Source of the DNA: a virus
Length of the DNA: 35,882 bases
Reading direction: 5' to 3' (one strand)
Virus record (IMG/VR): IMGVR_UViG_3300031951_000595
Location: 1-35,882 of that record
In this document: positions 1 through 35,882 of the stretch, piece by piece
Position numbering within the stretch: position 1 is the stretch's first letter
Layout of the letters: every line of letters starts with the position of its first letter
Position numbers and translations under genes: made by a program
Notes under the pieces: model-generated
The model's database searches: none
The model's input: only the letters and a program-made list of their open reading frames with translations
What the model was told of the DNA's origin: nothing

Positions 1-278
1 GCCGCAAGTGGACGAGCGTCCACGGCGAGACGCCGACGGAGTTGTGGTCGACGGCGCTTTCCGCGTTGTCGGGTGACCAGGTGAAGCGCGGCCTTCTGGC
101 GTGCCTGACCAACGGCGACCCATGGCCACCGAGCCTGCCGGAGTTCCTCGCCTGGTGCAGGCCTCAGCCGCGGGAGAATGCCGCGGCGTACCGCTGCGTG
201 CCGCAGCTGCCGGCACCCGTGTCGTCACGGGACACAGCACGGGCCGAGCTCGCGAAGCTGCGGGGGTCGCTGCGATGA
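1..278 (+). CDS. Replication protein P-like helicase loader (5'-truncated copy)
   Basis: This is the C-terminal part of the protein encoded in full at 35507-35821, cut by the contig edge; the frame is open from base 3. The visible peptide starts with RKWTSVHGE and contains the DPWPPSLPEFLAWCRP segment typical of phage P-type replication proteins, which recruit the host DnaB helicase to the phage origin. The stop codon overlaps the next gene's start as ATGA. Because it lies in the end overlap it should not be counted as a second gene. Confidence 0.75.
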   Translation, partial: RKWTSVHGETPTELWSTALSALSGDQVKRGLLACLTNGDPWPPSLPEFLAWCRPQPRENAAAYRCVPQLPAPVSSRDTARAELAKLRGSLR

Positions 279-339
279 CGCCGTTCGCCCGCTACGTGTT
301 CCTGCTGGAGCGACTGCAGCGACCGCAGGCCCGCCACGA
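1..339. repeat. Terminal direct repeat, left copy
   Basis: Bases 1-339 match 35544-35882 except at 128 (A versus C at 35671), 215 (A versus G at 35758) and 251 (C versus T at 35794). The repeat covers the end of the P-like gene and the start of the next HTH gene, so it is most simply the overlap of a circular or circularly permuted genome, not a functional element. All three differences fall in third codon positions of the P-like frame and are synonymous, which argues for real strain variation over random error. Confidence 0.95.
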
Positions 340-490
340 TCTCGCCTTCGCCCGCATCCCAGATGGCCAGTTCGAGGAAGCCGTCGCGCTGCGGCGTGAG
401 GGCATGAGCCTGCGCGAGATCGGCGAGCGGTTCCATTGCTCGAGGCAGGCGGTACAGCACTGGTTCCGCCGGCGTGGGGTGCAGCCATGA
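275..490 (+). CDS. Small helix-turn-helix protein
   Basis: Seventy-one residues. The start at 275 overlaps the upstream stop as ATGA, so the gene is probably translationally coupled to the P-like gene. Residues about 38-68 form a clear helix-turn-helix of sigma-70 region 4 or resolvase style: GMSLREIGERF, then the recognition helix SRQAVQHWFRR. No other domain is present. It is the first gene after the replication genes and before the structural block, so it is a candidate transcription regulator, possibly of late genes (a Q-like role). That role is inferred from position and fold only. A 5' fragment of the second copy lies at 35818-35882. Confidence 0.7.
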   Translation: MTPFARYVFLLERLQRPQARHDLAFARIPDGQFEEAVALRREGMSLREIGERFHCSRQAVQHWFRRRGVQP

Positions 491-1296
491 GCGCCGTCAC
501 CACCGTGCTCGACGCGCTGCGCAACGTCGACGTGCTGACGCGCAAGGACATCGGCGAGCTGCTGGAGGCCGAGTGCCTGCCGTCTGCGATCGACACGACT
601 CTCGCGACGATGTGCCGGCGCGGGATGATCGAGCGGCTGGAGTCCGGCGGTTACACGCTGGCGGATGAGATGACCGCAGAGCGTCAGGCGATCATCCGCA
701 AGGCGTCGGAGAGGACGCAGGCGCCGCCGCCGCCCGTGGTCTCGACTGGCGGCAGGCCTCGGCCGGAAACGCCGGACATCGAGCCGGAGCCTGACGACGG
801 GCGGACGCTCAATGCGCGAATCCTGGCGCTGCTGCATCGTGCAGGCGGCCCGCTCAACAGCAGCCAGATTGCGGACCTGCTGCCCGGGGCGCATGTGCCC
901 TCGGTGTACGCGGCATGCGGCAAGCTGGCGCTTCGCCGGCTGCTGCTCAAGCTGGAGCGCGGCCGTTTCGAGCTCGCGCCTGGTGTCGAGGTTGTCGAGG
1001 CGCTGGACGAGCCAGAGCCAGAGCTGGAGCCGATGCCCGAGCCCGCGGCCGAGCCTGTTGCGGTCGAGACGCCCGAGCCCGAGCCGCAGCCAGAACCAGA
1101 GCCTGAGCCTGAGCCGGCCCCTCGCGTCACGACCACTGCCGAGCTGGTGCAGCGCCATGCGCCACAGCGCACGCAGGACCGCTACAGCGCATCCGCAGAG
1201 CTGGACGGGCTCACGCTGCGGGTTGAGGGCACGGACGCGGCACGGGTCGCCTCCGTGGTTGCGGCTGCCTTGTCGGCGTGGGCACGCCCAGCGTAA
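487..1296 (+). CDS. Double winged-helix protein with Glu-Pro repeat linker
   Basis: 269 residues, starting at 487 with an ATGA overlap. Two winged-helix-like segments can be seen. The first is about residues 1-60 (LTRKDIGELL, then MCRRGMIERL and a YTLAD wing). The second is about 100-160 (LNSSQIADLLP, then KLALRRLLLKLERG). They are joined by a proline-rich linker. A strongly acidic Glu-Pro repeat tract (about residues 175-215) then leads to a short conserved-looking C-terminal segment. Each wHTH unit resembles DNA-binding modules that read out a gap-filling beta wing. The gene sits in the cluster of putative regulators after the replication genes. I do not recognise a specific family, and its target is unknown. 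Confidence 0.65.
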   Translation: MSAVTTVLDALRNVDVLTRKDIGELLEAECLPSAIDTTLATMCRRGMIERLESGGYTLADEMTAERQAIIRKASERTQAPPPPVVSTGGRPRPETPDIEPEPDDGRTLNARILALLHRAGGPLNSSQIADLLPGAHVPSVYAACGKLALRRLLLKLERGRFELAPGVEVVEALDEPEPELEPMPEPAAEPVAVETPEPEPQPEPEPEPEPAPRVTTTAELVQRHAPQRTQDRYSASAELDGLTLRVEGTDAARVASVVAAALSAWARPA

Positions 1297-1300
1297 ACGC

Positions 1301-1534
1301 ATGACCCGCGCGCGCGTTTCCATCCCGGCCGCCCCCATCGACGAATGCGCCTGCTGCGCCCGGCGGCACGGCTGGTACGATTTCGCTTGCCGCGCCTGCC
1401 TCGGCCGCTACGTGCGCAGCCTGCAGCGCCAATACCGACAGAGCTGGTACCGAGAGGCCGCGCTCGTGCACGGTGACGCCGCGGTGCGGACGTTCATCGA
1501 GGACTCGGTCAACACCGCGAGGCGCAGCGCATGA
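1301..1534 (+). CDS. Small zinc-ribbon protein
   Basis: Seventy-seven residues. An N-terminal CACC motif and a second CRAC motif about 13 residues later form a likely four-cysteine zinc site. The remainder is Arg/Tyr-rich (RYVRSLQRQYRQSWYRE), followed by a small acidic helix. Proteins of this design are common beside VRR-NUC nuclease genes in temperate phages. The gene ends by overlapping the start of the nuclease (ATGA at 1531), so the two are probably co-translated. A nucleic-acid-binding role is inferred; no catalytic residues are visible. Confidence 0.65.
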   Translation: MTRARVSIPAAPIDECACCARRHGWYDFACRACLGRYVRSLQRQYRQSWYREAALVHGDAAVRTFIEDSVNTARRSA

Positions 1535-1968
1535 GCCGACGCCGCGCGCAGTACGCGCTCCCACTCGACGGCAGCAAGCCGCGCGCTCGTGCTGTGCCTG
1601 GCGACACCAGGCGCGAGACGGACATCCAGCGCGACGTGCTGCGACTCCTGCAGCTGCACCCAGTGGTCGCCTTCGTCCACCGCATCAACACCCGCGTGCT
1701 CGACGTCGAGGACGCCAAGAGCCGCACCGGCCGGCGACCGCTGCGCACGGCCCCGACCGGGCACCCTGACATCGCCGGCATGCTGCGCGATGGGCGTGCC
1801 CTGTACGTCGAGTGCAAGTCCGCGCGCGGTGCCCTCAGCGAGGCGCAGGAGCGCTTCCTCGCGCAGGTCCGGGCTGCCGGCGGCGTCGCCATCGTTGCGC
1901 GCTCCGTCGACGACGTGCTCGCCGCGCTGCCCATGCCGAGCGCATCCGGCTGGCGGGACGTGCTGTGA
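1531..1968 (+). CDS. VRR-NUC domain endonuclease
   Basis: 145 residues, a typical size for a stand-alone phage VRR-NUC protein. The PD-(D/E)xK-type core is visible: E29 in the RRETDIQ helix, D80 in GHPDIAG, E94 and K96 in LYVECKS, and a trailing glutamine (SEAQERF, Q106). Members of the family act as structure-specific nucleases, often on Holliday junctions or replication forks. A natural role here would be resolving branched DNA before packaging, as the RusA or T7 gp3 nucleases do in other phages. It overlaps its neighbours on both sides by four bases. Confidence 0.85.
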   Translation: MSRRRAQYALPLDGSKPRARAVPGDTRRETDIQRDVLRLLQLHPVVAFVHRINTRVLDVEDAKSRTGRRPLRTAPTGHPDIAGMLRDGRALYVECKSARGALSEAQERFLAQVRAAGGVAIVARSVDDVLAALPMPSASGWRDVL

Positions 1969-2243
1969 CCAGCGGCACCATCCCGATCGACTGGCTGGCC
2001 GTGCTCTCCGAGCTGCGCGCCCACGGCCTGTCCGGGGCCGACATCGGCCGGGCCATCGACGTCCCGACGGGCACGGTCACGTACTGGCTGCAGGGCTACT
2101 GCCCGGCTGACATGCGGCACAGCCGAGCCGTGCGACTGCTCGCGCTGTTGGAATCCACGCGCGCCGCAGGAGTATCTATCCGCCCAACCGATCCCGGAGA
2201 CGCCCATGGCCAAGTCCCGAAACGTCCAAGTTCCAGGCGATGA
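1965..2243 (+). CDS. Helix-turn-helix protein
   Basis: Ninety-two residues with a GTG start that overlaps the nuclease stop (GTGA). Residues about 15-40 read LRAHGLSGADIGRAIDVPTG followed by TVTYWLQG, a compact XRE-like or Cro-like helix-turn-helix. The second half is basic and less ordered. It overlaps the next gene by 38 bases, so its last dozen codons may be constrained by that frame. It is probably a small DNA-binding regulator or terminase-associated protein; no specific family is recognised. Confidence 0.6.
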   Translation: MTSGTIPIDWLAVLSELRAHGLSGADIGRAIDVPTGTVTYWLQGYCPADMRHSRAVRLLALLESTRAAGVSIRPTDPGDAHGQVPKRPSSRR

Positions 2244-2544
2244 CGCACCCATCGACGAGCCCGTCATCGACGCGCCCGAGCTCGAGGTCGAAGCCGAGGC
2301 CGCAGCCGAGGACGACTATCTGCCCGAGCCGGAGCCCGCGTATCGCCTGACCCGCGAGCGCATCGCCCACATGCGCGCCGCCGACGTCGCCGCGATGTTC
2401 GCCCAGGTCGACTACCCGGACGGGACGCCGCTCGACGAGACGCTCGCGCCATGCGCCAACGGGGCCATCGAGCAGCGCTATGTCGTTGGCCGACTGCTGA
2501 CCGCAGACGGCTGGCTGGTCGGTGTCGCAGTGCCGCTGGGCTGA
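2206..2544 (+). CDS. Hypothetical acidic protein
   Basis: 112 residues. The start is supported by CGGAG a few bases upstream of ATG 2206. The N-terminal 45 residues are strongly acidic and proline-rich (IDEPVIDAPELEVE, then PEPEP), and the C-terminal half is a compact alpha/beta segment (LTRERIAHMRAADVAAMF ... RYVVGRLLTADGWLVGVAVP). It sits just upstream of the portal gene, in the place of small head-assembly proteins in related podoviruses. No enzyme motif is seen and the function is unknown. Confidence 0.6.
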   Translation: MAKSRNVQVPGDDAPIDEPVIDAPELEVEAEAAAEDDYLPEPEPAYRLTRERIAHMRAADVAAMFAQVDYPDGTPLDETLAPCANGAIEQRYVVGRLLTADGWLVGVAVPLG

Positions 2545-2556
2545 GCGCCTCGCGCC

Positions 2557-2808
2557 GTGTGCATGCCCAAGAAACCGAAGGCCCCGAAGGTCGCCGCCCA
2601 GCCGGTGGCGATGGCGCAGCCCATCGTGCTGACCGACCCCAAGGCGGACCAGGAGCGCATCGCGCAGGAGGCGCGCGTCGCCGCTACGCAGATGGCAGGG
2701 GCCACGCAGCGCAAGCGCCGCCAGCAGTCGCTGCTCGCGACCGGCGGGCAGGGCCTGACGAGTAACCGCAGCCTCCTCGCCGAGGCATCCGCGCAGGCCG
2801 TGTACTGA
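2557..2808 (+). CDS. Small basic pre-portal protein
   Basis: Eighty-three residues from GTG 2557, or 81 from ATG 2563. The N-terminus is Lys/Pro-rich (PKKPKAPKV) and the rest is a long amphipathic helix with many Ala, Gln and Arg, ending in a short SNRSLLAEAS segment. Proteins with this N-terminus precede the portal gene in many short-tailed phages and may be minor virion components. The role is inferred from position only. Confidence 0.6.
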   Translation: MCMPKKPKAPKVAAQPVAMAQPIVLTDPKADQERIAQEARVAATQMAGATQRKRRQQSLLATGGQGLTSNRSLLAEASAQAVY

Positions 2809-2812
2809 CCGC

Positions 2813-4429
2813 ATGGATCCCGTCGCGCTCGTCAAGCGCCACCAGCAGCTACGCACCGCGCGCCAGTCGCACGTCGAGGACATATGGCGCGCTTGCTTCG
2901 ATCACACCTACCCCGCCCGCGGCTCGCAGCTCTACCTGGGCGGAAGCACGGCGGGCACGTACAACGCGAGCCTCGGCAACGCTTCGACGAAGCAGGCCGA
3001 GCTCATGGACGCCACCGGCACGGACAGCGCGCGCGTGCTGGCCTCGGCGCTGGTGTCGGCGCTGGTGCCGAGCAATAGCCGCTGGTTCGAGCTGGAGATA
3101 GACGGCGTCGACGACGAGGGCCGGCAGTGGCTCGAGGACTCGGCCGAGACCATCTGGCGGAACATCCATGCGTCGAACTTCGACGCCGTCGTCTACGAGG
3201 CGATGCTCGACCAGGTGTGCGCCGGCATGGGTCCGCTGTTCGTGGACGAGTCGCCCGACGGCGGCTATCGGTTCACGCACTGGCCCCTGTCGCAGTGTTT
3301 CTTCGGCGCGAGCCAGCAGGGCGGGCCGGTCGACATCGTGCACCGTGAGCTCGCCATGACCGGCGAGCAGGCGCTGCGCGAGTACGGAGACGCGCTCTCC
3401 GACCAGGCCAAGGGCAAGGCCCGCGCCAAGCCCGACGATCCGCTGCAGTTCGTCTGGGCGCTGTATCCGCGCCCGCTGGAGCTTCAGGCGCCGCCGTTCG
3501 CGAAGGGCCTGCCCTACGCCTCGTGCCACGTCGAGCTTCAGACGCGCAAGCTTGTGCGCGAGTCCGGCTATCACGAGCTGCCCGCCATCGTGCCGCGCTG
3601 GCAGGTGCTGCCGGACTCGGTGTATGCCATCGGCCCCGTGTTCGAGTGCCTGCCCGATCTGCGCACGCTCAACGAGCTGGTGCGGCTCCAGATGATGGGC
3701 ATGGACATCGCCGTGGCTGGGATGTGGATCGCAGCGGACGACGGCGTGCTGAATCCGCGCACGGTCAAGATCGGACCGCGCAAGATCATCGTGGCGAACG
3801 ACGTCAATTCGATGCGGGAGCTGAAGAGCTCCGGCAACCTGCAGGCGTCGCTGATGGAGATCGAACGCCTGCAGCGCGCCATCCGCCGCGCGCTCATGGC
3901 GGACCAGCTCACGCCGCAGGACGGCCCGGCGATGACCGCGACCGAGGTACACGTGCGCGTCGAGCTCATCCGCCAGCTGCTCGGCCCGCTCTACGGCCGC
4001 ATGCAAAGCGAGTTCCTGCAGCCGCTCGTGGCGCGCTGCTTCGGCCTCGCGTACCGCGCCGGGGTACTGGCCCCGCCGCCCGAGTCCCTGCGCGGCCGCA
4101 CGTGGCGGCTCAAGTACATCAGCCCGCTGTCCCGCGCCCAGCGCCTCGTCGAGGTGCAGGCCATGGACCGCTACGAGCAGAGCCTTGCGGCGATCGCAGC
4201 CATCAAGCCCGAGGTGCTCGACAACTACGACTGGGACGAGGCCGCACGCGCCAAGGGCGAAGCGCTCGGCGTCCCGCAGCGCCTCCTGGTCGACGTGGCC
4301 CAGCGCGACGCAGCGCGGACCGCCGCGCAGGAGCAGGCCGCAGCGGCACAGCAGGCCGCCACCATGCAGGCCATGAGTAACCCAGACAACCAGGCGCCCA
4401 TGGCGAGCGCCGCGCAGATGATGAGGTAA
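2813..4429 (+). CDS. Portal (head-to-tail connecting) protein
   Basis: 538 residues, the usual size of T7-like and BPP-1-like portals. The N-terminal region (KRHQQLRTARQSHVEDIWRAC ... GTDSARVLASALVSALVP) and the middle (PHWQ-like PRWQVLPDSVYAIGP ... LRTLNELVRLQM) match the Head-tail_con family (PF12236). The C-terminus is Ala/Gln/Met-rich, as in other portals. Twelve copies form the ring at one vertex through which DNA is packed and ejected. It is followed directly by small virion genes and, as in T7 relatives, lies upstream of scaffold and capsid. Confidence 0.92.
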   Translation: MDPVALVKRHQQLRTARQSHVEDIWRACFDHTYPARGSQLYLGGSTAGTYNASLGNASTKQAELMDATGTDSARVLASALVSALVPSNSRWFELEIDGVDDEGRQWLEDSAETIWRNIHASNFDAVVYEAMLDQVCAGMGPLFVDESPDGGYRFTHWPLSQCFFGASQQGGPVDIVHRELAMTGEQALREYGDALSDQAKGKARAKPDDPLQFVWALYPRPLELQAPPFAKGLPYASCHVELQTRKLVRESGYHELPAIVPRWQVLPDSVYAIGPVFECLPDLRTLNELVRLQMMGMDIAVAGMWIAADDGVLNPRTVKIGPRKIIVANDVNSMRELKSSGNLQASLMEIERLQRAIRRALMADQLTPQDGPAMTATEVHVRVELIRQLLGPLYGRMQSEFLQPLVARCFGLAYRAGVLAPPPESLRGRTWRLKYISPLSRAQRLVEVQAMDRYEQSLAAIAAIKPEVLDNYDWDEAARAKGEALGVPQRLLVDVAQRDAARTAAQEQAAAAQQAATMQAMSNPDNQAPMASAAQMMR

Positions 4430-4433
4430 GACG

Positions 4434-4823
4434 ATGCCGACGCAATCGGATGTCACGACTGGGCTGGCTACGCTGGGTCCGGACGGCTGGGTAATTCCGC
4501 CGAGCAGGCAGACAGTGGGGTCTGCCGCCGCGGTCGCGTTTCAGGCCTCGGCAACCGGGCTGCAGCAGCCGATCGGCGTGCCGTCCGGGTCGAAGGTGAT
4601 TCAGGCCACCGTCTCCGGCACCGGCTCGGTCTCGGCGACTGTCGAGGTCTATGGCAACACGCAGAACGCGAACAGCGGCGGCGTGCTGCTGGCAACCATC
4701 ACGCTCGCAGGCACCAACGTCGCGACGGACGGCTTCGCGTTCGATGCGCAATGGCCGTTCGTTTACTTCAACCTGGCGGCAATCAGCGCGTCCTCTTCGG
4801 TCGTCGCGCGCCTGGCGGTCTGA
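4434..4823 (+). CDS. Putative small beta-rich virion protein
   Basis: 129 residues starting four bases after the portal stop, with AGGTAAG just upstream. It is rich in Ser, Thr, Val and Ala in alternating patterns (VIQATVSGTGSVSATVEVYG, VLLATITLAG), which points to a beta-sandwich. A similar short beta-rich protein is encoded at 6817-7161; together the two bracket the glycine-rich genes. It may be a head fibre or decoration protein, but no family is recognised. Confidence 0.6.
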   Translation: MPTQSDVTTGLATLGPDGWVIPPSRQTVGSAAAVAFQASATGLQQPIGVPSGSKVIQATVSGTGSVSATVEVYGNTQNANSGGVLLATITLAGTNVATDGFAFDAQWPFVYFNLAAISASSSVVARLAV

Positions 4824-4824
4824 C

Positions 4825-5658
4825 ATGCCGGTGCAGTTGTCCCCGCAGGCAGCGAACGCGAACGCGCCGGCCTGCTCCTGCGAGTTTTTCACGGGTAACG
4901 GTCCGTTCACCGTTCCGCCCGGGGTCTACGAGGTCTACGTCACGGGCTGCGGCGGCGGCGGCGGTGGTGGTGGCGGGCACACTGCCGCTGGAGGCGGCGG
5001 CGGTGGCGGCGGGCATGGACTCGGCGTCCTCTGGGAGCCGTACCGTGTCGCTCCCGGCGACGTGCTGACTGTCACCGTTGGCGGCGGCGGCGGCGGCGGA
5101 AATGCCGGGGCAAGCGGGACATCTGGATCTCCGTCAATCGTCAGCGGATCGTCCGTGGCGCAGAACTGCTTCGACACGCCAGCAAACACCGACAACAGAA
5201 TCAACCTCACGGGCGGTAGCGCGGGACAACTCGGCACGTCTGGCGCGGGCGGCAACGGCGGGAATTCAGGCGTCGGCGGTGCGGCCCTCGGTGGGGTCGG
5301 GAGCAGCAACGGAAACGACGGGCCGAGAACCGCAATTTATCGCCCACGCTCGACGATCTGTGCTGCCGGGTCTGGCGGCGGTGGCGGGGCTGCGAATTTT
5401 CGCGGAGGCGCCGGGCCTGTTGTTGCGGGAGTCAACACCAGTTACGGGAATCCGGGCAACGGAGGCGCGGGCGGCGGCGGCGGCGGTGGCGGCTGCGGAG
5501 GCATGTTCGGCTCAGGCAGTAGCGGCGGCACCCAAGGCGGCGCCACGCCGACCACTCCCGTTGGGTTTGGCGCGGGTGGCGGTGGCGGCGCGCAAGGTCA
5601 GGCGGGTGCGGCAGGGCTCGCTGGCTTCATCGCAATTTGCTGGGGGTCTGTGCCATGA
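4825..5658 (+). CDS. Glycine-rich putative adhesin-like protein 1
   Basis: 277 residues. A short N-terminal beta segment (GPFTVPPGVYEVYVTGC) is followed by several runs of six to nine glycines separated by short polar links. The chain ends in GLAGFIAICW, a closing strand. This matches the glycine-rich domain seen in phage tail or head fibres (Gly_rich_2 type), where stacked polyglycine helices present variable loops. The gene is the first of a tandem pair with 5655-6476 and ends in an ATGA overlap. Its place between portal and scaffold suggests a virion surface protein. Receptor binding is inferred. Confidence 0.7.
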   Translation: MPVQLSPQAANANAPACSCEFFTGNGPFTVPPGVYEVYVTGCGGGGGGGGGHTAAGGGGGGGGHGLGVLWEPYRVAPGDVLTVTVGGGGGGGNAGASGTSGSPSIVSGSSVAQNCFDTPANTDNRINLTGGSAGQLGTSGAGGNGGNSGVGGAALGGVGSSNGNDGPRTAIYRPRSTICAAGSGGGGGAANFRGGAGPVVAGVNTSYGNPGNGGAGGGGGGGGCGGMFGSGSSGGTQGGATPTTPVGFGAGGGGGAQGQAGAAGLAGFIAICWGSVP

Positions 5659-6476
5659 CCGTTTCGCTTTCTCCGTTCGCGGCCGGGCGCGCTAACTCCA
5701 ACGTCGTCCGGTTTGAGGGGCCGGCGGTAGGCGGCGGCAGCGTCGTTGCGACGTTTGCGGTCCCCGCCGGCGTTTCTGTTCTGTTTCTCACTGGCTGCGC
5801 CCCGGGCGCGGGCGGTGGCGGCGGCGCGTCTCCGTCCGGCGGCGGTGGCGGTGGCGGTGGTTCTGGGTCGTTCTGCATCAAGTGGCCGATCTTCGTTCAG
5901 TCGGGCGAGGTGCTGACCATAACGCTCCCGCCGCCAACAGCCGGCGGCGCGGCAGGCGCAGCGTCTACAGGCGCGGGCAGCCTGACGATTGCGTCGTCCC
6001 TTGGCGCGGCAACGCGAATTGCTCCCCGTCTGTCGGGAGGCCAATGGGCACTTGCCGGCGGCGGTCTTGCCGCCGTAGGAACAGCCACCACTGGGGGCAA
6101 CGGAGGGTCAAGCGGGCTGCTGACCGGAAACGCCGCCGGCGGGACAGGTGCTGGCACGCAAGGGACTGTCACTGACATCGCTGGCGGGCTTGGGGCCGGC
6201 AGGCACTTCGGCGCTGCTGCAGGCGGCGCTCCCAACTTTGGCGGCCCGTCTGTTGCTCAGACCGTGATCCCGGGATTCATTGCCGCATCGACAGGTGACG
6301 CAACAAACGGCGGCGGCGGGCACGGCGCCCCGACCCCGTTCTCGCGCTCGGGTCAAGCCGGTAATGGCGGCGCTGCCGGTCAGGCCGCATTCGGCTTCGG
6401 CGGCGGCGGTGGTGGTGGTGGCGGCGGTGCCGCAGGCGGCGCGGGTGGTCGTGCGTTCTTGGAGATTGCGTGGTGA
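5655..6476 (+). CDS. Glycine-rich putative adhesin-like protein 2
   Basis: 273 residues, a diverged tandem paralogue of the gene just upstream. It shares the order of parts: an N-terminal beta segment (ATFAVPAGVSVLFLTGC), polyglycine runs, a PIFVQSGEVLTITLPP strand pair, long Gly/Ala loops, and a short closing strand (GRAFLEIAW). Two copies in a row suggest duplication followed by divergence, as expected for proteins under selection to change binding specificity. It overlaps its upstream neighbour by ATGA and its downstream neighbour by GTGA. The virion location is inferred from context. Confidence 0.7.
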   Translation: MTVSLSPFAAGRANSNVVRFEGPAVGGGSVVATFAVPAGVSVLFLTGCAPGAGGGGGASPSGGGGGGGGSGSFCIKWPIFVQSGEVLTITLPPPTAGGAAGAASTGAGSLTIASSLGAATRIAPRLSGGQWALAGGGLAAVGTATTGGNGGSSGLLTGNAAGGTGAGTQGTVTDIAGGLGAGRHFGAAAGGAPNFGGPSVAQTVIPGFIAASTGDATNGGGGHGAPTPFSRSGQAGNGGAAGQAAFGFGGGGGGGGGGAAGGAGGRAFLEIAW

Positions 6477-6802
6477 TTCAGCGAACCGTGTTTGTGAAGG
6501 CCGGCGCCATTGCCGAGGTCAGCATGTGCGAGCGCGACTACTGCGATGAGTGGTGCGCGTTGCGCGGCTACGACGGCTGGGCCGAGGCGTCGAGCGAGCC
6601 GGCTGACGTGCTGCGCGAGGTCGAGGAGGGCGACGCCCTGACCGCCCCCAAGCTCGCCGGCAAGGCGCGCGAACTGGACAAGAGCAAGGCGACCCTTACC
6701 CGCGAGGGCGAGCAATTCGTCGCGAACGGTGCGCGGAACTACGCCAGGCTGCGCTCGGCGCAGGGCAAGAAAGCGGCGAAGGCGCCGAAGTTTCAGGATT
6801 GA
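6473..6802 (+). CDS. Hypothetical small virion-region protein
   Basis: 109 residues from GTG 6473, which overlaps the upstream stop; GTG 6470 is also possible. The N-terminal half has a cysteine pair (MCERDYCDEWC), and the C-terminal half is a charged helix ending in a Lys/Ala-rich tail (GKKAAKAPKF). It lies between the glycine-rich genes and a small beta-rich protein, so it may chaperone or anchor the glycine-rich fibre. That is only positional. No family is recognised. Confidence 0.55.
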   Translation: MIQRTVFVKAGAIAEVSMCERDYCDEWCALRGYDGWAEASSEPADVLREVEEGDALTAPKLAGKARELDKSKATLTREGEQFVANGARNYARLRSAQGKKAAKAPKFQD

Positions 6803-6816
6803 GCAGGAGACACCCA

Positions 6817-7161
6817 ATGCCCCAGATAGTCAAAGGCACATTCACCGCAGGCGGCTCGGTCAATCTTGGCCAGGTGTCCGACGTGCTGGTCATCCCGACG
6901 CCGAGCAACGCGCCGGCCTCTGGCGCGTCGGCCATGAAGGTAACGCTGCTGAACAACGGCCACAGCGTCATCGACGCGAACAACACCGTGAAAACTCAGG
7001 TCAGCACCAACAACGGCCAGACCTGGACGGACCAGACGACCTACAACAGCGCGCAGAACCGCACGCAGGTCTCGGTATCGCACGGCCAGCAGTGGCGCCT
7101 GGCGCTCGTCTCGCAGCAGCAAGGCCGCTCGCTCGACTACGAGCTTTCGATCGAGTCGTGA
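6817..7161 (+). CDS. Small beta-sandwich-like protein
   Basis: 114 residues with AGGAGA eight bases before ATG 6817. The sequence alternates polar and hydrophobic residues (KVTLLNNGHSVIDANN, VSVSHGQQWRLALVSQ) and has almost no helix-forming runs, so an all-beta fold is likely. Its size and placement match small capsid decoration or fibre-base proteins. It resembles the 4434-4823 product in composition, but homology cannot be claimed by eye. Confidence 0.55.
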   Translation: MPQIVKGTFTAGGSVNLGQVSDVLVIPTPSNAPASGASAMKVTLLNNGHSVIDANNTVKTQVSTNNGQTWTDQTTYNSAQNRTQVSVSHGQQWRLALVSQQQGRSLDYELSIES

Positions 7162-7382
7162 CCGTAGAGCCCGGGACCTACGTCCGGGTGTTCGAGCAGC
7201 ACCCGGAAGGCGCGGCCATCCTGGCCGACCTCACGCGCAGGTTCTACGACCAGCCGTCTTTCGTGCCGGGCCAGCCCGACGTCGTCGCCTACCGCGAGGG
7301 TCGGCGCTCGGTGCTCGCCTTCATCCTCCAGCAGATAGCCCACATCGAGGTCGAAGATGTTCGTGAACACCCCACTGCGTGA
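7158..7382 (+). CDS. Bbp19-like phage protein
   Basis: Seventy-four residues with GTG 7158 overlapping the preceding stop (GTGA). The order YVRVFEQHPEGAAILADLTRRFY, then a proline and glycine turn, then a second helix (YREGRRSVLAFILQQI) fits the small two-helix Bbp19-like domain named after a BPP-1 protein and found just before scaffold in this type of phage. Its role in the virion is not known. It overlaps the scaffold gene by 26 bases. Confidence 0.75.
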   Translation: MTVEPGTYVRVFEQHPEGAAILADLTRRFYDQPSFVPGQPDVVAYREGRRSVLAFILQQIAHIEVEDVREHPTA

Positions 7383-8199
7383 ATCCCCAGCTGACGGTGC
7401 AGCAGGCAGCCTGCTCGGTTCTGCCGCGATGGACGAGGCCGCGCCGGCAAACACACCAGCAACTGACGCAAACGCACCAGCGCCCGCACCAGCTGCCGAT
7501 GGCCCCACGCTCGACGAGGCGACCGGCCGCTGGTCGGACGTGCCCGAGAAGTTCTGGGATCCGGAGGCGAAGTCTCTGCGCGTCGACGAGCGCGGGCTGC
7601 CGGCCGGACTCATCAAGGCGCACCGCGAGCTGGAGAAACGCTTCGGCGAGGTGCCCGGCAAGGCCGAGGACTACAAGGTCGAACTGGGCGAGGGCGAGCA
7701 GCTCGAGTTCGACGAGGAATCCACGAAAGCGTTCGCCGCCCAGGCGCACGAATGGGGCCTGACCCAGAAGCAGTTCAACGCCGCCGTGCGGGCGCATCTC
7801 GCGGCCGTGGCTGACCTGCAGGGGCGGGCGCAGACCGCGACCGTCGAAGGCGCGAAGGCCGCGCTGGTGGCGCACTACGGCAGCGAAGCGGCGATGGGTG
7901 CCGAGCTGCGCGATGCGTTCCGCGCGTTCAAGCATTTCGCGGACGCCGAGGAGATGGCGGGCATCGACGAGCTGGGCAACAACCCGATCGCCGTGCGCGT
8001 GCTGGCCAAGGTGGCGAAGGCACTGGCCGAGGACCGCCCGCCCGGCGGCACCGTGGCGGATGCGACCGCCGCTGAGATCGAAGCGCTGATGAAGGACCGC
8101 GCGTCTCCGTATTGGAATCCACGCGCGCCGGGCCACGATGATGCGGTCCGACGAGTGCAGAAGTGGCACGAGATGCAGGTCGCGCGCAATCGCGGCTGA
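7357..8199 (+). CDS. Scaffold protein
   Basis: 280 residues: an Ala/Pro-rich disordered N-terminus (about 1-55), then a conserved block (RWSDVPEKFWDPEAKSL, about 60-80) and a long mostly helical charged remainder with AHEWGLTQKQFNAAV. The final RASPYWNPRAPGHDDAVRRV motif is typical of podovirus scaffolds. It lies directly upstream of the major capsid gene. Scaffolds guide capsid subunits into a prohead and are then lost. A GAGG Shine-Dalgarno precedes ATG 7357. Confidence 0.8.
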   Translation: MFVNTPLRESPADGAAGSLLGSAAMDEAAPANTPATDANAPAPAPAADGPTLDEATGRWSDVPEKFWDPEAKSLRVDERGLPAGLIKAHRELEKRFGEVPGKAEDYKVELGEGEQLEFDEESTKAFAAQAHEWGLTQKQFNAAVRAHLAAVADLQGRAQTATVEGAKAALVAHYGSEAAMGAELRDAFRAFKHFADAEEMAGIDELGNNPIAVRVLAKVAKALAEDRPPGGTVADATAAEIEALMKDRASPYWNPRAPGHDDAVRRVQKWHEMQVARNRG

Positions 8200-8328
8200 C
8201 GCGGACACCCGGCAACGGCCCGCGCGCAGGCTCGGCCACGAGCCCCGACCGCAGGCCCGGTGATCGCCGGACACCCTGACAGGGCGAGGACACCCGCAAG
8301 TGTTCAACCTCATCAGGAGAGCTAAACC
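8200..8328 (+). promoter_or_regulatory. Capsid gene leader with repeated GGACACCC words
   Basis: This 129-base gap is the longest in the structural block. It holds three copies of GGACACCC (8203-8210, 8269-8276, 8288-8295). The last can form a short stem with GTGTTC (loop CCGCAA). There is also an imperfect dyad around CCGGTGATCGCCGG (8257-8270 region). A good Shine-Dalgarno, CAGGAGA, precedes the capsid start. No convincing -35/-10 promoter was found. A leader controlling capsid dosage or mRNA stability is a reasonable guess. Confidence 0.4.
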
Positions 8329-9216
8329 ATGAGCTTTCAGATCACCGAAGCGTTCGTAAACCAGTTCAGCGCGAACTTCTACGAACTCGGCCAGCAGGTC
8401 AACAGCCGCCTGCGCCCGTACTGCGAAGGCTACGAGGGCATCGTCGGCCAGAGCCGCGCCGTCGAGCGCGTGGGCCGCTCCGAGGCCTACGACATCACCA
8501 GCCGCCACGCCGATACCCGCTACGTCGAAGTGCCGCACAGCCGGCGCTGGATCGACCTGCAGGACAAGGCCTGGGCCGAGCTCGTCGACGAGATGGACGA
8601 GATCAAGATGCTGGCGGACCCGAAGTCCAAGTACCCGGCGCTCGGCGTCCAGGCGCTGAACCGCGCGATGGACGACATCATCATCAACGCCGCGCGCGGC
8701 ACGGCCCGCACCGGCACCGGCACGCAGACGCTGCCGTCGGCGCAGACCATCACGGAAGGCGGCTCGGCGGGCCTGACGCTCGCGAAGCTGCTGACCGCGA
8801 AGGAGCTGCTCGACTCCGCTGAAATCCAGGCGGACGAGGGGCAGGACATGACCGGGCAGGGCGCCACGCCCTCGCGCGTCATGGTGGTGAGCGCGAAGCA
8901 GCTGACCAACCTGTACGGCACGACCGAAATCAAGTCGATGGACTACAACGTGGTCAAGGCTCTCGCGCAGGGCCAGATCGACACGTTCCTCGGCTTCCGG
9001 TTCATCCGCTCCGAGCGCCTGCCGAAGACCGGCAACCTGCGCACCGCGCTCTGCTGGGCTCGGCCGTGCATGGCGCTGGGCGTCGGCAAGGACGTGCAGG
9101 CCACCATCGACCGCCTGCCGGGCAAGAACAACTCGGTGCAGGTGTACGCCCGCATGTCCATCGGCGCGGTTCGCGTCGAGGACGAAGGCGTCGTCGCCAT
9201 CCAGTGCTTCGAGTAA
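8329..9216 (+). CDS. Major capsid protein
   Basis: 295 residues, directly after scaffold and a structured leader, with CAGGAGA upstream of ATG 8329. The sequence opens with SFQITEAFVNQFSANFYELGQQ, continues through RHADTRYVEVPHSRRWIDL, and ends in a beta-rich domain with GKDVQATIDRLPG and RMSIGAVRVEDEGVVAI. This pattern fits the HK97-fold capsid family of BPP-1-type podoviruses (Phage_capsid_2 type). It should be the most abundant virion protein. Fold assignment rests on motif recognition and gene order. Confidence 0.85.
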   Translation: MSFQITEAFVNQFSANFYELGQQVNSRLRPYCEGYEGIVGQSRAVERVGRSEAYDITSRHADTRYVEVPHSRRWIDLQDKAWAELVDEMDEIKMLADPKSKYPALGVQALNRAMDDIIINAARGTARTGTGTQTLPSAQTITEGGSAGLTLAKLLTAKELLDSAEIQADEGQDMTGQGATPSRVMVVSAKQLTNLYGTTEIKSMDYNVVKALAQGQIDTFLGFRFIRSERLPKTGNLRTALCWARPCMALGVGKDVQATIDRLPGKNNSVQVYARMSIGAVRVEDEGVVAIQCFE

Positions 9217-9231
9217 CAGGAGACAGCACTC

Positions 9232-9918
9232 ATGCCTGATTTCAACGCATCACTGGCGTCGGTACTTGCGACGCCGATCCCGCAGCGGGTCAAGGTCAAC
9301 GCCTTGGCTGGCCGCCTCCGCGTGTTCGAGGCCGTGTATGTGGCGCCCGCCTCGGGCACCGCACCGGCGATTGCCGACCGCATCATCTGGGGCAAGCTGC
9401 CGGTGCGCTCGCGCATCATGGGCCACCTCGCCCAGCTGCAGTGGTCGACCGGCACGGCGAGCTGCACGCTGAACCTCGGCGACAGCATTGCCGCGGCCCG
9501 GCACCTGGCGGCGACTGCCATCACCACGGCAGGCACCGCGACGCCCAACGCGGCCAGCTTCGCGAAGGTGGCGGTCGGCGACATCACCAACGGCTCGAAC
9601 ACCATCCTGAACTGCCGCCCCATCGGCGCGTTCCAGGTGGGCGACATCATCACCGTTGGCGCGGGTGTCGTGAATGCCCGCATCACGGGCGTTTCGGGCA
9701 GCACGGTCACGATCAGCAACGCGGCCACGGCCACGACCGCCTCGTTGGCGATCACGGTCACCGGCGGCATGTTCGAGACCTCCGACGACAGCGGCCTCGT
9801 CCTGCCGACCGGCTTTGCCGGCACGACGGATGACTGCACGCTGATCTCGACGGTGGCCGGCGCGCAGATCGCCAACAACCAGGTGATCCGCCTGACCCTG
9901 CCGTACGTGCAGGACTGA
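9232..9918 (+). CDS. Putative capsid cement protein with inserted domain
   Basis: 228 residues, starting 16 bases after the capsid stop with CAGGAGA upstream. The ends (RLRVFEAVYVAP ... HLAQLQWSTGTASCTLNLGD and TDDCTLISTVAGAQIANNQVI) look like a jelly-roll decoration protein of the type encoded next to the BPP-1 capsid gene. Between about residues 105 and 175 lies an extra Gly/Thr/Val-rich block (VGDIITVGAGVVNARITGVS) resembling a small beta domain. The cement role is inferred from position and composition. Confidence 0.6.
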   Translation: MPDFNASLASVLATPIPQRVKVNALAGRLRVFEAVYVAPASGTAPAIADRIIWGKLPVRSRIMGHLAQLQWSTGTASCTLNLGDSIAAARHLAATAITTAGTATPNAASFAKVAVGDITNGSNTILNCRPIGAFQVGDIITVGAGVVNARITGVSGSTVTISNAATATTASLAITVTGGMFETSDDSGLVLPTGFAGTTDDCTLISTVAGAQIANNQVIRLTLPYVQD

Positions 9919-9925
9919 GGGCTGA

Positions 9926-9947
9926 GGGCGGGGCTTCGGCCCCGCCC
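9926..9947 (+). terminator. Perfect 9-bp stem-loop with UUCG tetraloop
   Basis: GGGCGGGGC, loop TTCG, GCCCCGCCC: a perfect nine-base-pair stem capped by a very stable UUCG loop, seven bases after the cement gene stop. No run of T follows, so it is not a classical intrinsic terminator. It may be a processing or 3'-end-protecting hairpin for capsid mRNA, or a partial terminator. It ends eight bases before the next start codon. Confidence 0.6.
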
Positions 9948-9955
9948 GATACCTG

Positions 9956-10528
9956 ATGGCCACGTCGCCGGTTTCAATTTCCTCGAATGCGCTGCTCCTG
10001 CTGGGGCAGCGTCCTGTCACGTCCTTCGACGAGGCGAGCGACTCCGCGCAGCTCGCGGCCAATCTCTGGGACGACGTGCGCGACTCGACCTTGCGCATGC
10101 ACCCGTGGAACTGTGCAACGAAGCGCGTCGTGCTGGCCCCGCAGTCCGTGGCCCCTGCCTACGAGTGGCCCTATGCGTTCACGCTGCCGGGCGACTGGCT
10201 GCGCACGCTCAGCATCGGGGAGGAGGGCGAGCATTCCAACTTCGTGATGGAGGACGGGGCCATCCTCTACGACGAGGCGGTGCTCAAGCTCCGGTACGTG
10301 TATCGCCTCGAGGACGTCGCGCGCTGGGACAGCCTGCTGATTGCCGCGCAGACCGCCGCGATGGCAGTGGCCATGGCCTATCCCGTGACCAAGAGCGCCT
10401 CCATGGTGGACGCCATGCAGCAGCGCTTCGCCGCCGTCCTGCAGCAGGCTCGCGCGATCAACGGCCAGGAGGACACCGGGGAGGCGTTTGGCGATTCGCC
10501 GCTGCTGTCCGCTCGCCACTACCGCTGA
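9956..10528 (+). CDS. Tail adaptor (tail tubular protein A-like)
   Basis: 190 residues. SSNALLLLGQRPVTSFDE at the N-terminus, HPWNCATKRVVLAP near residue 45-60, and WPYAFTLPGDWLR are hallmark motifs of the T7 gp11-like adaptor family. In the virion twelve copies sit under the portal and connect it to the nozzle. The start at 9956 has no visible Shine-Dalgarno and lies only eight bases after the UUCG hairpin, so translation may depend on coupling or on RNA processing. Confidence 0.82.
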   Translation: MATSPVSISSNALLLLGQRPVTSFDEASDSAQLAANLWDDVRDSTLRMHPWNCATKRVVLAPQSVAPAYEWPYAFTLPGDWLRTLSIGEEGEHSNFVMEDGAILYDEAVLKLRYVYRLEDVARWDSLLIAAQTAAMAVAMAYPVTKSASMVDAMQQRFAAVLQQARAINGQEDTGEAFGDSPLLSARHYR

Positions 10529-10530
10529 CG

Positions 10531-12918
10531 ATGCGCAGCGGTCAGATCCAGACCAACTTCACCGCCGGCGAGATTTCGCCGCGCATGTTCGGCCGCGTCG
10601 ACCTGCCGCAGTACGCCAACGCGGCGGCGACGATGGAGAACGCCTATCCGGTCATTCAGGGCGGCGCGGTGCGCAGCCCCGGCTCCCGCTACGTGGCCGA
10701 GACGAAGACCTCCGGTGCGGCGTGGCTGGTGCCGTTCGTGTTCTCGACGACGCAGGCCTACGTGCTGGAGTTCGGCGTCGGCTATATCCGGTTCTACCGC
10801 GACAAGGCGCAGCTGGTGTCCGGCACGCCGGTCGAGGTGGCGAGCCCTTACGCCGCGGCCGATCTGCCGGCGCTGGAGTTCACGCAGCAGGCCGACACGC
10901 TGATCGTATTCCACCCCGGCTACTACCCGCGCCGCCTGGTGCGCGAGTCGGACACGCGCTGGAAGTTCACCACGGTTCCGTTCCTCGTGGAACCAGCGGA
11001 GGAGGTGGGCGAAGCGCCCAACGTCACCTGCACGCTGTCTGCCACCACGGGCAGCATCACGGCCACGGCCGGCTCATCGCTCTGGACGCAGGCCGACGTC
11101 GGGCGACAGATTGCCTTCGGCACTGGGCTTGCCACAATCACGGCCTACACCAGCGCGACGCAGGTGTCGGCCACGGTGGTCGATGCGTTCAGCACGACCG
11201 CGCTGCCGAGCGGCGGCTGGGTGCTGACCGAGTCGCCGAAGACGCAATGCACGCCCTCAGCCACTGGCCCGGAGGGAACAGGCGTCACGCTGACGACCGG
11301 CACAGCCGCATGGAAGTCGACGAGCTACGACGCCGGCGCCTACGTGTGGATCAACGACGGCCTCGTCGAGATCACATCGGTCACCAGCGGCACGGTAGCG
11401 AACGGCATCGTGCGTGTGCCGCTCGCGAGTGCAGCCGCTGCGGCCTCTGGCGGCTGGCGCCGCATGCCGAAGGTGTGGGGCACGCGCTTCGGGTTCCCGA
11501 GCACTGGCGTGTTCCATGACCAGCGCCTCATCGCCGCCGGCGCACCCGGCTTGCCGGGCTACGTGTGGGGCACGCGCATCGGTGAGTATCTCAACTTCGC
11601 GCGCGGCACCAACGACGACGACGGCTTCAGCTTCGAGATGGTGAGCGCCGAGTACAACCGCGTCCTGCATCTCGTGGCGTCGCGCGTGCTGGTGCCGCTG
11701 ACCTCTGGCGGCGAGTTTGCGGTGTCGGGCTCCGGCGACCAGGTGCTCGGCCCGGTCAGCGCGCGGCGTGCGGCACTGTCGGACTACGGCTGCGGACAGG
11801 CCCGTCCGGTGCGGTTCGGGAACGACATCATCTTCGTGCAGGCGAGCGGCCGGAAGATCCGCGCACTGGCCTACACCAGCGAGCGCGAGGGGTACACCGC
11901 GCCGGACCTGACGCGCTTCGCGGAGCACGTCACGGAGTCCGGCATCATCCAGATGGCCATGCAGCGCGAGCCTGAAAGCCTGCTGTGGTGCGTGCGGGCT
12001 GACGGCACGCTGGCCGTGCTGACGCTGTACCGCGAGGCGCAGGAGGCGGACCAAGGCTTGAACGGCTGGAGCCGCCGGGTGACGGACGGCTGGTACGAAA
12101 GCGTCTGCCGCATTCCGGCCGGCGGCGTCGACCAGGTGTGGGCCGTGGTCCGGCGCACGGTCAACGGCGTGACGAAGCGCTACGTCGAAGTATTCGAGGA
12201 CGAACGCAACACCGACGCCAGCGTCGTCGGCACGACCTTCGCCACGGTGTCTGGCGCGAGCTGGGCCACCGGCACCGTGACCATCACGCGCAACGCGCAC
12301 GGCTACACGACGGGCGACACGGTACGTCATCGGCGGTTCGCGCCTGCTGGCTATAACGGCGACTACGTCGTCACGGTGACCGGCCCCAATACCTACACCT
12401 ATGCGCTGGCCACGAACCCGGGCACGGTCTCCACGCTCGGACAGGCGGGCAAGGCCACGGCCACCTGGTCCGGCCTGTCGCACCTCGAGGCCAAGTCCTG
12501 CGACGTGCTGGCGGATGGCGTGGTCATGCCTCGGCAGACCGTGGCGAGCGGCGCGGTGACGCTGCCGCGCGCAGCCTACGAGGTCGAGATAGGGCTCCCG
12601 TACACCTCGACCATCAAGCTCCTGCCCATCGAGGTCAGCCCCGGCACTGGCAGCAGTCAGGGCTCGCAGCTGTCCGTGCATGACGTCATCGTGCGGCTCA
12701 AGGGCACGCTGGGCCTGACCATCGAGGGCGTGACCATCCCTTTCCGCCAGTTCGGCGCAAGCATCCTCGACCGCGAGGTTCCGCCCTTCACCGGCGACAA
12801 GCGCCTCGGCCGGCTGTCGAACCTGTCCGATGGCGGCGTGGTCACGCTCCAGCAGCAGCAGCCGCTGCCGTTCCACGTGCTGGCCGTGGTCCGCAAGTTC
12901 ACATTCAACGATGGCTAG
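10531..12918 (+). CDS. Tail nozzle (tail tubular protein B-like)
   Basis: 795 residues, in line with T7 gp12-like nozzle proteins. The N-terminus (QIQTNFTAGEISPRMFGRVDLPQYANA, near residues 4-30), followed by ENAYPVIQGGAVRSPGSRYV, is diagnostic. Later segments (FGFPSTGVFHDQRL, ARGTNDDDGFSFEM, AALSDYGCGQARPVRFGNDIIFVQASGRKIR) match the beta-propeller-like body. A Ser/Thr-rich insert at about residues 165-300 looks like added Ig-like or beta domains. It forms the tip of the short tail. It follows the adaptor by two bases and overlaps the next gene by eight. Confidence 0.85.
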   Translation: MRSGQIQTNFTAGEISPRMFGRVDLPQYANAAATMENAYPVIQGGAVRSPGSRYVAETKTSGAAWLVPFVFSTTQAYVLEFGVGYIRFYRDKAQLVSGTPVEVASPYAAADLPALEFTQQADTLIVFHPGYYPRRLVRESDTRWKFTTVPFLVEPAEEVGEAPNVTCTLSATTGSITATAGSSLWTQADVGRQIAFGTGLATITAYTSATQVSATVVDAFSTTALPSGGWVLTESPKTQCTPSATGPEGTGVTLTTGTAAWKSTSYDAGAYVWINDGLVEITSVTSGTVANGIVRVPLASAAAAASGGWRRMPKVWGTRFGFPSTGVFHDQRLIAAGAPGLPGYVWGTRIGEYLNFARGTNDDDGFSFEMVSAEYNRVLHLVASRVLVPLTSGGEFAVSGSGDQVLGPVSARRAALSDYGCGQARPVRFGNDIIFVQASGRKIRALAYTSEREGYTAPDLTRFAEHVTESGIIQMAMQREPESLLWCVRADGTLAVLTLYREAQEADQGLNGWSRRVTDGWYESVCRIPAGGVDQVWAVVRRTVNGVTKRYVEVFEDERNTDASVVGTTFATVSGASWATGTVTITRNAHGYTTGDTVRHRRFAPAGYNGDYVVTVTGPNTYTYALATNPGTVSTLGQAGKATATWSGLSHLEAKSCDVLADGVVMPRQTVASGAVTLPRAAYEVEIGLPYTSTIKLLPIEVSPGTGSSQGSQLSVHDVIVRLKGTLGLTIEGVTIPFRQFGASILDREVPPFTGDKRLGRLSNLSDGGVVTLQQQQPLPFHVLAVVRKFTFNDG

Positions 12919-13375
12919 CCCCTGGCAGTTCCGCGCGTGGACGGATGCCGACCTCGAGCTGGCCGACCGGCTCAAGGCGGCCGACGTCGACGAGGTGCTG
13001 GCGGCCAGCGGGTTTGTCCCGGACGTGGCGCTGCGCGAGGCGGTCGACCTGTCCTGGCGCACCGAGGCCATTCTGGTCGACGGGCGCGTCGAGGGCGTCT
13101 GGGGGCTCGCGCATGCCGCAAAAGATCACGGCGTGCCGTGGATGCTGTCCAGCGACGTGCTCGTGCAGGACGCGCGGCAGATGGTGCGCGAAGGCCGACG
13201 CATCGTCGATGAGTGTCTGCAGATTTACCCGACCTTGTCGAACTGGGTGGACTGCCGGCACGTGGAGTCGCTGCGCTGGCTGCAGCGCATCGGCTTTGCG
13301 CCCGTCGAGCTCGATCGCGAGTACGGCGTCGGGCGCATCCCGTTTCTGAGAATGGAGACCGTGCGCAATGTGTGA
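12911..13375 (+). CDS. gp13-like internal virion protein
   Basis: 154 residues with a GNAT-like layout: FRAWTDADLELADRLK at the start, a central WRTEAILVDGRVEGVWGLA strand pair, and a final CRHVESLRWLQRIGF followed by PVELDREYG. This matches the T7 gp13 family (Phage_T7_Gp13), small virion-assembly proteins with an acetyltransferase-like fold that usually lack catalysis. The gene precedes gp14-, gp15- and gp16-like genes, in the T7 order. It overlaps both neighbours by eight bases. Confidence 0.75.
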   Translation: MASPWQFRAWTDADLELADRLKAADVDEVLAASGFVPDVALREAVDLSWRTEAILVDGRVEGVWGLAHAAKDHGVPWMLSSDVLVQDARQMVREGRRIVDECLQIYPTLSNWVDCRHVESLRWLQRIGFAPVELDREYGVGRIPFLRMETVRNV

Positions 13376-13970
13376 TCCAGTCACCGCGATCGCCGCAGTC
13401 GGCACAGGCATGCAGGTGGTCGGCGGCATCAAGAGTGCGAGCGCCGCCCGCAAGCAGGCGAACCAGCAGGCGGCTGGGATGGAGGCCAACGCCGCGCAGC
13501 TCGAATGGGAGCGCCAGCAGCGGCAGGCCGATGCGCAGGCCGCGCTCGACGCCGCCATGGTGCGGGGCGCAAAGGTCCGCGAGGTCGGCAAGCGGGACAT
13601 GGGATCGACCGTGGCAGCGCAGGCCAGCACCGGCATGGCGGTCGATGCTGGCTCCGCGGTCGATGTGCAGATCGAGCTGCAGCGTCGCATCCTCGAGGAC
13701 GCCGCGCAGGCCGAGCTCGAAGGCGAGCGCATCAAGAAGACCTACGAGGCGCAGGCCAACCAGCTGGGCATGCAGGCGGCTGACCAGCGGCAGGCGGCGG
13801 TGAACACGCGGCAGGCCGGCAAGGCCGCGTCCAACTCCATCCTGCTGTCGACCGCCACCAACGTCGCCAGCAACTGGATCAGCTCGCCGCTGCTCAACAA
13901 GCCCAGCACCGGCGGCGGTCCGGCGCTGACGAACCTTCGGCCCTACTTCCCGGCGGCGTACAACCGATGA
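13368..13970 (+). CDS. gp14-like internal core (ejection) protein
   Basis: 200 residues. The N-terminus MCDPVTAIAAVGTGMQVVGGIKS has a short hydrophobic glycine-rich helix. It is followed by a long Ala/Gln/Arg-rich coiled-coil region (about 25-150) and a Gly/Pro/Asn-rich tail ending in an aromatic segment (LRPYFPAAYNR). This matches the gp14-type internal virion protein that is ejected and inserted in the outer membrane to extend the tail. Gene order and size agree. Confidence 0.75.
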   Translation: MCDPVTAIAAVGTGMQVVGGIKSASAARKQANQQAAGMEANAAQLEWERQQRQADAQAALDAAMVRGAKVREVGKRDMGSTVAAQASTGMAVDAGSAVDVQIELQRRILEDAAQAELEGERIKKTYEAQANQLGMQAADQRQAAVNTRQAGKAASNSILLSTATNVASNWISSPLLNKPSTGGGPALTNLRPYFPAAYNR

Positions 13971-16027
13971 GACAGATCCCGCTCGACCAGTGGGGCCGCG
14001 ACACGGCCCGAGTGTTTCAGGGGCCGCAGGCGGCGACGCGCGACCCGCGTGCGTTCGTGACCGATGCCGGCGAGGCCATGGGCCGCGCGCTCTCGCAGTC
14101 CGGACAGGGGCTGCAGGACACGGCCGCGCAGCTCGCCGTCATGCAGCAGCGCGAGCAGGAGCGGCAGCGCATCGAGGCCGAGCAGGAAGCGGCGCGGCAG
14201 GCCCGCGAGCGGCAGATAGCTGAAAGCATTCAGGCGAAGCGCGACGAGCTGGAGGCAGAGGAGAAGCTGGTCGGGCAGACCCGCGCGATCGCCGAGCGCA
14301 CAGATCTGAACGCCGAGCAGAAGCGGCAGGAGTTCGACAAGCAGTTCGCCGCCGTCTCCGGCCAGTACCGGGGGCGATTCGTCGACCCGCAGGTGTCCGG
14401 TGGCTTCGACGTCAGCCTCGACAGCATCCGCATGCGCAACCGCGACGCGCTGGAGCGCGGCATCACCGCGCAGGCGCAGAGCCAGAACGCGGCCAACATC
14501 ATCGCGACCGTGCCGGTCCTGCAGCGAAAGTATGTGGGGGATCCAGAGCGAGGCGTCGCGGAGATGGAAAAGATCGTGCGCACCTCCGGCGCGGCTGCCG
14601 GCTGGGACGCGGCAGAGATTGAAAGCTTCGTGCAGACCGAGCGCGCGTCCATGTTTGCGACCAGCGCGGCGGCGGACATCGAGGCCGACCCGGCCGGCAC
14701 GCTGGAGCGGCTGCGCGGCGATGGCTACCAGTACCTCGACCCCGACAAGCGGTTGCAGCTCGTGGGCGTGGCGCAGGCCGAGCTGGACCGGCGGCAGGCG
14801 CAGGCCGAGCGGCAGGCCATGGCGCGGCTGACGATCGCAGATCGCGCGGTCAACAACGTGGCCGCCATCTACGACGCGGGCGGCATCCCGAAGCCGGCGC
14901 TGCTCGCAGAAGCCCAGACGATGGCGCGCGGCACGCCGGCCGAGGCTTCGTTCGACGCGCTGATGGGCACCGTGGCGGACCGTGCGCGCTTCGCGAACCT
15001 GCCGCTCGACCAGCAGGCGGCGGAGGTGCAGCTCCTCGATGCAGCTGCGCAGGATCCCGCGGTCGGCGTCGACCGTGCCGAGCTGTCTGCGCTGAACTGG
15101 AAGGCGAAGTCCTATAACGCCACGGTCAAGGCCGTGAAGGACGACCCGCTCGGCGCAGCCGCGCAGCGCGGGCTGGTGGAGCTCGACCCGCTCGACCTGA
15201 CGAGCCCGGAGAATCTCGGGGCCGGCATTCAGGACCGCATGCGCCGGGCCGCCGAGGTCGAAGCGTGGGCGGGGCGGAAGGTGCCGCCGCTGACCCGCGC
15301 GGAGATCGACGCGATGGCAGCGCAGCTGCAGAGCGGGCCGGTGCAAACGCAGGAGTTCTACCTGCGGGCGCTGTCGTCGGCGATGGACGATCCGGAGGCC
15401 TACCTGTCGGTGCTGCGCGTGATGGCGCCTAAGGCCCCGGCGCTGGCCGATGCAGGTCGTCTGCTGGTGCGCGAGGACACGGAGTCGCAGCGTGCGGGGG
15501 AGCTGCTGCTGAAAGGCGAGAGCTATCTCAACGTCCCGCAGGGCGAGTCCAAGAAGGTCCAGATGCCGCAGGCTAACGACCTGGTGCTCGCGTTCGAGGA
15601 CATGACCGAAGGGGCGTACGGCGCGAATGCCGTGCTCCGTGACTCCGACATGCAGAACTGGATGCGCATCTATGCGGCGCTCTCGGCGCAGGAAGGTGCG
15701 TATGCCCAGAAGGACGCAGGGGTCGACACCGACCGCGCCAAGCGCGCGCTGCAGCTCGCGACGGGCGGCGTGGACGAGTACAACGACGTCAACGTCGTAC
15801 TGCCACGCGGCATGGACGTGGACGAGCTGGGGCGCACCGCGCGCGCCCAGCTGCGCCAGATGCGCGAGGGCGGGCTCATCGCCGGCGGATTCACGCAGGC
15901 CCAGCTCGACCGCCTGCCGTTGCAGATTGCGACGCGCAACGGGCGGCAAGGCTACCGCGTGATGCAGGGCGGTGCCTACCTGCTCGACCGCGCCGGCGTG
16001 CCGGTGTTCATCGACCTGGGCCGCTGA
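13967..16027 (+). CDS. gp15-like internal virion protein
   Basis: 686 residues, ATGA-coupled to the gp14-like gene. It starts with a short linear segment (PLDQWGRDTARVFQGPQAATRDP). A Gln/Glu/Arg-rich coiled coil follows (about residues 40-110), then a long alpha-helical body with repeated armadillo-like helices (LAEAQTMARGTPAEASFDALMG, VLRVMAPKAPALADAGRLL). No catalytic motif is visible. T7 gp15 forms a tube spanning the periplasm during DNA entry; a similar role is inferred from order and length. Confidence 0.7.
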   Translation: MRQIPLDQWGRDTARVFQGPQAATRDPRAFVTDAGEAMGRALSQSGQGLQDTAAQLAVMQQREQERQRIEAEQEAARQARERQIAESIQAKRDELEAEEKLVGQTRAIAERTDLNAEQKRQEFDKQFAAVSGQYRGRFVDPQVSGGFDVSLDSIRMRNRDALERGITAQAQSQNAANIIATVPVLQRKYVGDPERGVAEMEKIVRTSGAAAGWDAAEIESFVQTERASMFATSAAADIEADPAGTLERLRGDGYQYLDPDKRLQLVGVAQAELDRRQAQAERQAMARLTIADRAVNNVAAIYDAGGIPKPALLAEAQTMARGTPAEASFDALMGTVADRARFANLPLDQQAAEVQLLDAAAQDPAVGVDRAELSALNWKAKSYNATVKAVKDDPLGAAAQRGLVELDPLDLTSPENLGAGIQDRMRRAAEVEAWAGRKVPPLTRAEIDAMAAQLQSGPVQTQEFYLRALSSAMDDPEAYLSVLRVMAPKAPALADAGRLLVREDTESQRAGELLLKGESYLNVPQGESKKVQMPQANDLVLAFEDMTEGAYGANAVLRDSDMQNWMRIYAALSAQEGAYAQKDAGVDTDRAKRALQLATGGVDEYNDVNVVLPRGMDVDELGRTARAQLRQMREGGLIAGGFTQAQLDRLPLQIATRNGRQGYRVMQGGAYLLDRAGVPVFIDLGR

Positions 16028-16028
16028 C

Positions 16029-18137
16029 GTGGCGGTCGAGTTCTTCCCTGACGAGGACGCGCTCATCGAGCGGGATGCCATGCGCAACCCGCTGACGCTC
16101 GACAACTACGAGACCCCTGCCTTCGCCGGCTTCGGCTCCGAGCTCTACCGCGCCCCGATGCGGGCGTTCGCCGGGCTGGGTGCGGCGGGCACACTGGCAG
16201 CGGCTGGCGCACTGCGCATGCACGGCATCACGGCGGCGGACGACACCCTCTTCAGCACGGTCGACCGCTTCCGGGCGGCGCGGGATTACTGGAGCGCGGA
16301 GCCGGGCGAAGTGGGCGTTGCCGGTCGGGTGGTCGGTGGGCTGACGGAGTTCGGCACGCTGCTCGGCCTCGGCCTCGGCAACCCTGCGCTCGCCATCGGC
16401 GCGACCGAGCTCAACACGGCGGCCGACCTTGCCACGCAGGGCGTCGACCCCATGACCGCCGTCGGCGCAGGCGTGGCCGAGGCGGCGACCACGGCCGCCG
16501 CATTCCAGGTACCGTTCTTCGGCAAGACCCTCGCGCAGCGCATCCTGTTCGGCGCAGGGGCAAACGTGGCGGGCGGGGCCGGCGTGAGCCTTGCCGTGCA
16601 GCAGGTGCTGGAGCGCCGCGGCTACGCCCAGCAGGCCGAAGCCTATGACCCGTGGAACCTCGAAGCGCGCGCGGTCGACGTGCTGGCCGGTGCGCTGTTC
16701 GGCGGTGTGTCGCATCGGCTGGACGCCCGGCGCGCGCAGGATACCCCGCCTCCACAAGCGGACGCGCCGCCGGCCGACGTGCCGCCAGCTGACGCTACGC
16801 TGACGCCAGACCCTGAAGTGCTCGACGCCGTCGCCGCGCTGAACGCTCACCGGCATCGTGTCGTCGACCTGGCACCGGGCCGCCCGCGCACGCCCGAGGC
16901 GCTCGACGCCCACGTCGCCGCCATCCGCCAGGCGGTCGGCGAGCTGGCAGCAGACCAGCCCGTCACGGCCTCGGTGCGGGCCGATGACTTCGAGACGCTG
17001 CCGCCGTCGCCGGAGGTCGAGGCCGCCCGGCAGGCGATGACCGAAGAGCTGAAGCCAGCGCCGCGCGTGCCGGCGGCACGGGAGACGATGCCAGTCGACG
17101 GGCAGCTAGGCGCCCGCCTGACGGAAATAGATCAGCTCCCGCCCGAGGGCGCAACGATAGCCCCTGCGCTGCGCCAAATGTTCGAGGCCGCTGCCCGGGC
17201 GAAACCTCAGTTCGACTCCATCGTGCAGGACATCGTGCGCGAGGTGGGCGGCGCGACCGCAATGCTGGCCGATCTGAAAGGCACGAAGCGCGCATTCGAC
17301 AAGGTCCGCGACGACTACGCGGGCGATGCATCGCAGATTAAGGATCTCGTGCGCGGCACCATTGAGGTCCGTACGCTGGAGCAGGCGCAGGCCGTCATCG
17401 AACGCCTCGGCCAACGCTTCGCCATCCTGCCGAAAGGGCAGCGGAACCTGCTACGCGCGGACGTTGAACCAGTCGACGGCTATCGGGATGCGAAATTCAA
17501 CGTGATGATCGACGGGCACGTCGCCGAAATTCAGGTGAATGTGCCCGCCATGATGGCGGCAAAGAAAGACGCGCACGCAGCCTACGAGGCCCGGAGCAAG
17601 ATCGAGCGGGCGAGTGCAAAGCGAGAACGAACCCCGGCCGAGCAGGCAGAGATTGATCGGCTGAACGCCGAGATGAAAGCGGTTTACGACTCAGCCTGGG
17701 CTGAAGCGACGAGCGCGCGAAATTCATCCCAGGAGACGGGTGCGCCGTTGCGGCGGGCCGATCCGGGGTCAAATGCGCGCGGCTCCGACTTGTCCCAGGC
17801 GGTCGATGAGAACGGGGATCCGGGCACGTTGCCCAGCGATACGGGGATGCCCTCGACGTCGAAGACTTCGACGCTGGGCGGAGCTGATGCTGGTAAAAGC
17901 ATGGATGGCACCTCTAACGGGCGCATTGTAGCACGTACCCCCCAAGGATTGGAGGAAGCCGCCGCGGCCGAAATCCTTCGCCGGTCGCCCGACCTGCAAA
18001 TCACCGACGACGACGGCAACGTCATCAGCGCTGCCGACGCGCTGGCCGCTGCCGATGCAGAGCTGGCCGCGGCCGAGACCCTTGCCCCAGGCGCGGAGGC
18101 GCTCGCGTCCTGCGCCATCCGCTTTATCGGAGACTGA
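16029..18137 (+). CDS. Ejection-type virion protein with embedded RelA/SpoT-like domain
   Basis: 702 residues from GTG 16029. The N-terminal third is Gly/Ala-rich and hydrophobic (about 35-215), like membrane-active parts of ejection proteins. A Pro-rich linker follows (about 235-280). Residues about 378-530 resemble the RelA/SpoT nucleotidyltransferase fold: K417-G-T-K420 helix, D439LVR442GTI, G484YRDAKFNV, H497VAEIQV and H516AAYE. The C-terminus (SPDLQITDDDG, then an ADAELAAAE helix) is a tail I recognise from other large phage-injected proteins. Delivery of this domain into the host at infection is inferred. Whether it synthesises (p)ppGpp-like alarmones, modifies RNA, or is inactive cannot be told by eye. 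Confidence 0.7.
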   Translation: MAVEFFPDEDALIERDAMRNPLTLDNYETPAFAGFGSELYRAPMRAFAGLGAAGTLAAAGALRMHGITAADDTLFSTVDRFRAARDYWSAEPGEVGVAGRVVGGLTEFGTLLGLGLGNPALAIGATELNTAADLATQGVDPMTAVGAGVAEAATTAAAFQVPFFGKTLAQRILFGAGANVAGGAGVSLAVQQVLERRGYAQQAEAYDPWNLEARAVDVLAGALFGGVSHRLDARRAQDTPPPQADAPPADVPPADATLTPDPEVLDAVAALNAHRHRVVDLAPGRPRTPEALDAHVAAIRQAVGELAADQPVTASVRADDFETLPPSPEVEAARQAMTEELKPAPRVPAARETMPVDGQLGARLTEIDQLPPEGATIAPALRQMFEAAARAKPQFDSIVQDIVREVGGATAMLADLKGTKRAFDKVRDDYAGDASQIKDLVRGTIEVRTLEQAQAVIERLGQRFAILPKGQRNLLRADVEPVDGYRDAKFNVMIDGHVAEIQVNVPAMMAAKKDAHAAYEARSKIERASAKRERTPAEQAEIDRLNAEMKAVYDSAWAEATSARNSSQETGAPLRRADPGSNARGSDLSQAVDENGDPGTLPSDTGMPSTSKTSTLGGADAGKSMDGTSNGRIVARTPQGLEEAAAAEILRRSPDLQITDDDGNVISAADALAAADAELAAAETLAPGAEALASCAIRFIGD

Positions 18138-18140
18138 CCC

Positions 18141-21100
18141 ATGGCGAGACCTGAGTGCGTGCAGGCAATGCGGCAGGCCATCGGCCGCAACCCGACCGCG
18201 GCCGAGGTGCGCGGCATCGAGGAGCGGCTCATCGGCGCGCTGCGCAGGCTGTCGCGTGAAGACCGCCTGAAGGTCATGGCCATGACGCCAGAGCAGCGGC
18301 TGCAGGAAGCTGCGCGCGTAGCGGCTGACGAGCTGCTCATCGAGGCCCGCAAGAAGCAGCAGCGCACCACGCTGTCGGTGCTGGCCGTGGGCCGCCTGAC
18401 GGATTACGTGCGCAGCTATCCCGGCAGGGCGCTGGACGCCCTCGACGAGCTGCTCGCCTTCAGCGCAAAAGCCAAGGGCCGGGTGCAGTCCGTCGAGACG
18501 CGGGCCGAGGCCATCCGCGGGGATGCCTGGATTCAGCTGAACGACGCCGGCTTCTGGGACGCGACAAGCCCAACGTGGCTAGGGCTGAAGGAGAACGCGC
18601 AAGGCGTCGAGCAGATGGTGCGCGCGCTGCACGGCGAGCAGGTCACGGACGCCAAGGTGATGCGCGCCGCAGAGCAGTGGCGCACCGTGGCCGAAGCTCT
18701 GCGTGCGCAGTTCAACGAGGCGGGCGGGCGCATCGGCAAGCTCGACGACTGGGGCATGCCGCATCACCACAGCAGCGCCAAGGTGGCCAAGGCCGGGCGC
18801 GACAAGTGGGTCGAGGACGTGATGCCGCACTTGCGCCGGGACCGCTACACCAACCTCGACGGCACGCTGATGGATGACACGCAGCTGCGCGACTTCCTCG
18901 GCGAGGCGTGGCTGTCCATTGCGAGCCAGGGCGCGAACAAGCTGGAGCCGGGCAGGGTCCGGGGCACCGGCATGAAAGCGAACCGGCACGCCGAGGAGCG
19001 GCAGATCCATTTCCAGAACGCGGACGCCTACATCGAGTATCAACGCCAGTACGGCGAGAAGGGCCTGTACGAGGTGCTGACCAGTCACGTCGACGTCATG
19101 GCCCGCGACCTGGCGCTGGTCGAAACCTTCGGCCCCAACCCGGACCATACCTTCCGCCTGCTGCTCGATGCGGCGCAGAAGGAAGCGGCCACGGCAGATC
19201 CGGCTAACGTCGGCAAGATCACCAGGCGAGTTCAGCATCTGGAGAAGCTGTTCAACCAGGTGTCAGGCCGGACCCTGCCCATTGCAGATCTGCGAATTTC
19301 CCGCTGGTCCGACAACATGAAGGCGCTGCTTATCGCATCGCGGCTAGGCTCTGCCATCGTTTCATCGATCACGGATTTCGCGACGATGCACGTCATCGCG
19401 CACATCAACGGCCTGAGCCACACGCAGCTCCTGCGCAACCAGCTCGCCACGCTGAATCCGTTCAACCGGCAAGAGCTGCGGCTCGCGCGGCGCACGGGCT
19501 TGGCCATGGACACGCTCATCGGCTCGCTGAACCGTTTCGGCGCTGACACGATGACCACGCTGCCGGCAAAAATCGCGTCGGCGGTCATGCGTGTGCAAGG
19601 CTTGAACGCTTTTACAGAAGCCAATCAGCGGGCGTTCGGGATCACGATGATGGACGCCCTCGGCAGCCTCACGCGCGAGAAGGCATTCAGCGAGCTGGAC
19701 GACATGGATAACCGGCTGCTGCGGTCCAAGGGCGTCACCGAGGCCGACTGGGGCCTGTGGCAGAAGGCGACGCTGGAGGACTTCGGCAACGGCAACGACG
19801 GCGTGCTGACGCCTGAGAGCATTGCGCAGATCGACGACGCCACGGTCGCCGACGTCATCCGCCCGCGCCTGAACGAGATCGAGGCCAAGGCCGACGAGGC
19901 CATCGACAAGCTGTACGAGCGGAACGCCACGGACCAGATCTGGATCACCCGGCGCATCGAGAAGCTGCAGGCCGCACGCACCCGCGCTGCCGATTTGCTG
20001 CAGCAGTACAGCACCCGAGTGAAGGGCAAGACCGACCAGACCACGCAGGCGCTGCGCGATCGCGGCGAGCTGGTCAAGGCCCGCGCCGAGCGCGCTGCGG
20101 TCGAGGCCGACATCAACGCTTATCTGCTGGCCCAGAAGCAGCAGGAACAGGTCCGCAATTTCCTGTACGCGGTCGAGGAGGGCGCGGCGGCCGAGGGCAT
20201 GATGCCGCGTGTCGAGCGCAATGTGCAGGCCGCCAGCCGCCAGCGCGGCGGGATCGGTGAGAAGCTCGGCCGCCGGCTGGCCAAGTCCGAGCGGGCCATC
20301 GCCGACCTCGAGCAGCGCATCAAGGTTGCCGAGGCCGACGCGCAGCTGCGCATCGACGGCAAGGACAAAGCGCTGGCCGACCGGCTCGACGCGCAGGCCA
20401 AGGAGCTGGCTGGCATGGTGTCCCGCGCGCGCGAGCGGTTCGAGGCGCGGCGCATGCAGATCGACCGCATCGAGCAGCAGGTCGAAGTCCAGAAGGACCG
20501 CGCCATCCGGCAGGCCCGGCGCGACGCCATGCTGCGGCTCATCGGCACGGTGACCGAGGAGGTCGACATGGCCGTCATCAAGCCGGGGGCGCGTGAGCGG
20601 GCGGCCATGTACGACAACTTGCAACGGGGCACGATCTCAGGCGAGCTGGTGCGCTCGTTCTTTTTGTTCAAGTCGTTTCCCATTGCGATGCTGATGCGGC
20701 ACTGGCGGCGTGCATCGACGCTGCCGGGCACGGGGCGTGCCGTCTACGCGGCGTCGCTGATTGCGTCCACAACCTTGCTCGGCGCGCTGGTCCTGCAAAT
20801 CAAGGAGCTGATAAATGGGCGCGATCCAGTGGAAATGAGCAACGCCAAGTTCTGGGGCAAGTCTTTAGCCCAAGGCGGCGCGCTGGGCTTGTACGGCGAT
20901 TTCCTTTACAGCTCGTCGACGCAAGGCGGGCGCAGCCTGTTGGCGTCTGTTGCAGGCCCGCAGATCGGGCTCCTCGAAGAAGCGATCGCGCTCACGCATG
21001 GCAACCTTATGGAGGCCGCGCAAGGCGAAGACACGAATTTCATGCCAGAGTTGACGAAGTTCGTGAAAGGCATCACGCCGGGCAGTAACCTCTGGTATGC

Positions 21101-21272
21101 GCGCGCGGCGTTCGATCACCTGATCTTCCAACAGCTTCAGGACTATTGGTCCCCCGGCTACATCCGCAACATGAAGCGGCGGGCGCGCAAGGAGTTCGGC
21201 CAGGAATACTGGTGGGAGCCCGGGGAAGCCTCCCCGCGGCGCGGTCCAGACTTTGAAAGGGCGTTGGAATGA
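18141..21272 (+). CDS. gp16-like large internal virion protein
   Basis: 1043 residues, the longest gene. Its start has CGGAGA nearby. The N-terminal part is helical and basic, followed by LDDWGMPHHHSSAKVAKAG (about residue 198-215), a motif common in large phage DNA-transfer proteins. A charged coiled coil spans about 570-800. Near the C-terminus are ELVRSFFLFKSFPIAMLMRHW and a hydrophobic stretch (ASLIASTTLLGALVLQI, about 870-890) that could enter membrane. No N-terminal transglycosylase motif was seen, unlike T7 gp16. It probably forms part of the DNA-ejection channel. Confidence 0.75.
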   Translation: MARPECVQAMRQAIGRNPTAAEVRGIEERLIGALRRLSREDRLKVMAMTPEQRLQEAARVAADELLIEARKKQQRTTLSVLAVGRLTDYVRSYPGRALDALDELLAFSAKAKGRVQSVETRAEAIRGDAWIQLNDAGFWDATSPTWLGLKENAQGVEQMVRALHGEQVTDAKVMRAAEQWRTVAEALRAQFNEAGGRIGKLDDWGMPHHHSSAKVAKAGRDKWVEDVMPHLRRDRYTNLDGTLMDDTQLRDFLGEAWLSIASQGANKLEPGRVRGTGMKANRHAEERQIHFQNADAYIEYQRQYGEKGLYEVLTSHVDVMARDLALVETFGPNPDHTFRLLLDAAQKEAATADPANVGKITRRVQHLEKLFNQVSGRTLPIADLRISRWSDNMKALLIASRLGSAIVSSITDFATMHVIAHINGLSHTQLLRNQLATLNPFNRQELRLARRTGLAMDTLIGSLNRFGADTMTTLPAKIASAVMRVQGLNAFTEANQRAFGITMMDALGSLTREKAFSELDDMDNRLLRSKGVTEADWGLWQKATLEDFGNGNDGVLTPESIAQIDDATVADVIRPRLNEIEAKADEAIDKLYERNATDQIWITRRIEKLQAARTRAADLLQQYSTRVKGKTDQTTQALRDRGELVKARAERAAVEADINAYLLAQKQQEQVRNFLYAVEEGAAAEGMMPRVERNVQAASRQRGGIGEKLGRRLAKSERAIADLEQRIKVAEADAQLRIDGKDKALADRLDAQAKELAGMVSRARERFEARRMQIDRIEQQVEVQKDRAIRQARRDAMLRLIGTVTEEVDMAVIKPGARERAAMYDNLQRGTISGELVRSFFLFKSFPIAMLMRHWRRASTLPGTGRAVYAASLIASTTLLGALVLQIKELINGRDPVEMSNAKFWGKSLAQGGALGLYGDFLYSSSTQGGRSLLASVAGPQIGLLEEAIALTHGNLMEAAQGEDTNFMPELTKFVKGITPGSNLWYARAAFDHLIFQQLQDYWSPGYIRNMKRRARKEFGQEYWWEPGEASPRRGPDFERALE

Positions 21273-21499
21273 AACAGCTACTCGAAGGTGTCGGTGCGCT
21301 GCTGGTTATCTTTTCCGTGGGCGTGCCAGGCGGCGCGACGTTGTTCGGAGCGTTCTGGCTTATCAAGCTCATACCGCAGCCATGGCAGTCCGGGCTGTTG
21401 TTCGTCACGCTGCTCGCCGCGCCGTTCTGGATGGTGGTCTCCGTCACCTGGACGTTCCGCAAGATCGAATCCTTCCTTCGCTGGAGCAAGCTGGCATGA
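21269..21499 (+). CDS. Two-TM membrane protein, candidate holin
   Basis: Seventy-six residues, ATGA-coupled to the gp16-like gene. There are two hydrophobic segments, about 6-32 (VGALLVIFSVGVPGG, then FGAFWLIKLI) and 38-60 (SGLLFVTLLAAPFWMVVSV), with a positively charged end (RKIESFLRWSKLA). Size and topology fit a small class II-type holin. Its place just before small terminase equals that of T7 gp17.5, the T7 holin. A second small membrane protein at 26188 is another candidate. Confidence 0.6.
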   Translation: MKQLLEGVGALLVIFSVGVPGGATLFGAFWLIKLIPQPWQSGLLFVTLLAAPFWMVVSVTWTFRKIESFLRWSKLA

Positions 21500-21831
21500 C
21501 CATCAAGATCCGACCCGACCAGCTCGAGCGCATGAACGACCTCGCGCAGCGTCTCACCGAGGTATTCCTCGAAGAGTGCGACCCGACGCACTGGCCCGAC
21601 CTCGACAGCCGCGATGGCCGGGGAGATCGTCTGTGGCTGAAGAAGAACGCGGCCAAGACGCTCGCCATCGTCACCCAGCTCGTGTTCGTCGGGCAGCGCA
21701 TCGAGGGCCGGGACAGCAATGCGCCGACAGAGCACGACCATGACCTTGAGCAGCTGATCGCCCGCGCCGAGCAGCGGGCCGCTGCCATGCTCCGGGCGCA
21801 CGATGGCGGCGGCAAGAAGACCCCGCATTAG
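21496..21831 (+). CDS. Putative terminase small subunit
   Basis: 111 residues, ATGA-coupled upstream and overlapping the large subunit gene by 29 bases. It is mostly helical, with IRPDQLERMNDLAQRLTEVF, then THWPDLDSRDGRGDRLW and a helix LKKNAAKTLAIVTQLVFVGQR. This arrangement is like T7 gp18-type small terminase or packaging proteins (DNA-maturation A subunit). The neighbouring large terminase supports it. Sequence recognition alone is moderate. Confidence 0.65.
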   Translation: MTIKIRPDQLERMNDLAQRLTEVFLEECDPTHWPDLDSRDGRGDRLWLKKNAAKTLAIVTQLVFVGQRIEGRDSNAPTEHDHDLEQLIARAEQRAAAMLRAHDGGGKKTPH

Positions 21832-23410
21832 TTTCGTCGCGTTCTTCCTGCTCTGGGCCGAGGTTCAGGGCTGGGAGGTGCCGGAGCTCCACTTTCGGAT
21901 CTGCCACTGGCTCGAACGCCGGGGGCGTCTGGCCGTGCTCGAGGTGTTCCGTGGCGCGGCCAAGTCCACGATCGTCGCGGTGTATCAGGCGTGGCGGCTT
22001 TACTGTGACGCTGGCTGGCGCTTTCTCGACCAGGGAGCGGACGACCCGGTTTCCTACAAGCTTTCGCGTGATACGCGGGCTGTGCTGCGCCGGCATCCGC
22101 TCTGCCGCGGCATGCTGCCCGGTGGCCAACCGGGCGCGGCGCGCTTCGACGTCGTCGGCAACCCGGACGCCCGCAATGCCAACGTGACGGCGCACGGGAT
22201 CATGTCGAACGTGACCGCCGCCCGCGCCGACGAGGTGGTCTTCGACGACATCGAGGTGCCGCGCAACATTCGCAACGCAGAGGCGCGCAACGCCTTGCGG
22301 GAGCGCACCAGCGAGGCGACGCACATCCTTGTGCCCGGCGGGCTCAAGCTCTACATCGGCACGCCCCATACGCATGACAGCATCTACGACGAGCAGATCC
22401 GCCGCGGCGCGGACGTGCTGAAGATCCCACTGTTCGAGGATCACGTCCGCTACGACAAGCCCGAGCAGCGGCGCTTCCCGTTCAACTTCGAGCCGGCGAG
22501 CGATGGGCTCTATGTGTTCATGGGGCCGCGCCTGCTGGTCGAGGGCGTCGACTACCTGGTGCAGGGCAGGGCCGTGGTGTTTGACCAGCCGCCGGGCCAG
22601 CCGATCGACATCTACGCGCGGTGCGCGTGGCCGCAGCGGTTCAGCCGCGAGGAGATCGCCTTCCGGCGCGCGGAGTGCAAGACCATCAACGAATGGGACA
22701 GCCAGTACCAGCTGAAGGCCAAGCCCATCGGCGCGATCCGGCTCGACCCGTCGCGGATCGTGCCCTACGACGCGGAGCCGGAAATTGCCATGGCGAACGG
22801 CTCCGTGCGGCTCATGCTCGGCCGCACCCAGCTGGTGTCAGCGTCAGCCTATTGGGACTGCGCGCTCGGCAAGATCGGCGGCGACACCTCGGCGCTGTCG
22901 GTCGTGTTCAGCAATGAGCGCGGCCACCTGTTCTGGCACGTGGCGCAGGCGCTGCGCGGCGACATCTACGACCAGTGCGGCCAGATATTGGAAACCACGC
23001 GGCGGCTGCAGCTACCGTCCATCACCGTGGAGACGAACGGTCCGGGCGGCTTCGTACCGCCCATCCTGCGCAAGACGCTAGCAGGCACCGGGGTGTCGGT
23101 CGTCGAGGCGTTCCAGCCGGGCACGACCAACAAGGACCGGCGCATCCTCGACGGACTGGAGCCGCCGCTCTCGGGGCGGTTCCTCTGGGCACACACCAGC
23201 GTGCTCGACGCCGTCGAGGACCAGATGCGCGACTGGGTGCCGGGCGTGGCCGGGCAGCCGGACGACTTCCTCGACTCCGGCGCTGAAGCCATCAAGGCGC
23301 AGCCGGTGCGGATCGGGCGAGTGGTCGGCGAGGTCGCCGGGCAGGCGCGGAGAGACTGGCGCCCCAGCAGTGGCGTGCATGAGGTAGAGCTCGACTTCGG
23401 GGGACGATAG
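21803..23410 (+). CDS. Terminase large subunit (T7 type)
   Basis: 535 residues. The ATPase domain has a Walker A-like RGAAKST (50-56), a DxxSYKLSRDTRAVLRRHPLC block and Walker B EVVFDDIE (144-151). An IGTPHTHDSIYDE coupling motif follows. The RNase H-like nuclease has YWDCALGKIGGD near 351, a VETNG strand near 411 and DDFLDSGAEAI near the end. The layout is that of T7 gp19-like packaging motors. Translation begins inside the small subunit gene. Such terminases usually cut at fixed direct terminal repeats or concatemer junctions; the packaging mode here is not visible. Confidence 0.9.
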   Translation: MAAARRPRISFVAFFLLWAEVQGWEVPELHFRICHWLERRGRLAVLEVFRGAAKSTIVAVYQAWRLYCDAGWRFLDQGADDPVSYKLSRDTRAVLRRHPLCRGMLPGGQPGAARFDVVGNPDARNANVTAHGIMSNVTAARADEVVFDDIEVPRNIRNAEARNALRERTSEATHILVPGGLKLYIGTPHTHDSIYDEQIRRGADVLKIPLFEDHVRYDKPEQRRFPFNFEPASDGLYVFMGPRLLVEGVDYLVQGRAVVFDQPPGQPIDIYARCAWPQRFSREEIAFRRAECKTINEWDSQYQLKAKPIGAIRLDPSRIVPYDAEPEIAMANGSVRLMLGRTQLVSASAYWDCALGKIGGDTSALSVVFSNERGHLFWHVAQALRGDIYDQCGQILETTRRLQLPSITVETNGPGGFVPPILRKTLAGTGVSVVEAFQPGTTNKDRRILDGLEPPLSGRFLWAHTSVLDAVEDQMRDWVPGVAGQPDDFLDSGAEAIKAQPVRIGRVVGEVAGQARRDWRPSSGVHEVELDFGGR

Positions 23411-24780
23411 TGCCGGTCAACACCAACCAGCCGATCAACAACTACACGGGCAACGGGGCAGCCGTCGCCTACCCGTTCACGTTCTACGTCATTTCGGCGG
23501 CGCATCTCGTCGTGACCGTCGACGGGGTCGTGCAGTCGCTCGGCACGAACTACACCATTACCGGCCTGCGCAGCCCGACGGGCGGCACCGTGACCTTCGT
23601 CGTGGCGCCTGGCGCAGGGTCTGCCGTCCGGCTCCGGCGGGTCATGCCGTACAGCCGGACAATCGACTATCAGGACGCCGGCGACCTGCTGGCGCAAACG
23701 CTGGACGACGACATCGACGGCACCGTCATGCTCATCCAGCAGCTGGAATACCAGGCCCGGTTTTTCCTGCGCAACGCGGACACGCTGGCCGGCGTCTCGC
23801 CGCTGATGCCGAGCCCGCAGGCGCTCAAGCTGCTGCGCTGGAACAGCGCCGGCAACGCGCTGGAGAACACCGACGTGGCCGGGCTCATCCCGGGTTTCGT
23901 GACCGTCACGAGCTTCGCGCAGGGCCTTCTCGACGACGTCAGCCAGAGCGAAGCGCAGGCCACGCTGGGCGTCACTGGCTCTGCCGACACGGCCAAGCTG
24001 ACGAGCGCGGCGAATGTGTTCACGAAGACCCAGACCTGGCGCTTTGCGACCGTGGCCAGCGCGGCCACGCTGACGCTGGCGGACGGGAACCTGTTCAACG
24101 TCACGGGCACCACGAACATCTCGGCGATCGCCAGCATCGCACCCGGCACGATGGTGGCGCTTCGATTCACCGGCGCGCTGACCATCGCGCACGGCGCATC
24201 TCTCGTCCTGCCCGGCGCGGCGGGCATCACCACTGCCGCCGGGGACATCGCCATCTTCTTCGAGGGCGCGGCAGGGGTCTGGTACTGCATGGCCTACACG
24301 AAGGCCGACGGCACGCCCGTCGCGCAGACGGCGGCTCCTGGTTCGATCATCGCGTTTGCCGGCACCTCGACGCCTACAGGCTACCTGGAGTGCAACGGCG
24401 CCAACGTCAGCCGCACGACCTACGCCGCGCTGTTTGCCGCCGTCGGCACCACCTGGGGCGCGGGCGACGGAGTCACTACCTTTGCCCTGCCGGACCTGCG
24501 CCGGCGCACGCTGGTCGGCAAGGGCGGCACGGGCACTGGCGTGCTGGGCAATACGGTCGGCGCCACGGGCGGCGCGGAAACGAACAGTCACACGCATTCC
24601 GCGACCGGCCTGTCGGGCTCGTTCACCGTGGGGGTTACAAACACAGGCGCGGCCGGCGGAGGCGTGTGGGTTCTGACTGGGCAAACACAGCCCGTCACCA
24701 TTTCCGGCAGCACTGCCGGCGCATCCGACACCAACAACATGCCGCCCTCGGCCGTCGTCGGTTACTTCATCAAAATCTAG
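23410..24780 (+). CDS. Tail fibre with T7 gp17-like N-terminus and collar domain
   Basis: 456 residues with GTG 23410 overlapping the terminase TAG by one base; a GGGGGA Shine-Dalgarno precedes it. The first 130 residues (GNGAAVAYPFTFYVISAAHLVV, then RVMPYSRTIDYQDAGDLLAQTLDDDID) match the virion-anchor domain of T7 gp17. The middle is a beta-rich shaft. At about 310-375 lies a phage tail collar domain (PTGYLECNGANVSR, then TFALPDLRRR), and the end reads MPPSAVVGYFIKI. It recognises the host surface. No variable-repeat signature of a retroelement was found. Confidence 0.85.
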   Translation: MPVNTNQPINNYTGNGAAVAYPFTFYVISAAHLVVTVDGVVQSLGTNYTITGLRSPTGGTVTFVVAPGAGSAVRLRRVMPYSRTIDYQDAGDLLAQTLDDDIDGTVMLIQQLEYQARFFLRNADTLAGVSPLMPSPQALKLLRWNSAGNALENTDVAGLIPGFVTVTSFAQGLLDDVSQSEAQATLGVTGSADTAKLTSAANVFTKTQTWRFATVASAATLTLADGNLFNVTGTTNISAIASIAPGTMVALRFTGALTIAHGASLVLPGAAGITTAAGDIAIFFEGAAGVWYCMAYTKADGTPVAQTAAPGSIIAFAGTSTPTGYLECNGANVSRTTYAALFAAVGTTWGAGDGVTTFALPDLRRRTLVGKGGTGTGVLGNTVGATGGAETNSHTHSATGLSGSFTVGVTNTGAAGGGVWVLTGQTQPVTISGSTAGASDTNNMPPSAVVGYFIKI

Positions 24781-24789
24781 GGAGCTGCG

Positions 24790-25503
24790 ATGCGCATCGT
24801 CTACGCCGCAGAATACTCAGGCACGCGCGCAGAGCTGCTGGCCGCCATCGCAGCACACAAGCACGCCGTGCAGGTGCATCGGTACACCGTGGGCCTGCCC
24901 GCGCCGCTGGCGCCCTCGCTGCTCGTCGAGGAGCTGGCCGAGACCGGCGACACGTTCAAGCTTGAATCCGAGTTCGACTATGCCTGGCGCTCGAACGGCG
25001 TAGGGGAGCCCGTCAGTGTTTGCAGGGTCGCGCCGGGTGAGCTGCCGCCCGAGGGCTGGGTACTGACCCCGGACGACCCGACCGGCCTCATCGTGGACGC
25101 TGACGGCAACCTGCGCGCTGAGACCGCGGCTGAGCTGCTGGCAAAGGCCAAGCGCCAGCGCGAGCTGTACATCAACGCACGGCGGGACGAGTTCATCGCG
25201 GGCGGGGTCGACTTCAACGGCTGGCGCTTCGACACCACACCGCAATCCATCGTCAACCTGACGGCGGCGGTCGCCTTCATCCAGGCCGCGCCGCTCGCAA
25301 ATCTGACCCCGCCCGACACCGTGTCGTGGCGCGATGAGTCCAACGTCGATCGCAAGCTGACGCCGGTCATGCTGATTCAGCTCGGCTCGGCCGTGTTCGG
25401 CCGCGTGCAGGGAGCGCACAGCGTCGCCCGCGCCATCAAGGACGCCATTGCCGCGGCTGAGACCATCGAGGCCGTCGAGGCCGCAGACTGGCCCGCCGCA
25501 TGA
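24790..25503 (+). CDS. DUF4376 protein, likely tail fibre assembly factor
   Basis: 237 residues with GGGAG upstream. The C-terminal half (RRDEFIAGGVDFNGWRFDT, then SIVNLTAAVAFIQAAP and VSWRDESNVDRKLTPVML) is the DUF4376 pattern that occurs in tail-fibre assembly or fibre-associated proteins. The N-terminal half carries a WVLTPDDPTGLIVDADGN segment. It follows the fibre gene directly and ends in an ATGA overlap with the endolysin gene. A chaperone role is inferred. Confidence 0.65.
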   Translation: MRIVYAAEYSGTRAELLAAIAAHKHAVQVHRYTVGLPAPLAPSLLVEELAETGDTFKLESEFDYAWRSNGVGEPVSVCRVAPGELPPEGWVLTPDDPTGLIVDADGNLRAETAAELLAKAKRQRELYINARRDEFIAGGVDFNGWRFDTTPQSIVNLTAAVAFIQAAPLANLTPPDTVSWRDESNVDRKLTPVMLIQLGSAVFGRVQGAHSVARAIKDAIAAAETIEAVEAADWPAA

Positions 25504-25850
25504 GCGAGACCCTCGGCCAGAAGCAGCGGCGCTTCACCCGCCTCGTGGGGCTGCTCATCGAATATGCCTACAACAACGGCATGGAGCTGACCTTCGGCGA
25601 CGCCTACCGCGACCCGGCGCAGGCGCGCGCGAACGCCGCTGCAGGCAAGGGCATCATCAACAGCCTGCACGTCGAGCGGCTGGCGGTCGACTTCAACCTC
25701 TTCATCGGCGGCGTGTACCAGACGGACAGCGCCGCCTACAAAGCGCTCGGCGAATACTGGGAGAGCCTCGCGCCGGATGCCGCATGGGGCGGCAGGTTCA
25801 GCCGGCCGGACGGGAACCACTTCAGCATTCGCCACGGCGGGCGCGCATGA
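25500..25850 (+). CDS. Endolysin, M15-type L-Ala-D-Glu peptidase
   Basis: 116 residues, ATGA-coupled. The zinc-peptidase signature is visible: S55-L-H57 with A62-V-D64 and D104-G-N-H107-F. H57, D64 and H107 would bind zinc and D104 would be catalytic, by comparison with the T5-type endopeptidase. There is no signal peptide, so release depends on a holin. The domain lacks a separate cell-wall-binding region and is near the minimum size for the family. It cleaves peptide cross-links in peptidoglycan. Confidence 0.82.
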   Translation: MSETLGQKQRRFTRLVGLLIEYAYNNGMELTFGDAYRDPAQARANAAAGKGIINSLHVERLAVDFNLFIGGVYQTDSAAYKALGEYWESLAPDAAWGGRFSRPDGNHFSIRHGGRA

Positions 25851-25958
25851 GGCCATTACACAGCCGGCATGGACGCCGAGCGACTGAGATTCAGGGACGC
25901 GGTACGACCGGCGCTGCTCGCGTACACGGCGCCCCTTTGCATGTGGGAGGCATTGCGG

Positions 25959-26177
25959 ATGAGTGAGGAGCTGCACCAGCGGGTAGGACAGCACAGCGCG
26001 ACGATCGAGCACCTCCAGTACGAGATGCGCGAAATGCGGCACGAGCTGTCCGAGATCCGCCAGACGCTGGCCGAGGCACGGGGCGGGTGGAAAACCCTGA
26101 TGCTGGTCGGCGGCGCTGCTGGGGCGGCTGGGGCGGCCATGGCCAAGCTGGCCGCAGTGTTCGGGATCGTGAGGTAA
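25959..26177 (+). CDS. Coiled-coil, C-terminal TM protein (XhlA-like lysis protein)
   Basis: Seventy-two residues from ATG 25959, chosen because GGGAGG lies eight bases upstream. A longer start at 25869 adds 30 residues but has no Shine-Dalgarno. The product has an amphipathic coiled coil (IEHLQYEMREMRHELSEIRQ), then one hydrophobic Gly/Ala-rich segment (TLMLVGGAAGAAGAAMAKLA). This is the layout of XhlA-like lysis accessory proteins or small spanin-like proteins. Lysis help is inferred from layout and neighbours. Confidence 0.6.
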   Translation: MSEELHQRVGQHSATIEHLQYEMREMRHELSEIRQTLAEARGGWKTLMLVGGAAGAAGAAMAKLAAVFGIVR

Positions 26178-26187
26178 AGGAGAGCGA

Positions 26188-26349
26188 ATGGAATACGTGA
26201 TTGCTCGGCTCCGAGAGCCGTCTACCTGGCGCGGGCTGGCGCTTCTCGTGGGTGCTTTCGGCGTGCAGCTGCACCCGGACGCCATCCCGGCTATCGGCAG
26301 CGCGGTCGCCAGCGTGATCGCCGCCATCGAGGTGTTCCGCCGAGGGTGA
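26188..26349 (+). CDS. Small membrane protein, candidate holin
   Basis: Fifty-three residues with a strong AAAGGAGAG Shine-Dalgarno. The segment REPSTWRGLALLVGAFGV, a short polar PDAIP turn and a second hydrophobic AIGSAVASVIAAIEVF run resemble widely distributed phage small membrane proteins next to lysozymes, often annotated as holins. The C-terminus is basic (FRRG). It closes the lysis cassette and is the last rightward gene before the attachment site. Confidence 0.65.
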   Translation: MEYVIARLREPSTWRGLALLVGAFGVQLHPDAIPAIGSAVASVIAAIEVFRRG

Positions 26350-26360
26350 CGCTGGAAAGT

Positions 26361-26382
26361 CGCGTCACAGGCGCGTCACAGG
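26361..26382 (+). repeat. Tandem CGCGTCACAGG repeats, candidate integrase arm sites
   Basis: CGCGTCACAGG occurs twice in direct tandem (26361-26371 and 26372-26382) on the left of the attP core. A third perfect copy at 26568-26578 and a partial one at 26557-26564 lie on the right, inside the last codons of the integrase gene. Repeated short sites flanking a core fit arm-type binding sites of tyrosine integrases. Confidence 0.6.
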
Positions 26383-26419
26383 CGTTCTCGCGAAATTCTG
26401 GGAATCGGGCGTAAGTCTT

Positions 26420-26474
26420 TGGTACCCGGGGCCGGAATCGAACCGGCATGGCCTTGCGGCCTCCGGATTTTAAG
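26420..26474 (-). other. attP core: 3' half of tRNA-Leu(UAA)
   Basis: On the minus strand this reads as the end of a tRNA-Leu. It has an anticodon loop CTTAAAA (anticodon TAA), a class II variable arm GGCC-GCAA-GGCC, a perfect T arm GCCGG-TTCGATT-CCGGC, an acceptor CCCGGGT, discriminator A and encoded CCA. Upstream bases no longer pair in an anticodon stem, so only the half from the anticodon loop onward is present. That is typical of a phage attP that rebuilds the host tRNA on integration. It lies 87 bases past the integrase stop. Confidence 0.85.
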
Positions 26475-26560
26475 TGCCGTCCCAGACCGGACAGTCCCGA
26501 AAATCCCCGTGTTTTCTGGGGCCTGAGAGACTGGAATCGGCCGAAAATGGCCGGGCCGCG

Positions 26561-27514
26561 TCACGTACGCGTCACAGGCTTCCGCTTCTTTGCCATCTTC
26601 CGCATGGCCTGATCGTGGTGCCTGTCCTCGAGGTGGGCGTAGCGGCTCGTCATCTGCATCGTGCTGTGGCCCATCAGGTCTTTCAGCAGGCGCAGGTCGA
26701 CGCCGGCGTCGATGGCCCAGCTGGCGAAGGTGTGGCGCAGATCGTGGAACCGGACGCCCGGCAGGCCAGCCGCCCGTCGGGCCCTGTCAAAGTCCTTGCG
26801 CAACGCCACGACCGTCACTGCCAGCGGCAAGCGCTCGCAGATGTACCGGGCATCGGCCGGCACCGGCACGCGCCGTGGGCGGCCAGACTTGCTGGTCGCC
26901 AGCCATAGTGCCCCGTCCCGGTAATGCTCAGGCCGCAGGGCAAGCAATTCGCCTCGACGCAGGCCAGTGGTAGCGGCCAGCCAGATCGCGTCTCTGGTGC
27001 CCTCGTGCGCAGCCTGAGAGGCAATCGCGGCGACTTGGTGCTGGTCAAGGTAGACGTGCCGCTCCTGGTTCTCGCGCAGCAGCTCGACGCGCTTGCCGGC
27101 CGGGCTGTCGGTCCATCCCCACTTGTACGCGAGATTGCCCAGCCGTCGGAGCAGGGCGAGCTGTCGATTGATGGTGGCCGGGGTGCGGCCTCGCTTCTGG
27201 CCGTCTCGGATGACGTCGGCGGCGGCGTCAGCGATGCGGTCGATCGGACGGTCGCAGAATGGCCTGATGACCTTGGCGACGTAGAGCAGGGAATCGAACG
27301 ACCGGAGCGCGGTGGCTCCGGTCTCTAGGTAGTCGGCAAGTGCGTCCTTAAGGGTACGATTGGGGCTGAGGCCGACCCGCTCGCGCTCGAGGTCGCGCCG
27401 CAGTTTCGCCTCGACTTCGAGCGCCGTGGCTTTGGTCCCAACAGTCTGTCGAGCACGGCGTCCGCCGACCTGTACGTCGACCTGCCAGGCGTCGCCACGC
27501 TTGCGGACGGGCAT
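26561..27514 (-). CDS. int: Tyrosine integrase
   Basis: 317 residues. An N-terminal DNA-binding strand region (KRGDAWQVDVQVGGRR) and a SAM-like core-binding domain (about 55-150) precede the catalytic domain. The catalytic set is complete: R186 in TGLRRGEL, K209 in SKSGRPRR, H257-D-L-R260, H283 in MGHST and nucleophile Y292 in SRYAHL. It catalyses integration at the adjacent tRNA-Leu attP and excision with the excisionase. Its start lies inside the excisionase gene. It reads away from the leftward promoter at about 32.8 kb. Confidence 0.93.
   Translation of the reverse strand: MPVRKRGDAWQVDVQVGGRRARQTVGTKATALEVEAKLRRDLERERVGLSPNRTLKDALADYLETGATALRSFDSLLYVAKVIRPFCDRPIDRIADAAADVIRDGQKRGRTPATINRQLALLRRLGNLAYKWGWTDSPAGKRVELLRENQERHVYLDQHQVAAIASQAAHEGTRDAIWLAATTGLRRGELLALRPEHYRDGALWLATSKSGRPRRVPVPADARYICERLPLAVTVVALRKDFDRARRAAGLPGVRFHDLRHTFASWAIDAGVDLRLLKDLMGHSTMQMTSRYAHLEDRHHDQAMRKMAKKRKPVTRT
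26568..26578 (+). repeat. Right-side CGCGTCACAGG, candidate integrase arm site
   Basis: Third perfect copy of the arm-type word, same orientation as the left pair, overlapping codons near the integrase C-terminus. A partial CGCGTCAC copy sits just before it at 26557-26564. Confidence 0.5.
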
Positions 27515-27690
27515 GCTGCCTTCTCCTCGCTTTCGTTGACGGCAGCCACCACGGCCGCCTCCGTGAACCGCCAGCCGCGGCGGCTCGACGTCAAGCGTAC
27601 CGCCGCCAACCTCCCGGAGTCGACCAGGCGCCAGACGGTCTTGGTCGACACCTGCAGGCGGGCAGCAACCTCTTGCGCGGTCAGGAGCAT
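27325..27690 (-). CDS. xis: Excisionase-like MerR-type HTH protein
   Basis: 121 residues from ATG 27690, chosen because GGGAGG precedes it by seven bases. The N-terminus LLTAQEVAARLQVSTKTVWRLVDSG is a winged MerR-type helix-turn-helix of the Xis/AlpA kind, followed by a wing (RRGWRFTEAAVVAAV). The last 60 or so residues are low-complexity and run 190 bases into the integrase gene in another frame, an unusually long overlap. It would direct excisive recombination and may repress. Confidence 0.75.
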   Translation of the reverse strand: MLLTAQEVAARLQVSTKTVWRLVDSGRLAAVRLTSSRRGWRFTEAAVVAAVNESEEKAACPSASVATPGRSTYRSADAVLDRLLGPKPRRSKSRRNCGATSSASGSASAPIVPLRTHLPTT

Positions 27691-27848
27691 TTCCGGGCCT
27701 CCCAGCGTGCGCGCTCGCACTCTCGGCAGCGCCGGCGAATACGCGGCTTCCCGCTCGGCCTGCGGTCCCGGTGCAGCACCAGGTTGTCGCCGGCCAGCTG
27801 GTGGCCGCGCGGGCATTGCTTGCGGGGCTGTTGGGATGGGTGGGTCAT
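27681..27848 (-). CDS. Small zinc-finger protein
   Basis: Fifty-five residues. Key residues are C12-P-R-G-H16 and C41-R-E-C44-E-R-A-R, a C-x3-H ... C-x2-C zinc site like the knuckle found at the head of HNH-type phage nucleases (usually KGHP ... RECRxCRR). There is no HNH catalytic helix after it, so it is a stand-alone Zn knuckle. It overlaps the excisionase start by ten bases and the upstream gene by four. Probable nucleic-acid binding; family recognised only by pattern. Confidence 0.6.
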   Translation of the reverse strand: MTHPSQQPRKQCPRGHQLAGDNLVLHRDRRPSGKPRIRRRCRECERARWEARKCS

Positions 27849-28015
27849 GGCTTGCCATCCAGCGCCATGTCTATCTTGGCCCTCGCTGGCTCAGGGATTC
27901 GGCGCAATCCGTCCTTGTCACAGTCGTTGTCCGCATCGCGGACCATTTCGAGCGCATCGCTCCCATGCAAGGTCGGGAAAGGAAACGCCGGCCCGCCGCT
28001 TTTGGTGTTGCTCAT
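27845..28015 (-). CDS. Small hypothetical phage protein (SGGPAFP type)
   Basis: Fifty-six residues with a GGGTGAGGG Shine-Dalgarno. The N-terminus contains SGGPAFPFP, a motif I recall from many small phage genes near recombination modules. The rest is acidic (MVRDADNDCDKDG). It overlaps the zinc-finger gene by ATGA. No function is known. Confidence 0.55.
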   Translation of the reverse strand: MSNTKSGGPAFPFPTLHGSDALEMVRDADNDCDKDGLRRIPEPARAKIDMALDGKP

Positions 28016-28018
28016 CCC

Positions 28019-28405
28019 TCACCCCCTTGCCGCGTCTATTGCGTAAACATCTGCGAGCCAGCAATCGCACGGCTGCATAAGGGCTGGCCCTTCTCTTTCA
28101 AATCTGTCTGATGCGCAGTCAACTGCATGTGGCGCGCTGTTGATGGCCGCCCGTAACGCATCGCGCTCGGCTTCCGCCTCATTTGTTCTCCGTCGCCATA
28201 CGGCGAGGACGCCTTCGATTTCGTTTAACTCGGCCCGCAGCGCGTCGCGCTCTTTCAGCGCCTCGGCGAGTTCTACCGCGCACTTTTCGTACCTTCGCGA
28301 GCGCCATTCCGCTTCGTTCTCCCAAGTTTTCGCCGCTCCCTTCGCGCCTCGGCGAGTTCGGCTTTGGCTGCGACGGCCAGCTCTGGCGCGTCGTGGACTG
28401 ACCAC
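28019..28405 (-). CDS. Coiled-coil protein, second half of a probable frameshifted gene
   Basis: 128 codons open, but only a GTG at 28405 is available as start and it has no visible Shine-Dalgarno. The first 25 residues look random. From AKTWENEAEWRSRRYEK onward the protein is a natural coiled coil with ELAEALKERDALRAEL, then NEAEAERDALRAAINS and a Cys-rich end (PCDCWLADVYAID) typical of Ea22-like phage proteins. The most economical reading is that this continues the 28273-28635 frame after a -1 shift near 28326-28332. Confidence 0.5.
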   Translation of the reverse strand: MVSPRRARAGRRSQSRTRRGAKGAAKTWENEAEWRSRRYEKCAVELAEALKERDALRAELNEIEGVLAVWRRRTNEAEAERDALRAAINSAPHAVDCASDRFEREGPALMQPCDCWLADVYAIDAARG

Positions 28406-28979
28406 GCAGTGTCGGGCGGCGGCGGGCCACGAAGCGCATCAACCACGCCGCGCAAAAGGTCGCTCTGACGCTCCACCAATTCATACAAGTGCTCAACATC
28501 CCGCCGCGCCTCGGCGAGTTCGGCGCGAGCCTCGTCACGCTCTTCGCGCAACGCATCCCGCTCGTCGCCAACGATGCGCAGCATCTGCCGGCATTCTTCT
28601 TCCGTCATGTCGCTGGTGTCGTCAAATTCGCTCACGGCTTGCCCTCCAATGCGGCGCGGGCAATGTCGCAGAAATCGCGGAAGTTGTATCGGTCGCTGGC
28701 GATTTTCTCCAGCGCTTCCCTGAAGCGTTTCGCCTCTTGTCTCGCCTGCGCAAGCTCGTCGCGAAAACGCATTGCGGCTAAGGCGTTATGCTCATAGGCA
28801 CTCCCAAGCTGTTTTTCGTTTTCCCGCGCCTCGGCGAGTTCGGCGGCCAGCTCGTCCACCACGTCTTTCATGCCTTTGATGCAGGCGCTTTTCATCTCAG
28901 CCTCGTCGCGCGCGGCGGATAGTTCGTCGAACAATCGCTTGTTCAGTGCGCCAATCTCACGCCGCGCCTCGGAGAGTTC
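28258..28979 (-). repeat. Five interspersed 16-base words encoding ELAEAR
   Basis: GCGCCTCGGCGAGTTC occurs at 28258-28273, 28344-28359, 28506-28521 and 28826-28841, and with one mismatch at 28964-28979. Read on the minus strand each encodes ELAEA(R/L). They fall in three adjacent coiled-coil genes and in different reading frames relative to one another, but always give the same peptide in its own gene. They could act as sites for recombination among these genes. Confidence 0.7.
28273..28635 (-). CDS. Coiled-coil protein, first half of a probable frameshifted gene
   Basis: 120 residues from GTG 28635, which overlaps the upstream stop (GTGA). A small acidic N-terminus (SEFDDTSDMTEEE) leads to a coiled coil with ERDALREERDEARAELAEARRD. 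After AELAEARRERR the last 19 residues (KLGRTKRNGAREGTKSAR) lose coil character. The overlapping -1 frame (28019-28405) carries a well-formed coil from the same point, so the two are probably one protein of about 200 residues interrupted by a frameshift, real, programmed or a sequence error. Confidence 0.55.
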   Translation of the reverse strand: MSEFDDTSDMTEEECRQMLRIVGDERDALREERDEARAELAEARRDVEHLYELVERQSDLLRGVVDALRGPPPPDTAWSVHDAPELAVAAKAELAEARRERRKLGRTKRNGAREGTKSAR

Positions 28980-29198
28980 GACGGAAACGCACACAATGGC
29001 GCGGCGAATGTCGATGCAAGGTTCTGCGCTGATCGCTTGGGCCAAACGCAGCGCGTCGTCGTAGCTGGCCAATGGGTTCCACGTCATTGTGTCGATGCCA
29101 CTGGGCGTGAACATCATCATGCCGCGCTCTGGGCAATCCCACTGAGCGTTTAGACCCACCGACTTCGCGGCAAGCTCTAAGAGTTCTTTATCTGTCAT
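28632..29198 (-). CDS. Ea22/DUF2591-like accessory coiled-coil protein
   Basis: 188 residues from ATG 29198, where the upstream stop overlaps it as ATGA. The N-terminal domain (DKELLELAAKSVGL, then a TPSGIDTMTWNPLASYDDALRLAQAI segment) resembles DUF2591-like phage proteins. The C-terminal half is a coiled coil (AELAEARENEKQL) ending in ALEKIASDRYNFRDFCDIARAAL. These proteins sit in the early left operon of lambda-like phages, and their function is not settled. Family assignment is by pattern only. Confidence 0.6.
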   Translation of the reverse strand: MTDKELLELAAKSVGLNAQWDCPERGMMMFTPSGIDTMTWNPLASYDDALRLAQAISAEPCIDIRRAIVCVSVELSEARREIGALNKRLFDELSAARDEAEMKSACIKGMKDVVDELAAELAEARENEKQLGSAYEHNALAAMRFRDELAQARQEAKRFREALEKIASDRYNFRDFCDIARAALEGKP

Positions 29199-29470
29199 GC
29201 CTCTATCCCCATCGCCTTCCGCATCTTCGCGCTGTTCGCGGCCCTGATGGCGGCAATGCGTTCGGCCTTTGTGGCTGGCACTGCGCCGGCCGCGACCGCG
29301 TCCGCTGCGCTGCGGGCTTCTCTGCTTCTGCGCAGCGTCTCTGCTTGCGCAGCGGTCCGCGCCTTCGACTCGTGGTAGCGTTCGCGCTGTCTCGCCAGCA
29401 CCTTGTCCCGAGCCTTGGCGTAATAGCGCAGCCACGCCGCGCGCTTCTTCTCCGGGTCTTTCGCTGCCAT
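29195..29470 (-). CDS. Small basic hypothetical protein
   Basis: Ninety-one residues from ATG 29470, which has GGAGG about seven bases upstream. It is very basic and helical (KKRAAWLRYYAKARDKVL, then RQRERYHESKARTAAQ), with a second helix AERIAAIRAANSAKMRKAMG. It may bind nucleic acid. No catalytic or zinc residues are present. It ends in an ATGA overlap with the Ea22-like gene. Confidence 0.55.
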   Translation of the reverse strand: MAAKDPEKKRAAWLRYYAKARDKVLARQRERYHESKARTAAQAETLRRSREARSAADAVAAGAVPATKAERIAAIRAANSAKMRKAMGIEA

Positions 29471-29664
29471 CACAACCTCCTCGGCCGGCTGCCTTCGACG
29501 CAGCCGACATACAGCGATTCGACGTAGCGGTCAGGTCGCGCCTCCTGCGCCTCCAAGTGCTCGCGCACCACGGCCAGACAGCGCTGCTCGTCGATCCCGG
29601 TAAACACCATCGTGCTCGTCGGCACGCCCCCATCCAGCCAGGCCAAGAGCAGCCACCAGCCCAT
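29470..29664 (-). CDS. Small hypothetical protein with hydrophobic N-terminus
   Basis: Sixty-four residues from ATG 29664; GTG 29667 is also possible because the two overlap the upstream stop. The first residues (GWWLLLAWLDGG) are hydrophobic. The rest (EQRCLAVVREHLEAQEARPDRYVESLYVGCVEG) has two cysteines and ends basic. It could be a short membrane-associated protein. No family is recognised. Confidence 0.5.
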   Translation of the reverse strand: MGWWLLLAWLDGGVPTSTMVFTGIDEQRCLAVVREHLEAQEARPDRYVESLYVGCVEGSRPRRL

Positions 29665-29993
29665 CACGCAGCCGCCTCAACATCGGCGAACTCGACCAGC
29701 GCCTCTGCCTGCTCGAAGTCCGTCAGCACCGTGCAGCAGGCCTCGACGATGTACTCCAGCGCGTGGCGCGGGTCCTGCTCGAAGTCCATGGCGTGTCCGT
29801 AGATCGCACGCACCGCGCCCTTCAGTTCGCGCACCAAGGCCTCGGCCGCGGCCAGCTGCTCGCGCGCCTGGTGCAACTCGCCGAGCAGGCCGACACGGTG
29901 CTGCTCGACGCGGTCCAGATCTCTGGACAGGCCATGACAACCCTCGCAGTCGTGGTCGTCGTCATACGGGCTGGTGAGACTTGTCGAGATCAT
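29664..29993 (-). CDS. Hypothetical helical protein with CxxC
   Basis: 109 residues with GAGGAGG upstream of ATG 29993. An acidic CEGCHG motif near residue 16-21 could bind metal. A coiled coil follows (LDRVEQHRVGLLGELHQAREQLAAAE), then an alpha-helical tail with RHALEYIVEACCTVL. It lies within the leftward operon. No function is recognised. Confidence 0.55.
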   Translation of the reverse strand: MISTSLTSPYDDDHDCEGCHGLSRDLDRVEQHRVGLLGELHQAREQLAAAEALVRELKGAVRAIYGHAMDFEQDPRHALEYIVEACCTVLTDFEQAEALVEFADVEAAA

Positions 29994-30205
29994 GCCGCGT
30001 CCTCCTCGATGTCCTCGCCCGCGACCTCGATGCCGCCGGGTATGTGCTGGATGAGCTCGTCCTGGTTGGCGACGTGCGCGGTGATCATGCCGGCGGCGAC
30101 GTGGCGCTCGGCCTTCGCCCGGCTGCTGGCGCGCACCAGGCGCGGCGGGCGGACGGTGTTGTCGTCGGCGTGGATGTGAACGACGTAGATGCGTGATTTG
30201 GACAT
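29990..30205 (-). CDS. Small conserved-looking phage protein
   Basis: Seventy-one residues from ATG 30205, preferred to ATG 30211 because AAGGAA is six bases upstream. The sequence SRIYVVHIHADDNTVRPPRLVRASSRAKAERHV is a compact alpha/beta segment which I recognise as common in temperate phage early regions, without known role. It overlaps the next gene as ATGA. Confidence 0.6.
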   Translation of the reverse strand: MSKSRIYVVHIHADDNTVRPPRLVRASSRAKAERHVAAGMITAHVANQDELIQHIPGGIEVAGEDIEEDAA

Positions 30206-30234
30206 GGTCATTTCCTTTCTTGCTTCTGAGGGGA

Positions 30235-30288
30235 GCGGCCGACGTGTCGCGCGTGGTGTTGCGGGTTGCTGCCCGACGCGCCGGCCGC
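30235..30288 (-). other. Inverted repeat between recT and the downstream small gene
   Basis: GCGGCCG (30235-30241) and CGGCCGC (30282-30288) can pair as a seven-base stem around a 40-base loop that contains further GC-rich complementarity. It lies in the 90-base gap after the RecT stop. No T run follows on the minus strand, so a terminator is not clear; partial attenuation or mRNA protection is possible. Confidence 0.35.
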
Positions 30289-30295
30289 GATTCGG

Positions 30296-31252
30296 TTACT
30301 CGGGTTGAAGCGCCTTCATGCGCTGGCGGCTCGCCTCTGCGAGCTGGACGCGCTCGGCGTCCTGCAGGTGCGCGCCCATGCTGCGAATGAAGTCGATGCC
30401 CTCGGCGTCGCTGGCGCCCTCCAGCAGCTCCAGCAGCTGGGGCAAGGGCAAGTCCTCGGCCCCCGCGTCGCCGCGCTCCTGCCCCGTCTCCGTGGGCTCC
30501 ACGTCGATCGTGAGCGGGTTGTCCTGCGCGATGCCGGCCTCGGCCTGCTCGTCGAGGCCGACGGCGGTCGCAAGCTCGATGCTGACTGGAAGGTACTTAA
30601 AGAGGCGACGGATCACCGTCTTCTTCGCCATTTCCTCGTAGTGGTCGACCCACGGGCCGTTGTTCGCGGCGCGCGACTTGGCGCGGACCTTCTCCACCTC
30701 GAGGCGGCTCATCACCTCGAACTGGGTGCCGCCGTCCTTGAGTTTGGCCACGGCGTAGACGAACCGCAGCGGCCCGCGCTCCGCGACGTCCCACGCGGGC
30801 ACGTGCACCAGATTGCTGTCGAGGCCAAGCTGCACGTCGAAGCGATCGGCCTCGTAGACGACGCGCGCCTCGATGCTGAGGATCTGACCGGAGCGCCGAG
30901 CAAGGTCGATCATGCCGCGATAGCCCACGATGAACTGCACCTCGGTGATGCCCTTCTTGCGGTTCTCGAAAGGCAGCAGGTAGGCGTGGCCAAGCGCACC
31001 GCCGGGCTCAAGGCCCAGGGCGGCGCACTGCATGATCGCGCCGAGGAACGAAGCCTGGTCGCACCGGCCGAGCGCTGGCGTCTTGCGCACCTCGGTCAGG
31101 GCAATGCGCGCAAGGCGCTCCGCGGTCATGTGGCGCGGCAGCGCCAGTGCCATCTGCGCCTTGATGGCGGGGTCGGTCAGCAGTCCGGCGATGGTGTCCG
31201 GGCGCTTCTTTGCCGGCGCGTTCGTCACGGCGGCCTTGAGTGCGGTGGTCAT
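30296..31252 (-). CDS. recT: RecT-type single-strand annealing protein
   Basis: 318 residues. The family core is clear: KAQMALALPRHMTAERLARIALTEVRKTPALGRCDQASF, then QCAALGLEPGG.LGHAYLLPF, FIVGYRGMIDLARRSGQI and HYEEMAKKTVIRRLFKYLPVS. The acidic tail (after about 250) is variable, as in other RecT proteins. It anneals complementary single strands exposed by the partner exonuclease and acts in phage recombination. It starts three bases after the exonuclease stop. Confidence 0.92.
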   Translation of the reverse strand: MTTALKAAVTNAPAKKRPDTIAGLLTDPAIKAQMALALPRHMTAERLARIALTEVRKTPALGRCDQASFLGAIMQCAALGLEPGGALGHAYLLPFENRKKGITEVQFIVGYRGMIDLARRSGQILSIEARVVYEADRFDVQLGLDSNLVHVPAWDVAERGPLRFVYAVAKLKDGGTQFEVMSRLEVEKVRAKSRAANNGPWVDHYEEMAKKTVIRRLFKYLPVSIELATAVGLDEQAEAGIAQDNPLTIDVEPTETGQERGDAGAEDLPLPQLLELLEGASDAEGIDFIRSMGAHLQDAERVQLAEASRQRMKALQPE

Positions 31253-31255
31253 GGG

Positions 31256-32233
31256 TTACCTCTTGCAGAAGATGAACCGGCGCGAGCCGGGCACGGTGGT
31301 GGTGGCCGCGGCGAACCGCTCGGCCCATTCGGGGTCGGGTTTGTAGGTCTCGGCGATCGCACGCCAGTCGGTTTTCGTGCTGGCCTTGGCGGCCTTCCAG
31401 GTGACGAGCTGCTTGCCGTCGAGCGTCAGCGCTGCGCGCTCGCCGATGGCGACCTTCAGCGCCTCGGTGCGCTGCTCGAGCTCGGCCTCCAGCGCCTCGA
31501 TCTGCTGGCGCAGCGCGAGCGCCTCGGAGTACGCAGCGAGCTCTGCCTCGCCAGCCTCGACGGCTTGGCCGTTGTCCTCGGGGTAGAGGGTGATGACGTC
31601 GCGCGATGAGGTCGGCTCCGGCGCTTTGCGCTGCACGACGCAGCCGTGCCAGAACGCGGAGCAGCGCTCGACGATCGCCGCGATGGTTTCCTCGTCGCGC
31701 ACGACGCGCTTCTGGACGAACCGTTGGCCGCCGATCAAGCAGGCCACGTCGATCCATTCAAGGCCGGTGACCGCGAGGTACCACATGCACTGAGCGGCGT
31801 AGTGGACGGGGACGGCGTCCTCGTCGTCGCCACGGCCCCAGTCCGCGGACTTGAAGGCTGAGGCGGTCTTGCACTCCAGCAAGCCATCAGCACCGACGAG
31901 GCGCCCGGCCTCGACGCGGGCGAAGTGCCCGACGGCGCGGTCGATGTTCGCCAGCATCCAGTCGGCATCCGGCGCGTGCAGCGTGGCATGCACTTCGATG
32001 ATGGGGCGCTCGGCGCGCTTGCTGTACTCGTCGGCGACGACGCCTTCCAGCACCGTGCCCCAATAGGCAGGCTCGCCGAGGTCGCGGTCGACGACCGGGC
32101 CGGTCTTCTGCAGGTACACGTCGAGCGGTGTCGCCCACGGCGAGAGGCCAAGGATGGCGGCAACGTCGCTGCCGCCGATGCCGCGCTGGCGCTGGGCCAG
32201 CCATTCAATGCGGGGTGCCGCGGCTACTCGCAT
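31256..32233 (-). CDS. YqaJ-type exonuclease (RecE/lambda exo-like)
   Basis: 325 residues from ATG 32233; GGAGG eight bases upstream decides this start. Domain signs are GIGGSDVAAILGLSPW near 18-33, E63 in GTVLEGVV, D98 in NIDR and E120-C-K122 in DGLLECKTAS, a PD-(D/E)xK site. The last third is a coiled coil (EALEAELEQRTEALKVAIGE) plus a small domain. It digests one strand of double-stranded ends and hands the other to RecT, the adjacent downstream gene. Confidence 0.9.
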   Translation of the reverse strand: MRVAAAPRIEWLAQRQRGIGGSDVAAILGLSPWATPLDVYLQKTGPVVDRDLGEPAYWGTVLEGVVADEYSKRAERPIIEVHATLHAPDADWMLANIDRAVGHFARVEAGRLVGADGLLECKTASAFKSADWGRGDDEDAVPVHYAAQCMWYLAVTGLEWIDVACLIGGQRFVQKRVVRDEETIAAIVERCSAFWHGCVVQRKAPEPTSSRDVITLYPEDNGQAVEAGEAELAAYSEALALRQQIEALEAELEQRTEALKVAIGERAALTLDGKQLVTWKAAKASTKTDWRAIAETYKPDPEWAERFAAATTTVPGSRRFIFCKR

Positions 32234-32433
32234 GTCGCAGCCCTCCAAACCTGGACGAGCCAGCGGCCGTCGGAGTGCTTCGGCTTGCTGACCGTCGTGC
32301 CGTAGCCGACCGGGTGGTAGTCGCGGACGTAGCGACTGGCCGCGTCGAGCAGGGCGTCGAGGTCGTCGCTCGCCATCGACAGCACAACCTCGGACCCGGT
32401 GCGCCGGATGATTGCCTGCTGTACCGCGCTCAT
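32224..32433 (-). CDS. Small hypothetical protein
   Basis: Sixty-nine residues from ATG 32433, which overlaps the upstream stop (ATGA). The sequence (IIRRTGSEVVLSMASDDLDALLDAASRYV, then YGTTVSKPKHSDGRWLVQVWR) looks like a compact alpha/beta fold. It overlaps the exonuclease start by ten bases. No family is recognised. Confidence 0.55.
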   Translation of the reverse strand: MSAVQQAIIRRTGSEVVLSMASDDLDALLDAASRYVRDYHPVGYGTTVSKPKHSDGRWLVQVWRAATCE

Positions 32434-32600
32434 GCCGGCACCATCCAATAGTCGGCGGTGATGCCGTACTCGACGTGCGTGTCGCGCAGGTCGGCGATCA
32501 AACAGAGCGCATGCTCGAACTGATGGGTGAACATCGACTGGCGCACGGTCGCGCCGCCAGCGATGTAGGTCCGGAAATACACCAGGTACTCCGGGCTCAT
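32430..32600 (-). CDS. Small hypothetical protein
   Basis: Fifty-six residues from ATG 32600, which overlaps the upstream stop (ATGA). It has an aromatic-rich N-terminus (SPEYLVYFRTYIAGG) and a helix with FTHQFEHALCLIADLRD. It lies in the early left operon just after the promoter. No function is recognised. Confidence 0.55.
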   Translation of the reverse strand: MSPEYLVYFRTYIAGGATVRQSMFTHQFEHALCLIADLRDTHVEYGITADYWMVPA

Positions 32601-32734
32601 CGCGCAGCCCCCAGTACAACGAAGGCCAGCACGGTCGCCCAGCCGTAGAAGCGCACCCGGCGCTCGACGGTGGCGCTGTGCCACCGCGACAGCCACGCAC
32701 GGCGGCGGGCGGTCTCGTAGTCGATCTGGATCAT
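32597..32734 (-). CDS. Small membrane protein, first gene of the leftward operon
   Basis: Forty-five residues from ATG 32734 with GGGAGGAG upstream. The N-terminal half is basic (ETARRRAWLSRWHSATVERR); the C-terminal half has one hydrophobic segment (FYGWATVLAFVVLGAA). It is the first gene after the PL-like promoter. A host-membrane or superinfection role is possible but not supported further. Confidence 0.5.
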   Translation of the reverse strand: MIQIDYETARRRAWLSRWHSATVERRVRFYGWATVLAFVVLGAAR

Positions 32735-32775
32735 GTCTCCTCCCGTCTCGCGCCGAGGGGCGCGGTGTGGGAAAG

Positions 32776-32804
32776 ACAATAGCAGGGCTAAACTATGTGT
32801 GCAA
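32776..32804 (-). promoter_or_regulatory. Leftward early promoter (PL-like)
   Basis: On the minus strand TTGCAC (32804-32799) is followed, after 17 bases, by TATTGT (32781-32776). The spacer contains operator OL1. Transcription would start near 32769, about 35 bases before the first leftward gene. It mirrors the rightward promoter exactly in spacing and in operator placement, which supports the call despite imperfect hexamers. Confidence 0.6.
32779..32791. promoter_or_regulatory. Operator OL1
   Basis: ATAGCAGGGCTAA, a near-palindrome with TAGC and GCTA arms and a three-base centre. It lies in the spacer and -10 region of the leftward promoter, so a bound repressor would block it. Confidence 0.7.
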
Positions 32805-32816
32805 TAGCACTGCTAA
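32804..32816. promoter_or_regulatory. Operator OL2
   Basis: ATAGCACTGCTAA, same dyad as OL1, 25 bases away centre to centre, next to the -35 of the leftward promoter. The same 25-base spacing separates the two right operators, so cooperative binding on one helix face is plausible. Confidence 0.7.
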
Positions 32817-32982
32817 ACTTCGATAGAACAGAAAGCCAGCCGCATGTGGAATAAAGAGACGGACGGGGATACCCCAGAAAAGACGACGCCCCGGCGGCTG
32901 CAACCGTCGAGGCGTCTGGTGTTCCACCCATAAGCTGGGGGTGGGAGCAATCACTGGTCGTGATGCGTGAAGGATAGACGCG
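32817..32982. other. Intergenic region downstream of the repressor
   Basis: No credible gene. It holds three possible hairpins: GGGG-ATA-CCCC near 32867, GACGCC paired with GGCGTC around a GC-rich loop near 32885-32915, and CCACCC paired with GGGTGG near 32928-32948. Any could end the leftward repressor transcript before it meets the PL region, but none has a T run. Confidence 0.4.
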
Positions 32983-33405
32983 CTATGCCCGCTCTGCAAC
33001 TTTGTCGTCGAGCTTCACGATAAAGTCGATGTAGCCCTGATTGGCAAGGGCCACCGAAACGTAGCCCAGCACGTCCCGGCGGACGGGTTCAGGCACTGCG
33101 GACAGTTTGATTGCCAGCTCGACGACGTCGGCCGGGATCTCGCCGGGCACCAAAGTCCCGTAATCGAAATCGGGACGGATGTCGCGCGGCGAGCATTGAA
33201 GCAAGTGCGCGAACTTGAGAACGGCAACCGGGCCAAGCGCGGTATGACCGTTCATGTACTGGCTGATGAGGCCAGGGCTGCGCTCCAGGCGCTCGGCCGC
33301 GATCTGTTGAGTCAGGCCCAGCTCGCGGGCTTTTCCCTTCCACAGCCTTTTCAGGTTGTCGGAAGCTTCGCGATCCGCCTGTGTAATTTTCCTGTTCACG
33401 CCCAT
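32983..33405 (-). CDS. Short CI-like repressor lacking a peptidase domain
   Basis: 140 residues from ATG 33405. Residues about 14-70 form an XRE-type helix-turn-helix (LTQQIAAERLERSPGLISQYMNG). A short linker (IRPDFDYGTLVPG) is followed by a helix (PADVVELAIKLSAVPEPVRRDVLGYV) and a tail. No S24/LexA self-cleavage domain (no Ser/Lys catalytic pair) is present, so RecA-triggered cleavage is unlikely. It is divergent from cro across the shared operators. It should maintain lysogeny; induction must use another route. Confidence 0.8.
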   Translation of the reverse strand: MGVNRKITQADREASDNLKRLWKGKARELGLTQQIAAERLERSPGLISQYMNGHTALGPVAVLKFAHLLQCSPRDIRPDFDYGTLVPGEIPADVVELAIKLSAVPEPVRRDVLGYVSVALANQGYIDFIVKLDDKVAERA

Positions 33406-33427
33406 GACTTCAGTGTGGCGTATGGGG

Positions 33428-33456
33428 TTGCAGAAAACGCTTAGCCCTGCTAAAAA
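33428..33456 (+). promoter_or_regulatory. Rightward early promoter (PR-like)
   Basis: TTGCAG (33428-33433), 17-base spacer, TAAAAA (33451-33456). Operator OR1 lies in the spacer, the same design as the leftward promoter. Transcription would start near 33463 and run through cro, cII and the replication genes. Confidence 0.6.
33441..33453. promoter_or_regulatory. Operator OR1
   Basis: TTAGCCCTGCTAA, the reverse complement of OR2. It fills the -10/-35 spacer of the rightward promoter. Confidence 0.7.
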
Positions 33457-33465
33457 TGACAAACA

Positions 33466-33478
33466 TTAGCAGGGCTAA
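33466..33478. promoter_or_regulatory. Operator OR2 overlapping the cro ribosome-binding region
   Basis: TTAGCAGGGCTAA, 25 bases from OR1 centre to centre and ending three bases before the cro start. The only Shine-Dalgarno-like bases for cro, AGGG, lie within it. Confidence 0.7.
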
Positions 33479-33481
33479 ACT

Positions 33482-33697
33482 ATGACGCTGAGCGAATACA
33501 TGCAGACCACGACGCAGGCCAAGTTTGCCGCCCAGTGCGGCGTGTCTTGCGGAACGGTGAGTCACTGGCTGCGCGGTCGCGTGCGCATCACGGCTGAACG
33601 TGCTCGGCAAATTGAGCACGTCACGCGTGGTGCCGTGACCGCCCTTGACCTCCGCCCCGACATCTTCGGCGAGCCCCGGCAAGGGGCTGCCGCATGA
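33482..33697 (+). CDS. cro: Cro-like repressor
   Basis: Seventy-one residues. YdaS/Cro-like helix-turn-helix: QAKFAAQCGVSCGTVSHWLRG, then a short RITAERARQIEHVTRG helix. It starts three bases after operator OR2 with only AGGG as a Shine-Dalgarno, so it may be poorly or specially translated. It is divergent from the CI-like gene and would compete for the same operators to favour lytic growth. Its stop overlaps the next start (ATGA). Confidence 0.82.
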   Translation: MTLSEYMQTTTQAKFAAQCGVSCGTVSHWLRGRVRITAERARQIEHVTRGAVTALDLRPDIFGEPRQGAAA

Positions 33698-34068
33698 CCG
33701 TCGATCACCCACGGAGCGCGGCTTCCGTCGGTACCGAGCTTGTGGCCGAGCTGGCCCGCGTGAAGGCGGAGGCGGAGCGCGTGGCGTTCGAGAAGGACCA
33801 GGCGCTGCTCAGCCGGCTGGCGGCGATGGATGCCCATCTCGAAATGCTGAGTCGAGCCGTTCTTTCTCTGCTTGAAAGGCAAGTCGAGCCGTGCCCGTCA
33901 GGGGTGACAGAGGCCGACCTGCTGCGAGCAGCAGGAAGTGTGCGCGTGCGTGATGTCGCTCGGCATCTGGCAGCGCTGCAATCAGCGCCAGACACGCGCA
34001 GGTTAGAGCGTCTAAGCGACCAGTTAGCGTCTCTGAGTCGGACATCGGAGCCCCCTTGTGATGCTTGA
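33694..34068 (+). CDS. Hypothetical coiled-coil protein
   Basis: 124 residues, ATGA-coupled to cro. It begins MTVDHPRSAAS, matching the first residues of the 34129 product (MTVDHPNRAAP). It continues as an amphipathic coiled coil (ELARVKAEAERVAFEKDQ, then MDAHLEMLSRAVLSLLERQ) and ends in helical segments. No domain is recognised. Its place between cro and cII suggests a regulatory or anti-immunity role but nothing proves it. Confidence 0.55.
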   Translation: MTVDHPRSAASVGTELVAELARVKAEAERVAFEKDQALLSRLAAMDAHLEMLSRAVLSLLERQVEPCPSGVTEADLLRAAGSVRVRDVARHLAALQSAPDTRRLERLSDQLASLSRTSEPPCDA

Positions 34069-34128
34069 ACGTGTGACAGCGGCAAGCGTAGCAGGGCGGG
34101 CTCCGGCCTTTGTCGCGGAGGTTGTCGC

Positions 34129-34329
34129 ATGACTGTGGACCATCCCAATCGCGCGGCTCCGGCCGGACGTCGGGCCAGCCTCGACGTGCTGGATCTCCTC
34201 ACGGCAGATGACCCTCCCTGCCCACTTTCCGCCGAGGCCGACGAGCTCGGCGGGCTCTTTATCGCGCTGGGCTGGTGTCTGCCGGCCGGCATTGTGTGCT
34301 GGGCGTTGGGTGTTCTGGTGATCATGTGA
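34129..34329 (+). CDS. Small protein with C-terminal TM segment
   Basis: Sixty-six residues with GGAGG upstream. The N-terminus repeats the MTVDHP start of the previous gene. The C-terminal 25 residues are hydrophobic (GGLFIALGWCLPAG, then WALGVLVIM), ending at the terminus, so it is probably tail-anchored. It overlaps the cII start by one base (TGATG). No family is recognised. Confidence 0.5.
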   Translation: MTVDHPNRAAPAGRRASLDVLDLLTADDPPCPLSAEADELGGLFIALGWCLPAGIVCWALGVLVIM

Positions 34330-34637
34330 TGGGAGATTTACCCGACGCACCCGCAAAGTCCCGCAAGTTCGCAGGACTAATTCGGCAGAAGCTTGCGGAG
34401 CATGGACAGGCCCCGGTCGCCCGCGCCTGCGGCGTCGACGTGGCCACGGTGTCGCGCTGGGTCAGCGAGGGTCGCATCGACCAGCTGGCCGCGATGCTCG
34501 ACGTGCTTGGCCTGAAGGTCATTCCCGCACACCTGAAGGTCTACCCCGAAGCGGAGATCGAAGCACTGCTCACGCTGGCCCAGTCGCGCCTGTCGCGGCT
34601 GACGCATGCGAGCGAGCTGGCGGAGGACGACGAGTGA
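34329..34637 (+). CDS. cII: CII-like transcription activator
   Basis: 102 residues. The alignment with lambda CII is visible through the first 70 residues: LIRQKLAEHGQAPVARACGVDVATVSRWVSEG, then IDQLAAMLDVLGLKVI, with the same spacing of the helix-turn-helix. CII acts as a tetramer to start repressor and integrase synthesis and is the lysis/lysogeny sensor. Here it precedes the replication genes as in lambda. No TTGC-N6-TTGC CII site was found by eye. Confidence 0.75.
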   Translation: MGDLPDAPAKSRKFAGLIRQKLAEHGQAPVARACGVDVATVSRWVSEGRIDQLAAMLDVLGLKVIPAHLKVYPEAEIEALLTLAQSRLSRLTHASELAEDDE

Positions 34638-34771
34638 CTGACGACCAGCGAGAAGCGTGGGCCGAGCGGGCCGCGATCATCGAGTTCGACGCCGGGTTGT
34701 CGCGCGCGGAGGCCGAGCGCCTGGCACTGGCCAGCCTGTCGTCGCCTGAACCCGAAGAGGGCGCGCGGTGA
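34634..34771 (+). CDS. Small hypothetical protein before the replication gene
   Basis: Forty-five residues from GTG 34634. It overlaps the cII stop (GTGA), and its own stop overlaps the initiator start (GTGA). The sequence (REAWAERAAIIEFDAGLSRAEAERLALA) is a pattern that recurs as a short phage protein and as the tail of some relaxase-like proteins. Function unknown. Confidence 0.55.
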   Translation: MTDDQREAWAERAAIIEFDAGLSRAEAERLALASLSSPEPEEGAR

Positions 34772-35619
34772 ACTTCTTCAAGCTTTACATCGGCGACTAC
34801 CAGCGGGACACCGCAGCCCTGTCGCTGGCCGAGCACGGCGCCTATCTGCTGATGCTCCAGCACTACTACGCCACCGAGCGCCCCCTCCCGACCGGGCGCG
34901 AGCTCTACCGCCTGATGCGCGCCGAGACGCGCCTAGAGCGCGAGGCGGTCGACTCCGTGGCCCGGCGATTCTGGCGCGTCACCGACGATGGTCTGGTCAA
35001 CGAGCGGGCCGATGTCGAGCTGCGGAAGGCAGAGCATCAACGCACGGTGAACCGTGAGATCGGAAAGCGCGGAGGTCGTCCGAAAAAAACCGAATCGGTT
35101 TCCGAATCGGTTAGCGAATCGGAACCGAAGCATAACCCTAACCAGACACCAGACTATAACTCCCCCCCTCCCTCCCTTCGGTCGGGAGCCCCCCCTCGAG
35201 AGGCGAGGGGTTCGCGATTGCCCCCGGATTGGACCCCATCGGCCGACGGCTGGGCCTTCGCCTGCCGGGCCATCGGCACGACCAGGGCACCGCAGGAGCT
35301 GGCGAAGTTCGCGGACTACTGGGCGGCGAAATCCGGGGCCGGAGGCCGTGCCCTCGACTGGGAGGCGGTCTGGCGAAACTGGGTGCGAAAGGCGGTGGAG
35401 TATGCGGAAAGCAGGGGAACTGGCAGCGGCGGAAGCGGCGGCAATGGCGCGCGGAAGTCAGTCGTCGACAGAGTCCGGGAGGCCAACCGGGAAGCCCTCG
35501 AAGGCGATGGCGACGTTCTGGCTGCGCATGGCGGAAATCTACGGCCGCAAGTGGACGAGCGTCCACGGCGAGACGCCGACGGAGTTGTGGTCGACGGCGC
35601 TTTCCGCGTTGTCGGGTGA
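34768..35619 (+). CDS. Replication initiator (O-like, DUF1376 domain)
   Basis: 283 residues from GTG 34768. The N-terminal DUF1376 domain (NFFKLYIGDYQRDTAALSLAEHGAYLLMLQHYY) is a winged-helix type that binds origin DNA. A Ser/Glu/Pro linker (about residues 105-150) is encoded by the iteron DNA. The C-terminal part (LPPDWTPSADGWAFACRAIG, then DWEAVWRNWVRKA) is the DnaT/replication-protein segment that contacts the helicase-loading partner. The layout is as in lambda O, with the origin inside its own gene. Confidence 0.8.
   Translation: MNFFKLYIGDYQRDTAALSLAEHGAYLLMLQHYYATERPLPTGRELYRLMRAETRLEREAVDSVARRFWRVTDDGLVNERADVELRKAEHQRTVNREIGKRGGRPKKTESVSESVSESEPKHNPNQTPDYNSPPPSLRSGAPPREARGSRLPPDWTPSADGWAFACRAIGTTRAPQELAKFADYWAAKSGAGGRALDWEAVWRNWVRKAVEYAESRGTGSGGSGGNGARKSVVDRVREANREALEGDGDVLAAHGGNLRPQVDERPRRDADGVVVDGAFRVVG
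35091..35126 (+). other. Candidate replication origin: three 12-base iterons inside the initiator gene
   Basis: CGAATCGG starts at 35091, 35103 and 35115, an exact 12-base period with variable spacers (GTTTC-like). The first is preceded by a run of A. CCGAATCGG is a near-palindrome. An A/C-rich stretch follows at 35123-35160. Two hairpins come next: CTCCC/GGGAG near 35172-35191 and CCCCTCG/CGAGGGG near 35196-35215. This equals the lambda ori arrangement of iterons then a melting region inside gene O. Confidence 0.7.
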
Positions 35620-35821
35620 CCAGGTGAAGCGCGGCCTTCTGGCGTGCCTGACCAACGGCGACCCATGGCCCCCGAGCCTGCCGGAGTTCCTCGCCTGGTG
35701 CAGGCCTCAGCCGCGGGAGAATGCCGCGGCGTACCGCTGCGTGCCGCAGCTGCCGGCGCCCGTGTCGTCACGGGACACAGCACGGGCCGAGCTTGCGAAG
35801 CTGCGGGGGTCGCTGCGATGA
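35507..35821 (+). CDS. P: P-like helicase loader
   Basis: 104 residues from ATG 35507 (alternatives ATG 35402 or 35444 would lengthen it). The sequence FWLRMAEIYGRKWTSVHGE, then LSGDQVKRGLLACL and DPWPPSLPEFLAWCRP resembles the C-terminal part of lambda P-type proteins that deliver DnaB. It overlaps the initiator gene by 113 bases in another frame, so the true start is uncertain. Its stop overlaps the HTH gene start (ATGA). The 3' end is repeated at 1-278. Confidence 0.72.
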   Translation: MATFWLRMAEIYGRKWTSVHGETPTELWSTALSALSGDQVKRGLLACLTNGDPWPPSLPEFLAWCRPQPRENAAAYRCVPQLPAPVSSRDTARAELAKLRGSLR

Positions 35822-35882
35822 CGCCGTTCGCCCGCTACGTGTTCCTGCTGGAGCGACTGCAGCGACCGCAGGCCCGCCACGA
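35544..35882. repeat. Terminal direct repeat, right copy
   Basis: Right copy of the 339-base end overlap, matching bases 1-339 with three synonymous differences. It ends inside the HTH gene whose full copy lies at 275-490. Joining the two ends gives a circle of about 35,543 bases. Confidence 0.95.
35818..35882 (+). CDS. Small HTH protein, 5' fragment (end-overlap copy)
   Basis: First 21 codons of the gene complete at 275-490, truncated by the right edge of the window. The nucleotide sequence is identical to the left copy over this stretch. It starts with ATGA overlapping the stop of the P-like gene. Confidence 0.7.
   Translation, partial: MTPFARYVFLLERLQRPQARH

What the first reader, a model, noticed from the sequence alone, without database searches (positions are those of the whole stretch)
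17150..17720. RelA/SpoT-like domain inside a virion protein likely to be injected
The 702-aa gene at 16029-18137 lies between gp15-like and gp16-like ejection genes, yet residues about 378-530 look like a RelA/SpoT nucleotidyltransferase: D439LVR, G484YRDAKFNV, H497VAEIQV and H516AAYE in the right order. Such domains make alarmones or act as toxins on nucleotides or tRNA. If it is packaged and injected, it could disturb host growth or defence at once. Alternatively it may be a decayed domain used only as structure. The block also has locally lower GC and is followed by a disordered linker, as if swapped in as a cassette.
Basis: partly seen in the sequence, partly recalled or inferred. Interest (0 to 1): 0.78.

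Follow-up and report, generated by a model that had tools for sequence, protein, structure and literature searches.

The report
Swappable enzyme cargo in phage injector
A temperate phage carries, inside a protein of its DNA-injection machine, what looks like an intact alarmone-making toxin enzyme, and its closest relative has a different predicted toxin at exactly that place, so the injector seems to be a carrier for exchangeable weapons.

Summary
Residues ~376-565 of the 702-aa protein (window 17154-17723) are a RelA/SpoT-type nucleotide pyrophosphokinase domain. The best match by sequence and fold is Tas1, an antibacterial (p)ppApp synthetase (phmmer E 5.5e-9; family profile E 6e-19; fold Z 12.7 over 165 residues). 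It does not look decayed: the window keeps 21 of 21 positions conserved in at least 90% of 40 other family sequences, while matching the majority at 70 of 150.

It is a cassette. A relative with 77-82% DNA identity on both sides carries a PBECR3 nuclease there. More distant carriers hold Zeta-toxin, ddrB-ParB or ART-like domains, or nothing. The carrier is an epsilon15 gp16-like ejection protein. The same enzyme family recurs in this slot in four further lineages, and in portal fusions and portal-adjacent genes, where an HD-type hydrolase gene often follows. This record has no HD_4 gene.

Virion-delivered RelA/SpoT and PBECR effectors are known (MuF toxins, polyvalent proteins). My paper searches found no description of a podovirus ejection protein as exchangeable effector carrier. 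Packaging, injection, activity and acceptor are inferred; the acceptor motif (GYRDAK) fits neither the ppApp nor the ppGpp class.

The parts
16029..17063 (+). Carrier N-terminal part (aa 1-345) of the epsilon15 gp16-like ejection protein, mostly helical
   Evidence: 67% identity to the L001 relative over residues 3-345 (BLAST; 73% in the MAFFT alignment), 35-37% to four further carriers; phrog_1145 E 1.3e-22; block pLDDT 68-82 over about 31-230 and 60-77 over 281-340, under 55 between
17064..17960 (+). Exchanged cassette with its linkers (aa 346-644). Protein similarity to L001 stops at residue 345 and resumes at 645; by blastn the gap is 17018-17987
   Evidence: blastp and blastn against L001
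17154..17723 (+). RelA/SpoT-type nucleotide pyrophosphokinase (Tas1-like) domain, aa 376-565
17343..17360 (+). syn2 motif D439LVRGT (RxT, as in Apk/Tas1-type synthetases); D439 is the presumed Mg2+ ligand
   Evidence: motif classes from PMC12226406 (passages); ligand role recalled
17478..17495 (+). syn3 acceptor-base motif G484YRDAK; neither GxN (ppApp class) nor SxH (ppGpp class)
   Evidence: classes from PMC12226406 (passages)
17526..17540 (+). syn4 motif E500IQVN, identical to Tas1; E500 is the presumed second Mg2+ ligand
   Evidence: ligand role recalled
17724..17951 (+). Disordered linker, aa 566-641
   Evidence: pLDDT under 50 at 566-641
17952..18137 (+). Conserved C-terminal tail, aa 642-702, present also in carriers without a cassette
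   Evidence: DNA similarity to L001 resumes at 17988
13967..16027 (+). gp15-like ejection/head protein
   Evidence: phrog_992 E 4e-44; 72% identity in the L001 contig
18141..21272 (+). gp17-like virion structural (pilot) protein, 3 nt after the carrier gene
   Evidence: phrog_684 E 6.3e-262; directly follows the carrier in 26 of 31 loci
12830..13970 (+). Two small internal virion proteins (12830-13375 and 13368-13970, the latter T7 gp14-like)
   Evidence: phrog_308 E 1.5e-24; phrog_418 E 1.4e-11; Pfam T7_gp14 E 0.01, under its cut-off
26561..27514 (-). Integrase: the phage is probably temperate
   Evidence: PF00589 E 7.6e-21

Best explanation
The gene encodes the epsilon15 gp16-like ejection protein of a temperate phage of the short-tailed type, used as a carrier for an exchangeable effector. 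The helical N-terminal part and the C-terminal tail place the protein in the virion core and the injection channel (inferred from synteny and family). Between them lies an intact RelA/SpoT-type pyrophosphokinase domain that is delivered into the host with the DNA. In the cytoplasm it would take pyrophosphate from ATP and put it on the 3'-OH of a nucleotide, most likely an adenine nucleotide as its nearest characterised relative Tas1 does, drawing down the nucleotide pool and slowing host growth or defence in the first minutes of infection. Shown: the domain, its predicted fold, the conserved active site, the cassette exchange, the operon. Inferred: packaging, injection, activity, acceptor, benefit to the phage.
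For: Sequence and fold: Tas1 is best (E 1.2e-12, next 0.004; E 6e-19, next 0.0026). Active site: 21 of 21 positions at 90% conservation kept, against 70 of 150 overall (Fisher p 1.7e-8 for 21/21 against 49/129; the rows are related, so rough). Cassette: L001 carries PBECR3 (E 3.6e-22) with 77-82% DNA identity on both sides and no collinear match between 17018 and 17987. Other carriers: Zeta toxin, ddrB-ParB, ART-like or empty. The same domain family lies in the slot in L142, L144-L148, L161 and L163. Of its 52 viral loci, 17 are of the PHB04 type (15 with a match to the PHB04 portal in the locus) and 10 form one clade whose one scanned member is a portal fusion, so many of its settings are virion ones. 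Toxin logic: in portal settings an HD hydrolase gene often follows (11 of 17 and 6 of 10 loci), as in apk2-iapK-aph1 (PMC12226406, passages).
Against: No virion proteomics or assay. The acceptor motif syn3 (GYRDAK) does not fit the ppApp class (GxN), so the product is uncertain. No immunity gene was found: the next gene starts 3 nt later, and HD_4 is absent from the window record. The domain model has middling confidence (five models 55.9-73.9 pLDDT), and the full-length model did not fold this domain, as its alignment lacked relatives of it. L144-L148 have no match to the window's carrier N-terminus, only the gp17-like gene downstream. Ejection proteins are thought to pass the channel at least partly unfolded (general knowledge), so the enzyme would have to refold.
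Confidence: 0.7

Rival explanations
1. The enzyme is active but uses another acceptor: it pyrophosphorylates the tRNA CCA end (as FaRel2 and CapRel do), makes (p)ppGpp, or modifies another nucleotide such as a defence signal. The effect is then translation arrest, a stringent-like response or signal destruction, not ATP depletion.
For: syn3 is GYRD in at least 36 of 41 different family sequences, followed by varied residues, unlike GxN (ppApp) or SxH (ppGpp). CapRel structures also match the model (Z 10.2 and 10.1).
Against: Tas1, a ppApp synthetase, leads every comparison; syn2 has the Apk-type RxT and syn4 the VN of Tas1. Seven of the 41 sequences (GYRDVN, GYRDIN) have the N of GxN, though the window has K. 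HD_4 hydrolases beside relatives suggest a small pyrophosphorylated nucleotide as product.
Confidence: 0.3
2. MuF-style competition weapon: the domain serves the lysogen rather than the infection, poisoning non-immune cells hit by the phage, including those that would otherwise become lysogens.
For: The phage has an integrase. MuF toxins with RelA-like domains were proposed to act so (PMC5576092, passages).
Against: No immunity gene next to the toxin (gap of 3 nt) and no HD_4 in the record; 0 of 8 slot loci have the HD gene in the held flank, though 1 of 6 slot contigs searched whole does, about 21 kb from the enzyme gene. A Tis1- or IapK-like immunity protein was not searched for.
Confidence: 0.25
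3. Decayed or purely structural domain kept as filler in the ejection protein.
For: Below the Pfam RelA_SpoT cut-off. Relatives carry wholly different domains or nothing there, so the place tolerates much.
Against: 21 of 21 strongly conserved positions kept. Carriers of 404-448 aa with no room for a domain in the slot show that no filler is needed.
Confidence: 0.07
4. Not a virion protein: the gene is expressed late and acts inside the producing cell, for example to stop host growth before lysis.
For: Packaging was not measured.
Against: Kin of the phiV10 type are annotated as similar to epsilon15p16, and the Alcaligenes phage Piluca gene in the same place as a tail protein, epsilon15 gp16-like. 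Carriers sit directly before the gp17-like gene in 26 of 31 loci, with conserved ends irrespective of cassette.
Confidence: 0.1

Closest known systems
Tas1/Apk1, type VI effector (p)ppApp synthetase of Pseudomonas aeruginosa
   Same: Closest solved relative by sequence and fold; shared K/R of syn1, D and RxT of syn2, EIQVN of syn4
   Different: Acceptor motif GYRDAK instead of GYSGVN; sits inside a phage ejection protein; no immunity gene found beside it
Apk2 and other MuF polymorphic toxins with RelA-like domains (PMC12226406, PMC5576092; passages)
   Same: Temperate phage, gene among head genes, toxin thought to be carried in the virion
   Different: No MuF domain found; cassette is internal, followed by a conserved tail; no iapK/aph1-like genes directly after it
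Phage polyvalent proteins with RelA/SpoT, PBECR, ART, ddrB-ParB domains (PMC5512222; passages and section 22)
   Same: Same repertoire of effector domains, virion-gene context, mosaic exchange
   Different: Here the fixed frame is an epsilon15 gp16-like ejection protein with defined N and C ends, and only one effector domain is recognised in the window protein
T7/P22/epsilon15 ejection proteins (review PMC8954989; passages)
   Same: Operon order, internal virion proteins; swapping of the peptidoglycan-hydrolase domain between ejection proteins is known
   Different: The word toxin does not occur in the held text of the review; swapped domains here are predicted to act on nucleotides, nucleic acids or proteins
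PHB04-type portal-adjacent genes (Bordetella phage vB_BbrM_PHB04 gp034)
   Same: Same GYRD domain family, 34% identity
   Different: Separate gene beside the portal in a 94-kb phage, with an HD_4 hydrolase as the second gene downstream

Membership tests
RelA/SpoT homologue (RSH) synthetase superfamily | RSH synthetase fold | tested here: met
   Foldseek PDB ranks 1-6 all RSH or SAS proteins, best E 1e-4; VIA Z 12.7 to Tas1, the first 27 rows all RSH or SAS
RelA/SpoT homologue (RSH) synthetase superfamily | Conserved catalytic positions (syn1 K/R, syn2 D, G-loop Y, syn4 E) | tested here: met
   K417, R421, K425, D439, R442, Y485, E500, Q502 kept; roles recalled from RSH structures
RelA/SpoT homologue (RSH) synthetase superfamily | Pfam RelA_SpoT (PF04607) above gathering score | tested here: not met
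   16.6 bits against 27; the relative PHB04 gp034 passes with 30.6
RelA/SpoT homologue (RSH) synthetase superfamily | Pyrophosphokinase activity | not testable with these tools
   needs protein
Adenosine 3'-pyrophosphokinases (Apk/Tas1, ppApp class) | syn2 of the RxT type | tested here: met
   D439LVRGT; classes from PMC12226406 passages
Adenosine 3'-pyrophosphokinases (Apk/Tas1, ppApp class) | syn3 of the GxN type | tested here: not met
   G484YRDAK
Adenosine 3'-pyrophosphokinases (Apk/Tas1, ppApp class) | Exclusive (p)ppApp production from ATP | not testable with these tools
   needs HPLC
MuF polymorphic toxins | N-terminal MuF domain | tested here: not met
   no Pfam family at E<=1 for the 702-aa protein
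Polymorphic toxins (general) | Constant trafficking part with exchangeable toxin part | tested here: met
   constant N and C ends, different cassettes; the toxin part is internal, not terminal
Polymorphic toxins (general) | Immunity gene directly downstream | tested here: not met
   gp17-like gene begins 3 nt later; no HD_4 in the record; other immunity folds not searched
Phage polyvalent proteins | Effector domains from the polyvalent set in a virion-linked gene | tested here: met
   RelA/SpoT here; PBECR3, ddrB-ParB, ART-like in the same slot of relatives
Phage polyvalent proteins | Two or more domains in one polypeptide (2 to 15 in the abstract of PMC5512222) | tested here: inconclusive
   only one enzyme domain recognised in the window protein; L161 and L163 carry the RelA domain plus ddrB-ParB
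epsilon15 gp16-like ejection protein | Position between gp15-like and gp17-like genes | tested here: met
epsilon15 gp16-like ejection protein | Sequence kinship to phiV10-type carriers | tested here: met
   about 25-30% identity, E about 1e-11 to 1e-16, with phiV10-type 591-602-aa proteins; kinship to the ~950-aa carriers was not tested, only their position
epsilon15 gp16-like ejection protein | Presence in the virion and ejection | not testable with these tools
   needs proteomics or infection assays

The most novel reading that the evidence does not exclude
The short-tailed phage injection machine is a general, previously undescribed platform for delivering exchangeable effectors. In this slot lies a separate class of RelA/SpoT enzymes (signature GYRD at the acceptor loop) that pyrophosphorylates an acceptor different from both GTP and ATP, for example tRNA or a defence signal nucleotide, to disarm the cell at entry without any immunity partner.
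Probability: 0.2. Interest if true: 0.92.

Novelty: new variant of a known kind. Interest (0 to 1): 0.74.

Why it matters
MuF and portal fusions made it plausible that phages inject toxins with their DNA, but the route was hard to test. Here the carrier is a part of the ejection apparatus of a much-studied phage type (epsilon15, phiV10), and natural versions exist with different cassettes and with none. That gives ready-made comparisons: the same injector loaded or empty. If the enzyme enters, it would be a nucleotide-pool weapon acting before any phage gene is expressed, and a way to learn which early host responses phages need to suppress. The GYRD family also widens the known range of RelA/SpoT enzymes and makes the acceptor question testable with one purified domain.

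Tried and rejected
MuF membership: no Pfam family at E<=1 for the protein. PADLOC: no match at E<=10; NCBIfam: one match, E 0.032, to a streptococcal adhesin, 11.5 bits against a cut-off of 1500, taken as chance. Decay: rejected. GC as proof of import: weak, 5.3% of windows are as low, and the gp17-like gene dips to 0.617 at 19100-19399.

Cassette edges: besides the cassette, a stretch of the carrier at 16710-16790 (proline-rich linker) also has no blastn match to L001; the only hits from inside the cassette are short and not collinear (best 24 bases, E 0.004).

Immunity: HD_4 absent from G000 and L001, present in 6 of the 8 PHB04-type contigs searched, and absent from 8 of 9 further contigs searched whole (6 slot contigs and those of L141, L143, L149; L145 and L147 were not searched whole). 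The one match, in the contig of L148, lies at 2839-3198, about 21 kb from the RelA gene. Contigs may be fragments. Tis1- and IapK-like proteins were not searched for. In the PHB04 group 5 of the 6 loci without an HD match have over 3.6 kb of downstream sequence, so the pairing is not universal.

Carrier tree: 25 rows, 11 state changes for 11 states, where 10 is the least possible. The tree therefore does not show frequent swapping; the DNA break against L001 does. Each unassigned cassette was counted as a state of its own. Rows left out: L105, L106, L111 (cut by a contig end), L113, L125 (identical copies), L117, L122 (near copies). Upstream extensions of L118, L119, L128 were trimmed. Domain tree: the slot label needs 4 changes (bootstrap 3-5), but starred branches force only 1, so repeated entry into the slot is not shown; long branches (L161, L184, L188) are unsure. 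The context groups were set by hand.

Full-length AlphaFold2 (pLDDT 58.0) did not fold the RelA domain; its alignment A9 held carriers with other or no cassettes. A mixed alignment placed the domain rows wrongly and was not used further. Cassette pieces of L011, L103, L111, L116, L129 and phiV10 gave no Pfam match over a cut-off. KD hydropathy: no 19-residue window over 1.6. In 369 genomes of one class the A7 profile found 3 places at E<=1e-8: the family is rare in that sample. L005 was a weak carrier hit; no closed frame of 200 aa covers it, but a frame running off the locus would not be listed, and it was not followed up.

Papers on a podovirus ejection protein as toxin carrier: 1 paper, a Staphylococcus siphovirus, listing only; 4 papers; one opened, PMC8954989, passages; 0; 0; 0. 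Broader lists were capped and mostly unopened: 24 papers, 15 listed; 19, 15 listed; 65, 15 listed. The supplements of PMC5512222, which may hold such architectures, were not read.
Full report
WHAT WAS CLAIMED AND WHAT IS THERE. The gene is there, without internal stops. Searched whole against the PDB sequences, the protein gives exactly one match at E<=10, Tas1, E 5.5e-9 over residues 376-516. Pfam alone would have missed it: no family at E<=1 for the whole protein, and RelA_SpoT at E 0.0095, under the cut-off, for the isolated region.

FOLD. AlphaFold2 on residues 358-583 with seven relatives gave pLDDT 73.9 and pTM 0.63 (the five models range from 55.9 to 73.9). Foldseek's best PDB match is Tas1 (E 1e-4, probability 1.00), followed by alarmone synthetases. 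VIA-align gives Tas1 Z 12.7, rmsd 2.9, 165 residues, 28% identity, then SAS2 structures at 11.7 and CapRel at 10.2; the first row outside the family is at 7.1. A profile of 8 sequences finds Tas1 at 1.2e-12 with the next at 0.004; one of 19 sequences finds Tas1 at 6e-19 with the next at 0.0026.

IS IT INTACT? Using 41 different domain sequences (53 rows), the window keeps 21 of 21 positions that are at least 90% conserved in the other 40, while it agrees with the majority at 70 of 150 positions. Among them are K417, R421, K425, D439, R442, Y485, D487, E500, Q502, K512, H516 and Y519. An earlier test with 8 other rows gave 22 of 24 kept, the two losses being G409A and P415D, against 42 of 102 overall. 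The rows are related, so the Fisher p of 1.7e-8 is only a guide. The roles of D439 and E500 as metal ligands and of Y485 as base-stacking residue are recalled from RelA-type structures and follow the alignments.

WHICH ACCEPTOR? PMC12226406 (passages) contrasts Apk-type (ppApp) motifs, syn2 RYT, syn3 GxN, syn4 YH, with RSH-type (ppGpp) motifs AVR, SxH, IR. The window has RGT in syn2 and VN in syn4, like Tas1, but GYRDAK in syn3, which fits neither. GYRD is found in at least 36 of the 41 sequences, so it is a family trait and not damage; 7 of the 41 end this motif in N as the ppApp class does. I therefore hold an adenine acceptor only as the most likely case.

THE CASSETTE. L001 (an IMG/VR contig, also L004, L010, L099) encodes a 674-aa relative: 67% identical over residues 3-345 and again over 645-701, but with PBECR3 (E 3.6e-22) in the middle. 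At the DNA level the two phages are 77-82% identical in 13041-17017, apart from short gaps between the hits (among them 16710-16790), and 79% from 17988 to 24139, with no collinear match between 17018 and 17987. Both cassettes are poorer in GC than their carrier (0.629 against 0.733; 0.584 against 0.742).

OTHER CARRIERS. A profile of six carriers found 26 viral and 5 genome loci. Removing two identical copies (L113, L125) and three cut by a contig end (L105, L106, L111) and adding the window leaves 27: nothing in the slot 7 (404-448 aa, called empty by length; for L128 about 423 aa from a presumed internal start; of these only L128 and the copy of L104, L017, were put to Pfam, with no family); Zeta toxin 8 (L101 and L112 through their copies L015 and L013; L117, L120, L121, L122 counted by at least 84% identity to L115, which was scanned); ddrB-ParB 3 (L108 also Zeta; L114 counted by 87% identity to L107); ART-like 1 (26.4 and 29.5 bits, below its cut-off of 31.2); PBECR3 1; RelA/SpoT 1 (the window); unassigned 6 (L102, L103, L116, L129 and its near copies L118 and L123). 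The gp17-like gene follows directly in 26 of 31 loci and a gp15-like match is found in 23 of 31; of the five without gp17, L105, L106, L111 and L128 end near or inside the carrier and L116 shows no match in the 2 kb after it. More distant genes found in the same place through the gp17-like gene have ddrB-ParB in 6 of 6 scanned with ~950 aa (L007, L009, L016, L018, L025, L046), with an SLT match over its cut-off in 3 of the 6; three of 591-640 aa (L006 phiV10, L008 Shamal, L019) have no Pfam match over a cut-off.

THE SAME ENZYME ELSEWHERE. A scan with five domain sequences gave 52 viral loci. Eight sit in this slot: L142, L144-L148 and L163 with the gp17-like gene next downstream, L161 with carrier and gp15-like gene upstream but cut at its 3' end. 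L161 aligns with the window protein over residues 2-672 at 38% and L142 over 120-599 at 39%; L144-L148 have no match to the window's carrier part and are alike, so this is four further lineages. Ten loci form one clade (100/99); the one scanned, L150, is a portal protein with the enzyme at its C-terminus (Phage_portal_3 E 1.6e-15). Seventeen belong to the PHB04 type, 15 of them with a match to the PHB04 portal in the locus. Nine lie in long frames of 1382-3709 aa, some cut; L141 (2891 aa) has weak helicase and RadC matches and L149 ddrB-ParB, the others were not scanned. Eight were not assigned.

IMMUNITY. In PHB04 the second gene after the enzyme is an HD_4 protein (E 3.3e-21). By tblastn with that protein, 11 of 17 PHB04-type loci have a match 183-227 nt downstream; 6 of 10 portal-fusion loci one at 2.0-3.2 kb, the four misses there having under 2 kb of sequence left; 3 of the 17 remaining loci; and 0 of 8 slot loci, five of which hold over 4 kb downstream. 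HD_4 is absent from the window record and found in 1 of 6 slot contigs searched whole. The order enzyme, small gene, HD hydrolase in PHB04 resembles apk2-iapK-aph1 (PMC12226406, passages). So relatives behave like toxins with product-removing partners, whereas the slot type lacks one, at least nearby.

MECHANISM. T7-type ejection proteins leave the head first and form the channel through which DNA passes; the review PMC8954989 (passages) describes domain swapping among them, and the word toxin is not in its held text. A cassette between constant ends is what one expects if the ends handle packaging and channel formation and the middle is cargo. ATP is needed, so the domain must reach the cytoplasm. 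The likeliest use is an early strike at the nucleotide pool; PMC5512222 (section 22) proposed for polyvalent RelA/SpoT domains that they shut down or alter host transcription and translation. The phage has an integrase and RecT, so a role in competition between lysogens is possible but lacks the expected immunity gene.

NOVELTY. RelA/SpoT and PBECR domains in MuF, portal or polyvalent phage proteins are known (PMC5512222, PMC5576092, PMC12691689; passages). The carrier is what I did not find described: searches listed no paper on it by title, abstract or the passages opened, in a library that lacks most subscription journals, with the capped lists mostly unopened and the supplements of PMC5512222 unread. 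Hence a new variant of a known kind.

Noticed in passing
L150 (237-2513) and L151-L158, L162: Apparent fusion of a phage portal protein with a C-terminal alarmone synthetase domain (L150 scanned, the others by clade), with an HD-type hydrolase gene 2.0-3.2 kb downstream in 6 of 10 loci; if real, each portal ring would carry many enzyme copies.
   Followed up: partly
L015 (3368-6004), L013/L014 (3932-6004), L115, L124: Zeta-toxin domain in the same ejection-protein slot, in L015/L115/L124 after a further stretch that in L015 is weakly SLT-like (E 0.085); whether any epsilon-like antitoxin exists nearby was not looked at.
   Followed up: no
L116 (6944-9538): Carrier with a HESGHFYLDVL stretch that by eye resembles a zinc metallopeptidase motif; Pfam gave no match over a cut-off.
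   Followed up: no
L129 (6962-9406), L118, L123: Carrier with an unassigned cassette containing ALKHIHDSRPDIA, by eye like a PBECR-type nuclease; the L129 copy lies in a Stenotrophomonas chromosome scaffold.
   Followed up: partly
   Followed up: partly
window 19100-19550: GC falls to about 0.62 inside the gp17-like gene too, so local GC dips are not confined to the cassette.
   Followed up: no
window 28632-29633 (-), 25377-26327 (-): Two long reverse-strand frames in the right arm without Pfam match at E<=0.01; one has phrog_5086 (unknown function, E 1.7e-9).
   Followed up: no
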